This document shows positions 1 through 64,000 of a stretch of DNA of 64,000 nt, piece by piece. A program made the position numbers and the translations under genes. Numbering within the stretch: the first letter of the stretch is position 1; each line of letters opens with the position of its first letter. Under the pieces are notes generated by a model, which saw only the letters and a list, made by a program, of their open reading frames with translations, did no database searches and was not told the DNA's origin. This DNA comes from Celeribacter neptunius (lineage in GTDB: Bacteria; Pseudomonadota; Alphaproteobacteria; Rhodobacterales; Rhodobacteraceae), in NCBI RefSeq assembly GCF_900113955.1, contig NZ_FORH01000005.1:1-64000 (forward strand). The letters are read 5' to 3'.

Positions 1-2
1 AC

Positions 3-148
3 TTGGCTCTTTATTCGGTTTGGTGGTCACAGCAACAGTGAAACACCCGATCCCTTCCCGAACTCGGCCGTTAAGCACGTTCGCGCCAATGGTACTGCGT
101 CTCAAGACGTGGGAGAGTAGGTCACCGCCAAACCTAATAAAGAGCCAA
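3..148 (+). repeat. Processing stem flanking the 5S rRNA
   Basis: Bases 3-15 (TTGGCTCTTTATT) are perfectly complementary to bases 136-148 (AATAAAGAGCCAA). With the 5S helix I inside it, this gives a long extended duplex. By analogy with other bacterial rRNA operons it is probably the double-stranded RNA-processing substrate that frees pre-5S. Confidence 0.8.
17..134 (+). rRNA. rrf: 5S ribosomal RNA
   Basis: The sequence holds the conserved 5S core (loop B/C region around 45-75 and the GGGAGAGTAGGTC region near 110-123). The 5' end GGTTTGGTGG pairs with the 3' end CCGCCAAACC to form helix I. About 118 nt, the usual length. The ends are set by helix I and could be off by one or two bases. It lies 54 nt upstream of an initiator tRNA, the usual tail of a Rhodobacterales rRNA operon; the 16S and 23S genes must lie left of the window. 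Confidence 0.96.
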
Positions 149-188
149 TAATCTCTCAATCGATGAAATCAAATATAGTCGACCCTGG

Positions 189-265
<77 letters not shown>

Positions 266-305
266 AGGTCGAACAACTAAATACCCATATAATATCAACG
301 ATATA

Positions 306-326
306 GCCGCCCATAGGGCGGCTTTC
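306..326 (+). terminator. Terminator of the rRNA/tRNA-fMet operon
   Basis: Perfect 7-bp stem GCCGCCC (306-312) / GGGCGGC (316-322) with an ATA loop, followed by TTTCT. It lies 40 nt after the tRNA CCA end. The same layout (AATATCAA, hairpin, TTTC, GCGTTT) recurs at 27301-27342. Confidence 0.75.
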
Positions 327-364
327 TGCGTTTGGGGGGGACGGATGCAGAGGGGGCGGAGCCA

Positions 365-446
365 GCGCCATTCCCTGTCCGACAAGCACCTCAACTTGCC
401 GTAGCTGCGTGACAATTTCCTCTGGCTTAGATCGCTTGTTTCGCAT
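365..446 (-). pseudogene. IS3-family transposase OrfA, N-terminal fragment
   Basis: Read on the minus strand from the ATG at 446, about 27 codons (MRNKRSKPEEIV...LVGQGMA) match the start of OrfA of IS3-type elements, which opens with a K/R-rich stretch, then a PEEIV..LRQ.EV helix. After GQGMA the reading becomes proline-rich and unrelated, so only the first third of the helix-turn-helix protein survives. No OrfB, terminal repeats or target duplication were recognised. It lies just behind the rRNA operon terminator, a common insertion zone. Family assignment is from memory of the conserved N-terminus. Confidence 0.6.
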
Positions 447-1126
447 CGTGCATCCTCTGTTTTCCAAGCATAGCCGCGGACCACTTCAGTGGGGGCACAT
501 CAAAGCGGAGTTCGGATGGCCCTAGCTCAGATGCGATGCCCGAACTCTTCCAGTGTGGCTGTCTTCAGAAACTGGGCATCATAGGTCCGCACGGCTCTCT
601 CCAGGCCAAGCATTCCCCCGCTTATTTCCCAATAAGTGACGCTGGTGATGATTGTAATCCATCGGATTTTCCCGGCCTTCCTCGTCACAGATCATTTAAT
701 CGGCGAGGGCAAGGGGACGTACAGAGGGCCTCGGCATGACCAGAATACCGTTCGCCACAAGAAGCACACGAGGCCAAGACTGTTCTGAAACAGGAGGTGC
801 CCCAAGAGACGTGGCCTTGGCGACGGCGAGATGGCGCGGTTCATCTCTCGGTGCTCCTGCAGCTCATTCCCTCACCGGTTGCCCTGATCGGTCGTGCCAA
901 CAGCCGTTCGCACGGCCACGCGGGTGCCTTGGACCATCCGGGGGCGCGGATGGCTGGTCGTCGTGCTTTCAGATCCCCATTCCGCCACGCGGAATGGGCG
1001 GGATGCGCAGCGGAGATTATTACGATCTGCTTCAAAATCAGAAAACCAGAAAATCAAATATGAAGCGGAATGCTAGGTGCTGGGGCTGGTGGTCTGTCCT
1101 CTGCGGTGATGTGAAGGTAAAGTATA
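447..1126. other. Decayed intergenic stretch, no supported gene
   Basis: Several short open frames exist on both strands, but none has a recognisable domain, a convincing ribosome site or consistent codon use. The region holds a perfect hairpin at 976-998 and the promoter and ribosome site (GAAGG at 1113-1117) of the gene starting at 1127. Together with the adjacent transposase fragment it reads as the debris of past insertions. Confidence 0.6.
976..998. repeat. Perfect 10-bp inverted repeat
   Basis: CCCATTCCGC (976-985), loop CAC, GCGGAATGGG (989-998). No T-run follows on either strand, so it is not a standard terminator. It may be an end of a lost mobile element or a protein-binding site. 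The hairpin is seen directly; its role is unknown. Confidence 0.5.
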
Positions 1127-1969
1127 ATGAATGTTAACAGTAGGTTGAGTGGAGTTGAGGCCTCCAGAGCAAGGCGTGCAGACAATAGCCCAAATTTTGG
1201 TGATCGTATTCTGCAAACGGCCCATGCGGTTGCGGCCGCAGGGCCGCTTTCTCTTGCGGAACTCGACGTGCTTCTGGCGATACCGCGTGTCAGCATTTGG
1301 CGGGCGCTTCAGACCTTGGTTCGAGTCGGATGGGTCAGGCAGGTACACGGAACCAATGAGTATGAGCTCACGGAGAATGCCAGCAACCCATTCACGAACG
1401 CCCACGTCGCTTACAAAGAAGCGAATGAATATGGACCGTTTTTGTCCGCCATCAAAGGCTGCAAAGGCATGTATGCCGCAGTGGGTTTGCTGCTCGATCA
1501 TGGAGACTTCCGCATCGCCGAAAGCACGCACGTATCCTATACCGCTGACAATGCCGCTCTTCTGATCGATAGCGATCTTGGGCTCGCAGCGTTGATAGCG
1601 TGTCTCTCGCACGAGATAGACCAACATCTTTCTCAATATGCGGTGTCAGAGCAGGCATCTCGGGAAGAGCGCTTGGCTATCCAAAATGGCGATGCCGCCG
1701 AACTCCTGCAAATGCATGCGAATTCTGGTCTGATAAAATCCTATGACACCCTTCATTTTGCGCTGCCCGTTCGGTTTTCGACGGGCCGTTCGGGAAGTCT
1801 TGAGATTGGTGTCTGGCGCGACAGCAGGGCGGCCCGAAACACCTTCGACGCGCTTCTGACGAACGCGGAGCGCATCGTGGCTGGCCGAGCCGGCAAACCC
1901 AAAGTTCCGTTCGATATGAAAACTGTGCTCACGGAAGTTGTCCGTGAGCATCGACGAGTTGCGGGGTGA
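1127..1969 (+). CDS. IclR-like winged-helix transcriptional regulator
   Basis: 280 aa. Residues about 26-82 form a winged helix-turn-helix of IclR type (ILQTAHAVAAAGPLSLAEL followed by IPRVSIWRALQTLVRVGW). The remainder (about 95-265) has the length of an IclR effector-binding domain but matches the family consensus only loosely, so the ligand cannot be guessed. The ATG at 1127 is preceded by GAAGG nine bases upstream. It stands alone, 100 bp before an autotransporter gene in the same direction, and might control it. A divergent IclR or a related two-domain regulator are the alternatives. Confidence 0.7.
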   Translation: MNVNSRLSGVEASRARRADNSPNFGDRILQTAHAVAAAGPLSLAELDVLLAIPRVSIWRALQTLVRVGWVRQVHGTNEYELTENASNPFTNAHVAYKEANEYGPFLSAIKGCKGMYAAVGLLLDHGDFRIAESTHVSYTADNAALLIDSDLGLAALIACLSHEIDQHLSQYAVSEQASREERLAIQNGDAAELLQMHANSGLIKSYDTLHFALPVRFSTGRSGSLEIGVWRDSRAARNTFDALLTNAERIVAGRAGKPKVPFDMKTVLTEVVREHRRVAG

Positions 1970-2077
1970 TAGCCGCGGCACTGGCGTGGGGAGCATTTTC
2001 TTTGCTCCTGGAGGCAGATGACAGGTGAGAGCTTGCGCTGTGATTGGCAGCGCGACCAACAACACAAAGGTAGAATG

Positions 2078-4552
2078 ATGAGTGCAATTGAATTTTCAGA
2101 AAATGGCACCGCAGTGATGTTTTGCAGCCATATCTTATCCGGCGGACGGATGACCAAATACAAGGGTGAGGTGGCAAGCTGTGCGCCAGCCCTTGTGAGG
2201 CCGTCGGTCGTCTTTCCACGGCTTTTCAGCGCGCCTACCGTTTCCGCGCTGGCGCTGGCCGCGGGTCTTTCCGTCGCGCCTGTACTTTTGCCCTCCGAGA
2301 TCACTGGCGGAGCGGGGGCGGCATGGGCGGCGTGCAGCCCTTCCAACGCGGGCACTGCTGGGGATGACATAATACTTTGCGATGCGGCCAATGATCCAGG
2401 GGGAGCCAATGTCAGTGGCTTTACCGGCAATGATACCATCACGCTCGATGGCATGGTGACAGTGGGGAACATCTCCGGAGGGGACGGTGTCGACACGATC
2501 AATCTGCTCAGTGGCACGGTGATCAATCGCGTCGTCTGGGGGAATGGTGATGAAAGCCAGATCCTCGACCTCACCAATGTGACGCTGGCTGGTGATCTCC
2601 GTTTCGGCGGCGGCTCCGACAACTTTACACTCGTGGCCGGTTCAGTGGGCTCCAATGTTTTTCTCGGAGACCTCGAGAATTTTGGCACGGGCGTTGATGA
2701 TGTATTCACCCTGGACGGTGGGCATGTGGCTTGGGAAATCTCGGGCGATCAGGACCGGGACACGATCAACATCTATAGCGGCTCGGTGGGAAGGCGGATC
2801 AAGGGATATGATGGAGATGACGTGATCAACTGGTCAGGCGGTACGATCGGTATTGGCGTTTACGGCGATGGCGACTGGTACGATGGGCTAGATTGGTTCC
2901 CGACTTACGGCTCCGATACGGTTACGGTCTCGGCCTCTGAGTATGACGGTACACAAATGCTCGATGGTGGCGATGACGCGTATACGAGCGATGGTTACAG
3001 CGACACGCTGAACCTGAACGGCCTGACAGTGAGCGCCAATGGCACCTATATCGTCAACTGGGAGGTGGCCAATCTCGATGCGACGGCACTGACCATCTCC
3101 GATGGTCTCTGGGACGTTGGCATTGATGGCGCCACAGGCTCTGGCGTATTCCTGACCAATGGCTCGGAGCTTGAGGCACTCGACGCGCTGACGCTCAATG
3201 GCAATCTGCAGATTGATGGCACCTCTCAATTTACCGGCACCGGTGCGGGCGCAGGCGTTTACAATATCAATGGCACCGTTCTCAATAGCGGTACGATCAC
3301 GACTTATGACGGTGTGACTGGCGATGTGCTGACGATCAGTGGCGATTATTCCGGCGATGGGCAATTGCTGTTCGATGCCGACCTTGCCTCTGGCACTGGC
3401 GATGCGTTGGTGATTGACGGGGATGTGACAGGTGGAACGACGACCATTATGGTCAATGATGTGACGAGCGGGCCAATCTCGGGCAATGATGTGGTTCTGG
3501 TCGATGTCACTGGCGCAACGGCGGAGGGCGACTTCGTGCTGGCCGGCGGACCGCTGACGGTCGGTGCTTATGATTACGACCTGATCTATCAGCCGGGGAC
3601 CTTCGTGTTGGCCGGGTCTCTGAACAGCATTGGCGCGATGTATGAGGCGGCGCCGTTGATCCTGGCGGGTTTCAATCGCTTGCCGACGCTGGAACAGCGT
3701 GTGGGGGAACGCGAACTGACCGGATCAGATACGGCATCAGGGAGCTGGATCCGGTTCTATGGCGACAGCAGCGACATGGCCACCAACTCCGGCAGCAACA
3801 TCTCCGACCATCGCTGGGGCCTGCAGGCTGGCTGGGATGAGCGTCTGGAGCCCAGTGAAACCGGCCAGTGGGTCATCGGGGTGACGGCACAGTACGGCAC
3901 TCAAAACGCCAGCGTGTCCATGGCGTCCGGTGCCGGCAAGGTCAGCTCCAGTAACTATGGGATAGGGGCAACGGCAACCTGGTATGGGAATGATGGCCTC
4001 TATGCTGACCTTCAGGGGCAAGTGTCATGGATCAGCAGCGACTTCTCCTCCTCCTCGGTCGGGGTGCTTGCGACGGGCGAAAGGGCGAATGCCTATGCCG
4101 CCAGCATTGAAACCGGGTACCGCTTCGCCTTGGATCAGAGCCGGGCTTTGGTGCCGCAGGCGCAAATGAGCCAGGGGTATGTCGGGGGCGCGGCCTTCAC
4201 CGACAGCCAGGGTAACGCGATTGATCTCGGGTCCAGTTCCGGCCTCACCGGTCGCCTCGGCCTCGCCTATGAATACGAACGCTCAGACGATGCGGCAGGT
4301 GGCCACGCGAAGCTCTATGCGATTGGCAATCTCCTGCATGATTTTTCCGAGGGGAGTACCGTACAGGTTGCCGGCCTCGATCTGAACGAGGGGACGGCGC
4401 GGAATTGGGGAGAAGTTGGCATTGGCACCTCCTTCGCCTCGGACGAGAATACGATGTTCTATGGGGAAGCCTCATACCGAACCGCATTGGACGGGCCCGA
4501 CGGGACAAATAACGGGTTCTCTGCAACCGCAGGTCTGCGCATCAACTGGTAG
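2078..4552 (+). CDS. Autotransporter (type V secretion) outer-membrane protein
   Basis: About 824 aa from the second of two adjacent ATGs (AAGG at 2067-2070 gives 7-nt spacing); a start at 2150 is also possible. A long N-terminal signal with hydrophobic core (TVSALALAAGLSVAPVLL) ends near the AWA-A site. The passenger (about residues 70-540) is Gly/Asp-rich with irregular GNDTI, GGDGVDTI, GYDGDDVI and GSDTV units that resemble RTX-type calcium-binding turns in a beta-helix. The last about 265 residues are an autotransporter beta-barrel (starting near SGSWIRFYGDSSD) ending in an aromatic residue (RINW), as expected for BamA-dependent insertion. The passenger probably faces the cell surface; adhesion is the usual role but is not shown here. 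Confidence 0.85.
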   Translation: MSAIEFSENGTAVMFCSHILSGGRMTKYKGEVASCAPALVRPSVVFPRLFSAPTVSALALAAGLSVAPVLLPSEITGGAGAAWAACSPSNAGTAGDDIILCDAANDPGGANVSGFTGNDTITLDGMVTVGNISGGDGVDTINLLSGTVINRVVWGNGDESQILDLTNVTLAGDLRFGGGSDNFTLVAGSVGSNVFLGDLENFGTGVDDVFTLDGGHVAWEISGDQDRDTINIYSGSVGRRIKGYDGDDVINWSGGTIGIGVYGDGDWYDGLDWFPTYGSDTVTVSASEYDGTQMLDGGDDAYTSDGYSDTLNLNGLTVSANGTYIVNWEVANLDATALTISDGLWDVGIDGATGSGVFLTNGSELEALDALTLNGNLQIDGTSQFTGTGAGAGVYNINGTVLNSGTITTYDGVTGDVLTISGDYSGDGQLLFDADLASGTGDALVIDGDVTGGTTTIMVNDVTSGPISGNDVVLVDVTGATAEGDFVLAGGPLTVGAYDYDLIYQPGTFVLAGSLNSIGAMYEAAPLILAGFNRLPTLEQRVGERELTGSDTASGSWIRFYGDSSDMATNSGSNISDHRWGLQAGWDERLEPSETGQWVIGVTAQYGTQNASVSMASGAGKVSSSNYGIGATATWYGNDGLYADLQGQVSWISSDFSSSSVGVLATGERANAYAASIETGYRFALDQSRALVPQAQMSQGYVGGAAFTDSQGNAIDLGSSSGLTGRLGLAYEYERSDDAAGGHAKLYAIGNLLHDFSEGSTVQVAGLDLNEGTARNWGEVGIGTSFASDENTMFYGEASYRTALDGPDGTNNGFSATAGLRINW

Positions 4553-4636
4553 GAGGTAACGCCTGGGCAGTTCCGCGGCGGTCGACGGGTGTTCTCGCCG
4601 TAGATCTCCTACAGTGCCGGAATTGCCCGGGTGATC

Positions 4637-4673
4637 ATGGCGGACTTGTCGCCGTAGGGGCCCGCCATTTTTT
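4637..4673 (+). terminator. Rho-independent terminator after the autotransporter
   Basis: ATGGCGG (4637-4643) pairs with CCGCCAT (4662-4668), directly followed by a T run (4668-4673). It lies 85 nt past the autotransporter stop codon. Confidence 0.7.
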
Positions 4674-4797
4674 AGGGGGGCGATCGCTCATTGCAGTCTT
4701 TCAGTTGAGCGCTGAGGCTGATGCGCGCAACTGCCCAAAAGACCGTCTGGATTTTCTGGCGTCACCGCGACCGAAATCACGCGCCCCTTTTGCTTCC

Positions 4798-6078
4798 CTA
4801 GTAGCCAAGCCTCTCGGGCAGCCAGGTGACGACACCGGGCACCAGCATGCACAGCAGCAACACGGCGTACATTGCGGCGATGAACGGCCAGCTCTCGCGC
4901 ACCAACTCGCCCATCCTGACTCCGGTGATGCCGGTGACGACGAAAAGCACTACACCGACCGGCGGGGTCAGCATACCGATCACCAGGTTCAGCACGAAGA
5001 TGAAGCCGAAATGCAGCGGGTCGATGCCGTATTGCAGGGCGATCGGATGAAACAGCGGCACCAGCATGATGTAGGCGGCATTGGATTCGAGGAACATGCC
5101 GACCACCAGAAGCATCAGCGAGATCAGGCAGAGAAACAGCAACGGGCTGTCTGTGATGTCCTGCATCAATGCGGCGAGTTTCATCGGCAGCATGTCGATG
5201 GTGAACAGAAAGGTGACGGTCGAGGCAAAGGCGATCATCGCCCCGACCAGCGCCGAGGTCTTCGCCGCGGTCAATAGCGCCTCGGGCAGGTCTGAAAGCC
5301 TCAGTTTCCGGGTTACGAAAAAGCCCAGGAACAGTGCATAACAGACGCCGATGGCGGCGCCTTCGGTCGGGGTGAAGGCGCCGATCACGATGCCGCCGAT
5401 GACCACCACCGGCATCAGGAAGACCAGAAGCGAGCGGCGGGTTTCGCGCAGCACATTGGCGATGGAAAATTCGGTGCCGGCGAGCGGATAATCGCGTTTC
5501 CAGGCGATGAACCAGCACAGGGCCATGAGGGCGGCGAACAGGATCAGACCGGGCACGACACCGGCCATGAACATGCCGCCGACCGAGACGCTGGAACCGG
5601 CCATGAAGGCATAGACGATCATCGCACCAGAGGGCGGGATGATCGGGCCGAGATTGGCGGCGGCGGCAACGATGCCGGTCGAAAACCCGAGCCCGTATTG
5701 CTTTTTCAGCGAGGGCACGAGGGTCGAGGACAGGGCGGAAGCATCCGCCACTGCGGCGCCGGAGACCGAGGCAAGACCCGCGCCGGAGATGATCGCAACC
5801 TGTGCCAACCCGCCGCGCACGCGACCGATGAAAGCGTTGGCGAAGCCGATGAGCCGGTCCATGATCCCGCCCTTGAGCATCAACTCGCCCGCGACCATGA
5901 ACAGCGGGATCGACATGAGCGGAAAAGAGTTGACCGAATTCATCAGCCGCGGCGGCAGGACCGCCAGGTCAAACCCCGACATCCAAAGCCCCGCCAGCGC
6001 GGAAACCCCGAGGGAAAAAGCCAGAGGCATTCCGAAAAAGGCGAGGACGAGAAAGGTGATGATAACAAAGAGACTCAT
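4798..6078 (-). CDS. dctM: TRAP transporter large permease (DctM family)
   Basis: 426 aa, starting at the ATG whose A overlaps the dctQ stop (ATGA, 6075-6078). The protein is almost entirely hydrophobic, with about 12 membrane segments. It shows the family marks LMSIPLFMVAGELM near residue 60, the GPIIPPSGAMIVYAF loop, and GMLTPPVGVVLFV near the C-terminus. It forms the ion-driven translocation channel with the small DctQ subunit and receives substrate from the periplasmic DctP protein. Third gene of the TRAP set in the operon uraD-dctP-dctQ-dctM. The substrate is unknown; uraD linkage points to a purine-derived ureide. Confidence 0.93.
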   Translation of the reverse strand: MSLFVIITFLVLAFFGMPLAFSLGVSALAGLWMSGFDLAVLPPRLMNSVNSFPLMSIPLFMVAGELMLKGGIMDRLIGFANAFIGRVRGGLAQVAIISGAGLASVSGAAVADASALSSTLVPSLKKQYGLGFSTGIVAAAANLGPIIPPSGAMIVYAFMAGSSVSVGGMFMAGVVPGLILFAALMALCWFIAWKRDYPLAGTEFSIANVLRETRRSLLVFLMPVVVIGGIVIGAFTPTEGAAIGVCYALFLGFFVTRKLRLSDLPEALLTAAKTSALVGAMIAFASTVTFLFTIDMLPMKLAALMQDITDSPLLFLCLISLMLLVVGMFLESNAAYIMLVPLFHPIALQYGIDPLHFGFIFVLNLVIGMLTPPVGVVLFVVTGITGVRMGELVRESWPFIAAMYAVLLLCMLVPGVVTWLPERLGY

Positions 6079-6575
6079 GACACGGCCTCGATTGGATGTC
6101 GGGGCACCGGCTTCAGCGCGCTCTGTAGCAAGTGCAACGCTGAATGCGCGGATGCGAGGATGACGGGAATAAAGAAGACGCTTGAAGTCATATTGATCGC
6201 GCCGAGGCGTTCGGACCATGTGGCGGCGGCGACCTCGATCGAGGTCCAGAACACGACCAGCATCATTGCAGCGGCCAGTAGGTTCATCAGCCGGGCGATG
6301 AGGTCGCGCGTCCTGACCGGAAGCCTGTCGACAAGGAGCGTGATCCCGACATGGCTGCCGTCGCGAACACCCAGAGGGATGGCCAGAAAGGTGGTCCAGA
6401 CAAAGGCGATCCGCGAGACTTCATCAGCCCAGTCGAAAGAGCCGTTGAACACGTAGCGCATCACCACCTGGGCCGAGACGACAATGATCATCGTCGCGGC
6501 GCCGAGCATGACGATGAGACGCGTGCCCTTGTCGGCACGCGTCAGGATCGCGGTCAGGAGCCGATCAGCCGGCAT
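6075..6575 (-). CDS. dctQ: TRAP transporter small permease (DctQ family)
   Basis: 166 aa with four predicted membrane segments. It carries the typical QVVMRYVFNGSFDWADEVSR motif after the first helix and WTTFLAIPLGVRDGSHVGI in the second region. The start at 6575 lies 4 nt after the dctP stop, and the stop overlaps the dctM start, so translation is probably coupled. It scaffolds DctM in the cytoplasmic membrane. Longer upstream starts would overlap dctP and add a non-hydrophobic tail, so they were rejected. Confidence 0.9.
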   Translation of the reverse strand: MPADRLLTAILTRADKGTRLIVMLGAATMIIVVSAQVVMRYVFNGSFDWADEVSRIAFVWTTFLAIPLGVRDGSHVGITLLVDRLPVRTRDLIARLMNLLAAAMMLVVFWTSIEVAAATWSERLGAINMTSSVFFIPVILASAHSALHLLQSALKPVPRHPIEAVS

Positions 6576-6579
6576 AGGC

Positions 6580-7572
6580 TTACATGCCGAGCTTGGCGGT
6601 CTCTGCGTCGAGCAGCTCCACCAGCGCCGGGTCGAGGCGGGCCTTGGTTTCGGCGGCGACACCAGCGGTCTGGCTGCGCAGGGCCTTGGCCAGTTCCGGC
6701 GAGACCTCGGTATAGGTCATGCCCTTGGCTTCAAGCTGTGACAAGCCGGCGGCGTCTTGCTCAGCGGCCAGCTCGCGCTGATAGGCGATCGCGGTCGCCA
6801 TGGCCTCGTTCACCATCGCCTGGGTGTCGGCGTCGAGCCCATCGAACCATTTCTTGTTGCTGATCACCGAGATGAAATCAAAGAAATGACCGGTGTTGGA
6901 GACGTATTTTTGCACCTCGGCATAGCCCGCGACATTGATGATCGCGAAAGGGTTTTCCTGACCGTCGATCACGCCCTGTTCGAGCGCGGAATAGAGCTCT
7001 TTGACGTCCATCGCCACCGGGTTGGCGCCCAGAGCGCGGAAGGTGGCGAGATGGGTCTCGTTCGGCTGCAGGCGGATTTTCAGCCCGGCGATGTCCTCGA
7101 CGCTCTCGATCGGGCGGGTGTTATTGGTGAGCTGGCGAAAGCCCAACTCCATATAGCCCATCGAGGTCATGCCCTCATCGGCCAGTTTGGTATCGAGCGC
7201 CGCGCCCACGGGACCGTCGACAATGGCAAAGGCCTCTTCGCGGCTGCCGAACTGGAACGGCAAGCCGATGGCTTCGAGCTCGGGCACGGTGCGGGTGAGA
7301 TAGGCGGTGCCGACCCACATCAACTCGATGGCGCCGATCTTGACCGCCTGCACGTTTTCCGCCGCACCGCCGAGCTGCTGCGCCGGGAAGATGTCAACGT
7401 CGATCTCACCGCCGGAGAGGCGTTCGAGCTCTTCTTCGAATTTCACCATGGCGAGCGAGGAGGAATGTTCGGTCGCGAAATTGCCGGCGACGCGGATGGT
7501 TTCCTTGGCCTCTGCCGTGACGGCGGAGAGGGCGAGCACGGAAGTGGCGAGGAGGGGGAGGAAGCGTTTCAT
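6580..7572 (-). CDS. dctP: TRAP transporter substrate-binding protein (DctP family)
   Basis: 330 aa. A Sec signal peptide (MKRFLPLLATSVLALSAVTAEA) is followed by a DctP fold that begins ETIRVAGNFATEHSSS. The conserved central region IAGLKIRLQPNETH holds the arginine that binds the substrate carboxylate in this family. This implies a carboxylate-bearing solute. It sits 16 nt downstream of uraD and 4 nt upstream of dctQ in a four-gene operon. Confidence 0.93.
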   Translation of the reverse strand: MKRFLPLLATSVLALSAVTAEAKETIRVAGNFATEHSSSLAMVKFEEELERLSGGEIDVDIFPAQQLGGAAENVQAVKIGAIELMWVGTAYLTRTVPELEAIGLPFQFGSREEAFAIVDGPVGAALDTKLADEGMTSMGYMELGFRQLTNNTRPIESVEDIAGLKIRLQPNETHLATFRALGANPVAMDVKELYSALEQGVIDGQENPFAIINVAGYAEVQKYVSNTGHFFDFISVISNKKWFDGLDADTQAMVNEAMATAIAYQRELAAEQDAAGLSQLEAKGMTYTEVSPELAKALRSQTAGVAAETKARLDPALVELLDAETAKLGM

Positions 7573-7588
7573 GAGTTACTCCAGTGTG

Positions 7589-8146
7589 TCAGATGTTTTG
7601 TGTTTCGAGAGGGAGGGAATTGGACGCAAAAACTTGGATCGTGCGGGCGCGGATGACCGAGGCGATCTCCGCCAGGGTGGTGACATGTTCTTCGACCGGA
7701 TCGGCATGGAGCCGGGCCTCGAAACGGGCAAACAGCGTGTCGAGATCCGGCACGCGGTGCAGCGCAATGATGAACGGATAGCCGAAGCGGCTCCGATAGG
7801 TGGCATTAAGCCGGGAGAGCCGGGCATGGCTGCGGGGATCGAGCGACAACAGGCCCAGACGGCCCTGTTCCCCGGTTGAGGCTTCGGTCATCGAGCCTTC
7901 GATGGCTTCACGCCCGGCCAGCTCAGGGTGGGCACGAAACATCGCGGTGCGGCGGGGGGCGGGAGCGGCGAGCAGCGCCTCGACCAGAGCCAAGGCCAGT
8001 GTCATGTCATCCGCGAAGGGGCGTTGATCCACGACCGCTTCGGCGACCCAGTCCGAACGCTCGGCCATCGGCGCGATCATCCGCAGGGCAGCGTCGCGTG
8101 GCGCGGCGTTCATCTCTGTCAGAAAGGCGGAACTCGTCTGTGTCAT
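7589..8146 (-). CDS. uraD: 2-oxo-4-hydroxy-4-carboxy-5-ureidoimidazoline (OHCU) decarboxylase
   Basis: 185 aa. The protein shows the OHCU decarboxylase motifs RAHPELAG (His73, the catalytic His of the family), STGEQGRLGL (Glu93) and SRFGYPFIIAL. The enzyme makes S-allantoin from the OHCU intermediate of urate breakdown in the cytoplasm. It is the first gene of a TRAP operon and lies divergent to a LysR regulator. No urate oxidase, HIU hydrolase or allantoinase is adjacent. The start at 8146 is chosen because residues upstream do not match the family. Either the pathway is completed elsewhere or the enzyme serves an imported ureide. Confidence 0.88.
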   Translation of the reverse strand: MTQTSSAFLTEMNAAPRDAALRMIAPMAERSDWVAEAVVDQRPFADDMTLALALVEALLAAPAPRRTAMFRAHPELAGREAIEGSMTEASTGEQGRLGLLSLDPRSHARLSRLNATYRSRFGYPFIIALHRVPDLDTLFARFEARLHADPVEEHVTTLAEIASVIRARTIQVFASNSLPLETQNI

Positions 8147-8247
8147 ATGCGTTGGTCTCTTTTGCTGTTGAGTAAAGTTAGGCGTAACTCTCCATTCCAA
8201 TCCATGATATTGTGGGCAATTGATCGTACTAATTATTAGGATGCATA
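8147..8247. promoter_or_regulatory. Divergent promoter region uraD/LysR
   Basis: 101 bp, noticeably AT-rich next to the LysR start. It contains the perfect palindrome CTAATTATTAG at 8229-8239, just upstream of the LysR ATG at 8248, which may be an autoregulatory site. Assignment as the LysR operator region rests on the divergent layout. Confidence 0.4.
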
Positions 8248-9186
8248 ATGTCGCTTCATCTGGTGCCGCGCGGATTGCAGTATGTCGAGGCCGTGGCCGA
8301 ACATGGCTCGATTCAGGCCGCATCGCGGGCCATTGGCATCGCCGCTTCGGCCATCGATCGACAGATCAAGCTGCTGGAGGATCGCCTTGGCGTGCAGCTT
8401 TTCGATCGGATCACCACGGGCATGACGCTGACCCCGGTCGGCGAGATGATGGTGCTCCTGTCGCGTCGCTGGCAGGCCGATGAGAACCGGATTTGGTCCG
8501 ATGTGAAGCAGATGCAGGGGCTCGATGTCGGCCATTTTCGTCTGGTCGCGATGGACAGTTTGATGAACGGCATCGTGCCGGATTTCCTGACCCGGATTTC
8601 CGACCGCTATCCGCGCGTCCGGGTCGATGTCGATGTCGCAACGCCGGATGATGCGGTAACGGCGCTGACCGAAGGGCGTTCAGACATTGCGATCGCCTTC
8701 AACCTGCGGCCGCAGCGCGATATCCATGTGATCTGGAGCACGCCGCTGCCGCTGCATTGCGTCGCGGCCCCGGATCATCCGCTGGCGGCGAGGCGCGAGG
8801 TGACGTTGAGCGAGGTGAACAGCCATGCCATTGTGGTGCAGAGCCGGGCTTTGGCGATCCGGCGCATGCTCGAGGCGCGGCACAGCTGGATCTTTTCCGA
8901 AGGCCCGCCGCCGGTGGTGACCAATTCGCTACAGCTTCTGAAACATCTGGTGGTGGCAGGGCGGCATGTCGCGCTGACCTCCGTGCTCGATGTGGCGCCG
9001 GAGCTGCTCGACGGGCGTTTGGTGGCCCTGCCGGTGAAAGGCCAGAAGATCGTGCCGCAAAGCATCAGCATCGCGATCAGCGCGCAACGGGTTCTGCCCC
9101 GGGTTGCCGGCATGCTGGCGCAGGATCTGTCCGAAGCCATGCAGGCGATGCTCGCCGAGGTCGAGGCGGCGATGGCGCAGCACTGA
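8248..9186 (+). CDS. LysR-family transcriptional regulator
   Basis: 312 aa. The N-terminal helix-turn-helix (about residues 8-65) contains HGSIQAASRAIGIAASAIDR followed by LEDRLGVQLFDR, as in LysR proteins. A periplasmic-binding-like effector domain follows (about 95-300). It is transcribed divergently from uraD-dctPQM with 101 bp between, the classical arrangement for a LysR activator of that operon. The inducer is presumably the TRAP substrate or a ureide intermediate (inference). Confidence 0.92.
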   Translation: MSLHLVPRGLQYVEAVAEHGSIQAASRAIGIAASAIDRQIKLLEDRLGVQLFDRITTGMTLTPVGEMMVLLSRRWQADENRIWSDVKQMQGLDVGHFRLVAMDSLMNGIVPDFLTRISDRYPRVRVDVDVATPDDAVTALTEGRSDIAIAFNLRPQRDIHVIWSTPLPLHCVAAPDHPLAARREVTLSEVNSHAIVVQSRALAIRRMLEARHSWIFSEGPPPVVTNSLQLLKHLVVAGRHVALTSVLDVAPELLDGRLVALPVKGQKIVPQSISIAISAQRVLPRVAGMLAQDLSEAMQAMLAEVEAAMAQH

Positions 9187-9267
9187 GTGCGCCCTTGCAA
9201 GCCGTCATCTTTCTATTGCCCTCGGTTCGGCTATGGGAAATGCTATGCCAAATTGAGCGATGAGCAG

Positions 9268-9966
9268 ATGATGACCGACGAAACCGGGCCACAGATCGAG
9301 GATACAGCACCGAGCGAACCCACCGCGATTGCGCAATGGGTCGCCGATGTGCTGCGCGACCGGATCGTCAAGGGCAGCTATCCTCCAGGCGCGCGTCTGG
9401 TGGAGCGCAAGATCTCCGCCGAGCTCGCGGTGTCGCGCACGCCGGTGCGCGAGGCGATCAAGCTGCTCGATGCAGACGGGTTGATCGGCATTTCCCGCAA
9501 CAAGGGGGCGCAGGTTCTGCAATTCGGGCCGGAAGAGGCGCGCGAGATCTTCGATGTCATCGCCGTGCTGGAAAGCCTGGCGGCGGAGCGGTTCGCCGAA
9601 GCGCTCACTCCGGCCCGGCTCGAAACACTCGAAGAGCTGCATGACCGGATGATGGTCTTTCACAAGATCGGCAGCCACACGGATTATTTCGATACCAATT
9701 CGGAAATCCACGATTTCATCATCGCGCATTGCGGCAATCCGATCGTGATCGAGACCCATAAACGGCTGATGGCACGGGCGCGGCGGGGCAGGTTCCTCGC
9801 CATCATGCGACCCGAGCGTTTGACCGAAGCGGTGTCCGAACACGAGGCGTTGATGGCGGCGCTGCGTCAGGGGGATACCGGGGCGGTGGCGCAGATCTGG
9901 CGCGCCCATCTTTTGCATACCGGCGCAACGCTTGCGGATGTGCTCGCCGAGTCCGAACCAGCCTAA
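9268..9966 (+). CDS. GntR-family (FCD-type) transcriptional regulator
   Basis: About 232 aa. The GntR winged helix spans about residues 20-85 (LRDRIVKGSYPPGARL, then SRTPVREAIKLLDADGLI), followed by an all-helical FCD ligand domain with the metal-type D..N..H pattern (FDTNSEIHDFI). The start is uncertain: two adjacent ATGs at 9268 and 9271 with only a weak GAG upstream. It lies directly before a 317-bp gap holding two copies of a TGG-N4-CCA palindrome and then the hydantoinase operon in the same direction, so it is the likely regulator of that operon. Confidence 0.88.
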   Translation: MMTDETGPQIEDTAPSEPTAIAQWVADVLRDRIVKGSYPPGARLVERKISAELAVSRTPVREAIKLLDADGLIGISRNKGAQVLQFGPEEAREIFDVIAVLESLAAERFAEALTPARLETLEELHDRMMVFHKIGSHTDYFDTNSEIHDFIIAHCGNPIVIETHKRLMARARRGRFLAIMRPERLTEAVSEHEALMAALRQGDTGAVAQIWRAHLLHTGATLADVLAESEPA

Positions 9967-10067
9967 ACACGCATCCGACCTTCATTCTTGCGATTCGCGC
10001 CGGCGCGTCCCGCCGGGATTGCACGCCAGAGCACAGAGATTGGGTGAGGCGTCGCTGTCCTTTTGAA

Positions 10068-10085
10068 AAAATGGAATGCCATTTT
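10068..10085. promoter_or_regulatory. GntR-type operator, copy 1
   Basis: AAAATGGAATGCCATTTT, a near-perfect palindrome with core TGGAATGCCA, the TGG-N4-CCA pattern often bound by FCD-type GntR regulators. It is the exact reverse complement of the copy at 10211-10228. Confidence 0.6.
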
Positions 10086-10210
10086 GGTTTTTGTGACGCT
10101 TATGAAAGCGGCGCGAGCGCGATAATTCTGCCTGTTTTTTGGATATGACATAAATTATTCCGAATATTTCGAGAAATAGCCTCGAAAGACCGCCTGTCTC
10201 TGCGCCATCT

Positions 10211-10228
10211 AAAATGGCATTCCATTTT
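10211..10228. promoter_or_regulatory. GntR-type operator, copy 2
   Basis: AAAATGGCATTCCATTTT, the exact reverse complement of copy 1. It ends 55 bp upstream of the first gene of the operon at 10284, a position suited to block transcription. Two identical sites 143 bp apart (start to start) would allow cooperative binding or looping. Confidence 0.6.
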
Positions 10229-10283
10229 TCTGGTGCGGATCTGTTCCGGGCCAGAAGAGCGAAAGAGACAGAAAGAAACCCGT

Positions 10284-11030
10284 ATGCGTCTTCTCCTTGT
10301 GAACCCGAACATGACGGTTGCGATGACCGACAAGATGGCCGCCATCGCCCGCAAGATCGCCGGCAGTCGGGCCGAGATCGTGCCGCTGACCGCCCAACGC
10401 GGTTTCCCCTATATCGCCTCGCGCGCCGAGGCGCAGATCGCGGGCGGCATCGCGCTCGAGATGATCGCTGAGAACCTTGACGGCATCGATGCGGTGGTGA
10501 TCGCGGCCTTTGGCGATCCCGGGTTGGCTGGCGCGCGCGAGTTGTTCGATCTGCCGGTCGTCGGCATGGCCGAAGCTGCGGTGATGACCGCCGCCATGCT
10601 GGGCGAGCGCTTCTCGGTCGTGACCTTTTCGCCCTTGATGACGCCCTGGTATTCCGATTGCGTCGAGGACACCGGACTGGCCTCTCGCTTCACCGGGGTT
10701 TGCACGCCAGAGACGCGTGCGGTGGATGTCACGCGGGTTGTTACCGACTTGCGTGGCGATCTGGTCGATCTGGCCAATCAGGCGGTGCGCGAAGACGGGG
10801 CCGATGTGGTCATTCTGGGCGGCGCGCCGCTCGCCGGGCTGGCGCCAGAGATCGCGGACGACGTTCCGGCGATCGTCATCGACCCGATTTCGGCCGCCGT
10901 AGCACAGGCGATGACGCTTGCTTCGCTTCAGGTGCAATTTGCCGGACGGACTTGCAAACCCGCTGCGAAATCCTCAGTCGGATTGTCGCCGGCGCTGGCG
11001 GAGATCATCGCCACGGAGACTGTGCAATGA
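10284..11030 (+). CDS. Asp/Glu/hydantoin racemase-superfamily protein lacking both catalytic Cys
   Basis: 248 aa. The fold marks are clear: RLLLVNPNMT at the N-terminus (hydantoin/allantoin racemase type) and IAAFGDPGLAGARE near residue 73. In hydantoin racemases the FGDPG motif is preceded by a catalytic Cys, but here the residue is Ala75. The second Cys (usually LGCAG) is Gly180 in VILGGAPLAGLA. So ordinary two-base racemisation is unlikely. First gene of the operon; its stop overlaps the hydantoinase ATG (ATGA). The start at 10284 is set by MRLLLVNPN and the purine-rich leader. It might be an isomerase using other residues, a binding protein, or a decarboxylase-like relative. Confidence 0.75.
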   Translation: MRLLLVNPNMTVAMTDKMAAIARKIAGSRAEIVPLTAQRGFPYIASRAEAQIAGGIALEMIAENLDGIDAVVIAAFGDPGLAGARELFDLPVVGMAEAAVMTAAMLGERFSVVTFSPLMTPWYSDCVEDTGLASRFTGVCTPETRAVDVTRVVTDLRGDLVDLANQAVREDGADVVILGGAPLAGLAPEIADDVPAIVIDPISAAVAQAMTLASLQVQFAGRTCKPAAKSSVGLSPALAEIIATETVQ

Positions 11031-12433
11031 GCCCAGTGTGTTTCGACACGATCATCCGGGGCGCGCGCGTGGTGACCCCTGCCGGTGTGGCGCGCTGCGA
11101 AATCGGCATTTCCGGCGGGCGCATCGCGGCGCTCGGCCTGTCGCTCGGCGAAGCCACCGAGATCATCGAGGCCGAGGGGCTCATCGCTATGCCGGGCGGC
11201 ATCGACAGCCATGTGCATATTTCCCAGCCCTCGGGGCCGGGCATCGAGATGGCCGATGATTTCGGCTCCGCCACTCGGGCGGCGGTGGCCGGGGGCAATA
11301 CCACTGTGCTGCCGTTCTGCTTGCCGGAAGACGGCCAGAGCCTGCGCGTGGCGGTGGCGGAATATCATGCCAAGGCGGCGGGCAACTGCCATTGCGATGT
11401 GTCCTTTCACCTGATCGTCAAGGCGACCGATCCGGTCACGCTGGGTCAGGATCTGCCCGCGCTGATCGCGGCGGGGCATACGAGCTTCAAGGTCTTCATG
11501 ACCTATCAGGGGCTGGCGCTTTCGGATCGCGAAATCCTCGAGGTGATGTCCGTGGCGAAAGAGCAGGGCGCTCTGGTGATGGTGCATGCCGAGAACGAAG
11601 ATGCGATCGAATTCCTCCGCGACAAGGCGGAGCGCGAGGGCCAGACAGACCCGCTGTTTCACGCCCGGACGCGCCCTGTGCCGGTCGAACGCGAGGCCAC
11701 CCATCGTGCCATCACCCTGGCCGAGATCGCCGATGTGCCGCTGACCATCGTCCATGTGTCGAATGGTGAGAGCCTCGAGGAAATCCGGCGCAGCCGGGCA
11801 CGTGGCGCCAAGGTCTTTGCCGAGACCTGCCCGCAATACATCACCCTGACGGCGGCGGATCTCGACCGCGCCGGGTTCGAAGGGGCGAAATACGTCTGTT
11901 CGCCGCCGCCGCGGGCAGCCTCCGATTGGGAGGCGATCTGGTCCGGCATCTGCAATGGCGATTTCGAACTGTTCTCGTCGGACCATTGCCCGTTCCGTTT
12001 CGCAGATCCGGCGGGCAAGGATGCACCGGGCGCGCGCACGAGCTTTCGCAACATCCCGAACGGCATTCCCGGGGTCGAAACCCGTCTGCCGATCCTGTTC
12101 TCCGAAGGGGTGAGCAAGGGACGGATCTCGCTCGAACGTTTCGCGGCGATCACCGCAACCAATCACGCGCGGCTTTACGGTCTCAAGACCAAAGGCGCGA
12201 TCATGGTCGGGATGGACGCCGATATCGTGCTCTGGGACCCGGAGATGACCCGGGAGATCCGTCAGGACGATCTGCATCACGGCTCGGATTATACGCCCTG
12301 GGAAGGCTTCACTGTCACCGGCTGGCCGGTACGTACCATCCTGCGCGGAGAGACGGTGATGCACGAGGGCGATGTGTCGGGTGTGCCGACAGGCGCCCAT
12401 ATCGCGCGCAGCGCCCCCGAGGTCCTGCTATGA
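11027..12433 (+). CDS. Dihydropyrimidinase/hydantoinase-family amidohydrolase
   Basis: 468 aa, cytoplasmic. All binuclear zinc ligands of the cyclic amidohydrolase family are visible: DSHVHI (His62, His64), the carboxylated Lys155 in FKVFMTYQG, His187 in VHAEN, His243 in IVHVS and Asp319 in SSDHCPF. The family opens hydantoins, dihydropyrimidines or allantoin at the amide bond. It overlaps the preceding racemase-like gene and the following decarboxylase-like gene by 4 nt each, so the three are translationally coupled. The operon context favours a hydantoin or ureide-like ring; allantoinase is an alternative. Confidence 0.88.
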   Translation: MSPVCFDTIIRGARVVTPAGVARCEIGISGGRIAALGLSLGEATEIIEAEGLIAMPGGIDSHVHISQPSGPGIEMADDFGSATRAAVAGGNTTVLPFCLPEDGQSLRVAVAEYHAKAAGNCHCDVSFHLIVKATDPVTLGQDLPALIAAGHTSFKVFMTYQGLALSDREILEVMSVAKEQGALVMVHAENEDAIEFLRDKAEREGQTDPLFHARTRPVPVEREATHRAITLAEIADVPLTIVHVSNGESLEEIRRSRARGAKVFAETCPQYITLTAADLDRAGFEGAKYVCSPPPRAASDWEAIWSGICNGDFELFSSDHCPFRFADPAGKDAPGARTSFRNIPNGIPGVETRLPILFSEGVSKGRISLERFAAITATNHARLYGLKTKGAIMVGMDADIVLWDPEMTREIRQDDLHHGSDYTPWEGFTVTGWPVRTILRGETVMHEGDVSGVPTGAHIARSAPEVLL

Positions 12434-13194
12434 GCTTCTCTGTGACCGCCCCCCTGATCGATGGCGCCCGCGTCGGCATGTTGACGCCCTCGTCGAACAC
12501 TGCGCTCGAACCCTATACGGCGGCGATGTTCGCGCCTTTCGGCGATGAGGCCTCGGCGCATTTCGGACGGTTCCGGGTGGTGGAAATCTCCATGTCGGAA
12601 GCCTCGCAGACCCAGTTTCAGAATGCGCCGATTCTGGAGGCAGCCGAGCGTCTGGCCGAGGCACATCCGCGTCTCATCGCCTGGAACGGCACCTCGGCCT
12701 CCTGGCTCGGGCTCGACAAGGACCGCGCGCTCTGTGCCGAGATCGAACACGTCACCGGCGTGCCCGCCACCTCGACGATGCTGGCCTATGATCGGATCTT
12801 CAAAGGCATGCAGGTCAAGCGTCTCGGCCTCGTCACGCCCTACATCGGTGAGATACAGACCCGGATCATCGCCAATTACGCGGCGCAGGGGGTCGAGACC
12901 GTTGCCGAGGCGCGGCTCGAGGACAAGGGCAATTATTCCTTCGCGACCTATCCGCCCGAACAGGTGGGCGCGATGATCGAACAGGTGGCTGCCGCAAAGC
13001 CCGACGCCATCGCCATCGTCTGTACCAATTTCCGTGGCGCCCCCGTGGCGCAACGGATCGAAGCGGAAACGGGCATTCCCGTGCTCGATTCCATTGCCGT
13101 CACGGCGGCACATTGCATGCGTGAAATGGGGCTCGATCCCGCGCGCGTGACCGGCTGGGGCTCCGTGTTTCAGCGGTTTTCCGACCTTCCCTAA
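12430..13194 (+). CDS. Arylmalonate decarboxylase / maleate isomerase-like protein
   Basis: 254 aa. It opens with VGMLTPSSNTALEP, typical of the maleate isomerase/arylmalonate decarboxylase branch of the Asp/Glu racemase superfamily. The C-terminal catalytic Cys is present (Cys198 in IVCTNFRG), but the first Cys position reads WNGTSAS (residues 85-90), as in arylmalonate decarboxylases, which use one Cys only. So a decarboxylase or one-Cys isomerase is more likely than a two-Cys maleate isomerase. Coupled by ATGA overlap to the hydantoinase; 60 bp before the TRAP dctP gene. Confidence 0.8.
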   Translation: MSFSVTAPLIDGARVGMLTPSSNTALEPYTAAMFAPFGDEASAHFGRFRVVEISMSEASQTQFQNAPILEAAERLAEAHPRLIAWNGTSASWLGLDKDRALCAEIEHVTGVPATSTMLAYDRIFKGMQVKRLGLVTPYIGEIQTRIIANYAAQGVETVAEARLEDKGNYSFATYPPEQVGAMIEQVAAAKPDAIAIVCTNFRGAPVAQRIEAETGIPVLDSIAVTAAHCMREMGLDPARVTGWGSVFQRFSDLP

Positions 13195-13254
13195 TCCAGA
13201 ACCTTCACACCCAAAGGGCCGATCAGAGCCTGACCCCAACAGAGAGGATTGACT

Positions 13255-14289
13255 ATGACTGTCACCAAAACCATCACCGCGGCCCTGGCCGCAGCGACGC
13301 TCCTGAGCGGTGCGGCCAGTGCCGAGAGCCTGCGCGTCATGGGGCAACCCGTGGCCACCGGACTGATCCAGAAGAACATCGAACAGCCGTTTTTCGAGAA
13401 TTTCGCCGCCGAAACCGGGCTTGATTTTTCCGCCGATTATCAGCCGGTCGATGTCACCGGGATCAAGGACACCGAACAGCTCCGCATTCTCAAGGACGGC
13501 TTGTTCGACATCATCTCGCTGCGCCTGTCTCAGGTCTCGCGCGATGAGCCGACCATTCTGGGGCTCGACCTCGTCGGTCTGAACCCGGATTACGCCACCG
13601 GCGCCGCCACCGCCGAGAAATTCGCCCCGGTTGTCGATGCGGCGCTGCAGGAGAAATTCAATACAAAACTGTTGGGCGTCTGGCCTTTTGGTCCACAGGT
13701 GCTGTTCTGTGAGCCGGAGATTGCCTCGCTCGCTGATCTCAAGGGGCTGAAGGTGCGGGTCTATGACCAGAACCTCGCGAATTTTGTTTCGCTCGTCGGC
13801 GGCACGCCGGTGCCGATCTCCTTCCCGGAAGTGCAGCAATCCCTGGCGCGTGGCGTTGTCGACTGTGCCATCACAGGCCCGTCCTCGGCCAATTCCGCCG
13901 GCTGGCCGGAAGTCAGCAAATACATGATGCCGATCGCTTTCCAGCTGGCGATGAACGGCTATGGCATCAATCTCGACACCTGGAACAAGCTGTCGCCGGA
14001 AGATCAGGACAAGCTTCAGGCCGCCTTCGACAAGTTGTCGGCGGATATCTGGTCCTATTCCGAGGAGCTGTTTGTCGATGCCGTGTCCTGCAACACCGGT
14101 GGCGATACCTGTGAGACCGGTACGAAATACGATCTGACGCTGGTTGAACCGTCCAAGGCCGATGTCACCCTGATCGGGACCGCCGTGACCGAGGTCTCCT
14201 TCCCGGCGTGGAAAGAGGCCTGTGACGCGGTGGACGAAGGCTGTTCCGCCTCCTGGCTCGAAACCGTTGGCACCGCTTACGATTTCTGA
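13255..14289 (+). CDS. dctP: TRAP transporter substrate-binding protein (DctP family)
   Basis: 344 aa with a Sec signal (KTITAALAAATLLSGAASA) and a DctP body that includes LKGLKVRVYDQNLANFV, where the conserved Arg contacts a carboxylate. Two Cys pairs near the C-terminus (SCNTGGDTCE and CDAVDEGC) probably form disulfides in the periplasm, an unusual addition. The ATG at 13255 is chosen over a TTG six bases upstream because AGAGAGGA (13241-13248) gives proper spacing. Fourth gene of the hydantoinase operon; followed by a strong stem-loop. Confidence 0.92.
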   Translation: MTVTKTITAALAAATLLSGAASAESLRVMGQPVATGLIQKNIEQPFFENFAAETGLDFSADYQPVDVTGIKDTEQLRILKDGLFDIISLRLSQVSRDEPTILGLDLVGLNPDYATGAATAEKFAPVVDAALQEKFNTKLLGVWPFGPQVLFCEPEIASLADLKGLKVRVYDQNLANFVSLVGGTPVPISFPEVQQSLARGVVDCAITGPSSANSAGWPEVSKYMMPIAFQLAMNGYGINLDTWNKLSPEDQDKLQAAFDKLSADIWSYSEELFVDAVSCNTGGDTCETGTKYDLTLVEPSKADVTLIGTAVTEVSFPAWKEACDAVDEGCSASWLETVGTAYDF

Positions 14290-14303
14290 TTGCGAGAAAA
14301 CCC

Positions 14304-14333
14304 GCCGCGCCCGTTCGAACCGGGCGCGGCTTT
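14304..14333 (+). terminator. Intra-operon stem-loop between dctP and dctQ
   Basis: Perfect 10-bp stem GCCGCGCCCG (14304-14313) / CGGGCGCGGC (14321-14330), then only TTTC. This is a weak terminator or mRNA-stabilising hairpin that would keep the binding protein more abundant than the membrane subunits. Confidence 0.65.
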
Positions 14334-14355
14334 CCCAGCCGGACAGGAGAGACAG

Positions 14356-14910
14356 ATGGACCGGATCGCCCAGTGGATTTCGCGCCTTTTCGGCGTGGCT
14401 TTGCTTTTCTTGTCGGGCTTCGTGGCGCTCGAGACGCTCCTGCGCAAACTGTTCAACACCTCGCTTCAGGGCGCCGATGAGCTGGGCGGCTATGTCCTCG
14501 CTTTCGGGGCGTCAGCGGCTTTCGTGGTGGCGCTCATCGACCGGGCGCATGTCCGGATCGATGTGGTGCATCAGCGGTTCCCGTTGCGGCTTCAGGCCTG
14601 GATCGATTTCGCTGCGGTCCTGTCCCTGGGCCTGCTCGGGCTGTTTTTCCTCTATGTCGGCTGGTTCGTGATCGAGGACACAATCGCCTATAAATCTACC
14701 GCCGCGACACCCTGGCGCACGCCGCTGATCTACCCGCAGGCGGCCTGGTATGCCGGGTTGGCGCTTTTCGCGCTCTGTTCCTTCTGGCTGTCGCTGCGCG
14801 CACTGCGCCTTGTGCTGGCCGGGCGCATCCATGAGGTGATCCACGCATTCAATCCCAAAACCGCGGAAGAGGAACTGGCCGAGGAACTCGACCAGCTCTC
14901 GGGCCGCTGA
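14356..14910 (+). CDS. dctQ: TRAP transporter small permease (DctQ family)
   Basis: 184 aa, four membrane segments, with the small-subunit motif LLRKLFNTSLQGADELGGY. The ATG at 14356 has AGGAGA (14345-14350) in front of it. It has a hydrophilic, acidic C-terminal tail (TAEEELAEELDQLSGR) longer than in the other three DctQ proteins of this window. It lies after the intra-operon hairpin and 17 nt before dctM. Confidence 0.9.
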   Translation: MDRIAQWISRLFGVALLFLSGFVALETLLRKLFNTSLQGADELGGYVLAFGASAAFVVALIDRAHVRIDVVHQRFPLRLQAWIDFAAVLSLGLLGLFFLYVGWFVIEDTIAYKSTAATPWRTPLIYPQAAWYAGLALFALCSFWLSLRALRLVLAGRIHEVIHAFNPKTAEEELAEELDQLSGR

Positions 14911-14927
14911 GCATAAAGGGCAGAGCC

Positions 14928-16244
14928 ATGAGCATTGTCGATATTCTTGTCGGTTTCACCGTGATGATGGGGTTGCTGCTCATCGGGCTTCCGGTGGCCG
15001 TGGTCATGGTCGCGCTGGGCGTTCTGGGGGGCATGATCCTCTACGGGCCGGTGTTGCTCAAATCCATGGGGCCGGTGCTCTGGGGCGTTTCCAACGAGAA
15101 CGTGCTGACCGCGATCCCGCTGTTCATCCTTCTGGGCGAGCTGTTGCTGCGCTCGGGGCTGGCGGATCGCATGTATGGTGCGCTGGCGCTGTGGCTCGGG
15201 CGGCTGCCGGGCGGGCTGTTGCACACCAATATCGGCGCCTGCTCGCTGTTTGCCGCGACCTCCGGCTCCTCGGTGGCGACGGCGGCGACCGTGGGCACCG
15301 TGGCCCTGCCGGCGCTGGGCGAGCGTGGCTATGCGCCGGCGCGCTCGCTGGGCTCTCTGGCCGCCGGAGGCACGCTCGGCATCCTGATTCCACCCTCGGT
15401 GAACCTGTTGATCTATGGCTCACTCGCCTCTGTTTCGGTCGGGCAGCTGTTCATGGCGGGAATCTTGCCGGGCATCCTGCTCACCCTGCTGTTCATGGCT
15501 TTCGTCATTATTGAGAGCCTTTATCGCCGGTCCAAAGGCCTGCCCGACGCCTCCAAGGTCGAAGTGAAACTGCCGCTCGGTGATCGGCTGCGCGCGCTCA
15601 TCCATCTCGTGCCTGCGGCGGTGGTCTTTGCCATCGTCATGGGCTCGATCTATCTCGGCATCGCCACCCCGACCGAGAGCGCGGCGCTGGCCGTCATCGT
15701 GGCGCTGGTTTTCGTCTGGCGCGAAGGGCGGTTGAGCTTTGCCTTTCTCGACACTTGCTTTCGCCAGACCGCCAAGACCACGGGGATGATCCTGCTGATC
15801 ATCGCGGCGGCCTTCACCCTCAATGTCACGCTGGCGCTTGGCGGCATCACCGGGGTGATTTCCAACTGGGTGGCGGGCCTCGGGCTTGGCCCCACGGGGC
15901 TCTTGCTGGCGCTGATGGTCTTTTATGTCGTCTTGGGCATGTTCATGGACGTGCTGTCGATGCAGGTGCTGACAATTCCGATCGTCGTGCCGATCATCAT
16001 GGCCGCCGGGATCGATCCGGTCTGGTTTGGCATCTTCGTCGTGTTGATGAGCGAGCTGGGGATGATCACCCCGCCGGTCGGGATGAACCTTTACGTGGTG
16101 CAGGGCGTGCGCACCGATGGCGGTCCGTTTTCCGATGTGGTGCGCGGCGCGGTGCCCTATGCAGTTCTGATGTTGCTTTTCACCCTGTTGCTGATCGCCG
16201 TGCCGGGGATCGCGACATGGCTGCCGGAAAGCGTCATGCGATGA
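14928..16244 (+). CDS. dctM: TRAP transporter large permease (DctM family)
   Basis: 438 aa, about 12 membrane segments. Family marks: AIPLFILLGELLLRSGLADR near residue 65, FAATSGSSVATAATVG, GILIPPSVNLLIYG and GMITPPVGMNLYVVQG near the end. The SGSSVATAATVG form groups it with the DctM encoded at 44188-45504, not with the other two in the window. The stop overlaps the amidase ATG (16241-16244), so importer and hydrolase are co-translated. Confidence 0.93.
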   Translation: MSIVDILVGFTVMMGLLLIGLPVAVVMVALGVLGGMILYGPVLLKSMGPVLWGVSNENVLTAIPLFILLGELLLRSGLADRMYGALALWLGRLPGGLLHTNIGACSLFAATSGSSVATAATVGTVALPALGERGYAPARSLGSLAAGGTLGILIPPSVNLLIYGSLASVSVGQLFMAGILPGILLTLLFMAFVIIESLYRRSKGLPDASKVEVKLPLGDRLRALIHLVPAAVVFAIVMGSIYLGIATPTESAALAVIVALVFVWREGRLSFAFLDTCFRQTAKTTGMILLIIAAAFTLNVTLALGGITGVISNWVAGLGLGPTGLLLALMVFYVVLGMFMDVLSMQVLTIPIVVPIIMAAGIDPVWFGIFVVLMSELGMITPPVGMNLYVVQGVRTDGGPFSDVVRGAVPYAVLMLLFTLLLIAVPGIATWLPESVMR

Positions 16245-17590
16245 TCTGGCAGGCCGATTGCACCGCGCTCCTCGATCGGTTCGCGAGCGGCGAGAGCAAC
16301 CCAAGCGCGCTTGTCGAGGTCCTGTTGGCGCGGATCGCGGCTCTTGATCCGGTGTTGAATGCCTATTCGGCGCTCTCGGACACCCTGCGCGCCGAAGCGG
16401 AGGCGGCCACGAAGCGCTGGGCGCTCGGCGCACCCGCGGGGCCGCTCGACGGTCTGCCGCTCATTTTCAAGGACAATCTCGTCAGTGCCGGACTGCCCGC
16501 CGCCTGGGGCAATGCGACCTTGGCGAAACGTGTTGCGGCCCATGATGAGCGCCCGGTCGCGGCACTGCGGGACAGGGGCGCCTTGGTGATCGGAAAGGGC
16601 AATACGCCCGAATTCGCGGTCGAGGGTTATACCGACAATCTCACCTTTGGGGTGACGCGCAACCCGTTCGATCCGGCCCTGACTCCGGGCGGCTCTTCCG
16701 GCGGTGTGGTCGTGGCGATCGCCACCGGGCTTGCGCCTGCAGGACTTGGTACCGATGGCGGCGGTTCGATCCGTCGCCCGTCCGGTTACACCGGGTTGGT
16801 CGGCCTCAAGCCCGGCATCGGCCATGTGCCGCGCGGCGGCGGGCTGGCGCAGGTGCTTCTCGACTTCGAAGTCGTGGGTCCCATCGCGCGCTCGATCCGC
16901 GACTTGCGGTTGCTCGACGCCGCGTTGACCGGTCGGAGCTGCGCAGGGCACTCCCAGAAGCCTGCACGCATCCTCGCCATCGCGACCCTGGAGGAGGCGC
17001 CTTGCGATCCGGAGATCCGCGCGGCTTTCGCACAGACCGTGCGGGCCTTGCGGGTCGAAGGGCATGAGGTAGAGGAAGCTCCGCTGCCCTACGACCTCTC
17101 CGCCCTCAATGCCGGCTGGACCAGGATCGCGGAGATCGGTCTGGCGCGATATTTTCGCGACGACCCGGAGGTTGCCCGAACGGCCGCGCCGAAATACCGC
17201 GACATGGCCGCGCGCGGGGCGGAGGTCTCGGCCACGGAGCTCTATGCCATTCTCGATGCGATCTATGCGCTGCGCCATGCCGCCATCGATCTCTGGGGCT
17301 ATGACGCTATCCTGATGCCGAGTTCGGCCGCGCAGCCCTGGGCCGCCGGCGAGAGCCATCCGCCGGTGATCGACGGACATATGGTCGGGCCGCGCGGCCA
17401 TGCGGTCTATACCGGCTGGGTGAATGCGGCAGGGCTTCCTGCCGTGGCCTTCCCGGCGTCCCGGGAACAGGGGCTGCCGATTGGCATGCAACTCATCGGC
17501 CCGGCAGGCGCCGAGCGGCGGTTGCTCGATCTGGTCGAGCCCATGGTGGCACCATTCCGCTGGCCGGAGTTTGCCTTCACGTCAGGCTGA
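16241..17590 (+). CDS. Amidase (amidase-signature family)
   Basis: 449 aa, cytoplasmic. The Ser-cisSer-Lys triad is complete: Lys77 in LPLIFKDN, the cis-Ser in TPGGSSGG (Ser152/153) and the nucleophile Ser176 in TDGGGSIRRPSG. Members hydrolyse amides, carbamoyl groups or ureido acids. As last gene of the hydantoinase operon it could remove the carbamoyl or amide group left after ring opening (inference). Its 3' end overlaps the convergent hydratase-like gene by 14 bp, leaving no room for a separate terminator. Confidence 0.9.
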   Translation: MIWQADCTALLDRFASGESNPSALVEVLLARIAALDPVLNAYSALSDTLRAEAEAATKRWALGAPAGPLDGLPLIFKDNLVSAGLPAAWGNATLAKRVAAHDERPVAALRDRGALVIGKGNTPEFAVEGYTDNLTFGVTRNPFDPALTPGGSSGGVVVAIATGLAPAGLGTDGGGSIRRPSGYTGLVGLKPGIGHVPRGGGLAQVLLDFEVVGPIARSIRDLRLLDAALTGRSCAGHSQKPARILAIATLEEAPCDPEIRAAFAQTVRALRVEGHEVEEAPLPYDLSALNAGWTRIAEIGLARYFRDDPEVARTAAPKYRDMAARGAEVSATELYAILDAIYALRHAAIDLWGYDAILMPSSAAQPWAAGESHPPVIDGHMVGPRGHAVYTGWVNAAGLPAVAFPASREQGLPIGMQLIGPAGAERRLLDLVEPMVAPFRWPEFAFTSG

Positions 17591-18299
17591 GCGTGACGCG
17601 ACCGAGCCCCTCGATTTCGCCCTCGATCTCCGTACCCGGCCCGAAATAGGGCAGGCCACAGATCGAGCCGGTGATGACGACCTGTCCGACTTGTAAGCCG
17701 CCGCAATGCGTGCCGAGATGCGCCACCAGAAGGGCGAGATTGGCCAGTGCGGAGCCGCCCGGCACCGTGGTCTCGCCATCAAGCACCGGGGCGCCGTTTG
17801 CCAGAAGCCGGGCGTTCAATGTGCCAAAATCCGACCCGTCCCAACCGGGCAGATCGTTGCCTTTGACCAGCCCGGCATTGATCTGGAAATCCGCGAATTT
17901 GTAATCGGGGTCCTCCGCCAGGACGCCTTCGATCCGGGTGCCGACGAGTTCCAGCACGACGCAGGGTCGGAAATAGTTTTGGATATCTTCCGGCAGGTCG
18001 CCGCCGGGCAGGGGTCGCAGAAGTTCGAATCCGACTTCCAGCTCGATCCCGAGCCGGTCCCGAACGGCGCGGCTGCCATGGTTTGCCACGCGGTAACGCG
18101 CGGGGATCGGAGCGAGGATCGGCGGACCGTCGGGCTGACGTCCCACCTTGAACCCGGCGACATCGCCCAGGGGCGCCATGACCTCTGACTGAATGTCGAG
18201 AATGTCGCTGCGCGACAAGGCGCGCTCCTTCGGGATGAAACGAGATCCGGTCTCGTGAGCCCGGAGAAACTCTGTGCTCAGGTTTTGAGGATTGATCAT
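17577..18299 (-). CDS. 2-keto-4-pentenoate hydratase-like protein (FAH superfamily)
   Basis: 240 aa. The layout matches the MhpD-type hydratase branch of the fumarylacetoacetate hydrolase superfamily: an N-terminal helix with PKERALSRSDILDIQ, an acidic metal site in GIELEVGFEL, and a C-terminal VVITGSICGLPYF turn. Members hydrate or decarboxylate 2-keto-4-enoic acids in aromatic meta-cleavage or related routes. It stands alone on the minus strand, convergent with the amidase, and may belong to the hydantoinase cluster functionally. The substrate is unknown. Confidence 0.75.
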   Translation of the reverse strand: MINPQNLSTEFLRAHETGSRFIPKERALSRSDILDIQSEVMAPLGDVAGFKVGRQPDGPPILAPIPARYRVANHGSRAVRDRLGIELEVGFELLRPLPGGDLPEDIQNYFRPCVVLELVGTRIEGVLAEDPDYKFADFQINAGLVKGNDLPGWDGSDFGTLNARLLANGAPVLDGETTVPGGSALANLALLVAHLGTHCGGLQVGQVVITGSICGLPYFGPGTEIEGEIEGLGRVTLSLT

Positions 18300-18571
18300 T
18301 GTTCATCTCCAAGAGGCATGTGAATTCCTATCTGGTACCTCAGCATTGTCGATTTTTATTATCTTAATGATTGCAGCGAAGTCTACGCGCCACGCAAAAC
18401 AGCTTGTTGCGTTCGGTGCGTTCAGATGTCCGTCTGGCGCCCTGGAGCTGTCACCGAACGGTGGTGCAGCCGCGAAACACCGTTAAGCCGCGCCATGCGG
18501 TGGGATGTTGCACGGCCGCCGCCTGGCACCAAGCCAGGAACGCGCATGTTTCATCTGAATTTGAGTGCGTT
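18300..18571. other. Intergenic spacer
   Basis: 272 bp between two minus-strand genes. The AT-rich part next to the hydratase-like gene (18340-18375) probably carries its promoter. No coding sequence, hairpin terminator or repeat of note was recognised. Confidence 0.5.
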
Positions 18572-19324
18572 TCAGCTGCGCTCGATTGCTGCCAGACGGG
18601 TCGCGGCGCTTCTAAGCATGGACTGGTCTGAACCGCACACGAAAAGTGTCACGCCCCTGGCATGCCAATCCGGGATCTGACGTGCATTTCCGACGAAGAG
18701 GCCAATAGGTGTGTCCGCCTTCTGACCGGCCGCCACGATACGCATGATCGCATCGTCCAGTTCCGGCGAGGGATAGCCGACTTGCATCGACTGAGACAGA
18801 TCGGCGGGACCGACAAACATCATGTCGACGTCTTCGATCGCGGAGATCTCGTCCAGATGATCCAGCGCGCTGGCGTCTTCGATCTGCACCATGACCACAC
18901 CTGAAGCATCGCAAACCTCTCGATACTCAGGCCCCCCCATGCCACCGTAGTTTCCGGCACGGGGGGACGGTGAAAGCCCGCGCTTGCCGCGCGCAAATCG
19001 TACTGCATCGCACACAGTTTCGGCATCCGCGCCGTCCATCACATGTGGGACCATCACCCCGGCCATCCCCAGATCCAGAAGCGGAGCGATCCAGTCCCGC
19101 GTCGCGCCCCAACGGCGCGACAACAACGGCAATCCCGCCGCGCGCGAGGCCAGGGCCATCCTGTCCATCTGTTCTATGCCGATCGGCGCGTGCTCTTGAT
19201 CAACGACAGCGAAATCCAGTCCGGCCTGCCCCAGGATTTCGACGTTTTGGGGGGCGGGGGTCTTGATGAACGTGCCGATCAACAGCTCTTTGGCCTTGAT
19301 CCGTGCTCTGAGGTCTTGTGCCAT
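18572..19324 (-). CDS. HpcH/HpaI-family aldolase
   Basis: 250 aa. It shows the family metal site VQIEDASALDHLDEI with Glu and Asp (MFVGPADLSQSM) and the catalytic His region VDQEHAPIG. These class II aldolases split 4-hydroxy-2-oxo acids into pyruvate (or a related keto acid) and an aldehyde. Last gene of the long minus-strand operon beginning with the cupin gene, 15 nt after the amidohydrolase-like gene. It would supply the terminal carbon-carbon cleavage of the pathway. The precise substrate is not evident. Confidence 0.88.
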   Translation of the reverse strand: MAQDLRARIKAKELLIGTFIKTPAPQNVEILGQAGLDFAVVDQEHAPIGIEQMDRMALASRAAGLPLLSRRWGATRDWIAPLLDLGMAGVMVPHVMDGADAETVCDAVRFARGKRGLSPSPRAGNYGGMGGPEYREVCDASGVVMVQIEDASALDHLDEISAIEDVDMMFVGPADLSQSMQVGYPSPELDDAIMRIVAAGQKADTPIGLFVGNARQIPDWHARGVTLFVCGSDQSMLRSAATRLAAIERS

Positions 19325-19339
19325 TCTCTGCTCCGCTCT

Positions 19340-20260
19340 TTAGCCTGTTAGGCCGATGACATCGGCGGCATTTCCGGCGACCATCTGGTGAATTTGCGCG
19401 TCGGAATAGCCAAGCCCGATACAAGCGGCGATACCGTTCTGGAACCCCTCAAGCGGCGTCAACGTGCCGACCTGCCCCAGATCGGAGCACAGGATTGTGC
19501 GCTCGGCCCCGACCAGGTCGATATGCTCACGCAGCTCTTCATCGGTTCGGTTTCTGAACTTCGAGCCTTCGACGAAAAAGGCCAGCGAGTGTTCCACATA
19601 AGCCCCCATATCGGCGATTTCTTTGGTGTCCGCCATAGAGGCGCCGACGATGTCCTCGGGGTGTGTGAAAATCAGTCGCTCGACACCGCGCTTACGGGCC
19701 TCGGCAAAGATGATTTTGGTTTCCGACACATGAATATGACCGCTGGCCAGTGCCATTCCGGTGGCGGCCATGACATCCAGCAGGTCCAGCACCTCGGGTC
19801 GCAGCCTACCATCATCAAACAGGGGGACCGCGGTGGCCGGGCGTATTTTCTGGGTCGAGGCCGGATGAACCCAGCCGGAGGTCTTTTCCCATTCCAGATG
19901 GTTTTCTGCGGCCAGCGTCGGCAGCCAGACGATCCTTCCATCCATGGCTGCGGTGTGTTCGACCGCATAAGGATTGATCCCGCCCACAACATTGTTGAGC
20001 ACGATGCCCGAGTAAACCTTTGTCTTCAGATCGGGATAGTGATCCTGCAGCATCTGCGCGCAGATCACGCCGGAATAGTCATGATCTTTGGTCACCATGG
20101 CAGAAAATCCGCTATCCGAGTAGATCTGCGCCAGTTCCAGATGATCCACCGCGCGCGGTGCGATCGAGGGGCCGGAATGCACATGCGGGTCGACCGCGCC
20201 GGTCAAGATATCGGCAATCCTTGAGGCCTGTTCGGTCACGATGTTTTCGATGTTACTCAT
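19340..20260 (-). CDS. DUF6282-type metal-dependent amidohydrolase-like protein
   Basis: 306 aa. An amidohydrolase-style metal motif is present at the N-terminus (DPHVHSGPS, Asp24, His26, His28). Further histidines lie in TKDHDYSG, SGHIHVSE and FTHPED, and a C-terminal acid in CSDLGQ, consistent with a TIM-barrel hydrolase. I recognise it as the uncharacterised DUF6282 type; no reaction is known to me. Its start overlaps the quinone oxidoreductase stop by 8 bp. The position between BKACE and aldolase suggests it opens a lactone or ring (inference). Confidence 0.7.
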   Translation of the reverse strand: MSNIENIVTEQASRIADILTGAVDPHVHSGPSIAPRAVDHLELAQIYSDSGFSAMVTKDHDYSGVICAQMLQDHYPDLKTKVYSGIVLNNVVGGINPYAVEHTAAMDGRIVWLPTLAAENHLEWEKTSGWVHPASTQKIRPATAVPLFDDGRLRPEVLDLLDVMAATGMALASGHIHVSETKIIFAEARKRGVERLIFTHPEDIVGASMADTKEIADMGAYVEHSLAFFVEGSKFRNRTDEELREHIDLVGAERTILCSDLGQVGTLTPLEGFQNGIAACIGLGYSDAQIHQMVAGNAADVIGLTG

Positions 20261-21035
20261 GAGGGCCTTCCGATCCTGTTGCTGTTTGAAATGGTGTGTC
20301 ACGGGGACCGCCTTTGCGGGCCCATGCCCGGTCGGGCACGGTGTCCAGCGCTGTGCGCCAATCGTCGGTACGCTGAACGGGCTGGGCGGCAAGAGCCAAC
20401 GCGGCTGTGGTGGCGGCGTCCAGATAGGCCGCGCGCGCTGTCTCATCCGTGCGCGGGACACCGTAGCTGACAACGGGGGAGGCCACGTCGAATCCCATAT
20501 ATTCCAGCGCATGTTTGCGGATAGGCGTCAACAACGGCCCGATCGGGCCATAGACGCCCGTGTCCGAGAACCGCGCGGGCGTGCCACCTGTGGTGACGCT
20601 GATCATGGCGCGGCGGCCCTTGAACACCCCGGTGTCAAAGCGTCGCCCATCGACATAGGCGAAACCATAGCTCAGCACCCGGTCGATCCAGCCTTTCATC
20701 AGGGCTGGCGCGCCACCCCACCACAAAGGGAATTGCAGGATCAGATTGTCGGCCTCGGCCACGCGCGCCTGCTCCCGGGCGATATCGGCAGCATAGCTAT
20801 TCTGGCGCGCCGCATGGGCCTGTTCGGCCTGAATGTGAAACTGATCCGGGTCGGCCATGCCCTGCATGTCATGGCGGCCAATATCGGCGCGAAACCCCTC
20901 CGCGGCCAGATCGGAAATCGTCACCTGATGCCCGGCCCCGCGCAGCCCTTCGGCCATGGCACCGGCCAGGGCATGGTTGAAAGAGCCCGGCGCAGGATGG
21001 GCCACGACAATCAGAATGTTGCGCTTGCTCCCCAT
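20253..21035 (-). CDS. NAD(P)H:quinone oxidoreductase-like flavodoxin-fold protein
   Basis: 260 aa. Flavodoxin-like fold of the MdaB/NQO1 family: ILIVVAHPAPGSFNHALA at the N-terminus, LILQFPLWWGGAPALMKGWIDR as the flavin-binding centre, and SVTTGGTPARFS. It reduces quinones or electrophilic carbonyl compounds with NAD(P)H in the cytoplasm. The C-terminal tail (about 40 residues) is proline- and glycine-rich and longer than usual. Located 3 nt after the BKACE gene and overlapping the DUF6282 gene. It could reduce a quinonoid intermediate or detoxify one. Confidence 0.82.
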   Translation of the reverse strand: MGSKRNILIVVAHPAPGSFNHALAGAMAEGLRGAGHQVTISDLAAEGFRADIGRHDMQGMADPDQFHIQAEQAHAARQNSYAADIAREQARVAEADNLILQFPLWWGGAPALMKGWIDRVLSYGFAYVDGRRFDTGVFKGRRAMISVTTGGTPARFSDTGVYGPIGPLLTPIRKHALEYMGFDVASPVVSYGVPRTDETARAAYLDAATTAALALAAQPVQRTDDWRTALDTVPDRAWARKGGPRDTPFQTATGSEGPHE

Positions 21036-21038
21036 AGC

Positions 21039-21968
21039 CTAGAACTCCACTCGATCGGCACCTTTGAGGTTCAGCATGGCGCGGGCTTCGTCCGGGGTGG
21101 CAATCTCAAAGCCAAGGCTTTCGGCCAGTTCACGTGCCATGGTCACCTGCTGGGCATTGCTGACAGCCAGTTCCCCACGTTTGGCAAAGAGTGAATCCTC
21201 CAGACCAACACGCATGTTCCCGCCCAGGATCAGAGATTGCATGGCGACGGACATCTGGTGGCGCCCCGCCCCCAGAACCGACCAATGATAATCCTGGCCA
21301 AACAGCCGATCCGCCGTGCGGCGCATATGGGCGACGTCTTCGGGATGAGCGCCGATCCCGCCCAGAATGCCAAAGACGCTTTGCACAAAGAACGGCGGTT
21401 CGATCAGGCCCCGCCCGACAAAATGATGCAGCGTATAAAGATGGCCGATGTCATAGCATTCCACCTCGAACCGTGTGCCGCTGGCCGAGCAGGTCTTAAG
21501 AACATGTTCGATCTCGGCAAAACTGTTATGAAAAATTCGCGACCGCGACCCTTCGATGTAGTCTTCTTCCCAGTCGAATTTGAAGTCCTTCATCTTGTCG
21601 AGAATGGGGTAAAAGCCGAAATTCATCGTGCCCATGTTCAGGGATGCGATTTCGGGCTGGAAGGTTGCGGCGGGGCGCAAGCGCTCTTGCACGCTCATCT
21701 GGGGGGAACCACCAGTGGTGATGTTGATCACCACGTCCGAGCGTTGTTTGATCACTTTCAGAAACGGTTCGAACCGTTCGGGCGATTGGTCCGGGCGTCC
21801 GGTTTTGGGGTTGCGGGCATGAAGATGGACAATCGCGGCGCCGGCTTCGCGCGCTTCGAGCGCGGCGGTGGCGATCTCTTCTGCGGTGATTGGCAGATGC
21901 GGGGACATGGACGGGGTGTGAATGCCGCCGGTGACAGCGCAGGTGATGATGATTTTGGGTTTGGTCAT
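21039..21968 (-). CDS. Beta-keto acid cleavage enzyme (BKACE, DUF849)
   Basis: 309 aa. The BKACE signature is clear: IIITCAVTGG at the N-terminus, zinc ligands in VHLHARNPKTG (His48, His50), INITTGGSP and the late GLEDSLFAKRG. These enzymes condense a beta-keto acid with acetyl-CoA to give acetoacetate and a new CoA ester (Kce in lysine fermentation is the founding member). Start at 21968 is fixed by homology to the N-terminal strand; it lies 8 nt after dctM. It implies that the imported compound is turned into a beta-keto acid. Confidence 0.9.
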   Translation of the reverse strand: MTKPKIIITCAVTGGIHTPSMSPHLPITAEEIATAALEAREAGAAIVHLHARNPKTGRPDQSPERFEPFLKVIKQRSDVVINITTGGSPQMSVQERLRPAATFQPEIASLNMGTMNFGFYPILDKMKDFKFDWEEDYIEGSRSRIFHNSFAEIEHVLKTCSASGTRFEVECYDIGHLYTLHHFVGRGLIEPPFFVQSVFGILGGIGAHPEDVAHMRRTADRLFGQDYHWSVLGAGRHQMSVAMQSLILGGNMRVGLEDSLFAKRGELAVSNAQQVTMARELAESLGFEIATPDEARAMLNLKGADRVEF

Positions 21969-21976
21969 ATCGGCTC

Positions 21977-23248
21977 TCAGAACACGGCGCGGGGAATGAA
22001 GAGGGTGAGCTGCGGCACCAGAGCAATCAGGGCCAGCACGGCCAGACAGATCCCTACAAGGGGGAGCGCCTCGCGGATCACACGGGTAACCGGTTCGCCC
22101 GAAATGGCTGAGGCGATAAAGAGCAATATGCCCACCGGTGGCGTGGCCATGCCGATCACCACGTTCAGCACCACAACTGTGCCGAACTGCACAGGGTCCA
22201 TGCCAATCAGGGCCTGCATTTTCAGCAGGATCGGCATGGTCAGGATCAGGATCGAGATCGGTTCGAGAAACATGCCCAGCATCAGAAGGAAAATGTTCAG
22301 AAATAGCAGGATCAGCCATGGGTTCTCGGTGATCTGGAGCATTGCTTCCGCGATCAGGGTCGGGACCTGCTCAAGAGTAAAGACAAAGGACACGATGCTC
22401 GCCATTGAGGTGATGAACAGGATTGAGGCCGACACAAGTGCTGTGGCAATCAGCGCGTTCCAGACGCGCTCGACCGTCAGGTCCTTGTAGATGAACCCGA
22501 TGACCAGTGCATAGGCGACGGCGACGGCGGCGGCTTCGGTCGGGGTAAAGATACCGGCCTTGATCCCCACCAGAATGATCAGCGGCAGGACCAGCGCGGG
22601 AAAGGTGCGGCGTGTGGCCGTCAGCCGGTCTGCCAGCGTCATCTTGTCCGTCACCGGAAAGCCATCGCGGCGGGCGCGCCAGCTGGCATAGGTCAGCAGC
22701 CCCACGGCGATGCCAATTCCCGGCACCACACCGGCCAGAAAAAGTTGCCCGATGGACGCTCCGGAAAGCACTCCGTAAATGATCATGGTGATGGAAGGCG
22801 GGATAATCGGCCCCATGACCGAGCTCACGGCAATCAGCGCCGCCGCATAGGCCGGGGGCATGCCTTGTTTCGACATTGTCGGGATAAGGATGGTTCCCAG
22901 CGCCGAGGCCTCGGCCGTGGCGCTGCCAGAAATCCCGGCAAAAAAGCCCGAAGACAGGATCGACACTGACGACATCCCTCCGCGCCGGTGTCCGACCATG
23001 GCGCGTGCGAAATTGACGATGCGATCGGTCACCCCACCTACGTTCATCAGCGTTCCGGCCAGAAGGAACAGCGGGATGGTCAGCAGTACGAACTGGTCGA
23101 TCCCGGCAATCATCCGTTGCGGCAGCAGCAGTGCCATCATGCCATTGCCGGACAGGTACAGGTAAACCGTTCCGCCGATACCAAGAGCAAGGGCGATGGG
23201 AATGCCGCTGGCTAATAGCCCGGCAAAAACGAGGAAAAAACTGCCCAT
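21977..23248 (-). CDS. dctM: TRAP transporter large permease (DctM family)
   Basis: 423 aa, about 12 membrane segments, with LLTIPLFLLAGTLMNVGGVTDR, SSVMGPIIPPSITMIIYG and GMATPPVGILLFIASAISGEP. The start shares one base with the dctQ stop (TGATG), so the two are coupled. Sits between dctQ and the BKACE gene in the same operon; the enzymes therefore act on the transported solute or its products. Confidence 0.93.
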   Translation of the reverse strand: MGSFFLVFAGLLASGIPIALALGIGGTVYLYLSGNGMMALLLPQRMIAGIDQFVLLTIPLFLLAGTLMNVGGVTDRIVNFARAMVGHRRGGMSSVSILSSGFFAGISGSATAEASALGTILIPTMSKQGMPPAYAAALIAVSSVMGPIIPPSITMIIYGVLSGASIGQLFLAGVVPGIGIAVGLLTYASWRARRDGFPVTDKMTLADRLTATRRTFPALVLPLIILVGIKAGIFTPTEAAAVAVAYALVIGFIYKDLTVERVWNALIATALVSASILFITSMASIVSFVFTLEQVPTLIAEAMLQITENPWLILLFLNIFLLMLGMFLEPISILILTMPILLKMQALIGMDPVQFGTVVVLNVVIGMATPPVGILLFIASAISGEPVTRVIREALPLVGICLAVLALIALVPQLTLFIPRAVF

Positions 23249-23829
23249 CAGCTTAGGTCTCCTGACGGGGCCGGTGCCGCGTCTTTGGGGTCAAAGTTGT
23301 TCAGGAATTCCGGTCTAAATCGGACGATCAGATCGGCGATCACATGCAGAGCCATGAGAGACAGCCCGACTGTGACCGACACATAAACCCAGCGTATCGA
23401 TAGGCCCAATGGGGCACCGGTCAACGACTCCCAGATAAAATCCAACGCCGGGATCGTCTGGCGATCAAAACGGGCAGCATAGTCATATCCATTCCACGCC
23501 ATCAGCCCCAGAAAGAACAGAATTGGCACCGCCATCACTGCGCTGAGCACCCATTTCCAACGCGGCGACAACAGCGTGGGCACGAAATCCAGCGCGACGA
23601 ACTCTCCACGCGAATAGGCCAGCCCCAAAACGAGAAATGTCAGCCATATCAATAAGTAGCGACACAATTCTTCTGCCCAGATCAGGGAATCGCCGACCAC
23701 GTAGCGGGCAAAGACCTGCGCGATCATGATGCCCACGATCAACGCCATGCACAGGCCCGCCAAAACGCGCACGGTCTGCAAGTAGCCGCGTATGATAAGT
23801 GGAGGTTTCGGGTGGGAAGCAGTCGTCAT
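23248..23829 (-). CDS. dctQ: TRAP transporter small permease (DctQ family)
   Basis: 193 aa with four membrane segments and the QVFARYVVGDSLIWAEELCRYLL motif of DctQ. 75 bp separate it from the dctP gene upstream. It ends with a short hydrophilic tail and overlaps dctM by one base. Confidence 0.9.
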   Translation of the reverse strand: MTTASHPKPPLIIRGYLQTVRVLAGLCMALIVGIMIAQVFARYVVGDSLIWAEELCRYLLIWLTFLVLGLAYSRGEFVALDFVPTLLSPRWKWVLSAVMAVPILFFLGLMAWNGYDYAARFDRQTIPALDFIWESLTGAPLGLSIRWVYVSVTVGLSLMALHVIADLIVRFRPEFLNNFDPKDAAPAPSGDLS

Positions 23830-23904
23830 AGCTTGCCTTTCAAAATGTATCTCTGCGCGACATCAGCATCAGCCGCGCGAGACACTGTTTGCTTTGCCAA
23901 CCGA

Positions 23905-24897
23905 TTATCCGGCGGCGGCGACCAATTCGGCGATCAGTGGATCCTTTGCCGCCCATTCCGAGGTCATGCCCGCCACCTTGGCGCGCATGACGTCCAGATC
24001 GGCAAGTTCCAACACGTCGACGCCTTTGGCCTTGAGCGTCTCACGCCCCTCGGCGTCTTGGGTTTTGGCGTAGTCCAGAGTTGCCGAAACGGACCGGCGT
24101 CCGGCTTCGGTCACGACGGCTTTTTCTTCGTTGCTCAGGGAATTCCAGTAGCGATCCGACATGATCGTGGTCATGTGCCAAGGATAATGTCCCGTCAGAG
24201 TGAAGTTCTTGCCGACTTCCCACAGGTTCTCGCCCAGCATCGAGGAAACGTTGATTTCAACAGCGTCCAGAACACCGGTTTCCAGCGCACCGTAAATTTC
24301 TCCGTAAGGCAGACCGACCGGGGCGGTGCCCAGCGTCTCCCAGATCTGTTTATGCAGCGCCACGGGCACTATTCGGGTTTTCAGACCAGACAGATCCTCC
24401 AACGAGGTCACCGGATCCTTGACCGACAGAAAGTGACGCTGACCGGTATCCGCGGTGGCCAGGCTGATCAGCCCAGCGTCACGCAGATCTTCCTGAATTT
24501 TGAGGCCAACCTCACCCAAGGCCAGTTCGCCAAAGTGATCATAATCCCGGACAAGAAATGGTAATTGCCACGCGTTCATTGCCTGGCGTCCGGTCACCAA
24601 CGGGATCAGCACGCCAGACACGGCAGTCACATCCATTGTGCCCGCAACAGTGCCCTCTAACAGTTGCTTGTCACTGCCCAGCTGTCGGTTGGGGAAAATG
24701 TTGATGTTGAAAGCGCCCGGCATCAGGTCTTCGAGAGACTCGGCAAAGCTGGTGGCGAGTTTGTGCCCTGGGTGTACCTCGTTGGCGCTATGGGCGATTT
24801 TCATGGATTTACCCGCAGCCCGGGCCACATGTGGTGACGCCAAGGCGCCCACAAAGGCGGCCGTGCCTGTGCGCAAAAGAGTCCTTCTCGTGATCAT
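23905..24897 (-). CDS. dctP: TRAP transporter substrate-binding protein (DctP family)
   Basis: 330 aa. The N-terminus has a twin-arginine-like signal (MITRRTLLRTGTAAFVGAL) ending at VARA-AG, so export may use Tat. The DctP body contains LSGLKTRIVPVALHKQIW with the carboxylate-binding Arg. It begins 52 bp after the cupin gene and is followed by dctQ. A GGAGG-like ribosome site (GGAGGAGAAACC on the coding strand) precedes the ATG. Confidence 0.92.
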   Translation of the reverse strand: MITRRTLLRTGTAAFVGALASPHVARAAGKSMKIAHSANEVHPGHKLATSFAESLEDLMPGAFNINIFPNRQLGSDKQLLEGTVAGTMDVTAVSGVLIPLVTGRQAMNAWQLPFLVRDYDHFGELALGEVGLKIQEDLRDAGLISLATADTGQRHFLSVKDPVTSLEDLSGLKTRIVPVALHKQIWETLGTAPVGLPYGEIYGALETGVLDAVEINVSSMLGENLWEVGKNFTLTGHYPWHMTTIMSDRYWNSLSNEEKAVVTEAGRRSVSATLDYAKTQDAEGRETLKAKGVDVLELADLDVMRAKVAGMTSEWAAKDPLIAELVAAAG

Positions 24898-24949
24898 CGG
24901 TTTCTCCTCCCAAGTGATCGTGTTTTCCTATTCCCGCGCTGAGATGCGC

Positions 24950-25882
24950 TCAGCTGCGTTCGTCTCGTCCTGCAGGCTGATCCTCGGGCATAGGGTAGTC
25001 TTCGGCATTCAGCACCCAGCCCGGTTTCATTGAGAAATCCATGCGCGGAGGGCTGAAAATATCGACCAGCTCATTGCTGGCGGGCGCCGTCGCGCGCGTG
25101 GTGTGGATGACCGGCGGCGGGATCACCAGCATCGAGGGCGAGGCCATCTCAATCGCCATATCCTCGCGCCAATCGGCCATATCGCTGGTCCAGGGCCAGC
25201 GCAGATAATGGGTGAACTCGCCGTTCAGTGCCAAAGATCCCTGCTCGAAATCATCGTGATGATGTGGCGACATCTTGGAAGGGTCGCGGGGGCCATCAAA
25301 GGGTTCGAGCACATTGATCATCAGCGTGGTGCATCGAAAGATGCGGCCGAAGCGGCCTTCTTCAGACGGCACATCCAGACTGTAGGCGCGGATTTTCCAA
25401 CCACTTGTGGGTTCAGGCCACGGTTGAAACGGCGGGATATGGGGGCGGGGCGCATCATAAGCGCGTGCGTTGCCGCAGGCCTCGGCCAGATCAGTGTTTT
25501 GCGTGGAAAAAAGCCGCACCAGAACACCGCCCCCGGGCAGTGTCACTGTGCTGTCACCGGGCGGCACAAAGGCAAGACTGTTGCCGGGGACGTCTTCGTG
25601 TGTGCCACCCCATGTTATCACGGCACCAGCCTGAGGCAGCAACACCGCATATTCATCCGCTTGCGCAACGCGCTCGAACATCGCGCCCGGCTGGGCCTCA
25701 GTATAGGCCACAAGGAAGTTATGACCGCGATGCATCCATGTCATGCCTGTCGCGTCTGAAATCAGTGGGGCTGAGGCGTAGAAATACCCTTCCTGTTGTT
25801 CCGCAACCAATCCCGTCTGGGCAATTGTGCCGGCCGAAGCCTTGGGCGCCAAAGACGCGCGCGGATCGGATTTGTCGTACAT
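24950..25882 (-). CDS. Cupin-like protein of unknown function
   Basis: 310 aa, two-domain arrangement. The C-terminal half has a cupin-type metal motif, SPHHHDDFEQGSLALNGEF, followed by PPPVIHTTRA, giving three histidines plus one glutamate. The N-terminal half (residues 50-135) looks like a degenerate cupin with GNSLAFVPPGDSTV. It could be a mononuclear-iron dioxygenase, an isomerase or a ligand sensor. First gene of the operon, 191 bp from the divergent IclR gene. I do not recognise a named family. Confidence 0.7.
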   Translation of the reverse strand: MYDKSDPRASLAPKASAGTIAQTGLVAEQQEGYFYASAPLISDATGMTWMHRGHNFLVAYTEAQPGAMFERVAQADEYAVLLPQAGAVITWGGTHEDVPGNSLAFVPPGDSTVTLPGGGVLVRLFSTQNTDLAEACGNARAYDAPRPHIPPFQPWPEPTSGWKIRAYSLDVPSEEGRFGRIFRCTTLMINVLEPFDGPRDPSKMSPHHHDDFEQGSLALNGEFTHYLRWPWTSDMADWREDMAIEMASPSMLVIPPPVIHTTRATAPASNELVDIFSPPRMDFSMKPGWVLNAEDYPMPEDQPAGRDERS

Positions 25883-26073
25883 GGATCAATCCTTATTGCA
25901 GGCGGCAAAAAGGGCCGCGTGAAAAACCTGAAAGATGGCCGACGTTTGCGTCTCTTTCTCTTGATTTTGTCTCGCTATGCGATACGATGTTTCTTGTAAT
26001 GGAACATAAATACCGACGATCCGCGTTGTCAAGCATTGCATTCTGATGTGTTCTAAGCGGACTGTTGCGGACA
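25883..26073. promoter_or_regulatory. Divergent promoter region cupin operon/IclR
   Basis: 191 bp, AT-richer than the flanking genes. It contains a 21-bp dyad, ATGTTTC (25987-25993) N7 GGAACAT (26001-26007), the kind of GTTCC/GGAAC-type inverted repeat that IclR regulators bind. It is the only strong dyad seen in the gap. Confidence 0.55.
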
Positions 26074-26889
26074 ATGAGCAAGGAGCATGGCGATTTGAAA
26101 TCGGGGCATGATGACAAAGCAGATGTGATCCAAAGTGTTGCGATGGCGTTGCAAATACTTGAAACACTTGCGGATAAAGACGCCGACATTGGTGTGACCG
26201 CGCTGGCGACGGCGCTGGGAACCACCAAAAGCCGGATTCACCGGCATCTGCGCACACTGGTGTCCCTAGGTTACATTTCGCAATCCGAAGAAACCGAACG
26301 CTACCGAATCGGCGCACGGCTGATCGCTCTGGGAAAGGCTGCGTCAGGATCGGCTGACCTGTCATCCGTGGCCCTGCCACACATGCGTGCGCTTCGGGAT
26401 GCTACCGGGCATGCTGTTAGCCTTGGACGGGTCGAACAAGACGGCATCCGTATCCTCAACACGCTGGCCGGCAACATGCAGATCGAAGTGGGTGTCCGGC
26501 CCGGTTCGTTGCTGGGATTCACAAATTCAGCACAAGGCAAAGTCGCGCTGGCGGCAATGTCTGACAAGGACCGCGCGGCATTGATCCCCTCAAAGTTGCC
26601 GGCTGCCACGCAGTTCACCATCACGAACCGAGATGAATTCTGGGCGCATATCAACACGGTTCGCGATCAACGTTGGGCGACTGCACCAAACGAAGCCATG
26701 CTGGGACTGAATGCGTTGTCTTGCCCGATTTTCGATGCAGACCGGACCGCGGTTGCGACGATCGCAATCGTCAGTCTGACGCAGTATATCGAAACTCCGC
26801 CTGATCCTATGCAGATACGGGCCGTTTCTGAGGCCGCCGAGCGCATATCAACCCAACTCGGTTGCCCCAATTACGTGTGGGAGAGTTGA
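26074..26889 (+). CDS. IclR-family transcriptional regulator
   Basis: 271 aa. The winged helix-turn-helix spans about residues 18-80 (QSVAMALQILETLADKDADI, then TTKSRIHRHLRTLVSLGYI), followed by an IclR effector domain (about 95-265) containing VSLGRVEQDGIRIL and the family's GLNALSCPIFD. Start at the ATG 26074; a TTG nine bases upstream is less likely. Divergent from the cupin-TRAP-BKACE operon, which it very probably controls. Its ligand should be the TRAP substrate or a product. Confidence 0.92.
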   Translation: MSKEHGDLKSGHDDKADVIQSVAMALQILETLADKDADIGVTALATALGTTKSRIHRHLRTLVSLGYISQSEETERYRIGARLIALGKAASGSADLSSVALPHMRALRDATGHAVSLGRVEQDGIRILNTLAGNMQIEVGVRPGSLLGFTNSAQGKVALAAMSDKDRAALIPSKLPAATQFTITNRDEFWAHINTVRDQRWATAPNEAMLGLNALSCPIFDADRTAVATIAIVSLTQYIETPPDPMQIRAVSEAAERISTQLGCPNYVWES

Positions 26890-27624
26890 GGATTCAAAAC
26901 CTTTTGACCATCGCCGCAAGACTTGCTGATTCCTTGGCGGAGGTGTTGATAAGCTAGAACGGCTCTCTAGGTCCTACCAGGAATTGGCCTCTTTATGATG
27001 GACACCGCCAACTCTAGATCGATCACAGCGTTCTTGGGCTTCGCCCCTAAGGGAATGACCGCCTTCCATACGTTTTCGTCAAGGGCGGAAACGACTGATT
27101 TTGCTTTCGTGTCTGATCGCGGCCATTCGTGTAGCTGCAGCGAAATAGGGCTTTGAACCTCTTCCTGCCCATTTGAGGCGTTTGTGTTTGGCGCGGCAAT
27201 GGAACTCGCTCTGCCTGAGTTCGGTCGGCCTCAAGCGCAGCAACTCGGTTGAGGTCGGTGACAGCGGCTGTGCGCTCCCGCAGCTAATGTACTATGAAAT
27301 AATATCAATGAAATGGCGCCAAAAGGGGCGCTTTCCGCGTTTCTACGCCTGCGAGCCGGTGCTACGTGGAGGCTACGTTCGAGGGGCCACGCAAAGTGGA
27401 AACACTCCGGAAGCAAGTGGCGCGCAAAAAGCCATGTGATCTCCACGACACAGGGCAGCCCACGGCGGATGCCCTCAACAATCCTCGCGCCGGGGCTCTG
27501 CGTGGTTCCGGATTTCTGTCTTATCTTCACTCCTTGGGGGGCGATGAGCCGGAAACCCTCTCCTATCAAATCAACCTAAACTGCGCCATTGGCGCTGGCG
27601 TCAGACTTTGTGCTGCGCCGGGTG
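26890..27624. other. Non-coding or decayed region
   Basis: 735 bp with only short unrelated open frames. It contains a tRNA-operon-style terminator cassette at 27301-27342 matching the one after tRNA-fMet, yet no tRNA could be folded upstream. No ribosome sites or domains recognised. Probably the remains of an insertion or deletion event. Confidence 0.55.
27316..27334 (+). terminator. Orphan terminator-like hairpin
   Basis: GCGCC (27316-27320) / GGCGC (27327-27331) with loop AAAAGG, then TTTC. Preceded by AATATCAATGAAAT and followed by CGCGTTT, matching the flanks of the hairpin after tRNA-fMet (291-333) although the stem sequence differs. Confidence 0.5.
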
Positions 27625-28584
27625 TCACGCGGTTCCGCGGGTTCGGCGCAGCGTCTGGCTGGGAGTTTCGAGGAACAGCTGGCGGTATTCCTGCGAGAAC
27701 CGTCCGAGGTGGAAGAAGTTCAGATCGAGCGCGATCCTCGTGATATTGTCCTCGCCGTCCATGCAGAGGCGGCGGCGCGCGAGGTTCAGACGTTGCAGGC
27801 GCAGCCAGCGGCCGGGAGAGATCCCGAGAACTTCGCGGAACGAGACCTGGATCAGCCTGAGGCTGACCCCGGTCGCGTCGCACATCAGTGCCAGATCGGC
27901 GCTTTCCAGCCCCGTTGCTTCGGCCGCCTCGCAGGCCTTGCGCACGATGGTCTGCCGGTCGATGCGCCATTGCCGACTGCGTTCGGCCTGCGACGGGGTG
28001 ATGATCCGGCCATTGGCCAGCTGGTCGAGGACATGCCGGGCCATGCCGTCGGCATCGGCGATCGGCTTGCCGTGCTGCGCGCTCAGAAGATGCGACAGAT
28101 TGGTCGCGATCCGGTCCGAGATGTCCATGAAAACCTGCCGGATGTTCCCGTCGGGAAGTCGGTAACTGTTCAGCGCCGTTTCAAAGAAGTCGCGGCAGAT
28201 CATGACCACCATGATGTCCGAGTTCTGGTCCGAGATCGCCCGATAGCGTCCGCCCTCGGTCATGACCTGATGCAAGCCGGACCCGCGGGCGACGCCATTG
28301 TCGATGTTGCACCGCAAGAGCCGACAGCCGTTGATCGGGATCGAGACGGCGACCCAGTCCTTCGGGGGCGTCGCCTGTTGATCTACGGCGACATTCATGC
28401 GTTCGCGGGCCAGCCGGATGGACCCCAGATCCAGCTGACACAGTTCCCCGCGGAACCGGCCCGCAGACATCTGCTGGTATTGCTGGTCCCATTGGTCGAG
28501 CAGACGTTCCTGTCCGCTCAGTTCTTCGGCAATCAGGTGAACGGGTTCAAGCTGCATCTCGGGCACTCTTCTGCGTCTCGTCAT
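27625..28584 (-). CDS. AraC-family transcriptional regulator
   Basis: 319 aa. The C-terminal about 100 residues hold the double helix-turn-helix of AraC proteins, with LSLRLIQ-like helix 1 (ATGVSLRLIQVSFREVLGIS) and the diagnostic end FFHLGRFSQEYRQLFLETPS. The N-terminal part resembles the sensor domain of the AraC protein at 46410-47333 (D.W.Q.Y.QMS.G.F.G...L...I.L.RE..N pattern). The start at 28584 is chosen because upstream codons lack a ribosome site. Divergent, across 134 bp, from the aminotransferase-ABC operon, its likely target. Confidence 0.9.
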   Translation of the reverse strand: MTRRRRVPEMQLEPVHLIAEELSGQERLLDQWDQQYQQMSAGRFRGELCQLDLGSIRLARERMNVAVDQQATPPKDWVAVSIPINGCRLLRCNIDNGVARGSGLHQVMTEGGRYRAISDQNSDIMVVMICRDFFETALNSYRLPDGNIRQVFMDISDRIATNLSHLLSAQHGKPIADADGMARHVLDQLANGRIITPSQAERSRQWRIDRQTIVRKACEAAEATGLESADLALMCDATGVSLRLIQVSFREVLGISPGRWLRLQRLNLARRRLCMDGEDNITRIALDLNFFHLGRFSQEYRQLFLETPSQTLRRTRGTA

Positions 28585-28718
28585 GGTTCCAAGGTCTGTC
28601 CCATCTGATCGCTGGCATTGCAAAATGGCAAGCTCAGGGCCGAGACCGTGCGCAAATCGGATAGTTCGGGGGGAGGCGTTGCCCGTAGTTTAGGCGAAAC
28701 CTAACAGGACTTCCTTCA

Positions 28719-30083
28719 ATGACGACAGCATCCGACAGCATTCTTCATCCCTTTACCAACCTCTCACAGACGGCCCCTGCACCGATCCGGACCTTCGCGA
28801 AAGGCGATGGGCTCTACGTGATCGGGGATGATGGCGAACGGTATTTCGAGGCCATGTCTGGCCTTTGGTCCGTCTCGCTCGGCTTCTCCGAAAAACGCCT
28901 CGCGGACGCGGCAACCCGGCAGCTGCAGTCGCTGCCGTTCTATCACATCTTCATGTCATCCTCGCACGAGCAGGTGCGCGAACTGGCCGAGGCGCTGATC
29001 GCGCGTGCACCGGGGCAGCTGGCTCATGTCGGGTTTTCGACCTCGGGCTCCGAGGCCAACGAGACCGCGGTCAAGGCGGTCTGGCAGTATAACAACGTTC
29101 TGGGACGCCCGCAGAAGAAAAAGATCATCGCCCGTTGGGATGCCTATCACGGATCGACGGCCTTGGCCGCGTCGCTCTGCGGTCTGCCCAACATGCACAG
29201 CGGGTTCGACCTGCCGCTCGGGCCGATCCTTCACACCGGCAGCCCGCACCATTGGCGCCACGCCAAGCCCGGCGAAACCGAGGAGGCCTTCGCGACGCGG
29301 CTGGCGGACGAGCTGGAGCAGATGATCCAGCGCGAGGGACCCGACACCATCGCGGCCTTCATCGCCGAACCGATCATGGGGGCAGGGGGCGTGATCGTGC
29401 CGCCCGCGTCGTATTTCGACAAGATCGTTCCGGTCCTGAAAAAGCACGATATCCTGTTGATCGCCGATGAGATCATCTGCGGCTTTGGCCGGACCGGGAC
29501 CTATTGGGGGTCCGAACTCTGCGGCATCGAACCTGACATTCTGGTCTGCGGCAAACAGCTGTCCGGTGGATATCTTCCGATCTCGGCGACGCTGATGACC
29601 GACGAGATCTACAGCGTGATTGCCACCGAGACTTCGCGCAGCGGCGGGTTCTCGCACGGGTTCACCCATTCCGGCAATCCGGTCTGCGCCGCCGTCGCCA
29701 ACGAGGCCATCCGCATCTACGACGAACGCGACATCGTTGCCGGTGTCGCAAGGAAGGCCGAGGTGTTCCACGCTGCACTGCGCGAGGCATTCACAGGCGC
29801 CGAGCACGTCGGCGAGGTCCGGGGTGTCGGATTGCTCGGGGCGGTGGAACTGGCCCCCGAGGGCGATCCGCGTCGCAGCTTTGCGGACAAAGCGGGTGCG
29901 CTCTGGGCCCGGGACATTTATGAGACGGAAAAAACCGTCGTCCGGGCGGTGCACGATGCTGTCGTGCTTTGCCCGCCTCTGATCGTGGAAGAGGGCGACC
30001 TGATTGCTCTGGTCGAACGTCTGCGCCGCTCCTACGATCGTGTTCTTCCTCAGATCAGGGCGCTTTCCACAACCGATTACTAA
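28719..30083 (+). CDS. Class III (omega) aminotransferase
   Basis: 454 aa, PLP enzyme. It shows the class III pattern: GFSTSGSEANETAVKA binding the phosphate, WDAYHGSTALAASL, Asp250 in LLIADEIICGFGRTG and the Schiff-base Lys279 in CGKQLSGGYLPISA. Such enzymes move the amino group of diamines, taurine or beta-amino acids to pyruvate or another keto acid. It is the first gene of an operon with a polyamine-type ABC importer, so an imported amine such as a diamine is the likely donor. The ATG at 28719 follows AGGACTTCC. Confidence 0.9.
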   Translation: MTTASDSILHPFTNLSQTAPAPIRTFAKGDGLYVIGDDGERYFEAMSGLWSVSLGFSEKRLADAATRQLQSLPFYHIFMSSSHEQVRELAEALIARAPGQLAHVGFSTSGSEANETAVKAVWQYNNVLGRPQKKKIIARWDAYHGSTALAASLCGLPNMHSGFDLPLGPILHTGSPHHWRHAKPGETEEAFATRLADELEQMIQREGPDTIAAFIAEPIMGAGGVIVPPASYFDKIVPVLKKHDILLIADEIICGFGRTGTYWGSELCGIEPDILVCGKQLSGGYLPISATLMTDEIYSVIATETSRSGGFSHGFTHSGNPVCAAVANEAIRIYDERDIVAGVARKAEVFHAALREAFTGAEHVGEVRGVGLLGAVELAPEGDPRRSFADKAGALWARDIYETEKTVVRAVHDAVVLCPPLIVEEGDLIALVERLRRSYDRVLPQIRALSTTDY

Positions 30084-30127
30084 AGCCGCACGCACAAGAC
30101 GGCGAAACACCAACAAGGAGACAAAAA

Positions 30128-31156
30128 ATGAGAAAAATGACCTCCGCGGCTTTCGCGGCGCTTCTGATGACGGCCTCGGCGCATGCCGCCGACACGGTGA
30201 CGATTGTGGACTGGGGCGGTGACTTCCAGGCTGGCCTCAAGGCCTCCGTCTACGATCCCTTTGCCGAAGAATTCGGCGTGGATGTCGTGCTCGACACCTG
30301 GCAGGGCGGCTACGGCAACCTGCGCGCACGGCTGGAAAGTGGCGTGTCCGGCTGGGACATCATCGAAGTCGAAGCCGAGGAACAGGCGCTTGGCTGTGCC
30401 GACGGCCTGTTGGCCGAAATCGACTGGGAAGGCCTCGGTGTCGCCGGTGATTTTATCCCCGAGGCCGTGAAGGACTGCGGTGTCGGCAGCATCCTGTGGA
30501 GCATCGGTCTGGGCTGGAACGGCGACAACGTCAGCGAGGCGCCGGACAGCTGGGCCGATTTCTTCGACCTTGAGACCTTCCCCGGCAAACGATCGCTGCG
30601 CCGCGGTCCCAAATACGCCCTGGAGATCGCCCTGCTTGGCGACGGGGTGCCTGCGGACGAGATCTACGACGTGCTCGCCACCGACGAGGGGGTCGACCGT
30701 GCCTTTGCCAAGCTCGACACGATCAAGGACGAGCTGATCTTCTGGGAAGGCGGGACGCAGCCGATCCAGACGCTGGCCTCGGGCGATACCGTGCTGAGCG
30801 CCATCTACAGCCCTGACTTTCTGAAATCGCGGCAGGACGGGATCAACCTTGGCCTGATGTGGGACGAAAGCTTCTATCAGTTCGATTACTGGGTCGTTGC
30901 GGCCACGGCACCGCAGGATGTCGCGCAGGAGTTCCTGTCGGTCTGGGCCCGCCCTGAGGTTCAGGCGAATTTCGTGGCGAGCCAGGACTACGGCCCCGCC
31001 AACTCCAAAGCGTTGGATCTTGTGGACGCCGAGCGCGCCAAGGATCTGCCGAGCGCGGTTGAGAATATCGAGAATGCCATCGCGACCGATACCGAATTCT
31101 GGGTCGACCATGTCGAGATGCTGACCGAGCGCTTCGAACAATGGGCGTCGCAATGA
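30128..31156 (+). CDS. ABC transporter substrate-binding protein (PotD/PotF type)
   Basis: 342 aa with a Sec signal (MRKMTSAAFAALLMTASAHA). The mature part starts DTVTIVDWGGDFQAGLK and belongs to the spermidine/putrescine-type extracellular solute-binding family (cluster for polyamines). Two Cys (LGCADGLL and VKDCGVG) may form a disulfide. AAGGAG at 30115-30120 sets the start. The aminotransferase precedes it by 44 bp, and its stop overlaps the first permease start. An amine or amino acid ligand is expected; not determinable from sequence. Confidence 0.9.
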   Translation: MRKMTSAAFAALLMTASAHAADTVTIVDWGGDFQAGLKASVYDPFAEEFGVDVVLDTWQGGYGNLRARLESGVSGWDIIEVEAEEQALGCADGLLAEIDWEGLGVAGDFIPEAVKDCGVGSILWSIGLGWNGDNVSEAPDSWADFFDLETFPGKRSLRRGPKYALEIALLGDGVPADEIYDVLATDEGVDRAFAKLDTIKDELIFWEGGTQPIQTLASGDTVLSAIYSPDFLKSRQDGINLGLMWDESFYQFDYWVVAATAPQDVAQEFLSVWARPEVQANFVASQDYGPANSKALDLVDAERAKDLPSAVENIENAIATDTEFWVDHVEMLTERFEQWASQ

Positions 31157-32373
31157 CCGAGGCTTCGGTCCCTGCGGATGTCGGCGGATTTCGGTCCGCC
31201 GGCCTTCGGCATTACCTGGCTCCGGCGCTTCTGTGCGCGCCGTTGCTGGTGTTTCTGCTTCTGGCCTTTTTCCTGCCGGTCGCCACGCTTCTGTCGCGCT
31301 CGGTGCTCGACCGGGACGTCCAGGCGGCGCTGCCGGGCACCGTCACAGCCCTCGCGGAGTGGGACGGCGCGGAGATGCCGCCGGACGATGTCTTCCTGGC
31401 GCTCTACACCGACCTGGGGCAGGCAGGGGCCGCAGATATCTCACGCGCGTCGTCGCGCCTGGCCCAGGAGGTGAGCGGTTTTCGCACCGTCATGTCCCGC
31501 ACGGCCCGCGCCCTGCGCCGGGCGCCCGAAGTCCCCGCCGCCGAGGCGCGCGAGGCCATTTTGGCTGTGGATGACGCCTGGCAAGCCCCCGAGGTCTGGA
31601 CTGCGATCCGCGCCTCCTCGAAACCCTTTACCGCCCAGTTCCTGTTGCGGGCCATCGATCTGGAGATCACGGAGAGCGGTCTCACCTCGGTGGAGCCCGA
31701 ACGCGCCATCTATCGCGGCATCCTCCTCCGCTCGCTCACCGTCAGCGGTGTCACGGCGGCGCTTGCCGTGCTGTTGGGCTATCCGGTCGCCTATTTCATG
31801 GCGACGATGCGCAATGCCCGCCTGCGAGAGGCGCTCTTCCTGCTTGTGCTCCTGCCCTTCTGGACCTCGACGCTGGTCAATTCCTTTGCCTGGTTCGCCT
31901 TTCTGAAACAGGGTGGCGGGTTCTACGCCGCGACCGGGGCGCTCGGGCTCGATCCGGGGACGCTGCTCTTCACGCGCACGGCGGTCTATATCGGTTTCGT
32001 GCAGCTTCTGATGCCGGTGGCCATCCTGCCGATGTATTCGGGGATGCAGAACATACCGGCCTCCTACATGCGGGCGGCCCGCTCCTTGGGCGCCTCGAAT
32101 GTCGAGGCTTTCATTCGCGTCTATTTCCCGCACACTCTGCCGCTGATCGCGGCCTCGGGGATGCTGATCTTCGCGCTGTCTCTGGGCAATTACGTGCTGC
32201 CCCTGATCCTGGGCGGGACCGATGACCAGATGATGGCGTCCTTCATCGCCTTGTTCACCACACGCACCAGCAACTGGTCGATGGCGGCCGCCCTGTCGTT
32301 CTGGCTGATGCTGACGACCATGGTGCTTTTCGCGCTCTACGGGATTGCTCTGACACGGGGGCGAAAGTCATGA
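31153..32373 (+). CDS. ABC transporter permease (PotB type) with periplasmic insertion
   Basis: 406 aa, longer than a typical PotB (about 285 aa). After the first membrane helix (residues about 22-48) there is a soluble stretch of about 145 residues (50-195, rich in Ala/Arg/Glu, predicted helical) before the usual five-helix permease core. The core carries the EAA-type motif ARSLGASNVEAFIRVYFP that docks on the ATPase. The insertion must lie in the periplasm, where it may contact the binding protein. ATGA overlap with the binding-protein gene sets the start. Confidence 0.9.
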   Translation: MTEASVPADVGGFRSAGLRHYLAPALLCAPLLVFLLLAFFLPVATLLSRSVLDRDVQAALPGTVTALAEWDGAEMPPDDVFLALYTDLGQAGAADISRASSRLAQEVSGFRTVMSRTARALRRAPEVPAAEAREAILAVDDAWQAPEVWTAIRASSKPFTAQFLLRAIDLEITESGLTSVEPERAIYRGILLRSLTVSGVTAALAVLLGYPVAYFMATMRNARLREALFLLVLLPFWTSTLVNSFAWFAFLKQGGGFYAATGALGLDPGTLLFTRTAVYIGFVQLLMPVAILPMYSGMQNIPASYMRAARSLGASNVEAFIRVYFPHTLPLIAASGMLIFALSLGNYVLPLILGGTDDQMMASFIALFTTRTSNWSMAAALSFWLMLTTMVLFALYGIALTRGRKS

Positions 32374-33158
32374 AGACCGTCACGTTTGGCCGGTCCCTGA
32401 TCGGGGCCTTCTGTCTGCTGATCCTTGTCTACCTGCTGTTGCCGGTCGTGCTGATTGTGCTGTTGTCCTTTAGCCCGACGCGGTTTCTGGACCTGCCCTT
32501 TGCCAAGGCCTCGCTCGAATGGTGGCGCGGTTTCGCCTCTTCGCCGTCGTGGCTGATGTCCCTTGGCAATTCGCTGATCGTGGCCAGTGCCGCGACCGTG
32601 CTGGCCGCGACGCTGGGCACGATGGCCGCCCTCGGGCTGAAGCGGCTGTCGCGGCGCGGGGCCAATATCATGCGGGTGGTCTTTGCCATGCCGCTGATCA
32701 CGCCGACGGTGGTCTTCGCGGTCAGTGCCTTTCTGACCTACGCCCCGCTTGGTCTCGCCGGGAGCTATCTCGGCCTCATCATTGCCCATACGGCGATCGG
32801 AACCCCGCTGATCGTGCTGACGGTTTCGGCCGTCCTCGAAGGATATGACGAACAGCTCAGCCGCGCCGCCTGGAGCCTCGGTGCCTCGCGGTTCACGACC
32901 TTCCGTCTGGTCACCTTCCCGGTGATCTTCAACGGTGTGCTTTCGGGCAGCTTCTTCGTCTTTGCCCTGTCGCTGGATGAGGTCGTGATCTCGAGTTTCC
33001 TCGCCGGTCCCGAGCAGCGCACCCTGCCGCTGCGTCTGTTCTCGGGGATCAAGGACGGCGACAGCCCGGTCATGGCGGTGGCGGCGACCATCCTCATCGT
33101 TCTGTCGCTGGCCTTCACCATGACCATGCACCTTCTCAGCAGAAAGAAAACGCGCTGA
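32370..33158 (+). CDS. ABC transporter permease (PotC type)
   Basis: 262 aa, six membrane segments. The EAA motif is SRAAWSLGASRFTTFRLVTFPVI. Partner of the preceding permease; overlaps it by ATGA and overlaps the ATPase leader by TGATG. Together they build the membrane channel of an importer of polyamine type. Confidence 0.92.
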   Translation: MKTVTFGRSLIGAFCLLILVYLLLPVVLIVLLSFSPTRFLDLPFAKASLEWWRGFASSPSWLMSLGNSLIVASAATVLAATLGTMAALGLKRLSRRGANIMRVVFAMPLITPTVVFAVSAFLTYAPLGLAGSYLGLIIAHTAIGTPLIVLTVSAVLEGYDEQLSRAAWSLGASRFTTFRLVTFPVIFNGVLSGSFFVFALSLDEVVISSFLAGPEQRTLPLRLFSGIKDGDSPVMAVAATILIVLSLAFTMTMHLLSRKKTR

Positions 33159-33190
33159 TGCGCGGGCCGATGGCCAATCAGGAAAGAAAC

Positions 33191-34279
33191 ATGTCCGACA
33201 ATCCTCCCCTGCTCGATCTTCAGACTCTCTCGAAATCCTATGACGGTCACCATTTCGCCGCGCGCGACATCTCCGTGTCACTGAGGGAGGGCGAATTCCT
33301 CAGTCTCCTCGGCCCTTCGGGAAGTGGCAAGACGACAACGCTGATGATGGTTGCGGGTTTCGAGACCCCGTCATCGGGCCGGCTGCTCTATGCCGGACGC
33401 GACATCACCCGCGAGACCCCGCAGCAGCGCGGTTTCGGCATGGTCTTTCAGAACTACGCCCTGTTTCCGAACATGTCCGTCGAGCGCAACGTGGCTTTCC
33501 CTCTCACGGTGCGTCGTCTTGGCCGCGAGGAGCTTGCGGCCAAGGTCGACCGGGCGCTCGAGAGGGTACAGTTGACGGCGCTGCGCGACCGCTATCCGTC
33601 GGATCTGTCGGGTGGGCAGCAACAGCGCGTTGCGATCGCCCGTGCGCTGGTCTTTGAGCCTCGGCTTATCCTGATGGACGAACCCTTGGGCGCGCTGGAT
33701 CGTCGGTTGCGCGAAGACATGCAGATCGAACTGGTGCACCTTCAGCGCGAACTTGGGCTGACGGTGATCTACGTGACGCATGATCAGGACGAAGCCATGA
33801 CGATGTCCGACCGCGTGGCCGTTTTCGACAGGGGCCGGATCGCACAGCTCGACAGTCCCAAGGCGCTCTACGACGCACCGGCTTCGGCATTCGTCGCCGG
33901 TTTCGTCGGCAACAACAACCGTGTCGAGGGCATCGTCGAAAGCGTCGCAGGGACCGAGGGGATGATCCGGCTCGGAACGTCCGGGCGCACCCGAGCCACC
34001 CTGTGTTTCGACGCGGTTGCCGGGGACAGGGCGCAGGTCTTTGTCCGGTCCGAACATGTGTCATTCCTCGAGGATGTGATCTCTGCCGAGGGCTGCGACG
34101 TGATCGAGGGGCGTGTCGTCGAACTCATCTTCCACGGCGACCATATGCGGTGCGACGTCGATCTGGGCGACGGTATGAAGATTGCGATCCGGCGCAGCGC
34201 GGATCTGACGCCGCCGCAGGTGGGGCAGCCGGTTCAGCTGGCGCTTGTGCCAGGACGCGCGCGGGCCTACGGCTTCTGA
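33191..34279 (+). CDS. ABC transporter ATP-binding protein (PotA type)
   Basis: 362 aa. Walker A GPSGSGKTTT, Q-loop FGMVFQNYALFP, signature LSGGQQQR, Walker B LILMDEPLGALD and the His switch YVTHDQDEA are all complete. A TOBE domain forms the last about 100 residues (NNNRVEGIVESV onward). AGGAAAG ahead of 33191 favours this start; an in-frame ATG at 33158 overlaps the permease stop and adds 11 residues. Energises import for the preceding permeases. Last gene of the operon; no hairpin terminator was recognised after it. Confidence 0.93.
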   Translation: MSDNPPLLDLQTLSKSYDGHHFAARDISVSLREGEFLSLLGPSGSGKTTTLMMVAGFETPSSGRLLYAGRDITRETPQQRGFGMVFQNYALFPNMSVERNVAFPLTVRRLGREELAAKVDRALERVQLTALRDRYPSDLSGGQQQRVAIARALVFEPRLILMDEPLGALDRRLREDMQIELVHLQRELGLTVIYVTHDQDEAMTMSDRVAVFDRGRIAQLDSPKALYDAPASAFVAGFVGNNNRVEGIVESVAGTEGMIRLGTSGRTRATLCFDAVAGDRAQVFVRSEHVSFLEDVISAEGCDVIEGRVVELIFHGDHMRCDVDLGDGMKIAIRRSADLTPPQVGQPVQLALVPGRARAYGF

Positions 34280-35039
34280 CAGCGCTCAAAGACTAAGAAA
34301 TGGCTTCGGCGCAGGCGGGATGCACCGGGGCTGTTTGGTCTTTGTCGGAGCCGCGATGGCGGGTCTCTTCGTGCATTGGCTGTTCGGGGCTGCCCTGTGG
34401 CGGGCCACGATATAGCCGAAGGTCAGCGCGGACCGCAGGGTGATCTCACCGCCCGGGGCGTTGCCTCCCAATGTTCGAGACCGCATCGCTCCTGGCGGAT
34501 TTGAGGTCCTTGATCGGCTCGCCCTCGTCACAAAGCACCTGCGCGTATGCGTTCGTTTTCAAACCGGCATAGGTGCCCAGGTCGCCGAGGTAGGTAAACA
34601 CGGACCGCGTAGAGTGCCCCCTTGGCAAGCGGCGCGACACAGGGCTCCGGTTTGTGTTGAGGGGCCCCGAGAGAACGGTTGCAGGTGGTCGACCCTTTGT
34701 CTTACTCGGGCTCCTCGCTTTTGGCCGCATGCTTGTTACACTCGGCCACGGTCTTGTCCAGCCGGGTGGCACTCGCGCAGACCGCAATTCAATCTACCTG
34801 ACCAGCCAAGCCGGCAAACATGCCACGTGGCGCCGAGTCTGGACGGGTTTGTCTCAGCAATGGGCTCGGTCAAAAGAGGTGCCGGCGGCGCCGAAGAGGC
34901 CGAGTGAGACCGAAGAACTGTCTGCTGCCCTCCGCCATCGGCGGGGGCCGTGAGGCCGGTCAGCCGATGATCGCGTCAGGTTTCGCTTTTCGACCAGAGA
35001 GGTCTGTCGTTCCGGCATTGCCTGCGCCGCCGGTGCTGT
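34280..35039. other. Non-coding or decayed region
   Basis: 760 bp between two convergent transporter operons. Open frames on both strands are short and give no recognisable protein. No clear terminators were found, and no repeat with the rest of the window. Codon-like composition in places suggests remains of a former gene, but no family could be named. Confidence 0.5.
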
Positions 35040-35816
35040 TCAGCGGTGCGAGGACGGGGTGATCTGATGCAAGGCAAAAGGATGTCCTGCGACCGTCTCG
35101 ACCTCGATGTCGAGATCAAAGATCTCGCGCAGGCTGGCGCGGGTGACAATCTCGTCCGGGCGGCCCTGGGCCTGCACGGCACCGTCTTTCAGCGCGACGA
35201 TATGATCGGCGTAGGCGGCGGCGAAATTGATATCATGGATCACCACGACAAAGCTCTTGCCCAGCTCATGGGCGGCCCGACGCAGCTGTTGCATCATCTC
35301 GCGCGCATGTTTCATGTCGAGATTGTTCAATGGCTCGTCGAGCAGCACGTAATCGGTATCCTGCGCCAGCACCATGGCCACAAAGGCGCGTTGCCTCTGG
35401 CCGCCGGACAACGCATCGAGAAACCGGTCGCGCAGCCCCGTCAGCGCCATGGTTGCAAGCGCTTGTTCCACCTGGGCGTGATCTTCCGGGCCGGGGCGGC
35501 CCTTGTGATGCGGGTAGCGGCCAAAGCCGACGAGATCCGCAACGGTGAGCCGGGCCGCGACCTGTGTGTCCTGCCGCAGGATCGACAGTTTGCGCGCCAG
35601 CTCAGCGGTGGCGGTCTGGCTGACATCCGCACCATCGACCCGGATCGTGCCGCCCTGTAGCTTTTCCAGCCGGGCGATCAGCGACAGCAGCGTGGACTTG
35701 CCCGCACCATTGGGGCCGATCAGCGCGGTGATGCCGCCCTTCGGCAGGCGCAGATCGATCCCCGAGAGGATCTTCGCCCCCTGGATTTCATGGCTGACAT
35801 TGCAGATCTCGATCAT
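35040..35816 (-). CDS. Iron-siderophore ABC transporter ATP-binding protein
   Basis: 258 aa. Walker A GPNGAGKSTL, signature LSGGQRQRAFVAMVLAQ, Walker B YVLLDEPLNNLD and switch FVVVIHDINFAAAYAD match the FepC/FecE group that powers iron-chelate uptake. Overlaps the upstream permease by ATGA (35813-35816). Last gene of the four-gene operon. Confidence 0.92.
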   Translation of the reverse strand: MIEICNVSHEIQGAKILSGIDLRLPKGGITALIGPNGAGKSTLLSLIARLEKLQGGTIRVDGADVSQTATAELARKLSILRQDTQVAARLTVADLVGFGRYPHHKGRPGPEDHAQVEQALATMALTGLRDRFLDALSGGQRQRAFVAMVLAQDTDYVLLDEPLNNLDMKHAREMMQQLRRAAHELGKSFVVVIHDINFAAAYADHIVALKDGAVQAQGRPDEIVTRASLREIFDLDIEVETVAGHPFALHQITPSSHR

Positions 35817-36811
35817 CGTCTGGCCCCTTTGAGAAGCAGATAGAGAAAGGTGATGCCGCCGAGCGTATCGATGATCACCGAGAGCGTGCCCTGCAGCCCC
35901 AGCACATGTTCATAAATCGCCTGTCCGCCGACGAGGGTCACGATGGCGATGAGTGTACCGGCGGCGAGCGTCGGGGCGAATCGCGCGCCGGGCAGCAGGT
36001 GGTAGGCGAGATGGGTGACCAGCAGGCCAAAGAAGGTGACCGGCCCGACCAAGGCGGTCGAGACAGAGACCAGAAGCCCGATCATCGCAAAGGTCACGAA
36101 CATCACCGGCCGGTAGCGCAGCCCCAGCCCGATCGCCACGTCGCGCCCCAGCGCCAGCACATCGAATTGGTGCCGCATATGCCACAAAAGCGGCAGGGTG
36201 AGCGCGGTGAGCCCCGCGGCGACGGTCAGAAGATCGATTTCCACCGCGTTGAACCTTGCGAACATCGCGCCCTGGACGACGACGAAATCATTCGGATCGA
36301 TCATCCGGGAAATGAAACCGGAGAGGCTGCGAAACAACGTGCCAAAGATAATCCCGACCAGAACCAGAAGATGCAGGTCGCGCGCTTTCGCGGCGAAAAG
36401 CCAGAGGAACAGCCCGGTGGAAAACCCCATCATGACGATCACCTCTACGCCGTATTTCACCATCGGGTCGAGATCCAGCGTGGCCATGGCCCCCAGCACA
36501 TAGACCAAGCTGGTCTGGATCATCAGATAGAGCGCGTCAAAGCCCATGATCGCCGGGGTCAGGATGCGGTTGCGGGTGGCCACATGGAACAGCTGCGTCG
36601 CACAGGCGATGGCAAACGCCACGAGGATGAGCCCCGCGAGCTTGCCCGCGCGAAAGCTCAGGGCAAATTCCCACGCCCCCCGGGGCACGCCGAGGGTGAG
36701 AAACAGCAGAATGGCGAGCAGGGCCAAAGCCGCGAGGATCAGCAAGGTCCGACTTTCACCGGAGAGGCGCAATCGCGGCAGGGGAGAAGAGAGGCTGGTC
36801 TCAGACGGCAT
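35813..36811 (-). CDS. Iron-siderophore ABC transporter permease (FecCD family)
   Basis: 332 aa, eight to ten membrane segments of the FecCD type. It has FISRMIDPNDFVVVQGAMFA and the C-terminal PVTFFGLLVTHLAYHLLPG. The start at 36811 is within the 3' end of the first permease gene (11-bp overlap). Partner of the permease encoded just upstream; the two subunits differ in the usual FatC/FatD manner. Confidence 0.9.
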   Translation of the reverse strand: MPSETSLSSPLPRLRLSGESRTLLILAALALLAILLFLTLGVPRGAWEFALSFRAGKLAGLILVAFAIACATQLFHVATRNRILTPAIMGFDALYLMIQTSLVYVLGAMATLDLDPMVKYGVEVIVMMGFSTGLFLWLFAAKARDLHLLVLVGIIFGTLFRSLSGFISRMIDPNDFVVVQGAMFARFNAVEIDLLTVAAGLTALTLPLLWHMRHQFDVLALGRDVAIGLGLRYRPVMFVTFAMIGLLVSVSTALVGPVTFFGLLVTHLAYHLLPGARFAPTLAAGTLIAIVTLVGGQAIYEHVLGLQGTLSVIIDTLGGITFLYLLLKGARR

Positions 36812-37772
36812 GGCTTTTGCGTCCCAGCAGCAGATAGAGGAAGACCGCCGAGCCCAGTACGCCGAAGATCGTGCCGATCGGGATCTCATAGGGTTGGCGG
36901 ATGACCCGTCCGATGATGTCGCAAAACAGCAGCAGACCCGCGCCGAGGCTCGCCGCCCAGGGCACGGCCGCGCGCAGGTTGTCGCCCATGATCCGGCTGA
37001 CGATATTGGGCACGATCAACCCGAGAAACGGGATCGCTCCGACCGTGACCACGACCAGCGCCGTGGTGACCGAGACGATCAGCAAGCCGAGCCACATCAC
37101 GGCGCGGAAATTCAGCCCCAGGGTGATTGCGGCATCACGGCCGATGCCCAGGATGGAAAACTGATCGGCATAGAGATAGCCCGCCAGCGCCAGTGCCCCG
37201 GTGAGCCAGAGGATTTCATAGCGGCCGCGCAGTACGCCGGAAAATTCGCCGGTGGTCCAGATGCCGAGATATTGCAGCAGATCCGCCTGATAGGCGAAAA
37301 ACGTCGCCACGGCGCCGATCACCCCGCCGAGCATCAGCCCGACCAGCGGCACCAAGAGTGGCTCATGCGGCGGCAAGCGGTCGAGAATGCGCAGGAACAA
37401 CAGGGTGCCGGCAATGGCACAGCCCGCGGCCAGCGCCATTTTCGCCAACAGCGGCGCGGCCGGGAAAAAGAACACCGCGATCAACAGGCCGAGACCGGCG
37501 CTTTCCGCGGTACCTGTCGTCGAGGGTTCGACGAATTTATTGCGGGTGAGCATCTGAAAGATGAGCCCCGAGATCGCCATCGAAACCCCGGTCAGGATGA
37601 TCGCAACCGTGCGCGGAATGCGGCTGACCAGAAGGATCAGCGCGTCATCGCCGCCGTCCCCGCGCAGCACCGCCCCGAGATCGAGATCCGCGACCCCTAT
37701 GAACAGGCTCAGCCCCGCCATGACCAAGAGGCAAAGCAGGGCGAGGATCATATGGAGCGACAGCACGCGCAT
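36801..37772 (-). CDS. Iron-siderophore ABC transporter permease (FecCD family)
   Basis: 323 aa with the FecCD signatures LLVSRIPRTVAIILTGVSMAISGLIF (split across the first cytoplasmic loop), GTAESAGLGLL and AIPFLGLIVPNIVSRIMG, the loop that contacts the ATPase. First permease after the binding-protein gene, 12 bp away. It belongs to the YclN/FatD-like subgroup that often imports catecholate siderophores; the ligand remains unproven. Confidence 0.92.
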   Translation of the reverse strand: MRVLSLHMILALLCLLVMAGLSLFIGVADLDLGAVLRGDGGDDALILLVSRIPRTVAIILTGVSMAISGLIFQMLTRNKFVEPSTTGTAESAGLGLLIAVFFFPAAPLLAKMALAAGCAIAGTLLFLRILDRLPPHEPLLVPLVGLMLGGVIGAVATFFAYQADLLQYLGIWTTGEFSGVLRGRYEILWLTGALALAGYLYADQFSILGIGRDAAITLGLNFRAVMWLGLLIVSVTTALVVVTVGAIPFLGLIVPNIVSRIMGDNLRAAVPWAASLGAGLLLFCDIIGRVIRQPYEIPIGTIFGVLGSAVFLYLLLGRKSHAV

Positions 37773-37784
37773 GGTCGGCCGGCT

Positions 37785-38687
37785 TTACTGTGCGGCCCTG
37801 AAGGCGTCGATGAACTGATCGACCGTATCCTGCAGCGACCGCACACCAGTGGTGGCGATGTAGAAATCGGCCGGGTGGACATAGATCACCTGCCCCTTTT
37901 GCATCGCCGTGGTCCGGGCCACCAGCTCATTGTCGAGGGTCTCGTCGGCGGTCGGCCCGTCACCTCGCGTGGCGCGCGTGCGATCAAAGATGATCAGCCA
38001 GTCGGGATTGGCCTCATGCAGGAACTCGAAGCTGATCGCCTCGCCATGGGTCTGGGCCTCGACATCCGCGATCAGCGGTTCCACGCCCAGCGTGGCATGA
38101 ACCCAGCCAAAGCGCGATCCGGGGCCAAAGACCGAGAGTTTCGGCCCGTTGGTCATGACGATCAGCCCCTTTCCCGCGCCATTGGTCAATCCGCGCAGCT
38201 CGTCGAGAGAGCGGCTCAGATGGTCGGTCAGCTCGGCGGCTTTCGCCTCCTTGCCGAACAAGGCGCCCAATTCGCGGGTCTGGGTCAGCACGACTTCCTC
38301 GATGTCTTCGGAGAACGGGCTGAGATCGACGGTCGGAGCGATTTTCGCCAGGGCATCGATCTGTGCGCGACTGCGCGGCCCGGCGATGATGAGATCGGGT
38401 TTGAGCGCAAAGACCTGTTCGAAGTCGGGCTCGAACAGAGTGCCGATTTTGACCCGGCTGCCGTCATCGAGCCCGCCGAGCGCCGGCACGAGGAGCGGAT
38501 CCGTGATCCCTGCGACATCGACACCGAGCGCGGTCAGGGTGTCGAGCACACCGAGATCATAGCTGATCACCGTCTTCGGGGGCTCAGCGATGGAAACAGG
38601 GCCGGAAAACGTGGTCAACTCGGTCGCCATCGCGGCGGTGGACAGGCAGGCAGACAGGGCTACGCCTTTGAAAACAGCTCCAAACAT
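37785..38687 (-). CDS. Siderophore-binding periplasmic protein (YclQ/FatB-like)
   Basis: 300 aa. Signal peptide (KGVALSACLSTAAMA) and a two-lobed helical-backbone binding fold of the TroA-like class III type. The region VISYDLGVLDTLTALGVDV, the DFEQVFALKPDLIIAG turn and the late VIYVHPADFYIATTG match petrobactin/catecholate binding proteins such as YclQ and FatB (recognised from memory). First gene of a four-gene minus-strand operon. No lipobox Cys was seen in the signal, so it should be a soluble periplasmic protein. Confidence 0.88.
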   Translation of the reverse strand: MFGAVFKGVALSACLSTAAMATELTTFSGPVSIAEPPKTVISYDLGVLDTLTALGVDVAGITDPLLVPALGGLDDGSRVKIGTLFEPDFEQVFALKPDLIIAGPRSRAQIDALAKIAPTVDLSPFSEDIEEVVLTQTRELGALFGKEAKAAELTDHLSRSLDELRGLTNGAGKGLIVMTNGPKLSVFGPGSRFGWVHATLGVEPLIADVEAQTHGEAISFEFLHEANPDWLIIFDRTRATRGDGPTADETLDNELVARTTAMQKGQVIYVHPADFYIATTGVRSLQDTVDQFIDAFRAAQ

Positions 38688-39038
38688 AGCAAATCTCTCG
38701 TTCAGGTTGATTGCTACTGGCGACGGCTTGCAGCGTGAAAGGTTCCTGATGCTGATAACAGCCCCAATAACAAACTAAAAGACTAAAGTATAAGACTTCA
38801 TCCCGAAACCTCTTTGCTGGGGGATGGGCGCAGCTCCTGGCAAAGAAGAGTGTCCGATTTCACGAATATCGATGAAGGCTTTTCTCGAAGAAGACTTTTC
38901 TACGCGCCCCGCATGACAGGGGGCCATCCCAATTGCCCGCTGTCGCTTTTGGCCCGTTCCCGGCCTTCATTGACGGATCAGAGGCCGCAGAACGATCGCG
39001 AATGGCCGCGACACGTGCATCCCGCTGAATCTCACCCG
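38688..39038. promoter_or_regulatory. Leader of the siderophore operon and downstream spacer
   Basis: 351 bp. An AT-rich patch at 38755-38805 (ATAACAAACTAAAAGAC region) likely holds the promoter of the siderophore operon and any iron-responsive operator, but no convincing Fur or iron-rhodo box could be fixed by eye. The rest, before the convergent end of the LuxR gene, is non-coding. Confidence 0.35.
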
Positions 39039-39605
39039 TCAGTTCTGAACAATCATCTTCGCAACGAGTTCCGCCGCATTCTGCACCCCCAGCTTCTTCA
39101 TCACCGAACTGCGATGAACTTCCACGGTGCGGGGGGAAATGCCCATCGCCAGGCCGGTTTCCTTGCTGGTGAAGCCATTCACGATATGTCGGGCGACCTC
39201 ACGCTCTCTGGGCGTCAGCGTGGCGGAATTCGGTGGGCGGTTTTCCAGATGCTCGAACGTCCAGACCATCAGCCGAAAGGGATCGGTCGGGGTCAACGTC
39301 CGGCCTGACGCTCGGGTCCAGATGATCTCGCCGCTGCGGCACTGCATGAAGCGTTCGTCCGTGTAGCGCGGACGACCGTCCAGCCAGCGCCGCCAGCGGG
39401 TGCCCGTCTTTTCGTAATCGACGCTGGAGGGATAGAGAATGCGGATCGATTGCCCTTCGAGCTCGTCGCGGGTCCAGCCGAAAATGCGCTCCATCTCCGT
39501 GTTCACACGCTGAATCGTTCGATTCGAAAGGACCATGAGGCCGATCGGAGCATCCATGAACCCCGTCAGGTCGAGGTCCGTCTCAGATATCCGGTCATAA
39601 TCCAT
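39039..39605 (-). CDS. PAS-LuxR transcriptional regulator
   Basis: 188 aa. An N-terminal PAS domain (about residues 14-118; APIGLMVLSNRTIQRVN, MERIFGWTRDELEGQ, RSGEIIW) is joined to a LuxR/FixJ helix-turn-helix (about 125-185; TLTPREREVARHIVNGFTSKETG then SPRTVEVHRSSVMKKLG). There is no phosphoacceptor receiver domain, so the signal is sensed by the PAS domain itself or by a partner. AAGGAAAA before the ATG at 39605 sets the start. Divergent from the thiolase operon; three TACGTAG repeats lie between. Confidence 0.9.
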   Translation of the reverse strand: MDYDRISETDLDLTGFMDAPIGLMVLSNRTIQRVNTEMERIFGWTRDELEGQSIRILYPSSVDYEKTGTRWRRWLDGRPRYTDERFMQCRSGEIIWTRASGRTLTPTDPFRLMVWTFEHLENRPPNSATLTPREREVARHIVNGFTSKETGLAMGISPRTVEVHRSSVMKKLGVQNAAELVAKMIVQN

Positions 39606-39633
39606 GGGATTTTCCTTTTGCTGCATCTGCATC

Positions 39634-39663
39634 TACGTAGGGCATACGTAGATTTATACGTAG
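39634..39663. promoter_or_regulatory. Triple TACGTAG operator
   Basis: TACGTAG occurs at 39634-39640, 39645-39651 and 39657-39663, at steps of 11 and 12 bp, so about one helical turn apart on the same DNA face. This fits tandem binding of a LuxR/FixJ-type regulator, most simply the adjacent PAS-LuxR protein. The repeats are seen directly; the binding partner is inferred. Confidence 0.6.
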
Positions 39664-39720
39664 TTCCACGGATGGCTGCCATGTGTTTTTTGCATCACCC
39701 TTGTTGCGGGAGGACGTGAC

Positions 39721-40896
39721 ATGACCCACGAAATTTATATCACAGGCTCCGGCCACACCCGGTTTGGCCGCCTTGATGCGACGCTCGAAACGCTGATTGT
39801 TGAGGCGGCGCGTGACGCGCTTGAGGAAGCACAGATTCCGCCGGCTGAGATCGACGCCGTTTTTCTCGGGAATTTCAATTCCGGGCTTGTCCCCGACGGG
39901 TTTGCTTCCTCGCTGATCCTTCAGGCGCATCCCGATCTTCGCTTTACCCCTGCCGCGCGATGCGAAAACGCCTGCGCGTCCGGCGCGGCTGCGATCCATG
40001 CCGGGCTGAACGCCATTCGGGCGGGCCGGGCGCGCAACGTCCTTGTTGTTGGCGCAGAAAAGATGACCCATCGCTCCACGGAAGATGTCACCACCGCTCT
40101 GGCCGGCGCGGGGTATCAGAATGATGCGGTAGAAGCGGCCCTGAGTTTTCCGCAAGTCTTCGCCATTGCGGCGGAACAATATGCGGCGCGCTATGGCGAT
40201 CCGCTGGACACGATGGCGCGCATTGCGGCGAAGAACCATGAGAACGCGATGAAAAACCCGCTGGCGCATATGCACAAGCCGCTGACGTATGAGTTCTGTC
40301 GCGAGGTGAGCGAGAGAAACCCGCTGATCGCGCCGCCTTTGCGCTTGAGCGATTGCTCTCTGGTCACGGATGGCGCCGCCGCGATCGTTTTGAGTGCGTC
40401 TGACGCGCATGCCGAGGATGCCTCTGCCCGCGTGCGGATTGCCGCCGCTGAACATGTGTCCGACTTTCTGCCGATGAGCCGCCGCGATTTCGTTGCCTTC
40501 GAAGGGCCGGAGCGCGCCATTCGTGCGGCCTATGAGGCCGCCGGGATCACCGTCGGGGATCTGGATTTCGCAGAGGTTCATGACTGTTTCACCCCGGCGG
40601 AGCTCCTGATTTACGAAGCGATGGGGCTCGCCCCGAAGGGACAGGGGGTGCAGGCCCTCGACGCGGGCACGGTCTATGCGGGCGGGCGCACCCCGGTGAA
40701 CCTGTCTGGCGGCCTGAAGGCCAAAGGCCATCCGGTCGGTGCCACCGGCGTGTCGATGCATGCGCTGGGCTTCCGGCAATTGACCGGACGTGCGGGAGAC
40801 ATCCAGCAACCGGGTGCGGAATGGGGGCTCGCCTTCAACATGGGGGGCGCGGCCGTCGCCAATTACGCGACGATTTTGCAAGCCGATCGTGCCTGA
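39721..40896 (+). CDS. Thiolase (SCP2/acetyl-CoA acetyltransferase-like)
   Basis: 391 aa. The nucleophile is Cys85 in RCENACASGAAAI; the catalytic His residues lie in AEVHDCFTPAEL and KAKGHPVGATGVS. The C-terminal CxG active-site loop of classical thiolases reads MGGAAVANY, as in the SCP2-type branch. It splits a 3-ketoacyl-CoA or condenses two acyl-CoAs. First gene of an operon that also contains an acyl-CoA ligase and an SDR, so it probably carries out the final cleavage of a beta-oxidation-like route. GGGAGGA precedes the ATG. Confidence 0.9.
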   Translation: MTHEIYITGSGHTRFGRLDATLETLIVEAARDALEEAQIPPAEIDAVFLGNFNSGLVPDGFASSLILQAHPDLRFTPAARCENACASGAAAIHAGLNAIRAGRARNVLVVGAEKMTHRSTEDVTTALAGAGYQNDAVEAALSFPQVFAIAAEQYAARYGDPLDTMARIAAKNHENAMKNPLAHMHKPLTYEFCREVSERNPLIAPPLRLSDCSLVTDGAAAIVLSASDAHAEDASARVRIAAAEHVSDFLPMSRRDFVAFEGPERAIRAAYEAAGITVGDLDFAEVHDCFTPAELLIYEAMGLAPKGQGVQALDAGTVYAGGRTPVNLSGGLKAKGHPVGATGVSMHALGFRQLTGRAGDIQQPGAEWGLAFNMGGAAVANYATILQADRA

Positions 40897-40921
40897 AGAT
40901 GATCCGGGGATTGTGAAGACA

Positions 40922-42433
40922 ATGAATATCGCAAATTGGCTGTATCAGACCGCCTTGTCCTGGCCCGTCCGCCCGGCGCTCTATCACGGAGACACCCTGC
41001 GCCAGAGCTATTCCGAACTCTTGCAGGCGATCTGCAACCGGGCCGCCTGGCTGAGTGACGAACATGGCATTCGTCGCGGAGATCGGGTCGCGATCTTTGC
41101 CAAGAATGCCCCGGAATATATCGAGGTGCTGCATGCCTGCTGGTGGCTCGGGGCCGTCGTTGTTCCGGTCAATTGCAAATTGCATGCCCGTGAAGCCGAG
41201 TGGATCATCCGTGATTCAGGGGCGGCGCTGGCCTTGACGGAGAGCGGGCGTGTTTTCGCGGAACAGGAGGATATCGCTGAGGCGGTGCTCTCGACCCCGG
41301 TTCCCGATCTGAACAAAATCACGCCGCCCAAAGCGGTCGAGGCACAGGAACTGGCCTGGCTGTTCTACACCTCCGGCACCACCGGGACGCCAAAAGGGGT
41401 CATGCTCAGTCATGACAACCTGCGGCAGATGACGCTGTGCTATGCGCTCGATGTCGACGCGGCGCGGGCGGAGGACCACATGCTCTACGCCGCGCCGATG
41501 TCCCATGGCGCGGGGCTCTACATGTTTGCACAGATCCGGGCGGGGGGCGCGCATCTCATTCCCGCCTCGCATGGGTTCGACTGCGCCGAGATCATCGCGC
41601 TTGCCGAGACCCGTGGCAATCTGGTGTTCTTTGCTGCCCCGACCATGGTCAAGCGCCTGATCGCCGCCGCAAAGCTGCAGGGATATGCCGGCGACGGCAT
41701 CCGCACGATCATCTATGGCGGCGGGCCGATGTATGCCCATGACATCGACGAGGCGCTCGCCTGTTTCGGCCCGCGGTTCGTGCAGATCTACGGCCAGGGC
41801 GAAACACCGATGACCATCTCGGTGCTGCCGCGCGATCTGGTCGCCGATCAGAGCCATCCGCGCTGGCAGGCCCGGCGCGCCTCCGTGGGCATCGCACAGG
41901 GCGCGGTGACACTGGCCGTGCTTGGAGCCAACGGAGAGCCTCTGCCCGCCGGTCATACCGGAGAAATCTGTGTTCAGGGCCCGACGGTGATGACCGGCTA
42001 CTGGCAGAATCCAACCGCCAGCGCCGCGGCACTCGCGGGCGGCTGGCTGCACACCGGTGATCTCGGTCATCTCGATGAGGATGGCTTTCTCTATCTCACC
42101 GACCGCTCCAAGGATGTGATCATTTCCGGTGGCACCAACATCTATCCGCGCGAGGTCGAAGAGGCGCTTCTGGCCCATCCGGCGGTGTTCGAGATCGCCG
42201 TCATTGGCGAGCCGGAGCCGGATTGGGGCGAACAGGTCGTGGCCTATGTCGTGTTCGAACCCGGCAAGAGCGCCAGCGTGCCCGAACTCGACAGCTGGTG
42301 TCGCCAGCAGATCGCCGCCTTCAAACGCCCGAAACGCTACGCGGTCGTCCGGGAGCTGCCGAAGAACAGCTACGGCAAGGTCCTGAAAACCGAGCTCAGG
42401 TCCCGCACGGGGAATGAGCCGACACCGGCATAA
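40922..42433 (+). CDS. Acyl-CoA ligase (AMP-forming)
   Basis: 503 aa. The adenylation motifs are complete: LFYTSGTTGTPKGVMLSH, YGQGETPM, HTGDLGHLDEDGFLYLTDRSKD and the C-terminal catalytic Lys in PKNSYGKVLKTEL. It activates a carboxylic acid with ATP and CoA. The gene begins 25 bp after the thiolase stop; an upstream GTG at 40913 is a weaker start. In this operon the acid is presumably that brought in by the following TRAP transporter. Confidence 0.92.
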   Translation: MNIANWLYQTALSWPVRPALYHGDTLRQSYSELLQAICNRAAWLSDEHGIRRGDRVAIFAKNAPEYIEVLHACWWLGAVVVPVNCKLHAREAEWIIRDSGAALALTESGRVFAEQEDIAEAVLSTPVPDLNKITPPKAVEAQELAWLFYTSGTTGTPKGVMLSHDNLRQMTLCYALDVDAARAEDHMLYAAPMSHGAGLYMFAQIRAGGAHLIPASHGFDCAEIIALAETRGNLVFFAAPTMVKRLIAAAKLQGYAGDGIRTIIYGGGPMYAHDIDEALACFGPRFVQIYGQGETPMTISVLPRDLVADQSHPRWQARRASVGIAQGAVTLAVLGANGEPLPAGHTGEICVQGPTVMTGYWQNPTASAAALAGGWLHTGDLGHLDEDGFLYLTDRSKDVIISGGTNIYPREVEEALLAHPAVFEIAVIGEPEPDWGEQVVAYVVFEPGKSASVPELDSWCRQQIAAFKRPKRYAVVRELPKNSYGKVLKTELRSRTGNEPTPA

Positions 42434-42445
42434 GTCAAAACATCT

Positions 42446-42464
42446 CCGGGCAGGAGGAGCCCGG
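42446..42464 (+). other. Intra-operon hairpin before dctP
   Basis: CCGGGC (42446-42451) / GCCCGG (42459-42464) enclosing AGGAGGA. It lies between the acyl-CoA ligase and the TRAP binding-protein gene and could stabilise the dctP transcript or sequester the enclosed AGGAGG. Confidence 0.45.
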
Positions 42465-42484
42465 CACCAACGGAGGAGACAACC

Positions 42485-43570
42485 ATGAAAAGACGTGACT
42501 TTCTGAAATCCACAGGGGCATTCGCAGGCGCGGGGCTGATCTCGGGCCTGCCCGGTCTTGCCCATGCCGCGACCTCACTGAAATTCGACAGCTATGTGAG
42601 CGAAACGGCGGGACCGTCTTGGGTCGACCGCTGGTTCCTCGAGGAACTGGCTAATCGCAGCAATGGCGAGATCGGCGTCAAATACTACTGGGCCGGCAGC
42701 CTCAACAAGGTCGGCGAACATTTGGGCGCGGTGCGCGACGGCACCAGCGAAATGACCCTGATCGCGCCGGGCTATTATCAGGCGGAACTGCCGGTCACCC
42801 GTGGTCTTGAATGGTATTTCCGCATGGAGCGCGCCGATGAACTGCAGCTTGTGTGCCGAGATGTCTACGAGAATTTCGCGCCGCTGCGCCAGGAATGGGA
42901 AGAGCGTCACCGCAGCAAGGTGCTCTACTGGACCAACTGGAATTACGCGCCTCTGGTGATGCGCGATCCGATCACCTCGCTCGAGGACATCAAGGGCAAG
43001 AAGATCCGCGGTTACGGCGTCGCCACCGATGTGATCGAAAGCCTCGGCGGCATTGCCGTGCCGATGGCGGCGGGCGAGGTCTATCAGGCGCTCGAACGCG
43101 GGGTTCTCGATGGCGTCTACGGCTTCGATTTCGTCACCGCCGTCGCCTATAAGCTGCATGAGATCGCGCCGAATTTCTACGACATCGGCGATGGCCCGCA
43201 CGCCCCCGCCGTCACGATCATGAACCGCCGTGTCTGGGAGGGCCTGCCGGCCGAACATCAGCAGATCTGCACCGATCTGGCCGATGAGCTCTACGCCGGA
43301 AAATTCGCCGAGATCTACAACGGGGTGCTGGCCGAATATGTGCAGAAGGCGCAGGCCGAGGGCGTGGTGCTCTCGTCGCTCTCCGACGCGGAAAAGGCCC
43401 GGACCAAGTCGATCGTGCAGCCCGCGCAGGTCAACAAGTGGATCGACACCGTGGCCAAGCCCAACGGCATCGACGGGGCGGCCATGCAGGCGGTCGTCGA
43501 AGAGGCGATTGCGCGTCACGCGGGCACCGGGACGATGAAACGTCCGGTCGAAATCGCGGCAGGCCTGTAA
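42485..43570 (+). CDS. dctP: TRAP transporter substrate-binding protein (DctP family)
   Basis: 361 aa. A clear Tat signal (MKRRDFLKSTGAFAGAG, with RRDFLK) ends at AHA-AT. The DctP body includes IKGKKIRGYGVATDVIES with the carboxylate-binding Arg, and GGIAVPMAAGEVYQALERGVLDG. Third gene of the operon, with GGAGGAGAC just in front. Tat export suggests folding in the cytoplasm before secretion; ligand unknown. Confidence 0.93.
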   Translation: MKRRDFLKSTGAFAGAGLISGLPGLAHAATSLKFDSYVSETAGPSWVDRWFLEELANRSNGEIGVKYYWAGSLNKVGEHLGAVRDGTSEMTLIAPGYYQAELPVTRGLEWYFRMERADELQLVCRDVYENFAPLRQEWEERHRSKVLYWTNWNYAPLVMRDPITSLEDIKGKKIRGYGVATDVIESLGGIAVPMAAGEVYQALERGVLDGVYGFDFVTAVAYKLHEIAPNFYDIGDGPHAPAVTIMNRRVWEGLPAEHQQICTDLADELYAGKFAEIYNGVLAEYVQKAQAEGVVLSSLSDAEKARTKSIVQPAQVNKWIDTVAKPNGIDGAAMQAVVEEAIARHAGTGTMKRPVEIAAGL

Positions 43571-43574
43571 GCCG

Positions 43575-44117
43575 ATGCTGGCGTGGCTGAACCGCCTGTT
43601 CGACGGGATCGCCCGGATCACATCATGGCTGGCGCTGGGGTTCCTCGCCTTCATGATGCTGGCCATCACCCTGGATGTGGTGGCCCGCGCCGCCTTCGGG
43701 CGCGCCGTGCCGGGTCTGTTCGAAATGACGGAAATGTCCATGGTGATGGTGGTCTTCATGGGGCTGGGTGCGACCCTGCTCGATGACGGCCACATCCGCG
43801 TCACCATGATGACCGATGCGTTGCCCGGGCCGTTTTCGCGCGGCTGTACCGCACTGGCGTGGGGCTTCGCCGCGCTGACGTTCCTGATGCTGGCCTGGCC
43901 ATCAACACAGGAGGCGGTCTATTCGTTTTCGATCAGGGAATTCCGCTGGGGCTATTTCCAGGTGCCGATCTGGTGGGCCAAGATCGGGGTGGCCGCAGGG
44001 CTCTGGTTTGCCGCGCTGCAAGCCGCCCTGCACAGCCTGCGTATCGCGCTCAAGCAGATCGCGCTGCCGCCTCTCGACGCCGCGTCCCCCGATGCGGGGG
44101 ACACCCCCCTGCACTGA
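43575..44117 (+). CDS. dctQ: TRAP transporter small permease (DctQ family)
   Basis: 180 aa, four membrane segments, with LDVVARAAFGRAVPGLFEMTEMS in place of the more common RY.....W.EE motif. It starts 4 nt after the dctP stop. A 9-bp hairpin follows before dctM. Confidence 0.88.
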   Translation: MLAWLNRLFDGIARITSWLALGFLAFMMLAITLDVVARAAFGRAVPGLFEMTEMSMVMVVFMGLGATLLDDGHIRVTMMTDALPGPFSRGCTALAWGFAALTFLMLAWPSTQEAVYSFSIREFRWGYFQVPIWWAKIGVAAGLWFAALQAALHSLRIALKQIALPPLDAASPDAGDTPLH

Positions 44118-44133
44118 GCCACGCGCCCAGAAA

Positions 44134-44158
44134 GGTCCCGGCGCATGCCGCCGGGACC
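44134..44158 (+). other. Intra-operon hairpin between dctQ and dctM
   Basis: GGTCCCGGC (44134-44142) / GCCGGGACC (44150-44158), a perfect 9-bp stem with a 7-nt loop and no T run. It probably tunes transcript level or stability between the two membrane-subunit genes. Confidence 0.55.
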
Positions 44159-44187
44159 GCGACATTGCACTTCACAGGACATCGACA

Positions 44188-45504
44188 ATGGATGTGACAC
44201 TCATCACCCTGCTCGCCGTCGGGCTGATCTTTTTCCTCATGGCTCTGGGCACGCCGGTTTTCGCCGCGCTGGCCCTTTCCGGCGCCGTCGGCATCGTCAT
44301 GGTGGAAAACCTGGCCTTCCTTCTTGCGCGGCTGAAATCCTTTTCCTTCAGCCATACCGCCAGCTACGCACTTACGGTCATCCCGCTGTTCATCCTCATG
44401 GGGGCTTTCGCCCATCATGCGCAGGTCGGAAAGCGTCTGTTCCATGTCGCCAACAAATGGGTCGGGCACCTGCCGGGCGGGTTGGCGATGGCGAGCATCC
44501 TGACCTCTGCGGGCTTTGCCGCGACCTCGGGGTCCTCGGTGGCGACAGCGGCCACGGTGGGGGCGGTCGCCATCCCGGAGATGAAGGAAAAGGGCTACGA
44601 TCCGCGTCTCGCGGCCGGCGCCGTGGCCGCCGGAGGTGTGCTGGGCGTGCTGATCCCGCCCTCTGTCCTGCTGATCTTCTATGCCGCCCTGACCGAAGTC
44701 TCGGCCGGCAAGATGCTGATCGCGGGCTTCGTGCCCGGTCTGATCACCACGGTGGCCTTCATGATCGGCGTTGCCCTCATCGGCCACCGGGTCCAGCACC
44801 ACTCCACCCGCGCGCCCCGGGCCTCCTGGGGAGAGCGGCTGTCCTCGACGACGCAGGCCTGGCAGGTGCTCGTCCTGTTCGTGATAGTGCTGGGCGGGAT
44901 TTACCTCGGCCTCGTCACCCCGACCGAAGCCGGTGCCATCGGTGCGCTCGCCGCCCTGCTGATGCTGGTCTTCGCGACATCGGCGCGCGGGCGTCTGAGC
45001 CACGCGCTGTCCGCGAGCTTCCGTTCGACCGCCACCACCACGGTGATGATCCTCTTCACCATGATCGGCGCGGGGATTTTCAGCTTTTTCCTGACCCTGG
45101 TGCAAGTGCCGCAGATGATTGCCGGCGCCATCACCGAAAGCGGCATTCCGCCCCATCTGATCGTCGCCGTGCTCTTGCTGCTCTACATCCCGCTGGGCAT
45201 GTTCCTCGACGCTTTCTCGATGATGGTGATCACGCTTCCGATCGTATTTCCGACCGTCTCCGGGCTCGGTTTCGATCCGATCTGGTTCGGCATCCTCTGC
45301 GTGAAAATGTGCGAGATCGGGCTGATCACCCCGCCCGTCGGCCTCAATTGCTTCGTGATCGCGGGCATTGATCGCGACACGCCCCTGCCGGACGTGTTCC
45401 GCGGAGCCCTTTGGTTCGTGGCGATCGAGATGGTGACCATCGTCCTTCTGTTCGCCTTCCCCTCCATCATCACCTGGCTGCCCGACACGATGATGGCCCG
45501 ATAA
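44188..45504 (+). CDS. dctM: TRAP transporter large permease (DctM family)
   Basis: 438 aa. Marks: VIPLFILMGAFAHHAQVGKRLF, FAATSGSSVATAATVGAV, GVLIPPSVLLIFYAAL and GLITPPVGLNCFVIAG. The protein is similar in type to the DctM at 14928-16244 (SGSSVATAATVG). The start at 44188 is 70 nt after dctQ and is set by the hydrophobic N-terminus MDVTLITLLAVGL; the longer upstream frame is arginine-rich and rejected. Confidence 0.92.
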   Translation: MDVTLITLLAVGLIFFLMALGTPVFAALALSGAVGIVMVENLAFLLARLKSFSFSHTASYALTVIPLFILMGAFAHHAQVGKRLFHVANKWVGHLPGGLAMASILTSAGFAATSGSSVATAATVGAVAIPEMKEKGYDPRLAAGAVAAGGVLGVLIPPSVLLIFYAALTEVSAGKMLIAGFVPGLITTVAFMIGVALIGHRVQHHSTRAPRASWGERLSSTTQAWQVLVLFVIVLGGIYLGLVTPTEAGAIGALAALLMLVFATSARGRLSHALSASFRSTATTTVMILFTMIGAGIFSFFLTLVQVPQMIAGAITESGIPPHLIVAVLLLLYIPLGMFLDAFSMMVITLPIVFPTVSGLGFDPIWFGILCVKMCEIGLITPPVGLNCFVIAGIDRDTPLPDVFRGALWFVAIEMVTIVLLFAFPSIITWLPDTMMAR

Positions 45505-45523
45505 GATGACCAAGGAATTTCCC

Positions 45524-46306
45524 ATGACACAACGAACGGATTACGGCACCGCCTTCATCACCGGCGGCGGTTCAGGGATCGGGCGCGCCAGTGCCCTGCG
45601 GCTGGCCGCGTTGGGGGCCCGTGTGGCCGTCACGGATCTGCGCCTTGAGGCCGCCGAAGACGCTGCCCGCGAGATCACCGCACAGGGCGGCACAGCGATT
45701 GCGCTCGCCCTCGATGTCGCGGAGGCCGCCGCCCTGTTCGATGCGGTTGCTGAGGCCGAAAACGAGCTTGGTCCCATCGACATTCTCGTGAACAGCGCCG
45801 GGCTTATTCTTGTCGAACCGCTGCTGGACTTCGCCCCCGAGACCTGGAGCAAGGTGATCGACGTCAATGTCACCGGCACCTTTCGGGTGAGCCAGCACAT
45901 CGCCCGCGGCATGGCCGCGCGCGGCTATGGGCGGATCATCAATATCGCCTCGATCTCCGGCCTGCGTGCCGGTGTCGGACGCACCGCCTACGGCACCTCG
46001 AAAGCCGCCATTCTCGGTCTGACCCGGCAGTTTGCGCTGGAACTCGGCGCGCGTGGCATCACCACCAACGCCATCGCGCCGGGGGTGATCGAGACCCCTA
46101 TGACGATGGCCGCTTATAGCGAGGAAACATGGCAACGCGTTCTTGAGATGGTTCCCACCCGCCGGCGCGGGCAGCCCGAGGATATCGCAGAGGCCGTGGC
46201 CTATCTCGCAAGCCCTGCCGCGTCTTACGTCAATGGCGAGGTCTTGACGGTGGATGGTGGCTATATGGCCTCCGGGATGACACAGACCGGCAACCTGCAA
46301 ACTTAA
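45524..46306 (+). CDS. Short-chain dehydrogenase/reductase (SDR)
   Basis: 260 aa. The NAD(P)-binding motif TGGGSGIG (residues 13-20), NSAG (90-93), the catalytic Ser in IASISG, and YGTSK (Tyr156, Lys160) are intact; VDGGYM near the end is typical of the FabG/3-hydroxyacyl branch. AAGGA before the second ATG (45524) favours this start over 45506. Asp38 in TDLR after the second strand suggests NAD+. Last gene of the thiolase-ligase-TRAP operon, supplying the hydroxyl oxidation step before thiolysis. Confidence 0.92.
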   Translation: MTQRTDYGTAFITGGGSGIGRASALRLAALGARVAVTDLRLEAAEDAAREITAQGGTAIALALDVAEAAALFDAVAEAENELGPIDILVNSAGLILVEPLLDFAPETWSKVIDVNVTGTFRVSQHIARGMAARGYGRIINIASISGLRAGVGRTAYGTSKAAILGLTRQFALELGARGITTNAIAPGVIETPMTMAAYSEETWQRVLEMVPTRRRGQPEDIAEAVAYLASPAASYVNGEVLTVDGGYMASGMTQTGNLQT

Positions 46307-46409
46307 GCAGGGCGGCCGGGTTCGGGGCGGCGACCGAAACAATCACCATCTCAATATCGGAGCGTGTGAGTAGCCTCGCCAACCAGAGCATAGCGGAGCG
46401 GGGGGAGGC

Positions 46410-47333
46410 TCAATGTTGTCGCGGTGGTGTGCGGCGCAGGGTTTCCGAGGGGCGTTCGTTGAACATGGTGCGATAGTTCTGGGCGAAACGTCCCCAATGA
46501 TAATAGCCGAATTCCATGCTGACATCGGAGACCCGGGTGGTCCGGGCGTCGGAGAAGCGCAGACGACGATGTACTTCGCTTAGCCGGCGTCCCTTGAGCA
46601 TGTTGTCGAGTGACATCCCCGTGCGCTCCAGACAGGCGGTGCGTAATTGCGCGCGATCGCGATCGAGATGGGTCGCCAGATGGCTCACGCTCAGCTTGTC
46701 GAAGGGCAGGGTGTCGCAGGCTTCGAGAATATCCGCCATCAGGTTGCGGGGCAGTTTGTGCGCTGTTTGCCGCGCCGCCCCGCGCGCCCAGAGCGAGATC
46801 CGGTCGAGCAACAGATCCGGGGCGAGGTCGAGAACGGCCTGTTGCGCGATGCCCAGGCGTGCGCTTTCCATCAGGGTCAGCATCCAATCCGCAATGCCCT
46901 GGCCCGCCTCCTTTGGCACCGGACGGGTGCCACAGGCGATATCCTCGGGCAAGCTGTCCTGTGGCAGGGTCAGCATGATGTAATCGGCATGGCTGTCGGT
47001 GAAGATGTGATAATCTTCGCCGGCGACATGGATCATGCCGGTGCCCGTGCCGATGGCATTGGGGAGCCCGGCCATGGTGAGCGGTTTTCCGAGCGAAAAC
47101 CCGACGCAGAGATAGCCGTCGGGAACGCGATAGATGTTTTCCATCCGTTGATTCACGGTCTCGCGATAGAGCGTGATATCCCCCCATTCCAGAGCTGTGA
47201 TATGACCCTCGAATGCCCCCGGTGACAATTGCCGGTAAAGTTGATGCCAACCGTCAAGGCCGCGTTCCTGATCGACGAAACTGTCGAACCGGGCCTCTTT
47301 CACGCGGTTGCGTGTCATGCCGTCTGTGCGCAT
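46410..47333 (-). CDS. AraC-family transcriptional regulator
   Basis: 307 aa. Two C-terminal helix-turn-helices (LSVSHLATHLDRDRAQLRTA and the end YYHWGRFAQNYRTMFNERPSETLRR). The sensor domain matches that of the AraC protein at 27625-28584 (GWHQLYRQLSPGAFEGHI versus QWDQQYQQMSAGRFRGEL), so the two are paralogues. Divergent, across about 190 bp, from the aromatic-amine-dehydrogenase cluster, its likely target. An in-frame ATG at 47318 is an alternative start without a ribosome site. Confidence 0.9.
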   Translation of the reverse strand: MRTDGMTRNRVKEARFDSFVDQERGLDGWHQLYRQLSPGAFEGHITALEWGDITLYRETVNQRMENIYRVPDGYLCVGFSLGKPLTMAGLPNAIGTGTGMIHVAGEDYHIFTDSHADYIMLTLPQDSLPEDIACGTRPVPKEAGQGIADWMLTLMESARLGIAQQAVLDLAPDLLLDRISLWARGAARQTAHKLPRNLMADILEACDTLPFDKLSVSHLATHLDRDRAQLRTACLERTGMSLDNMLKGRRLSEVHRRLRFSDARTTRVSDVSMEFGYYHWGRFAQNYRTMFNERPSETLRRTPPRQH

Positions 47334-47527
47334 TGTAACTATCCGAAATGTTTTGATTTTCTTATTCTGAGCGAGGCGTTCCGGGGAAAGACAAGCATGG
47401 CGGGGCGAGAAACGGTAAGATTCACGCGCTGCATATTTTATGGGCCAATTTTTCGGCCGGAGGCGGATAGCGCGGACTGAAAAACGGCTCTTATTCTGGT
47501 GCTGAGACCATCACCAGGAGACAGATG

Positions 47528-48664
47528 ATGAAATCCACAACCGCCGCTTTCGTGGCGCTTGCTGCGCTGACCGGACCGGCTTTCGCACAAGACGCCATTG
47601 AACCCGAAACCCTCACCGTCAAGGAAACGATCGACGAAGGCCCGAACCTTTTCGTGCTCGACCAGGCCTGGAAAGGCCCGTCTTCGGTCAACGTGCTGGG
47701 CGCCGAAGACTTCGCGATGAAGGGCAATATGGGGCCGGGCACCACCGCACAGATGGTGCTTTCCGCTGATGGCAAGACGCTCTACACCACCTCGGTCTAT
47801 TTCGAGCGCTATACCTACGGCCCGATCACCAACGTCTTCCACAGCTGGGACGTCGACACGCTCAAGGTCAAAAGCGAATTCGAATTCGGCGTGAAAATGG
47901 CCCATGTGGAAAGCCAGCCTGCTTTGCTCGCGCTGTCTTCGGACGAGGCCTATGCGCTGGCCCAGAACGCCACGCCGGCGACCTCCGTGTCGGTGATCGA
48001 TATCGCCGCCGGTGAAGCCATTGCCGAGGTGCCCACCCCCGGCTGCTGGGGCATCTTCCCCTCCACCTCGGGGATGAAATTTACCACGATCTGCGGTGAC
48101 GGCACATTCCAGACCTACGCTTACGCCGCCGATGGCACATTCGGAGATCCGGGCAAGTCGGAAAAGATCTTTGATGTCGACGACGACGCGCTCTTTACCA
48201 ATGGCGTGCGGATCGGCGAGACCCTCGTTTACGTGTCCTACAATGGCAATCTCTATGTCGTCGATGACAGCGGCGATGTGCCGGTGCTGAGCGAGACCAT
48301 CGCCTTGACCGAAGGCGTGCTGGGCAAATGGGCGCCGTCGGGCTCCGAGCTGATTGCCTATAACGCCCCGACCAACACCGCTTTCGTGTTGATGCATTCC
48401 GGCGCCTATGATGGGTCCCACAAGAATGGCGCCGAACAGATCTGGGCCGTGGATATGGCGAGCAAGACCGTCGTGGGGCGCGCCGAGGCGCATCACGAAA
48501 ACGGGCTGGCCGTGACCCAGACCGAAGAGCCGATGCTCTACGGCGCGAATGAGGAAGGCGCGGTCTATCTCTACTCCGTCGAGATGGGCGACGAGGTCTT
48601 TCTCGAGATGACGGAAGAGTTCGACATCGCCGGCTGGCCGACCATCATGGAGCTGGATCGCTGA
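47528..48664 (+). CDS. aauB: Aralkylamine/methylamine dehydrogenase heavy chain
   Basis: 378 aa, periplasmic. A Sec signal (TTAAFVALAALTGPAFA) leads into a seven-bladed propeller of the MauB/AauB type; VNVLGAEDFAMKGNM, VYFERYTYG, TPGCWGIFPS and GLAVTQTEEPMLYGANE are family-like. It forms a heterotetramer with the TTQ-bearing light chain and feeds electrons to a periplasmic acceptor. AGGAG at 47516-47520 sets the start at the second ATG. First gene of aauBEDA plus two cytochromes. Assignment to the aromatic type rests mainly on the light chain. Confidence 0.88.
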   Translation: MKSTTAAFVALAALTGPAFAQDAIEPETLTVKETIDEGPNLFVLDQAWKGPSSVNVLGAEDFAMKGNMGPGTTAQMVLSADGKTLYTTSVYFERYTYGPITNVFHSWDVDTLKVKSEFEFGVKMAHVESQPALLALSSDEAYALAQNATPATSVSVIDIAAGEAIAEVPTPGCWGIFPSTSGMKFTTICGDGTFQTYAYAADGTFGDPGKSEKIFDVDDDALFTNGVRIGETLVYVSYNGNLYVVDDSGDVPVLSETIALTEGVLGKWAPSGSELIAYNAPTNTAFVLMHSGAYDGSHKNGAEQIWAVDMASKTVVGRAEAHHENGLAVTQTEEPMLYGANEEGAVYLYSVEMGDEVFLEMTEEFDIAGWPTIMELDR

Positions 48665-49191
48665 TGGGAGACCTGTCGCAGCTCACCTCGGTAAGCCTGA
48701 CGAGCTTTCTCGTGCTCGTCTTGGCGCGCGCGGCCTGGCACAAGGGACAGGCCTTCTATGAGACGGTGGGGTTTGCGCAGGGCTACGGGCTTGTGCCGCG
48801 CCATATGGTGCCCACGATCGTGCGCGGGTTGATGGGGGTCGAGACCCTCACCGTCCTCGCACTCCTCGTGCCCATCACCCGCCCGGTTGGCGGGCTGATG
48901 GCGGCGGGACTGTTTGCGGGCTATGGCGGGCTGATGGCGGCGGCTTTGCTTCGGGGGCAGAGGGAGATCGACTGCGGCTGCGGAGGCGCGCCGCAGATCG
49001 TCTCCGGGCTGACCCTCGGGCGCAATGCCGTTCTGACCGTCATGGCGCTGACTGTCGCGATGATCGCCACCGGGCCGGTCGGCACTGCGGGTGCGCTCAT
49101 GGCGATCACCGCCGGGATCACGCTTTTCGCGATCTACGGCGTGGCCGAAAAGCTCGCCTCCCATCTCCCCCACATCCGTCGGGCCGGATGA
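48664..49191 (+). CDS. mauE: Methylamine utilization protein MauE family
   Basis: 175 aa, four to five membrane helices with a Cys pair in the loop REIDCGCGGAPQ (periplasmic or membrane-facing). MauE and MauD are needed for light-chain disulfide formation and stability in methylamine dehydrogenase systems. The start overlaps the heavy-chain stop (TGATG). Confidence 0.88.
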   Translation: MGDLSQLTSVSLTSFLVLVLARAAWHKGQAFYETVGFAQGYGLVPRHMVPTIVRGLMGVETLTVLALLVPITRPVGGLMAAGLFAGYGGLMAAALLRGQREIDCGCGGAPQIVSGLTLGRNAVLTVMALTVAMIATGPVGTAGALMAITAGITLFAIYGVAEKLASHLPHIRRAG

Positions 49192-49222
49192 CGTCAGGTC
49201 GGATGAAAGAGGACAGAACAAT

Positions 49223-49840
49223 ATGAACATACTCATCTTTTCCAACATCGCGCTTTGGGTCGTCGTGCTGGTGCAGATCGCGATCATCTTCGCGCTGGCC
49301 CGCCAGATCGGCATCCTGTTCGAACGGGTCTCCCCGGTGGGCGCGATGATCTCTGACAGCGGGCCGGACATCGGCGAGACCGTGCCGCAGATGGCCTTGC
49401 CCAATCTCAACGGGCCGGAGTTTGCTCTGGGCGGACCGGAAGGGCGGGCACAGCTCGTGTTCTTCCTCTCCACCACCTGTCCGATCTGTAAGGCGCTTTT
49501 GCCCGCGATCAAATCGATCCGGGACGATGAAAAGGGCTGGCTCGATGTCGCGCTGGCCTCCGACGGGCGCGAAGCAGCGCATCGGCGGCTCATCGAGGCG
49601 GAAGACCTCACATCCTTCCCCTATGCGCTCTCTTCCGATCTCGGCATGACCTTCAAGGTCGCAAAACTGCCCTTTGCCGTGCTCATCGGAGCGGATGGCA
49701 AGGTGCGCGCCAAAGGGCTCGTGAACTCCCGCGAACAGCTCGAAAGCCTGTTCACCGCCTCCGAGACCGGCATTCCCTCATACCAGGCTGCGGTCGCCCA
49801 ACAGATGGGCGCCACTCAATTTTCCTCCGAAAGGATCTGA
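49223..49840 (+). CDS. mauD: MauD-family thioredoxin-like disulfide protein
   Basis: 205 aa. One N-terminal membrane anchor (residues 5-27) and a thioredoxin-like domain with the redox motif CPIC (Cys86, Cys89) in FFLSTTCPICKALLP. It probably forms or shuffles the many disulfides of the light chain in the periplasm, working with MauE. It lies 31 bp after mauE and 2 bp before the light-chain gene. Start at 49223; longer upstream residues are not MauD-like. Confidence 0.9.
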   Translation: MNILIFSNIALWVVVLVQIAIIFALARQIGILFERVSPVGAMISDSGPDIGETVPQMALPNLNGPEFALGGPEGRAQLVFFLSTTCPICKALLPAIKSIRDDEKGWLDVALASDGREAAHRRLIEAEDLTSFPYALSSDLGMTFKVAKLPFAVLIGADGKVRAKGLVNSREQLESLFTASETGIPSYQAAVAQQMGATQFSSERI

Positions 49841-49842
49841 TT

Positions 49843-50364
49843 ATGACCAGACTGATCGACACACTTCTCAAGACTCTCGACAAACGCGTCGAAACCGGTG
49901 CCCGCACCGCCGCGCGCAGCCTCGGGCGCCGCAGCTTCATGGCAAAGGCCGGGGCTTCGGTTCTCGGCGCTGCCGTGGCGACCCCGATCCTGCCCTTTGA
50001 TCGTCGTGCCCACGCCTCCGAATTGCCGGAGGACGAATGTTCCTATTGGCGCCACTGTGCGCTGGACGGCAACCTGTGCTCGACCTCCGGTGGCTCGCTG
50101 ACGCAATGCCCTCCGGGTTCGTCCGCCTCGTCGGTGTCCTGGGTCGGCACCTGTTCCAACCCGGATGACGGCAAGGATTACCTCGTCGCCTATAACGATT
50201 GCTGCGGCAAACCCTCGGTGGCCTCCGCGACTTTCTGCTACACCTCCGAAGGCGAACGCCCGGGCTATCGCATGGGGCTCTACAACGACATCAACTGGTG
50301 CATGGCGAACACCGACAAGGGCTATCACTGCACGGTTTCCGTGGTCGTGGGCCTTGCGGAGTAA
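49843..50364 (+). CDS. aauA: Aromatic amine dehydrogenase light chain (TTQ subunit)
   Basis: 173 aa. Tat signal (LGRRSFMAKAGASVLG) for export as a folded protein. The mature chain begins the Cys-rich TTQ fold: CSYWRHCALDGNLC, SWVGTC and NDINWCMANTDKGYHC. By alignment from memory with the Paracoccus enzyme, Trp100 and Trp152 form the TTQ cofactor and Asp119 (NDCCG) is the catalytic base. The region VGTCSNPDDGKDYL and ERPGYRMGLYNDINWCMAN is closer to aromatic amine than methylamine dehydrogenase. There are only 10 Cys; Cys at the positions of the Paracoccus 38-86 disulfide is absent. Confidence 0.9.
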   Translation: MTRLIDTLLKTLDKRVETGARTAARSLGRRSFMAKAGASVLGAAVATPILPFDRRAHASELPEDECSYWRHCALDGNLCSTSGGSLTQCPPGSSASSVSWVGTCSNPDDGKDYLVAYNDCCGKPSVASATFCYTSEGERPGYRMGLYNDINWCMANTDKGYHCTVSVVVGLAE

Positions 50365-50370
50365 CCGGAA

Positions 50371-50829
50371 TTGCGCCTGACTTTGACACGCAAAGGGGCT
50401 GTGGCGTTTGCCATGGCCCTTCTCACCCTCCCGGTCGTTGCGGTTTCTGCCGAGACCCCGGAAGAGCTGTTCGAGATCCATTGCGCCGCTTGTCATAACA
50501 CGGGCGGCATCGGCAATCCGGGTCTGGCCCCGCCGCTCAACCGCCCCGTGTTCTGGCAGGCGCTTGGGGAGGCCGCGCCCGATTATCTGGCCGGGGTGAT
50601 GATTTCGGGGATGGCCGGCAAACTTGAGATTCAGGGCCAGATGTATATCGGCCTGATCATGCCGCCGGTCGCCAGCACCACGGATGAAGAGCTCATTGAG
50701 ATCGGCACCTGGGTGCTTCAGGCCCTTGGCGAGACCGAAAGCGCGATGAGCCAGGAGCTTCTGGACACGGCACGCGCGACCCGTCCGAGCCATGCCGATC
50801 TGCGGGCGATGCGACCGGCTGTGGACTGA
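50371..50829 (+). CDS. Small c-type cytochrome, aauA-linked
   Basis: 152 aa from a TTG start at 50371 (preceded by GGAA); an ATG at 50413 would leave a shorter signal. N-terminal signal (RKGAVAFAMALLTLPVVAVSA), one haem site CAACH (Cys38, Cys41, His42) and a probable Met ligand in YIGLIMPPV. Periplasmic monohaem cytochrome, 6 bp after the light-chain gene, so a candidate electron acceptor or maturation partner of the dehydrogenase. Confidence 0.82.
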   Translation: MRLTLTRKGAVAFAMALLTLPVVAVSAETPEELFEIHCAACHNTGGIGNPGLAPPLNRPVFWQALGEAAPDYLAGVMISGMAGKLEIQGQMYIGLIMPPVASTTDEELIEIGTWVLQALGETESAMSQELLDTARATRPSHADLRAMRPAVD

Positions 50830-50869
50830 GCCCGGCTTTGGATTGAGCCCGAGGATGAAAGGAAGGACC

Positions 50870-51319
50870 ATGCTGAAACCTCTGAGCTTCGCGCTCGCAC
50901 TTCTGCCCGCCGCGCTCGCGGCGGCGGATCAGCCAAGCCGCACGGCGCATACGAATTACATCCTGCGCTGTGCCGGTTGTCACGGGTTCGAAGGCGGCGG
51001 CACGCCGGAGGGGGGCATTCCCGCCTTTCCGGGCAGCGTCGGCCATATCGCCGGTACCGAGATGGGCCGCACCTATATGATGCACGTGCCCGGCGTGGTC
51101 GGGGCGTCCTTGAACAATCGTGAGATCGCCGAGGTGATGAACTACGTGCTTGATGTCTGGGGCGAGGCCGAGGGCGGCGAGAGTGCCGCGTATTTCTCCG
51201 AGGAAGAGGTCTCCCGCCGCCGCGCCATCGAGGTGCCCGACGTGGTGGCTTATCGCCGTCTCGTCGTCGATGAGCTGACCGAGATGGGGATCGCCGTTGC
51301 GGAGTACCCCTGGCCGTAA
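50870..51319 (+). CDS. Small c-type cytochrome, second in the aau cluster
   Basis: 149 aa. Signal MLKPLSFALALLPAALAA, one haem site CAGCH (Cys34, Cys37, His38) and Met candidates in GRTYMMHVPGV. GGAAGG at 50861-50866 sets the ATG. The region past residue 85 is acidic and unlike the first cytochrome, so the two are not simple duplicates. It ends the cluster, 21 bp from the convergent amidase. Confidence 0.85.
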   Translation: MLKPLSFALALLPAALAAADQPSRTAHTNYILRCAGCHGFEGGGTPEGGIPAFPGSVGHIAGTEMGRTYMMHVPGVVGASLNNREIAEVMNYVLDVWGEAEGGESAAYFSEEEVSRRRAIEVPDVVAYRRLVVDELTEMGIAVAEYPWP

Positions 51320-51340
51320 GGTCAGGGGATCCGGATCGGG

Positions 51341-52747
51341 TCAGGCCGCGGCGATCACAGGGTCGAGACGCGGCCAGTTGGCAATCGGACCGCGCCAGAG
51401 CTCAAAGGCCCTGGCCAAAGCGAACACTTGCGCATCCTCGAAGCGCGGGGCGACGATCTGCAGCCCGATCGGCATGCCGCTCGCCGAAAAGCCGCAGTTG
51501 ATCGAACAGGCCGGTTGTTCGCCCATGTTCCAGGGCACGGTGAAGGCGATATGTTCGAAAGGCCGCGCCGGATCGTTGGTCGGCGAGGCCCAGTCGGCCG
51601 GGTAGCTGACCGTCGGATTGACCGGCGAAAGGATGACATCGACCTGTTGAAAGGCTTCGGCGGTGGTCTTGCGCATGGCAAAGGTCTGATCGACCCCCTG
51701 TGCCACGGCCACCGGCGAGGCGCTTGCACCGGCCTCGGCCCAGTCGAGAATATAGGGCAGGATCAGGTCGCGCTTTGCCGGCGAGAGCCCCTCCATCATG
51801 CCCCAGAACCGCGCCCGCCAGGCGATGTCGAGCCCGTCGAGCATCTCGCGGCTCAGCACCGGGGCGAGCGGCACGATCTCGGCGCCATGTTCGGCAAAGG
51901 TCGCGGCCGCGGCCTGCACCGCGGAAACCACCTCCGGCTCGGCCTCGAGACCACAGCCCGCGTCCAGCATCAGACCGATTTTCAGACCGCGCACATCGGC
52001 GGCGGGCATCTCCCAGTCGATCGGCCGATAGGGCAGGGCGGTCGCGTCGCGCCAATCGGGGCGGGTGAGCGTCGGCATCAGCAGCGCCGCATCCTCGACC
52101 CGTGGCGTCATCGGCCCGGCGCACCGTCCGGTGTAATAGGGATCGATCGGGATGCGCCCGAGCGAGGGTTTGAAGCCGAACAGCCCGGTCCAGCCCGCCG
52201 GCAGCCGCACCGATCCGCCAATATCGGTGCCGATGTGCAACGGGCCATAGCCCGCCGCCCCGGCAGAGGCCGCCCCCGCCGAGGAGCCGCCGGGATTTTC
52301 CGACAGTTTCCAGGGGTTGCGGGCGAGCTGGTGAAAGCTCGACAGGCCGGAAGACAGCATGCCGTAATCGGGGCAGGTGGTCTTGGCGAACATGATCGCG
52401 CCATCTTCGCGCAGCCGGGCGGTGATCGGCGCATCCGCCGCCGCCGGTACCGGGTCGATGGCGGCCGTGCCCATCGGCACCGGTTCACCCTTGACCGCGA
52501 TCAGCTCCTTGATCGTCACCGGCATGCCGTCGAGCGGCCCCTTTGGCCTGCCTGCCATGTAGCGGGCTTCGGCGGCTTTGGCCTCGTCCAAGGAACGCTC
52601 CGGCTCGAAAGCATAGAGCGCGCCGATCTGGGGTTCGCTGGCCTCGATCCGGGAGATCAGCGCCTGCATATACTCGACCGGCGACAGCGTTTTGGTGGCA
52701 AACGCGGTCAGCGTCTCGCGGGCGGAAGCATCCAGGATTTCAGACAT
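51341..52747 (-). CDS. Amidase (amidase-signature family)
   Basis: 468 aa. The triad is complete: Lys80 in MPVTIKELIA, cis-Ser155/156 in NPGGSSAGA, and the nucleophile Ser179 in TDIGGSVRLPAG. Last gene of the peptide-type ABC operon, 27 bp after the second ATPase gene. It would hydrolyse an amide bond of the imported compound in the cytoplasm. It is not closely alike the amidase at 16241-17590 beyond the catalytic core. Confidence 0.9.
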   Translation of the reverse strand: MSEILDASARETLTAFATKTLSPVEYMQALISRIEASEPQIGALYAFEPERSLDEAKAAEARYMAGRPKGPLDGMPVTIKELIAVKGEPVPMGTAAIDPVPAAADAPITARLREDGAIMFAKTTCPDYGMLSSGLSSFHQLARNPWKLSENPGGSSAGAASAGAAGYGPLHIGTDIGGSVRLPAGWTGLFGFKPSLGRIPIDPYYTGRCAGPMTPRVEDAALLMPTLTRPDWRDATALPYRPIDWEMPAADVRGLKIGLMLDAGCGLEAEPEVVSAVQAAAATFAEHGAEIVPLAPVLSREMLDGLDIAWRARFWGMMEGLSPAKRDLILPYILDWAEAGASASPVAVAQGVDQTFAMRKTTAEAFQQVDVILSPVNPTVSYPADWASPTNDPARPFEHIAFTVPWNMGEQPACSINCGFSASGMPIGLQIVAPRFEDAQVFALARAFELWRGPIANWPRLDPVIAAA

Positions 52748-52774
52748 GGGAGGAACCTTTCGAAGATATCGTGA

Positions 52775-53573
<799 letters not shown>

Positions 53574-53581
<8 letters not shown>

Positions 53582-54383
53582 CGGGGGTCTCCAGCGCGCT
53601 GCGCACCCGGTTCGGCAAGGCAGAAATCAGTTTGCGCGTATAGGCGTGCGCCGGGCGGCGCAGCACCTGTTCGGTCTCGCCCTGCTCCATCTCGTCGCCG
53701 CGGTACATCACCAGGGTGCGGTCGGTGATGCGCGCGATGACGCCCAGATCGTGCGAAATCAGGATCAATGAGATCCCCAGCTCGCTGACCAGCTCGTCGA
53801 GAATGTCGAGCACCTCGGCCTGCACCGTCACGTCGAGCGCGGTGGTCGGCTCATCGGCGATCAACAGTTCGGGCTTCAAGGCGAGCGCGATGGCGATGCC
53901 GACGCGTTGCCGCTGACCGCCGGACATTTCGTGTGGGAAACTGTCGATCCGATCCGCGGCGCGGGGAATTTTCACCATGTCCAGAAGCCGCAGCGCCTCG
54001 GCGCGGGCGGCGCGGCGCGACAGGCCCTGGCTCAGGCGCAGCCCTTCGGCGATCTGCGCGCCGACCCGCATCGACGGGTTGAGCGCGGTCATCGGCTCCT
54101 GAAAGATCATGCCGATCTTGCGGCCGCGCACCCGACAGAGCTGGCGCTCGGACATGCTCAGGATATCCTCACCGTCGAGCAGGATCTTGCCGCTGGCGGT
54201 CGCGGTGCGGGGCAGTAATCCCATGGTGGCCAGCGACAGCACGGACTTGCCCGAGCCGCTTTCGCCGACGATGCCGAGGGTCTCGCCCTTGTCCAGAGTC
54301 ACATTGATGCCATGCACCACCTCGACCGGATCGCCATGTTCGCGCGCAAAAGACACGCGCAGGTTCTCGATGGACAGCATCAT
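53574..54383 (-). CDS. Dipeptide/oligopeptide ABC transporter ATPase (DppD/OppD type)
   Basis: 269 aa. Walker A GESGSGKSVLSL, QEPMTALNPSMRVGAQI, signature MSGGQRQRVGIAIALAL, Walker B LLIADEPTTALD and LILISHDLGVIARI. Overlaps the permease gene by ATGA at 54380-54383; two adjacent ATGs at the start make the first residue uncertain by one. Confidence 0.92.
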
Positions 54384-55198
54384 GACGCCTGCCTCCGTCT
54401 CGGGTCGGTGAGATCGCGCAGCCCGTCCCCCAGGAGGTTCAGCCCGAGCACGGCGAGTGCGATGGCAAGCCCCGGGGCGAGCACGAGATGGGGCGCCGAA
54501 GAGAGAAAGGTCTGGGCATCGGCCAGCATCCGGCCCCAGCTCGGCGTCGGCGGGGCGACCCCCATGCCGAGAAAGCTGAGCCCGGCTTCGGAGAGGATGC
54601 CAAGGCCCGTCTGGATCGCCAGCTGCACGATGATCTGGGCCGAAATATTGGGCAGGATATGTTGCAGGGTGATCAGCGCCGGGCCCTTGCCCGCCATCCG
54701 TGCCGCCTGGACGAAATCGCGCGACCAGATCTGAAGCGCCGCGCCACGGCTCACCCGGGCGAAGACCGGGATCATGAACACGCCGATGGCGGTGATGGAG
54801 GTCAGCGCCCCGGGCCCCATCAACGCCCCCAGCAGGATCGCCGAGAGGATCGGCGGAAAGGAAAACAGCACGCCGTTGATCGCCATGGCGAGGCGTTCGA
54901 ACACCCCGCCTTTCGCGGCGGCGGACACCCCGATCAGCGTGCCGATGGCGCCACCCAAGAGGGTTGCAGTCATGGCGATGCCCAGAGAGGTCCAGGCCCC
55001 GGCCATGATGATCGAAAAGACATCGCGGCCGATCTGATCGGCGCCCAGAAGCCCGGCTTCGCCGGGCCCCTTGAGCCGGTTGAGGATATTCATCGCGGTC
55101 GGATCGGCGGGGGTCCAGACCCGGCTCAGAAGCGCCGCGCCGATGAGCGCGCCTGTGATCAGGCCACCGAGGATCAGGGAGATGGGAAATCTTTTCAT
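54380..55198 (-). CDS. Dipeptide/oligopeptide ABC transporter permease (DppC type)
   Basis: 272 aa, about six membrane helices. LLGADQIGRDVFSIIMAGAWTS and EAGLSFLGMGVAPPTPSWGRML are the DppC-type marks, and the EAA loop is QAARMAGKGPALITLQHILPN. Overlaps the DppB-type gene upstream by 4 bp. Confidence 0.92.
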   Translation of the reverse strand: MKRFPISLILGGLITGALIGAALLSRVWTPADPTAMNILNRLKGPGEAGLLGADQIGRDVFSIIMAGAWTSLGIAMTATLLGGAIGTLIGVSAAAKGGVFERLAMAINGVLFSFPPILSAILLGALMGPGALTSITAIGVFMIPVFARVSRGAALQIWSRDFVQAARMAGKGPALITLQHILPNISAQIIVQLAIQTGLGILSEAGLSFLGMGVAPPTPSWGRMLADAQTFLSSAPHLVLAPGLAIALAVLGLNLLGDGLRDLTDPRRRQAS

Positions 55199-56148
55199 AC
55201 CCGCCCCCTCAGCCTTGGGTCGAGCACGGTATAGAGCGCGTCGACAATGAGATTCACCACCATCACGATCAGGGTGAACATGAGCACCACATTCTGCACC
55301 ACGATCAGGTCGCGCTGCGACAGCGCCTGATAGGCCAGCGTCCCGATGCCGGGCAGGGTGAACACATTCTCGACCAGCACCGCGCCCGAGATCAGGAAGG
55401 GGATCTGCAGCCCGAGCATGGTGACGACGGGCAGGAGCGCATTGGGCACGGTGTGACGCCAGAGCGCGCGACCGCGGCTCAGGCCCTTGGCGCGGGCGGT
55501 GCGGACGAAATCCTCATTCGTCACTTCGATCACCGCGGCGCGGGTGACCCGGGTCAGCACCGCCGATTGCGGCACGGCCAAAGCGATTGAGGGCAGGATC
55601 AGCGCCTCGAACGCAGCTCCGATCCCGGCCTGCCAGCCGGGAAAGCCGCCGGGGGTGAGCCAGCCGAGCCCGAGCGCCACGCCGAGGATGAGCAAGAGAC
55701 CGATCCAGAAATTCGGCACCGCGATGCCCACCTGCGAAAACAGCGAGGCGAGCGTGTCCACCGGCCCGTTCGGACGATTGGCGGCCCAGACGCCGAGCGG
55801 CAGCGAGATCAGGATCGACAGCAGGGTCGCGATCAGCGTCAGCGGCACGGTCACCGCCAGCCGGTCGGCGATCAGCCCGGCCACCGGCACGCCATAGGTG
55901 TAGGACGTGCCAAGATCGCCGGAGAGCACACCGCCGAGCCAGCCCGCGTAGCGCCACAGGAGCGGCCGGTCGAGGCCGAGTTCGCTGCGCAGCGCGGCGA
56001 CCGTGTCGGGCGCGGCGTTGGTGCCCAGCATGATCGAGGCGGCATCGCCGGGGGCGGCCTCGATCAGCAGGAAGATCACCAGCGATGCGATCCATAGCGT
56101 GATCACAAGGCCGCCGATCTGCCGGGACAGTTTCTTCAATGCGGGCAT
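55195..56148 (-). CDS. Dipeptide/oligopeptide ABC transporter permease (DppB type)
   Basis: 317 aa, six membrane helices with ELGLDRPLLWRYAGWLGGVLSGDLGTSY and the EAA-type loop VRTARAKGLSRGRALWRHTVPN. It follows the binding-protein gene after 115 bp. The intervening bases hold no separate gene. Confidence 0.93.
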   Translation of the reverse strand: MPALKKLSRQIGGLVITLWIASLVIFLLIEAAPGDAASIMLGTNAAPDTVAALRSELGLDRPLLWRYAGWLGGVLSGDLGTSYTYGVPVAGLIADRLAVTVPLTLIATLLSILISLPLGVWAANRPNGPVDTLASLFSQVGIAVPNFWIGLLLILGVALGLGWLTPGGFPGWQAGIGAAFEALILPSIALAVPQSAVLTRVTRAAVIEVTNEDFVRTARAKGLSRGRALWRHTVPNALLPVVTMLGLQIPFLISGAVLVENVFTLPGIGTLAYQALSQRDLIVVQNVVLMFTLIVMVVNLIVDALYTVLDPRLRGRV

Positions 56149-56263
56149 GGCATTTCTCGACCTACGAGGAGGCCTGTTCCTATCTCTGTTGCGATGCGGG
56201 GGGCGGAGGCGAAGGGGAGAGCGGCGGCGTGTTCAATCGTCGCGCCACCCATCCCGCGCGGGC

Positions 56264-57778
56264 TCACTCGACCCAGTGCGCGTCGGTCATGTCATTGGCG
56301 GGCACCGGACCGTTTTCCCAGACCCCGGTGAGGCCGGATTTCCAGATCCCGAGTTTCGGTTCGGAATAGAGAAACAGCGCCGGGACATCCTGGGCCAGAA
56401 GCTCCTGCGCCGCGCGATAGCCTTCGGCCCGGGCCTCGGGCGTCGCCGCCTCGGCGATCTCGGCGATGGTCGCGTCGAATTCGGGGTTCTCGTAATTGAA
56501 GTAATAGGGGTGGCGGGCGTAGATATTGATGTCCAGCGGTTCGGCATGGCCGATGATGGTCATGTCGTAATTGGTGTCCTTGAACACGTCCTGAATCCAG
56601 GCCGCCGGGAAATCCGAGCTTTCGATCTTCGCGGTCACGTCGATCTGCGCGAAATAGGCCTGAAGCACCTCGGCGGAGCGCTGGGCATAGGTGCGGGTGG
56701 GCACTTTGAAGGTAAATTCGAACCCATCGGCATAGCCCGCCTCGGCCAAGAGCGCCTTGGCGGCCTCGGGGTCATAAGGGAAAGCATCGGTGAGATCCTC
56801 GTAAAACGGGCTGGCCGGCGAAAAATGCGATCCGATCGGTGTGCCGAAACCGGATTTGACCGCCTCAACCAGAAGCGCGCGATCCACCGCCATCATCAAT
56901 GCGCGGCGGACCCGCACGTCATCGAAGGGCGGCTTTGCATTGTTCATGCCCGCCACGACTTCCATTTCGCCGGTGCCGACATGGGTGGTGAACCCCTTGT
57001 CCGAGGTGAATTGTTCGAAAAGCTCCGGCGCGCCGAATTCGGCGATGCCGTCGACCTGACCCGAGCGCAGCGCGGCGACCTGGGCCTGCGGATCGGCAAT
57101 GAAACGCGCGGTCAGAGTGTCGAGCGCCGGTGCCCCGCCCCAGTAGCCGTCGAAAGCGCTCATGATCACCCGGTCGCCCTGACGCCATTCGTCGAGTTTG
57201 AACGGCCCGGTGCCGACCGGGGTGCGGCCGTTGCTCTCGGCCGATCCCGGTTCCACCATCACCGCCGCCGGAAAGCCCAGCCAATAGAGCAGATCCGAGG
57301 CCGGGTGCGACAGATGCAGCACCAATGTTGCCGGATCGGGGGCCTCGACACTGTCGATCACCGAATAGAGGGCCTTCTGGCCGTTGGTGGAGTCTTCCGC
57401 GAGAATGCGCTCCAGGCTGAACTTGGCCACGGCGCTGTCGAAGGCCGCACCGTTGTGGAAACTCACCCCCGGCCGCAGAGCGAATGTATAGCTCAACCCG
57501 TCTTCCGAGATGTCCCAGCCGGTGGCCAGCTGCGGTTGCAGCACACCGTCGCGATCGATGGTGACCAGCCCCTCGAAGACGTTCTGCCAGGTCACCTGAC
57601 CGGCAGCCACGGGGGAGCCTTCGGTCGGGTCGAGGCCGGCGGGTTCCACCGCCTGGATGAAGCTGACCGATCCGGCGGCCAGCGCGGCATGGGGGGCAAG
57701 CGCACCAGCGGCAAGCAGCGCGGCGGCAGAGGCGGAGCGGGTAAAGGTCTGGAATGTGGCCCGGAGAGTGAAAAACAT
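56264..57778 (-). CDS. Dipeptide/oligopeptide ABC transporter substrate-binding protein (SBP family 5)
   Basis: 504 aa. Signal (RSASAAALLAAGALAPHAALA) and family-5 solute-binding body with FIQAVEPAGLDPTEG, NVFEGLVTIDRDGVLQPQLA and RPGVSFHNGAAFDS. First gene of the dppABCDF-like operon ending in the amidase. The start at 57778 is chosen because the residues upstream are not a signal peptide. The ligand may be a peptide or another small compound; the linked amidase hints at an amide. Confidence 0.92.
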   Translation of the reverse strand: MFFTLRATFQTFTRSASAAALLAAGALAPHAALAAGSVSFIQAVEPAGLDPTEGSPVAAGQVTWQNVFEGLVTIDRDGVLQPQLATGWDISEDGLSYTFALRPGVSFHNGAAFDSAVAKFSLERILAEDSTNGQKALYSVIDSVEAPDPATLVLHLSHPASDLLYWLGFPAAVMVEPGSAESNGRTPVGTGPFKLDEWRQGDRVIMSAFDGYWGGAPALDTLTARFIADPQAQVAALRSGQVDGIAEFGAPELFEQFTSDKGFTTHVGTGEMEVVAGMNNAKPPFDDVRVRRALMMAVDRALLVEAVKSGFGTPIGSHFSPASPFYEDLTDAFPYDPEAAKALLAEAGYADGFEFTFKVPTRTYAQRSAEVLQAYFAQIDVTAKIESSDFPAAWIQDVFKDTNYDMTIIGHAEPLDINIYARHPYYFNYENPEFDATIAEIAEAATPEARAEGYRAAQELLAQDVPALFLYSEPKLGIWKSGLTGVWENGPVPANDMTDAHWVE

Positions 57779-57818
57779 GTCGGTTCCCTGTTTGCGTATC
57801 TCTTTGTGATCTTCGTCA

Positions 57819-57835
57819 CATCTTGACTTCAGATG
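57819..57835. promoter_or_regulatory. LysR-type box (ATC-N9-GAT) in the divergent promoter
   Basis: CATCT (57819-57823), N7, AGATG (57831-57835), which contains ATC-N9-GAT, one of the classic LysR recognition patterns. It lies between the binding-protein gene and the LysR gene, 41 bp from the former start. Confidence 0.55.
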
Positions 57836-57915
57836 AAAGAGCAGATCGAGTGTCTTGAAAACCAAAAATGCAAAGTCACTGTGCTGCGAAAATCGTTGCA
57901 CTCAGCGGGGCGCCC

Positions 57916-58818
57916 ATGGATTTGGCAACGATTGAATTGATTCAGGAGCTCGCGCGCTCTGGCTCGATCCGCCAGACGGCCGAGCTCAGCGGCATGTCCC
58001 CCACAGCGGTGACCCGGCAGCTCGACAAGCTCGAACACGCTTTCGGAACGCCGCTGGTCGAACGCACGCCACGCGGGGTGCGGTTGACGGCGGCGGGTGA
58101 AGTGGTCGTGGCCCGGTCGCACAATGTGGCGCGCGAGCTGTCGATGACGCGGCAGATGATCGACGAGTTGAAAGGCCTGCGCCGCGGCCATGTCTCGGTC
58201 CATGTCAACGGCGCCGCGATCAGTTCGATCCTCGCTCCGGCGATTTCCGAATTCTCCGGTCTGCATCCGCAGATCTCGATCGAGGTGGTGGTGTCTTCCG
58301 CGCAGGCGGCGCTGGATGCGGTGGCCACCGGTCAGACCGATCTGGCGGTGACCATGTTCGCGCCGGTCGACGCCAGGGTGGTCATTCGGTTTCGCATGCC
58401 GGTGCGACACGAACCGATCCTGTCACCCGAGCATCCTCTGGCGGCACGCGAAGAGCTGTCCATCTCCGATCTCGTCGGGTGCCGTCTGGCGCTGCCGAAC
58501 CGCAGTTTCGGAGTGCGCCGCCAGTTCGACGCCCGGCTGCGCGCGCAGGGCTACGAGCCGTCCGAGGCGGCCTTCACCACCTCGTCTCTGGAGTTGCAAA
58601 AGGATCTGGCCCGGCGCGGGTCCGCGGTGTTGATCCTGCCGCAGATGACGGTGCAGCGCGAGATCGACAATGGCGATCTGGTGATGCGGCCCTTTACCCC
58701 GCAGAGCCGGATCGAGACGCTTCTGGATCTGAGCCATTCCCTCACCCGGCATCAGAGTTTCGCGGCCCGGCAGCTTCTGGAATTTCTCGAGCGCTTCCTC
58801 GACCGTCATCACGGCTGA
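57916..58818 (+). CDS. LysR-family transcriptional regulator
   Basis: 300 aa. Helix-turn-helix about residues 1-60 (MDLATIELIQELARSGSIRQ, then MSPTAVTRQLDKLEHAFGTPL). The effector domain covers about 90-290. Start at 57916 chosen because the family begins just before the first helix; an in-frame ATG at 57868 is less likely. Divergent from the oligopeptide-type ABC operon, 137 bp away, with a LysR box between. Ends at a bidirectional terminator shared with the dihydrodipicolinate-synthase-like gene. Confidence 0.92.
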   Translation: MDLATIELIQELARSGSIRQTAELSGMSPTAVTRQLDKLEHAFGTPLVERTPRGVRLTAAGEVVVARSHNVARELSMTRQMIDELKGLRRGHVSVHVNGAAISSILAPAISEFSGLHPQISIEVVVSSAQAALDAVATGQTDLAVTMFAPVDARVVIRFRMPVRHEPILSPEHPLAAREELSISDLVGCRLALPNRSFGVRRQFDARLRAQGYEPSEAAFTTSSLELQKDLARRGSAVLILPQMTVQREIDNGDLVMRPFTPQSRIETLLDLSHSLTRHQSFAARQLLEFLERFLDRHHG

Positions 58819-58865
58819 CCCGAAGGCCGCGCGCCGGCATTCTCAGTCAATCGCATGTTCTAACG

Positions 58866-58901
58866 AAAAAAGGCGGCGCGCTCGAAGCGCCCGCCTTTTT
58901 T
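58866..58901. terminator. Bidirectional rho-independent terminator
   Basis: GGCGG (58872-58876) / CCGCC (58891-58895) with inner GCGC/GCGC and a TCGAA loop, flanked by an A run (58866-58871) and a T run (58896-58901). It therefore works on both strands, ending the LysR gene (plus) and the convergent DapA-like gene (minus). Confidence 0.85.
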
Positions 58902-58918
58902 GCTGGCATGACCGGAGA

Positions 58919-59848
58919 TTATTTCCAGGCGTCGTACCAAGCCCGGAAGAGGGCGTACTGGCCGTCCACATGGGCTTTCTGCGCCGGCGACAGCACGTCG
59001 GTCTCGTTGAAATGCAGCGCGTATTCCGCGTCGCCGGTCAGGACCATGAGGCGCTTGTAATACAGCACGAGATCGGGGCCCTCATCGAAGGTGGAGAGCA
59101 CCATCAGCGCCTGTTCCAGTTCCTTTGCCTTCTTGCGGGCCTCGACATCGCCTGTGGCGGCCTTCTCGCTGAGCGCCACGAGGTGCAGCACCTCTTTGGG
59201 CAGGGCATTGCCGATGCCGGTGATGGCACCGGTCGCGCCGCAATCGATGAAGCCATGGCAGACCTGGGTATCGACACCGACCATCAGGGTCAGATCGTCA
59301 TTGCCGGAGGTGATATTCTCGGCCGCATAGGTCAGATCCTTGGCGCCGCCGAATTCCTTGAAGCCGATCAGGTTCGGATAGGCGGTGCGCAGTTCGAAGA
59401 ACAGATCGGCACGGGTGGCGAAACCGTAATAGGGGCTGTTGTAAATCACCGCCGGAAGGTCTTTCGCGGCCTCCAGGATGGCGGAAAAATGCGCCTTCTG
59501 GGCCGCCGGGGAGGAGCCGCGCGACAGGACGCGCGGGATCACCATCAGACCTTTTGCACCGACCTTGGCGGCATGGGCGGCATGGGTGACGGCGGATTGC
59601 GTGTTGATTGCGCCGGTGCCGACGATCACGGGCACGCCGGCCTCGATCAGAGCCTCGACGCCCTTCATCCGCTGCGCGTCGGTCAAGAGCGGCCAATCGC
59701 CCATCGATCCGCAATAGACCACCGCCGACATGCCCGCCGCGATTAATTCTTGCCCCTTCCGGGCCAGCGCGGCGTAATCGGGCTCTCGGGCCTCGGTGCA
59801 GGGGGTCATCAGCGCGGGGATGCAGCCGGTAAAGATCGTGTCGCTCAT
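58919..59848 (-). CDS. DapA-family lyase, probable pyrroline-4-hydroxy-2-carboxylate deaminase
   Basis: 309 aa. Dihydrodipicolinate-synthase/NAL family: Schiff-base Lys164 in LIGFKEFGG and Tyr136 in AVIYNSPYYG, TIM barrel. The gene neighbours (D-amino-acid oxidase-like, proline-racemase-like, aldehyde dehydrogenase) match the bacterial hydroxyproline pathway, where this family member turns pyrroline-4-hydroxy-2-carboxylate into 2-oxoglutarate semialdehyde (HypD/LhpC). Start at 59848. One TTGTCGACAA operator lies 163 bp upstream. Confidence 0.82.
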   Translation of the reverse strand: MSDTIFTGCIPALMTPCTEAREPDYAALARKGQELIAAGMSAVVYCGSMGDWPLLTDAQRMKGVEALIEAGVPVIVGTGAINTQSAVTHAAHAAKVGAKGLMVIPRVLSRGSSPAAQKAHFSAILEAAKDLPAVIYNSPYYGFATRADLFFELRTAYPNLIGFKEFGGAKDLTYAAENITSGNDDLTLMVGVDTQVCHGFIDCGATGAITGIGNALPKEVLHLVALSEKAATGDVEARKKAKELEQALMVLSTFDEGPDLVLYYKRLMVLTGDAEYALHFNETDVLSPAQKAHVDGQYALFRAWYDAWK

Positions 59849-60010
59849 TTGCGGTCCTTTCAAAGTGTTCGTAGCAGGTGCGTGCCCCATGCCGCCTGTG
59901 CCGGGACCGTCTGCCAGTGTCTTGCGATGCGGTGCTGGACTGCCTGCACGGCGGCCTGCCGACGGTGAGTCCAACCTTGTCGAATTTTGAAATACCATTG
60001 AGCCGACTTT

Positions 60011-60020
60011 TTGTCGACAA
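60011..60020. promoter_or_regulatory. GntR-type operator, left copy
   Basis: TTGTCGACAA, a perfect 10-bp palindrome of the form bound by FCD-type GntR regulators (GT-N2-AC core). It lies ahead of the DapA-like gene and is identical to the copy at 60576-60585. Confidence 0.65.
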
Positions 60021-60095
60021 ATAAAATTCAAAAAAGCAAATTGGCCCAAAAACGGCGTAAAACCAGAGGGTTTCGAAGGTTTCTCGTGAACAGAA

Positions 60096-60121
60096 AAGAG
60101 CGGCCTCACCGGGCCGCTCTT
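60096..60121 (-). terminator. Terminator of the GntR remnant
   Basis: AAGAGCGGCC (60096-60105) / GGCCGCTCTT (60112-60121), perfect 10 bp. On the minus strand it is followed by T residues, 33 bp after the stop of the regulator remnant. It shows that the gene was once a separate transcription unit. Confidence 0.7.
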
Positions 60122-60153
60122 GAAAGCGCAATAGTGGATGTTCTGTTATGGGG

Positions 60154-60494
60154 TCAGAGCGCCAGGAGCGCATTCGGGCGCGTGTCGGCTGCGATATAAG
60201 ACTGAATCTGGCGCACGATCTGGTCGGCATGGGCGCGGGCCAGTTCATCGGCGCGGGCCACGTCACGGTCGACGATGGCGCGGATCATGTCCTCATGTTC
60301 GGTGACATATTGTTCCGGCAGCTTGTCATTGAAGGACGAATAATAGAGCCGCAGGATACGGCGGCCCTCATCCAGCAGCCGGGGGTGAGTTTCAACTCGA
60401 TGATCTCGTTGCGAAGGGTCTCGTAAACATGGGTCACCCCGGACCCGCGCTTCAACGGCGGGTGCTCGGATTTTTTTTCTTTGGGTTTGGTCAT
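60154..60494 (-). pseudogene. GntR-family regulator with internal deletion and frameshift
   Basis: From the ATG at 60494 about 39 codons encode a normal GntR N-terminus (VTHVYETLRNEIIELKLTPG). At about 60380 the frame shifts; in the next frame the sequence continues at once with the FCD C-terminal end (RLLDEGRRILRLYYSSFND ... HADQIVRQIQSYIAAD) to the stop at 60154. About 100-110 residues, including the recognition helix and most of the ligand domain, are missing. The junction sits in a CCGGC stretch. A complete protein would be about 215-230 aa, so this is non-functional. It lies between the two halves of the hydroxyproline locus. Confidence 0.85.
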
Positions 60495-60575
60495 GGCGGA
60501 ACAGATCCTTGGCTCGGTGTGGAACAAGTTTGCATAAACTGGGAATACGGCGCCATCCCCTTTATAAAATTTTTA

Positions 60576-60585
60576 TTGTCGACAA
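60576..60585. promoter_or_regulatory. GntR-type operator, right copy
   Basis: TTGTCGACAA, identical to the copy at 60011-60020. It ends 54 bp upstream of the D-amino-acid oxidase-like gene within an AT-rich promoter stretch (60560-60600). Confidence 0.65.
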
Positions 60586-60639
60586 AACAAATGCAGAATG
60601 TTAGCGTCTTGTGGCCGAGATTGGGAAAGGGCGGTTTTC

Positions 60640-61887
60640 ATGCAGGTTTGTGTCATCGGAGCGGGAATTATCGGCGTCAGTGCCGCGTTTGCCCTGTCGC
60701 GTGACGGCCATGATGTGACGCTTCTGGACCGCGAAGGCGTGGTTGCGGGGGCCTCAAGCGGCAACGCCGGCGCCTTTGCCTTTGCCGATGTCATTCCGCT
60801 GGCCACGCCCGGGATCATGAAGAAAGCGCCGAAATGGCTGCTCGACCCGCTCGGGCCGCTCTCAATTCCGCCCGCCTATGCGTTGAACATCGCGCCCTGG
60901 CTGATCCGCTACTGGCGTGCGAGCTGGCGTGACCGCTATGCCGCAGCGCTCAAGGCGCAGTCCGAGATGATGCGCCTCTCGCAAGCAGCGCTCGATGCGC
61001 TGGTTGCCGATCTGCAGCTCGCCGATCTCATCCGCCCCGAGGGCCAGATGCAGCTCTACGAAGGCGAGACCGCGTTTCAAGCCAGCCAAAAGGGCTGGGA
61101 TGAGCGCAAGCGCGCAGGGGTGAAATTCGAGTTTCTGACAGGCGCGGAGGCGATTGCCGAGATCCAACCCGGGATCGACCCGCGCTTCACCCATGCCGGC
61201 TTCACGCCCGACTGGAAAAACGTCACCGATCCGGCGCTCTGGACCCGTCGCATCGCCGAAGAGGCGCAGCGTCTGGGCGCCAGTTTCGCCCGCCGCGAGG
61301 TCACCCGGATCGAACCGGTGGACCAGGGCGCAATCGTGCATTCTGCGGAAGGCGCGGAGCGGTTCGATAAGGTGGTTCTGGCCGCGGGTGCCTATGGCAA
61401 TCCGCTTCTGAAATCTCTTGGTCTCAAATTGCCGCTCGAAACCGAGCGCGGCTATAACACGACGCTGCCGGCGGGCGCGTTTGATCTGAAAACCCATCTG
61501 ACCTTCTCCGACCATGGCTTTGTCGTCACGAAAATCGGCGAAGGCGTACGGGTCGGCGGTGCGGTCGAACTGGGCGGGATGCGCCTGCCGCCGCGCATGG
61601 CCCGCGCCGGGGCGCTTTTGACCAAGGCCAAACGCTTCCTGCCGACACTCGACACCGAAGGCGGCACACAATGGATGGGGTTCCGCCCCTCCATGCCCGA
61701 CTCCCTCCCTGTCATCGGCGCACATCCCGACACCTCTTCCGTGGTGTTCGCCTTTGGCCATGGCCACCTGGGGCTCACGCAATCTGCGGGAACCGCCCGG
61801 GTGGTCGCTGATCTGATCGCCGGGCGCACACCGCCTCTCGATCTCACCCCGTTTCGTCCCACCAGATTTGCCGGATATCGCGCATGA
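60640..61887 (+). CDS. FAD-dependent D-amino-acid oxidase-like enzyme, probable D-hydroxyproline dehydrogenase
   Basis: 415 aa. The dinucleotide motif CVIGAGIIGVSAAFALSRDG opens the protein and the DAO C-terminal HGHLGLTQSAGTARVVADLI closes it. It belongs to the DadA/D-amino acid dehydrogenase group. In the hydroxyproline pathway this enzyme oxidises cis-4-hydroxy-D-proline to pyrroline-4-hydroxy-2-carboxylate (HypO/LhpB). First gene of the plus-strand operon; start at 60640 fixed by the FAD fold. The stop overlaps the epimerase start (ATGA). Confidence 0.85.
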   Translation: MQVCVIGAGIIGVSAAFALSRDGHDVTLLDREGVVAGASSGNAGAFAFADVIPLATPGIMKKAPKWLLDPLGPLSIPPAYALNIAPWLIRYWRASWRDRYAAALKAQSEMMRLSQAALDALVADLQLADLIRPEGQMQLYEGETAFQASQKGWDERKRAGVKFEFLTGAEAIAEIQPGIDPRFTHAGFTPDWKNVTDPALWTRRIAEEAQRLGASFARREVTRIEPVDQGAIVHSAEGAERFDKVVLAAGAYGNPLLKSLGLKLPLETERGYNTTLPAGAFDLKTHLTFSDHGFVVTKIGEGVRVGGAVELGGMRLPPRMARAGALLTKAKRFLPTLDTEGGTQWMGFRPSMPDSLPVIGAHPDTSSVVFAFGHGHLGLTQSAGTARVVADLIAGRTPPLDLTPFRPTRFAGYRA

Positions 61888-62897
61888 CCAATCACACGTT
61901 TACCTGTATCGACGGCCACACCTGTGGCAATCCCGTGCGTCTCGTGGCGGGCGGTGGCCCGCGTCTCGAAGGCGCGGACATGATCGAGAAGCGCGCGCAT
62001 TTCCTGCGCGAATTCGACTGGATCCGCACCGGGCTGATGTTCGAACCGCGCGGCCATGACATGATGTCCGGCTCGATCCTCTACCCGCCGACGCGCGAGG
62101 ATTGCGATGTCGCTGTGCTGTTCATCGAGACCTCCGGTTGCCTGCCGATGTGCGGTCACGGCACGATCGGCACGGTGACCATGGCGATCGAGAACGGGCT
62201 GGTGACCCCGAAAGAGCCGGGCAAGCTCATGCTCGATACGCCCGCCGGGCCGGTGGCCATCGATTATCGCCAGGAAGGCCGCTTTGTCGAAGAGGTGCGG
62301 CTCACCAATGTGCCCGCGTTCCTCTATGCCGAAGGGATGACCGCCGAGATCGACGCGCTGGGCGAGGTCACGGTGGATGTGTCCTACGGCGGCAATTTCT
62401 ACGCCATCGTCGAACCGCAGGCCTGTTTTAACGACATGGCCGATTACACGGCGGGCGAATTGATCGAGATGAGCCGGGCGCTGCGCCGGGCGCTCAACGA
62501 GAAATACGATTTCGTGCATCCCGAAAAGCCCGAGATCAACGGGCTGTCGCATATCATGTGGACCGGCGCCCCGACGGTCGATGGTGCAACGGCCCGCAAT
62601 GCGGTGTTCTATGGCGACAAGGCCATCGACCGCTCGCCTTGCGGCACCGGCACATCCGCGCGCATGGCGCAATGGGCCGCCAAAGGCCGGCTCAAGCCGG
62701 GCGATGAGTTCATCCACGAAAGCATCATCGGCAGCCTGTTCAAAGGCCGGGTCGAGGCGGCGGTCAAGGTCGGGACCAAGGACGGAGAGCGCGACGCGAT
62801 CATCCCCTCGATCGGCGGATGGGCGCGTCAAACCGGGTTCAACACCATCTTCATCGACGACCGCGACCCCTACGCACACGGGTTTGCCGTGGTCTGA
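61884..62897 (+). CDS. Proline-racemase-family 4-hydroxyproline 2-epimerase
   Basis: 337 aa. Both catalytic Cys are present: Cys90 in LPMCGHGTIG and Cys253 in DRSPCGTGTSA, so this is an epimerase or racemase and not the related trans-3-hydroxyproline dehydratase (which has Thr at the second site). Epimerises trans-4-hydroxy-L-proline at C2. Coupled by ATGA to the oxidase gene. Proline racemase itself is an alternative, but the neighbours favour hydroxyproline. Confidence 0.88.
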   Translation: MTNHTFTCIDGHTCGNPVRLVAGGGPRLEGADMIEKRAHFLREFDWIRTGLMFEPRGHDMMSGSILYPPTREDCDVAVLFIETSGCLPMCGHGTIGTVTMAIENGLVTPKEPGKLMLDTPAGPVAIDYRQEGRFVEEVRLTNVPAFLYAEGMTAEIDALGEVTVDVSYGGNFYAIVEPQACFNDMADYTAGELIEMSRALRRALNEKYDFVHPEKPEINGLSHIMWTGAPTVDGATARNAVFYGDKAIDRSPCGTGTSARMAQWAAKGRLKPGDEFIHESIIGSLFKGRVEAAVKVGTKDGERDAIIPSIGGWARQTGFNTIFIDDRDPYAHGFAVV

Positions 62898-62945
62898 GGT
62901 GTCGTGCGCGGCGTCGGCTGTTCTGAGATTCTGAAAGGATACGAC

Positions 62946-64000
62946 ATGACATTCACCCCGCATGGGAAACATCTGATTGCAGGCGACTGGGTCGCGGGGG
63001 AGGACACTTTCATGTCCACGCCGGTGACGGGCGAGGGGCAGAGCTTTTCCAAGGGCACGCCCGCGCTGATCGACAAAGCCGTGCAAGCCGCCGAAGACGC
63101 GTTCTGGACCTATGGTTACACGACGCGGGAAGAGCGCGCGGTGTTTCTGGAGACCGTCGCCGCCGAAATCGAGGCGCGCGCCGATCTGATCACCCCTACG
63201 GCCATGGCCGAGAGTGGTCTGCCCGAAGCGCGTCTTGTCGGCGAACGCGGGCGGACCACCGGTCAGCTCAAACTTTTCGCCGATCACATCCGCAAGGGGG
63301 ACTATCTGGACCGGCGCCATGACGAAGCCCTGCTGGATCGTGCCCCTCTGCCGCGCCCCGACCTGCGGCTGATGCAGCGCCCGATCGGACCGGTCGCGGT
63401 CTTCGGCGCCTCGAACTTTCCGCTGGCCTTCTCGGTCGCGGGCGGGGACACGGCCTCTGCCCTGGCGGCAGGCTGTCCGGTTGTGGTCAAAGGCCACGAG
63501 GCGCATCCCGCGACCTCCGAGATCGTCGCCGAAGCCTTCAAGACGGCGATTGAAACATGCGGCCTGCCGGCGGGCGTGTTCTCCATGGTGCATGGCGGCG
63601 CGCATGAGGTCGGCGGCGCTTTGGTCCAGCATCCGCTGATCAACGCGGTCGGGTTCACCGGCTCTCTCGCCGGTGGCCGCGCGCTGTTCGATCTTTGTGC
63701 CAAGCGGGTCAATCCGATCCCGTTCTTTGGCGAGCTGGGCTCGGTCAACCCGATGTTCCTATTGCCCGAGGCGCTTTCCGCACGGGGCGAGGAGCTTGGC
63801 AAAGGCTGGGCCGGATCTCTGGCGATGGGGGCAGGGCAGTTCTGCACCAATCCGGGGATCGTGGTGGCGATTGAGGGCGCTGAGGAAGAGGCCTTTACCA
63901 AGGCCGCGCTCGCGGCGCTCACCGCCACCGGGGCGCAGGTCATGCTCACCGAAGGGATTGCCAGTGCCTATGTCAAAGGTGGTGACAAGATCAAAACCCA
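62946..64000 (+). CDS. Aldehyde dehydrogenase (2-oxoglutarate semialdehyde dehydrogenase type), 3' truncated by window end
   Basis: 351 codons are in the window; the gene runs off the right edge (full proteins are about 500-525 aa). The catalytic Cys300 in GAGQFCTNPG and the general base Glu in PFFGELGSVNP are visible, with GPVAVFGASNFPLAFSVAGGDT for coenzyme binding. This NADP-type ALDH branch oxidises 2-oxoglutarate semialdehyde to 2-oxoglutarate, the last step of hydroxyproline degradation (HypH/LhpG). GAAAGGA in front of the ATG at 62946. Confidence 0.9.
   Translation, partial: MTFTPHGKHLIAGDWVAGEDTFMSTPVTGEGQSFSKGTPALIDKAVQAAEDAFWTYGYTTREERAVFLETVAAEIEARADLITPTAMAESGLPEARLVGERGRTTGQLKLFADHIRKGDYLDRRHDEALLDRAPLPRPDLRLMQRPIGPVAVFGASNFPLAFSVAGGDTASALAAGCPVVVKGHEAHPATSEIVAEAFKTAIETCGLPAGVFSMVHGGAHEVGGALVQHPLINAVGFTGSLAGGRALFDLCAKRVNPIPFFGELGSVNPMFLLPEALSARGEELGKGWAGSLAMGAGQFCTNPGIVVAIEGAEEEAFTKAALAALTATGAQVMLTEGIASAYVKGGDKIKT

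Follow-up and report, generated by a model that had tools for sequence, protein, structure and literature searches.

The window, i.e. the whole 64,000-nucleotide stretch of Celeribacter neptunius DNA that was analysed, carries a tightly packed minus-strand run of eight genes (18572-25882) that is divergent from an IclR-family regulator gene. With moderate confidence, we propose that this is an IclR-regulated operon by which a carboxylic acid is imported and degraded, most probably one that contains a ring or derives from one, via a lower pathway that yields pyruvate. Gene content, conservation, the operator pattern, predicted folds and conserved residues were computed; the order and chemistry of each step, and the ligand, we infer. 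In the proposed pathway, the acid would be imported by the TRAP system and, where the Flavodoxin_2 reductase is present, might undergo flavin-dependent reduction of a quinone or a conjugated C=C bond. The DUF6282 protein, acting as an amidohydrolase-superfamily enzyme, would then open or hydrolyse a ring or lactone, the bicupin would isomerise or hydrate the product to a 4-hydroxy-2-oxo acid, and the HpaI aldolase would split the latter into pyruvate and a carbonyl compound. If this is a beta-keto acid, BKACE could react it with acetyl-CoA, giving acetoacetate and an acyl-CoA, an optional step that is not encoded in the operon of many relatives.

Gene content and conservation of the operon

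The genes are the following.
25882-24950, minus strand: bicupin, 310 aa, fold predicted; 52 bp gap to DctP
24897-23905, minus strand: DctP, TRAP solute-binding protein (PF03480, 183 bits; NF037995 above cutoff); 75 bp gap
23829-23248, minus strand: DctQ, TRAP small permease (PF04290); 1-bp overlap with DctM
23248-21977, minus strand: DctM, TRAP large permease (PF06808, TIGR00786 above cutoff); 8 bp gap
21968-21039, minus strand: BKACE (DUF849), accessory (PF05853, 361 bits; NF053538, 529 bits); 3 bp gap
21035-20253, minus strand: Flavodoxin_2 (NQO-like) oxidoreductase, accessory (PF02525, 163 bits); 8-bp overlap with DUF6282
20260-19340, minus strand: DUF6282 protein, predicted amidohydrolase-superfamily fold (PF19799, 219 bits); 15 bp gap
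19324-18572, minus strand: HpcH/HpaI class II pyruvate aldolase (PF03328); catalytic positions shared with GarL
26074-26889, plus strand: IclR-family regulator (PF01614, PF09339), ATG at 26074, alternative start TTG at 26065

The coordinates and spacing of the open reading frames agree with the sequence-only reading, which had described eight co-directional genes with overlaps or small gaps and a divergent IclR gene. Seven of the eight operon genes and the IclR gene were assigned to families by Pfam/NCBIfam, the bicupin being assigned by its predicted fold, and the start codons of BKACE and DUF6282 were chosen by us within longer open reading frames. DctP, DctQ and DctM are all present, as in a TRAP-T carboxylate transporter. 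The best solved match of DctP (4p47, 1.6e-39) was too distant to be used for naming a ligand. A FAH/hydratase-like gene downstream (17577-18299) was dropped as a pathway member, having given no match at E<=1e-10 and 60 bits in the related loci described below.

With DUF6282 as the search query we found 25 loci, among which we chose a focal clade of 17. A seven-gene core (IclR, bicupin, TRAP, DUF6282 and an HpaI-family gene) was found in 17 of the 25 loci, DUF6282 being present by construction, and this recurrence exceeds chance; the earlier view of a single IclR-linked catabolic unit is supported. Cultured relatives that carry the operon include Tritonibacter litoralis and Actibacterium atlanticum (loci L004 and L006). 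Over all 25 loci the HpaI family was counted 25 times, IclR 24, the bicupin 22 (L016-L018 are without it), DctM 20, NQO 12 and BKACE 7, and as accessory genes of the focal-clade operons BKACE occurs in 6 and the Flavodoxin_2 reductase in 12 of 17. L009, which is from the same species as L007, was excluded from alignments A1 and A2. HpaI is retained in the focal loci despite exchange of the gene: its identity is 71-82% in 13 loci and 36-38% in the other 4.

The cupin gave a view obtained independently of DUF6282. The cupin was located at 21 places outside the host, 20 of which were examined (one in G273 was left out), and these 20 regions contained HpaI in 18 cases and DUF6282 in 12. DUF6282 was not found in the other 8, including L050 (TRAP, HpaI and cupin) and L051-L054; L062 has DUF6282 and the cupin with no HpaI match, and L060 has neither HpaI nor DUF6282. 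Across 397 genomes of the host's phylum, host excluded, DUF6282 was found in 9, the cupin in 10 and both in 7 (hypergeometric 1.5e-11, relatedness ignored). Among 14 annotated plasmid stretches with DUF6282, which were selected by us, 9 carry an HpaI- or RraA-type aldolase and 5 have no annotated aldolase. Among the papers listed in the literature searches, none was found to assign a pathway to this gene set, as the earlier reading had supposed.

The predicted operator and promoter

Three elements are predicted between the operon and the IclR gene.
25988-26006, minus strand: predicted operator half 1, TGTTCCATTACAAGAAACA, the core of the 21-bp dyad noted earlier
25968-25986, minus strand: predicted operator half 2, CGTATCGCATAGCGAGACA, 20 bp from half 1
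26003-26032, minus strand: predicted sigma70-like promoter, TTGACA-18-TATGTT, its -10 element overlapping operator half 1

The sequence-only reading had pointed to a 21-bp dyad between the operon and the IclR gene. A dyad is indeed present (25987-26007) and is conserved together with a second palindrome, with which it makes up a tandem operator; it is imperfect, and taken by itself it is at chance level, since 469 of 2000 shuffles equal the best 19-mer of the region and other palindromes there score equally or higher. The dyad was also not among the repeats listed by a repeat search. We therefore discarded it as evidence on its own, and its weight comes from its conservation within the predicted tandem operator, i.e. 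two 19-bp palindromes 20 bp apart. This tandem arrangement was found in 10 of 12 related intergenic regions (11 of 13 counting the window) and once in the host genome. The promoter match is weak alone (1 found versus 0.4 expected in shuffles), and a TTGACA preceding the first palindrome is also visible in L011, L013 and L019. In loci where the DUF6282 and HpaI genes are relocated behind the IclR gene, a second operator copy lies ahead of DUF6282 in 6 of 9. No second copy was seen before DUF6282 in L012, L020, L025 and L064. Independent regulation of the enzymes had been raised earlier as a finding that would count against a single unit; the copies retained by the separated genes in 6 of 9 loci speak for a single unit instead. 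The operon and the displaced DUF6282-HpaI pair are predicted to form one regulon. The IclR domains and a conserved palindrome that appears to overlap the promoter of the divergent region are consistent with IclR control, and the regulator probably acts as a repressor, repression being inferred over activation.

The bicupin, the DUF6282 protein and the aldolase

Even with the threshold relaxed to E<=1, the bicupin matched none of the Pfam models. Its predicted model has a double beta-barrel cupin fold (VIA Z 18.0, rmsd 3.1, 221 residues aligned to 6l9i), and the matches of this model include oxalate decarboxylase (Z 18.0), quercetinase (17.2), AerE (17.1), BacB (16.3) and salicylate 1,2-dioxygenase (15.6), so that they do not discriminate between isomerase, decarboxylase and dioxygenase cupins; gentisate 1,2-dioxygenase has no entry among the best 50 matches listed, which excludes nothing. 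An alignment of 55 cupins (78 matches merged to 54 by identical C-termini, plus the window protein) showed H207, H209, Q214, H225 and H260 to be invariant in all 55, with H207, H209, Q214 and H260 located in the C-terminal barrel. We take this HxH-x4-Q...H set to be typical of KdgF- and BacB-type isomerases rather than of gentisate dioxygenases, and the conserved His3-Gln site would suit a non-oxidative enzyme.

It is unlikely, in our view, that the bicupin is instead a gentisate/salicylate-type dioxygenase that cleaves the ring of an imported dihydroxy-aromatic acid, with the Flavodoxin_2 enzyme maintaining the quinol, DUF6282 cleaving an acylpyruvate and HpaI freeing pyruvate. The salicylate 1,2-dioxygenase match of the predicted fold and the quinone-reductase-type partner in the operon would fit such a role, as would the aromatic clusters in which relatives occur. 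However, the bicupin relatives in R. opacus, Pseudosulfitobacter and L051 adjoin a VOC/bphC-type dioxygenase, and would therefore be redundant as ring cleavers there; the invariant motif resembles that of the isomerases, and 5 of the 17 loci lack the reductase. Relatives of the cupin, aldolase, BKACE and reductase are found in clusters for aromatic ring cleavage, and the cupin-HpaI relatives within aromatic clusters in R. opacus, Pseudosulfitobacter and L051/L052 count in favour of our preferred reading of a ring-type or ring-derived acid. Against that reading, DUF6282 is not annotated in the R. opacus or Pseudosulfitobacter clusters, and the window operon contains no ring-hydroxylating or extradiol gene, its aromatic link running through relatives only.

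The DUF6282 protein matches PF19799 only and not PF04909. According to its predicted model (pLDDT 86.6), it is a TIM-barrel protein of the amidohydrolase-superfamily fold (Foldseek, 2i5g, E 1.1e-7, TM 0.62; VIA Z 20.4, rmsd 3.2, 262 residues aligned to 6vgo), with matches that do not discriminate hydrolase, lactonase and deacetylase. Amidohydrolases bind their metal through an HxH after strand 1 and a later His, His and Asp. H26, H28, H175, H177, H200 and D260 are invariant in 25 of 25 DUF6282 sequences and may include such ligands. No paper naming DUF6282 was found in the literature searched, and this, together with the missing Pfam model of the cupin, accords with the earlier statement that neither family has a known reaction.

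The aldolase belongs to the HpcH/HpaI class II family by PF03328 and by its catalytic His, Arg and Asp and metal-binding Glu and Asp in an alignment of the window protein and 17 others with 1dxe, its best solved relative; we assume that these residues have the roles they have in GarL/HpaI. Its scores stay below the HpaI/GarL equivalog cutoffs (TIGR02311, 120.9 against 368.8; TIGR03239, 116.6 against 406.75; NF007849, 121.4 against 393). A sugar-acid route seems quite unlikely to us: TRAP would import an aldonate, uronate or sugar lactone, DUF6282 would be a lactonase, the bicupin an isomerase in a KduI/KdgF-like role, and HpaI a GarL-like 2-keto-3-deoxy-sugar-acid aldolase. The resemblance to 1dxe agrees with it, as do a 2-dehydro-3-deoxyglucarate aldolase model (121 bits) among the closest named ones, the IclR score of 125 bits to KdgR (versus 126.7 to PcaR/PobR), below-cutoff matches of DctM/DctQ to the YiaN/YiaM models, and the Agrobacterium 1D1108 cupin, which adjoins enolase-superfamily, RraA and ALDH genes in a sugar-acid-like setting. 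However, the equivalog cutoffs for GarL, KdgR and YiaN are unreached, the eight genes of the window operon include no sugar-acid dehydratase, and BKACE and 3-oxoacid CoA-transferase are ill-suited partners for a sugar acid.

BKACE and comparison with known pathways

The window BKACE reaches 529.3 bits against the cutoff of 430 of NF053538, the 3,5-dioxohexanoate equivalog, a cutoff exceeded as well by all ten BKACEs from related loci that were scanned (463-541 bits); the window protein falls short of the models for Kce of lysine fermentation (NF052387, 250.5 against 382) and the 3-oxoadipate BKACE (NF053568, 168 against 350). Its second-best solved relative is Paracoccus denitrificans BKACE15 (433 bits, residues 4-309; PDB 8RIO/8RIP/9HNF), for which the available text of PMC11961710 gives tested substrates and states the physiological role as unknown. 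By these sequence comparisons, BKACE is a member of a characterised subgroup and no orphan. Five relatives with 64-73% identity, whose surroundings were read, all lie in other operons, and its substrate in vivo may thus differ from the one in the equivalog name.

The sequence-only reading had derived two obligatory carbon-carbon cleavages from the presence of BKACE and the aldolase. As a general rule this is rejected, since 11 of the 17 focal-clade operons lack BKACE. Nine of the genomes with a BKACE-less operon were searched (L012 and L020 were outside this search): five have a relative elsewhere (L003, L010, L011, L014, L015), and four have none at E<=1e-40 (L002, L013, L019, L025, of which L002 and L019 are MAGs), a threshold that would miss more distant BKACEs. 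A Microvirga operon has 3-oxoacid CoA-transferase genes in place of BKACE, and the same strain carries a relative of BKACE on a different plasmid. Very doubtful is the import of a 4-hydroxy-2-pyrone or polyketide fragment, with DUF6282 opening the lactone to 3,5-dioxohexanoate and BKACE forming acetoacetate and acetoacetyl-CoA, for which the NF053538 score, the acceptance of 3,5-dioxohexanoate by BKACE15 (PMC11961710, available text) and its cleavage by a BKACE-family enzyme in Clostridium phloroglucinol degradation (PMC10470551, available text) speak, whereas the BKACE-less operons and the relatives in other operons speak against it, and HpaI is left without a role.

Compared with known systems, the window operon shares with the Clostridium scatologenes phloroglucinol pathway a BKACE-family enzyme, which there cleaves 3,5-dioxohexanoate; that pathway, however, is anaerobic and reductive, and the available main text of PMC10470551 contains neither 'cupin' nor 'amidohydrolase'.

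In the 4-hydroxyphenylacetate (homoprotocatechuate) lower pathway, the HpaI aldolase releases pyruvate. The window aldolase shares this superfamily and the pyruvate-releasing logic, but is far below TIGR02311, and the remaining seven genes of the operon have no assignment to this pathway. In the protocatechuate 4,5- and gallate lower pathways (LigI-LigJ-LigK, GalB-GalC), an amidohydrolase-fold hydrolase feeds a class II pyruvate aldolase, an order that our proposal would share, and a Thermus DUF6282 gene adjoins PIG-L and RraA-type aldolase genes; the differences are the lack of a PF04909 match and HpaI in the window operon instead of RraA.

More tentatively, we suggest an undescribed lower pathway in which the His3-Gln bicupin and the DUF6282 amidohydrolase would replace the classical hydratase/tautomerase and lactonase ahead of a class II pyruvate aldolase. 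It would serve both as an independent operon with its own transporter and, for the cupin-aldolase pair at any rate, as the final section of clusters for aromatic ring cleavage, and could end in an optional step by BKACE or a 3-oxoacid CoA-transferase. If so, the bicupin and DUF6282 would both be new enzyme activities. Kojic or comenic acid as the substrate was a guess from DHO_dh-DUF6282-HpaI-cupin-dehydrogenase-GMC modules and was set aside as speculation, no bacterial genes being named in titles among the matches listed. Two families without a known reaction, one even without a Pfam model, are hereby tied to a predicted regulon and a pyruvate aldolase, and the question of their function narrows to a few points open to experiment, namely the identity of the acid and that of the intermediate. 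The cupin-aldolase pair is met again in clusters for the degradation of aromatics on plasmids of Rhodococcus, Sphingopyxis and Pseudosulfitobacter, and one solved operon would therefore aid the annotation of many others.

The operon and its operators

The eight genes named in the sequence-only reading are all present, spaced −8 to 75 bp apart, and the catabolic operon is real and conserved.
18572-25882, minus strand: the eight genes
26074-26889, divergent from the eight genes: IclR gene (Pfam/NCBIfam)

Pfam/NCBIfam searches matched IclR and, within the operon, HpcH_HpaI, DUF6282, Flavodoxin_2, BKACE, DctM, DctQ and DctP. The first gene had no match in Pfam at a threshold as loose as E≤1, and its product was recognized as a bicupin by fold comparison of its AlphaFold2 model (mean pLDDT 86.6). 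The operon is ordinary in kind and a useful test case, two of its enzymes having no known reaction. The literature searched, which covered few subscription papers, yielded no paper on DUF6282 and, among the papers listed, none on the combined gene set, for which a published assignment may exist elsewhere.

Two copies of the motif TGTWYC-N7-GRWACA, starting 20 bp from each other, are present in 11 of 13 IclR-cupin intergenic regions (the window and the related loci L003, L004, L006, L010, L011, L013, L014, L015, L019 and L025); the exceptions are L069, with a spacing of 22 bp, and L002, with a single half. Shuffled controls (300 dinucleotide shuffles per region) contained motif pairs in at most 0.3% of cases. 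Because the consensus was derived from the very regions counted, a search of whole loci is the stronger test, and with up to 4 mismatches of 24 it returned 18 paired sites in 12 of 14 loci, with none in L002 and L069. Twelve of these sites lie between IclR and the cupin gene, and the other six immediately precede DUF6282; in those six loci DUF6282-HpaI is separated from the cupin-TRAP genes.
About 9893-9968 in L010, L011, L013, L014, L015 and L019: second tandem IclR operator copy, before DUF6282 and behind the IclR gene

At the same threshold, no second paired site was found in the split loci L012, L020 and L025. A variant palindrome precedes HpaI and the detached DUF6282 gene in L005, L007, L008 and L009, and only HpaI in L064, while L088 has matches with one mismatch before both genes; looser patterns for this variant match a few further places in those loci too. 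In the host genome the paired motif (≤3 mismatches) occurs at a single place, window 25968-26006. Judged from its operators, the catabolic operon appears to be co-regulated. A promoter match, TTGACA-18-TATGTT (1 found versus 0.4 expected), has its −10 element within the first half-site. Most simply, IclR would act as a local repressor, though it may be an activator instead.

Conservation and distribution of the gene set

Scanning genome contigs with the DUF6282 protein as query gave 25 loci, in which DUF6282 is thus present by construction, and the window genes were placed on them by tblastn. The HpaI family was found in all 25, IclR in 24, bicupin in 22, DctM in 20, Flavodoxin_2 in 12 and BKACE in 7; IclR is absent only from L024, a 7-kb contig. 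Seventeen loci grouped by their bicupin and TRAP genes form a focal clade (L002-L015, L019, L020 and L025, with L007 and L009 from one species), and all 17 carry IclR, bicupin, DctP, DctQ, DctM, DUF6282 and an HpaI-family gene, with Flavodoxin_2 in 12 and BKACE in 6. HpaI identity to that of the window is 71-82% in 13 of these loci and only 36-38% in 4, where a different gene of the same family is retained. Outside this clade, L016-L018 combine a one-domain cupin with a divergent TRAP system and a flavoprotein of the DHO_dh family (Pfam for L016, ORF clustering for L017 and L018). The bicupin is retained in L021-L024 and L026 (the latter by ORF clustering), accompanied by an MFS transporter in L021 and L022.

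A second sample consisted of 20 cupin-centred regions, out of 21 places found outside the host. Since HpaI was found in 18 of them and DUF6282 in 12 (tblastn, E≤1e-8), the tightest pair is cupin and aldolase, and DUF6282 is frequent, not constant; BKACE matched in 7, of which 3 reach only 29-34% identity. The cupin was found in 11 and DUF6282 in 10 of 398 genomes of the host's phylum (Pseudomonadota, as judged from its relatives), apparently one and the same genome draw. With the host left out, 10 genomes have the cupin, 9 DUF6282 and 7 both (hypergeometric 1.5e-11, ignoring relatedness). The order-level sample (Rhodobacterales, assigned likewise) has the cupin in 12 of 292 genomes, and the host is its sole carrier among the 5 genomes listed from its genus. 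The module is patchy and accessory.

Bicupin, aldolase and DUF6282

Residues H207, H209, Q214, H225 and H260 are invariant in 55 bicupin sequences (down to 35% identity to that of the window), and E213 is variable. The HxH-x4-Q...H set resembles that of KdgF- and BacB-type non-oxidative cupins, and the predicted fold would fit oxidative and non-oxidative cupins alike. In the window aldolase and 17 others the GarL/HpaI catalytic positions are conserved; the window HpaI reached no NCBIfam aldolase equivalog cutoff.

Rhodococcus opacus 9 has flavin reductase, NTF2, alpha/beta hydrolase and bphC genes followed by cupin and HpaI, with a hydroxylase gene divergent; in the usual meta-cleavage logic, a hydratase and an aldolase take the cupin-HpaI place. 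Similar parts occur with BKACE and a Flavodoxin_2-type gene in Pseudosulfitobacter SM26-46 and the loci L051/L052, Sphingopyxis RW412 has two BKACEs close to cupin-HpaI, and the L068 cupin adjoins a phenol-hydroxylase-type gene. Two observations count against an aromatic link: the sugar-acid-like setting of the Agrobacterium 1D1108 cupin, and the absence of DUF6282 from several aromatic clusters with cupin relatives.

The DUF6282 model (pLDDT 86.6) falls among amidohydrolase-superfamily barrels in Foldseek (2i5g, E 1.1e-7) and VIA-align (Z 17.6-20.4 against dipeptidases, NagA and phosphotriesterase-like enzymes), and all 25 sequences compared share H26, H28, H175, H177, H200 and D260. Among 14 annotated plasmid stretches with DUF6282, chosen by the author from 46 records, nine encode an aldolase of the HpaI or RraA type (Leisingera, Microvirga, Paracoccus TOH, Roseateles, Gemmobacter, Thermus, Agrobacterium leguminum, Roseomonas and Pseudosulfitobacter SMR1) and five have neither type (Novosphingobium, Priestia, Natrinema, Pelagibacterium and Alicyclobacillus). 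Thermus DUF6282 neighbours include PIG-L, RraA, catechol 2,3-dioxygenase and 4-hydroxybenzoate 3-monooxygenase genes.

On Thermus oshimai plasmid pTHEOS01 (L084, 6372-10281), catechol 2,3-dioxygenase, GntR regulator, DUF6282, PIG-L and RraA/CHA aldolase genes stand in a row, possibly a lower pathway of the gallate/protocatechuate kind in which DUF6282 takes the position of the lactonase. In L060 (8800-10584) a PF04909 amidohydrolase follows the bicupin at the position of DUF6282 in other loci, and may be its functional replacement. A recurrent module in L080, L081 and L085 combines a DHO_dh-type flavoprotein (annotated hypothetical in L080 and L085; Pfam run on L085 alone), DUF6282, HpaI, a small cupin, a succinate-semialdehyde-type dehydrogenase and IclR, with TRAP and GMC oxidoreductase genes added in L081 and L085; it suggests a sister pathway whose substrate carries a primary alcohol.

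BKACE and other genes of the window

The window BKACE and all 10 BKACEs from related loci pass NF053538, the equivalog for 3,5-dioxohexanoate BKACE, and fall below the Kce and 3-oxoadipate model cutoffs. A close solved relative is BKACE15 of P. denitrificans, for which PMC11961710 states an unknown role, a context suggestive of aromatics and a list of substrates; PMC6449761 connects a COG3246 protein with the metabolism of catechol. Where the operon lacks BKACE, a relative lies elsewhere in five of the nine genomes searched; the other four (L002, L013, L019 and L025) have none at E≤1e-40. Microvirga VF16 carries 3-oxoacid CoA-transferase genes after DUF6282, and a BKACE relative on another plasmid. 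Among the best 40 of 574 records, the five BKACE relatives whose neighbourhoods were read (64-73% identity) lie in other operons. BKACE appears to be an add-on that serves a beta-keto acid product and not the signature of the pathway.

Elsewhere in the window, a second TRAP set followed by an amidase gene (PF01425) occupies 13249-17587 on the plus strand (large permease, 14928-16244, by clustering; the two preceding genes by look).
17577-18299, minus strand: FAH/2-keto-4-pentenoate-hydratase-like gene, convergent with the second TRAP set and amidase

By the look of the ORFs, a third TRAP set lies beside a LysR-type gene (4798-7572, minus strand, and 8248-9186, plus strand), so that perhaps three TRAP systems lie within about 20 kb. 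At 27625-30083, an AraC-family regulator is divergent from a class III aminotransferase.
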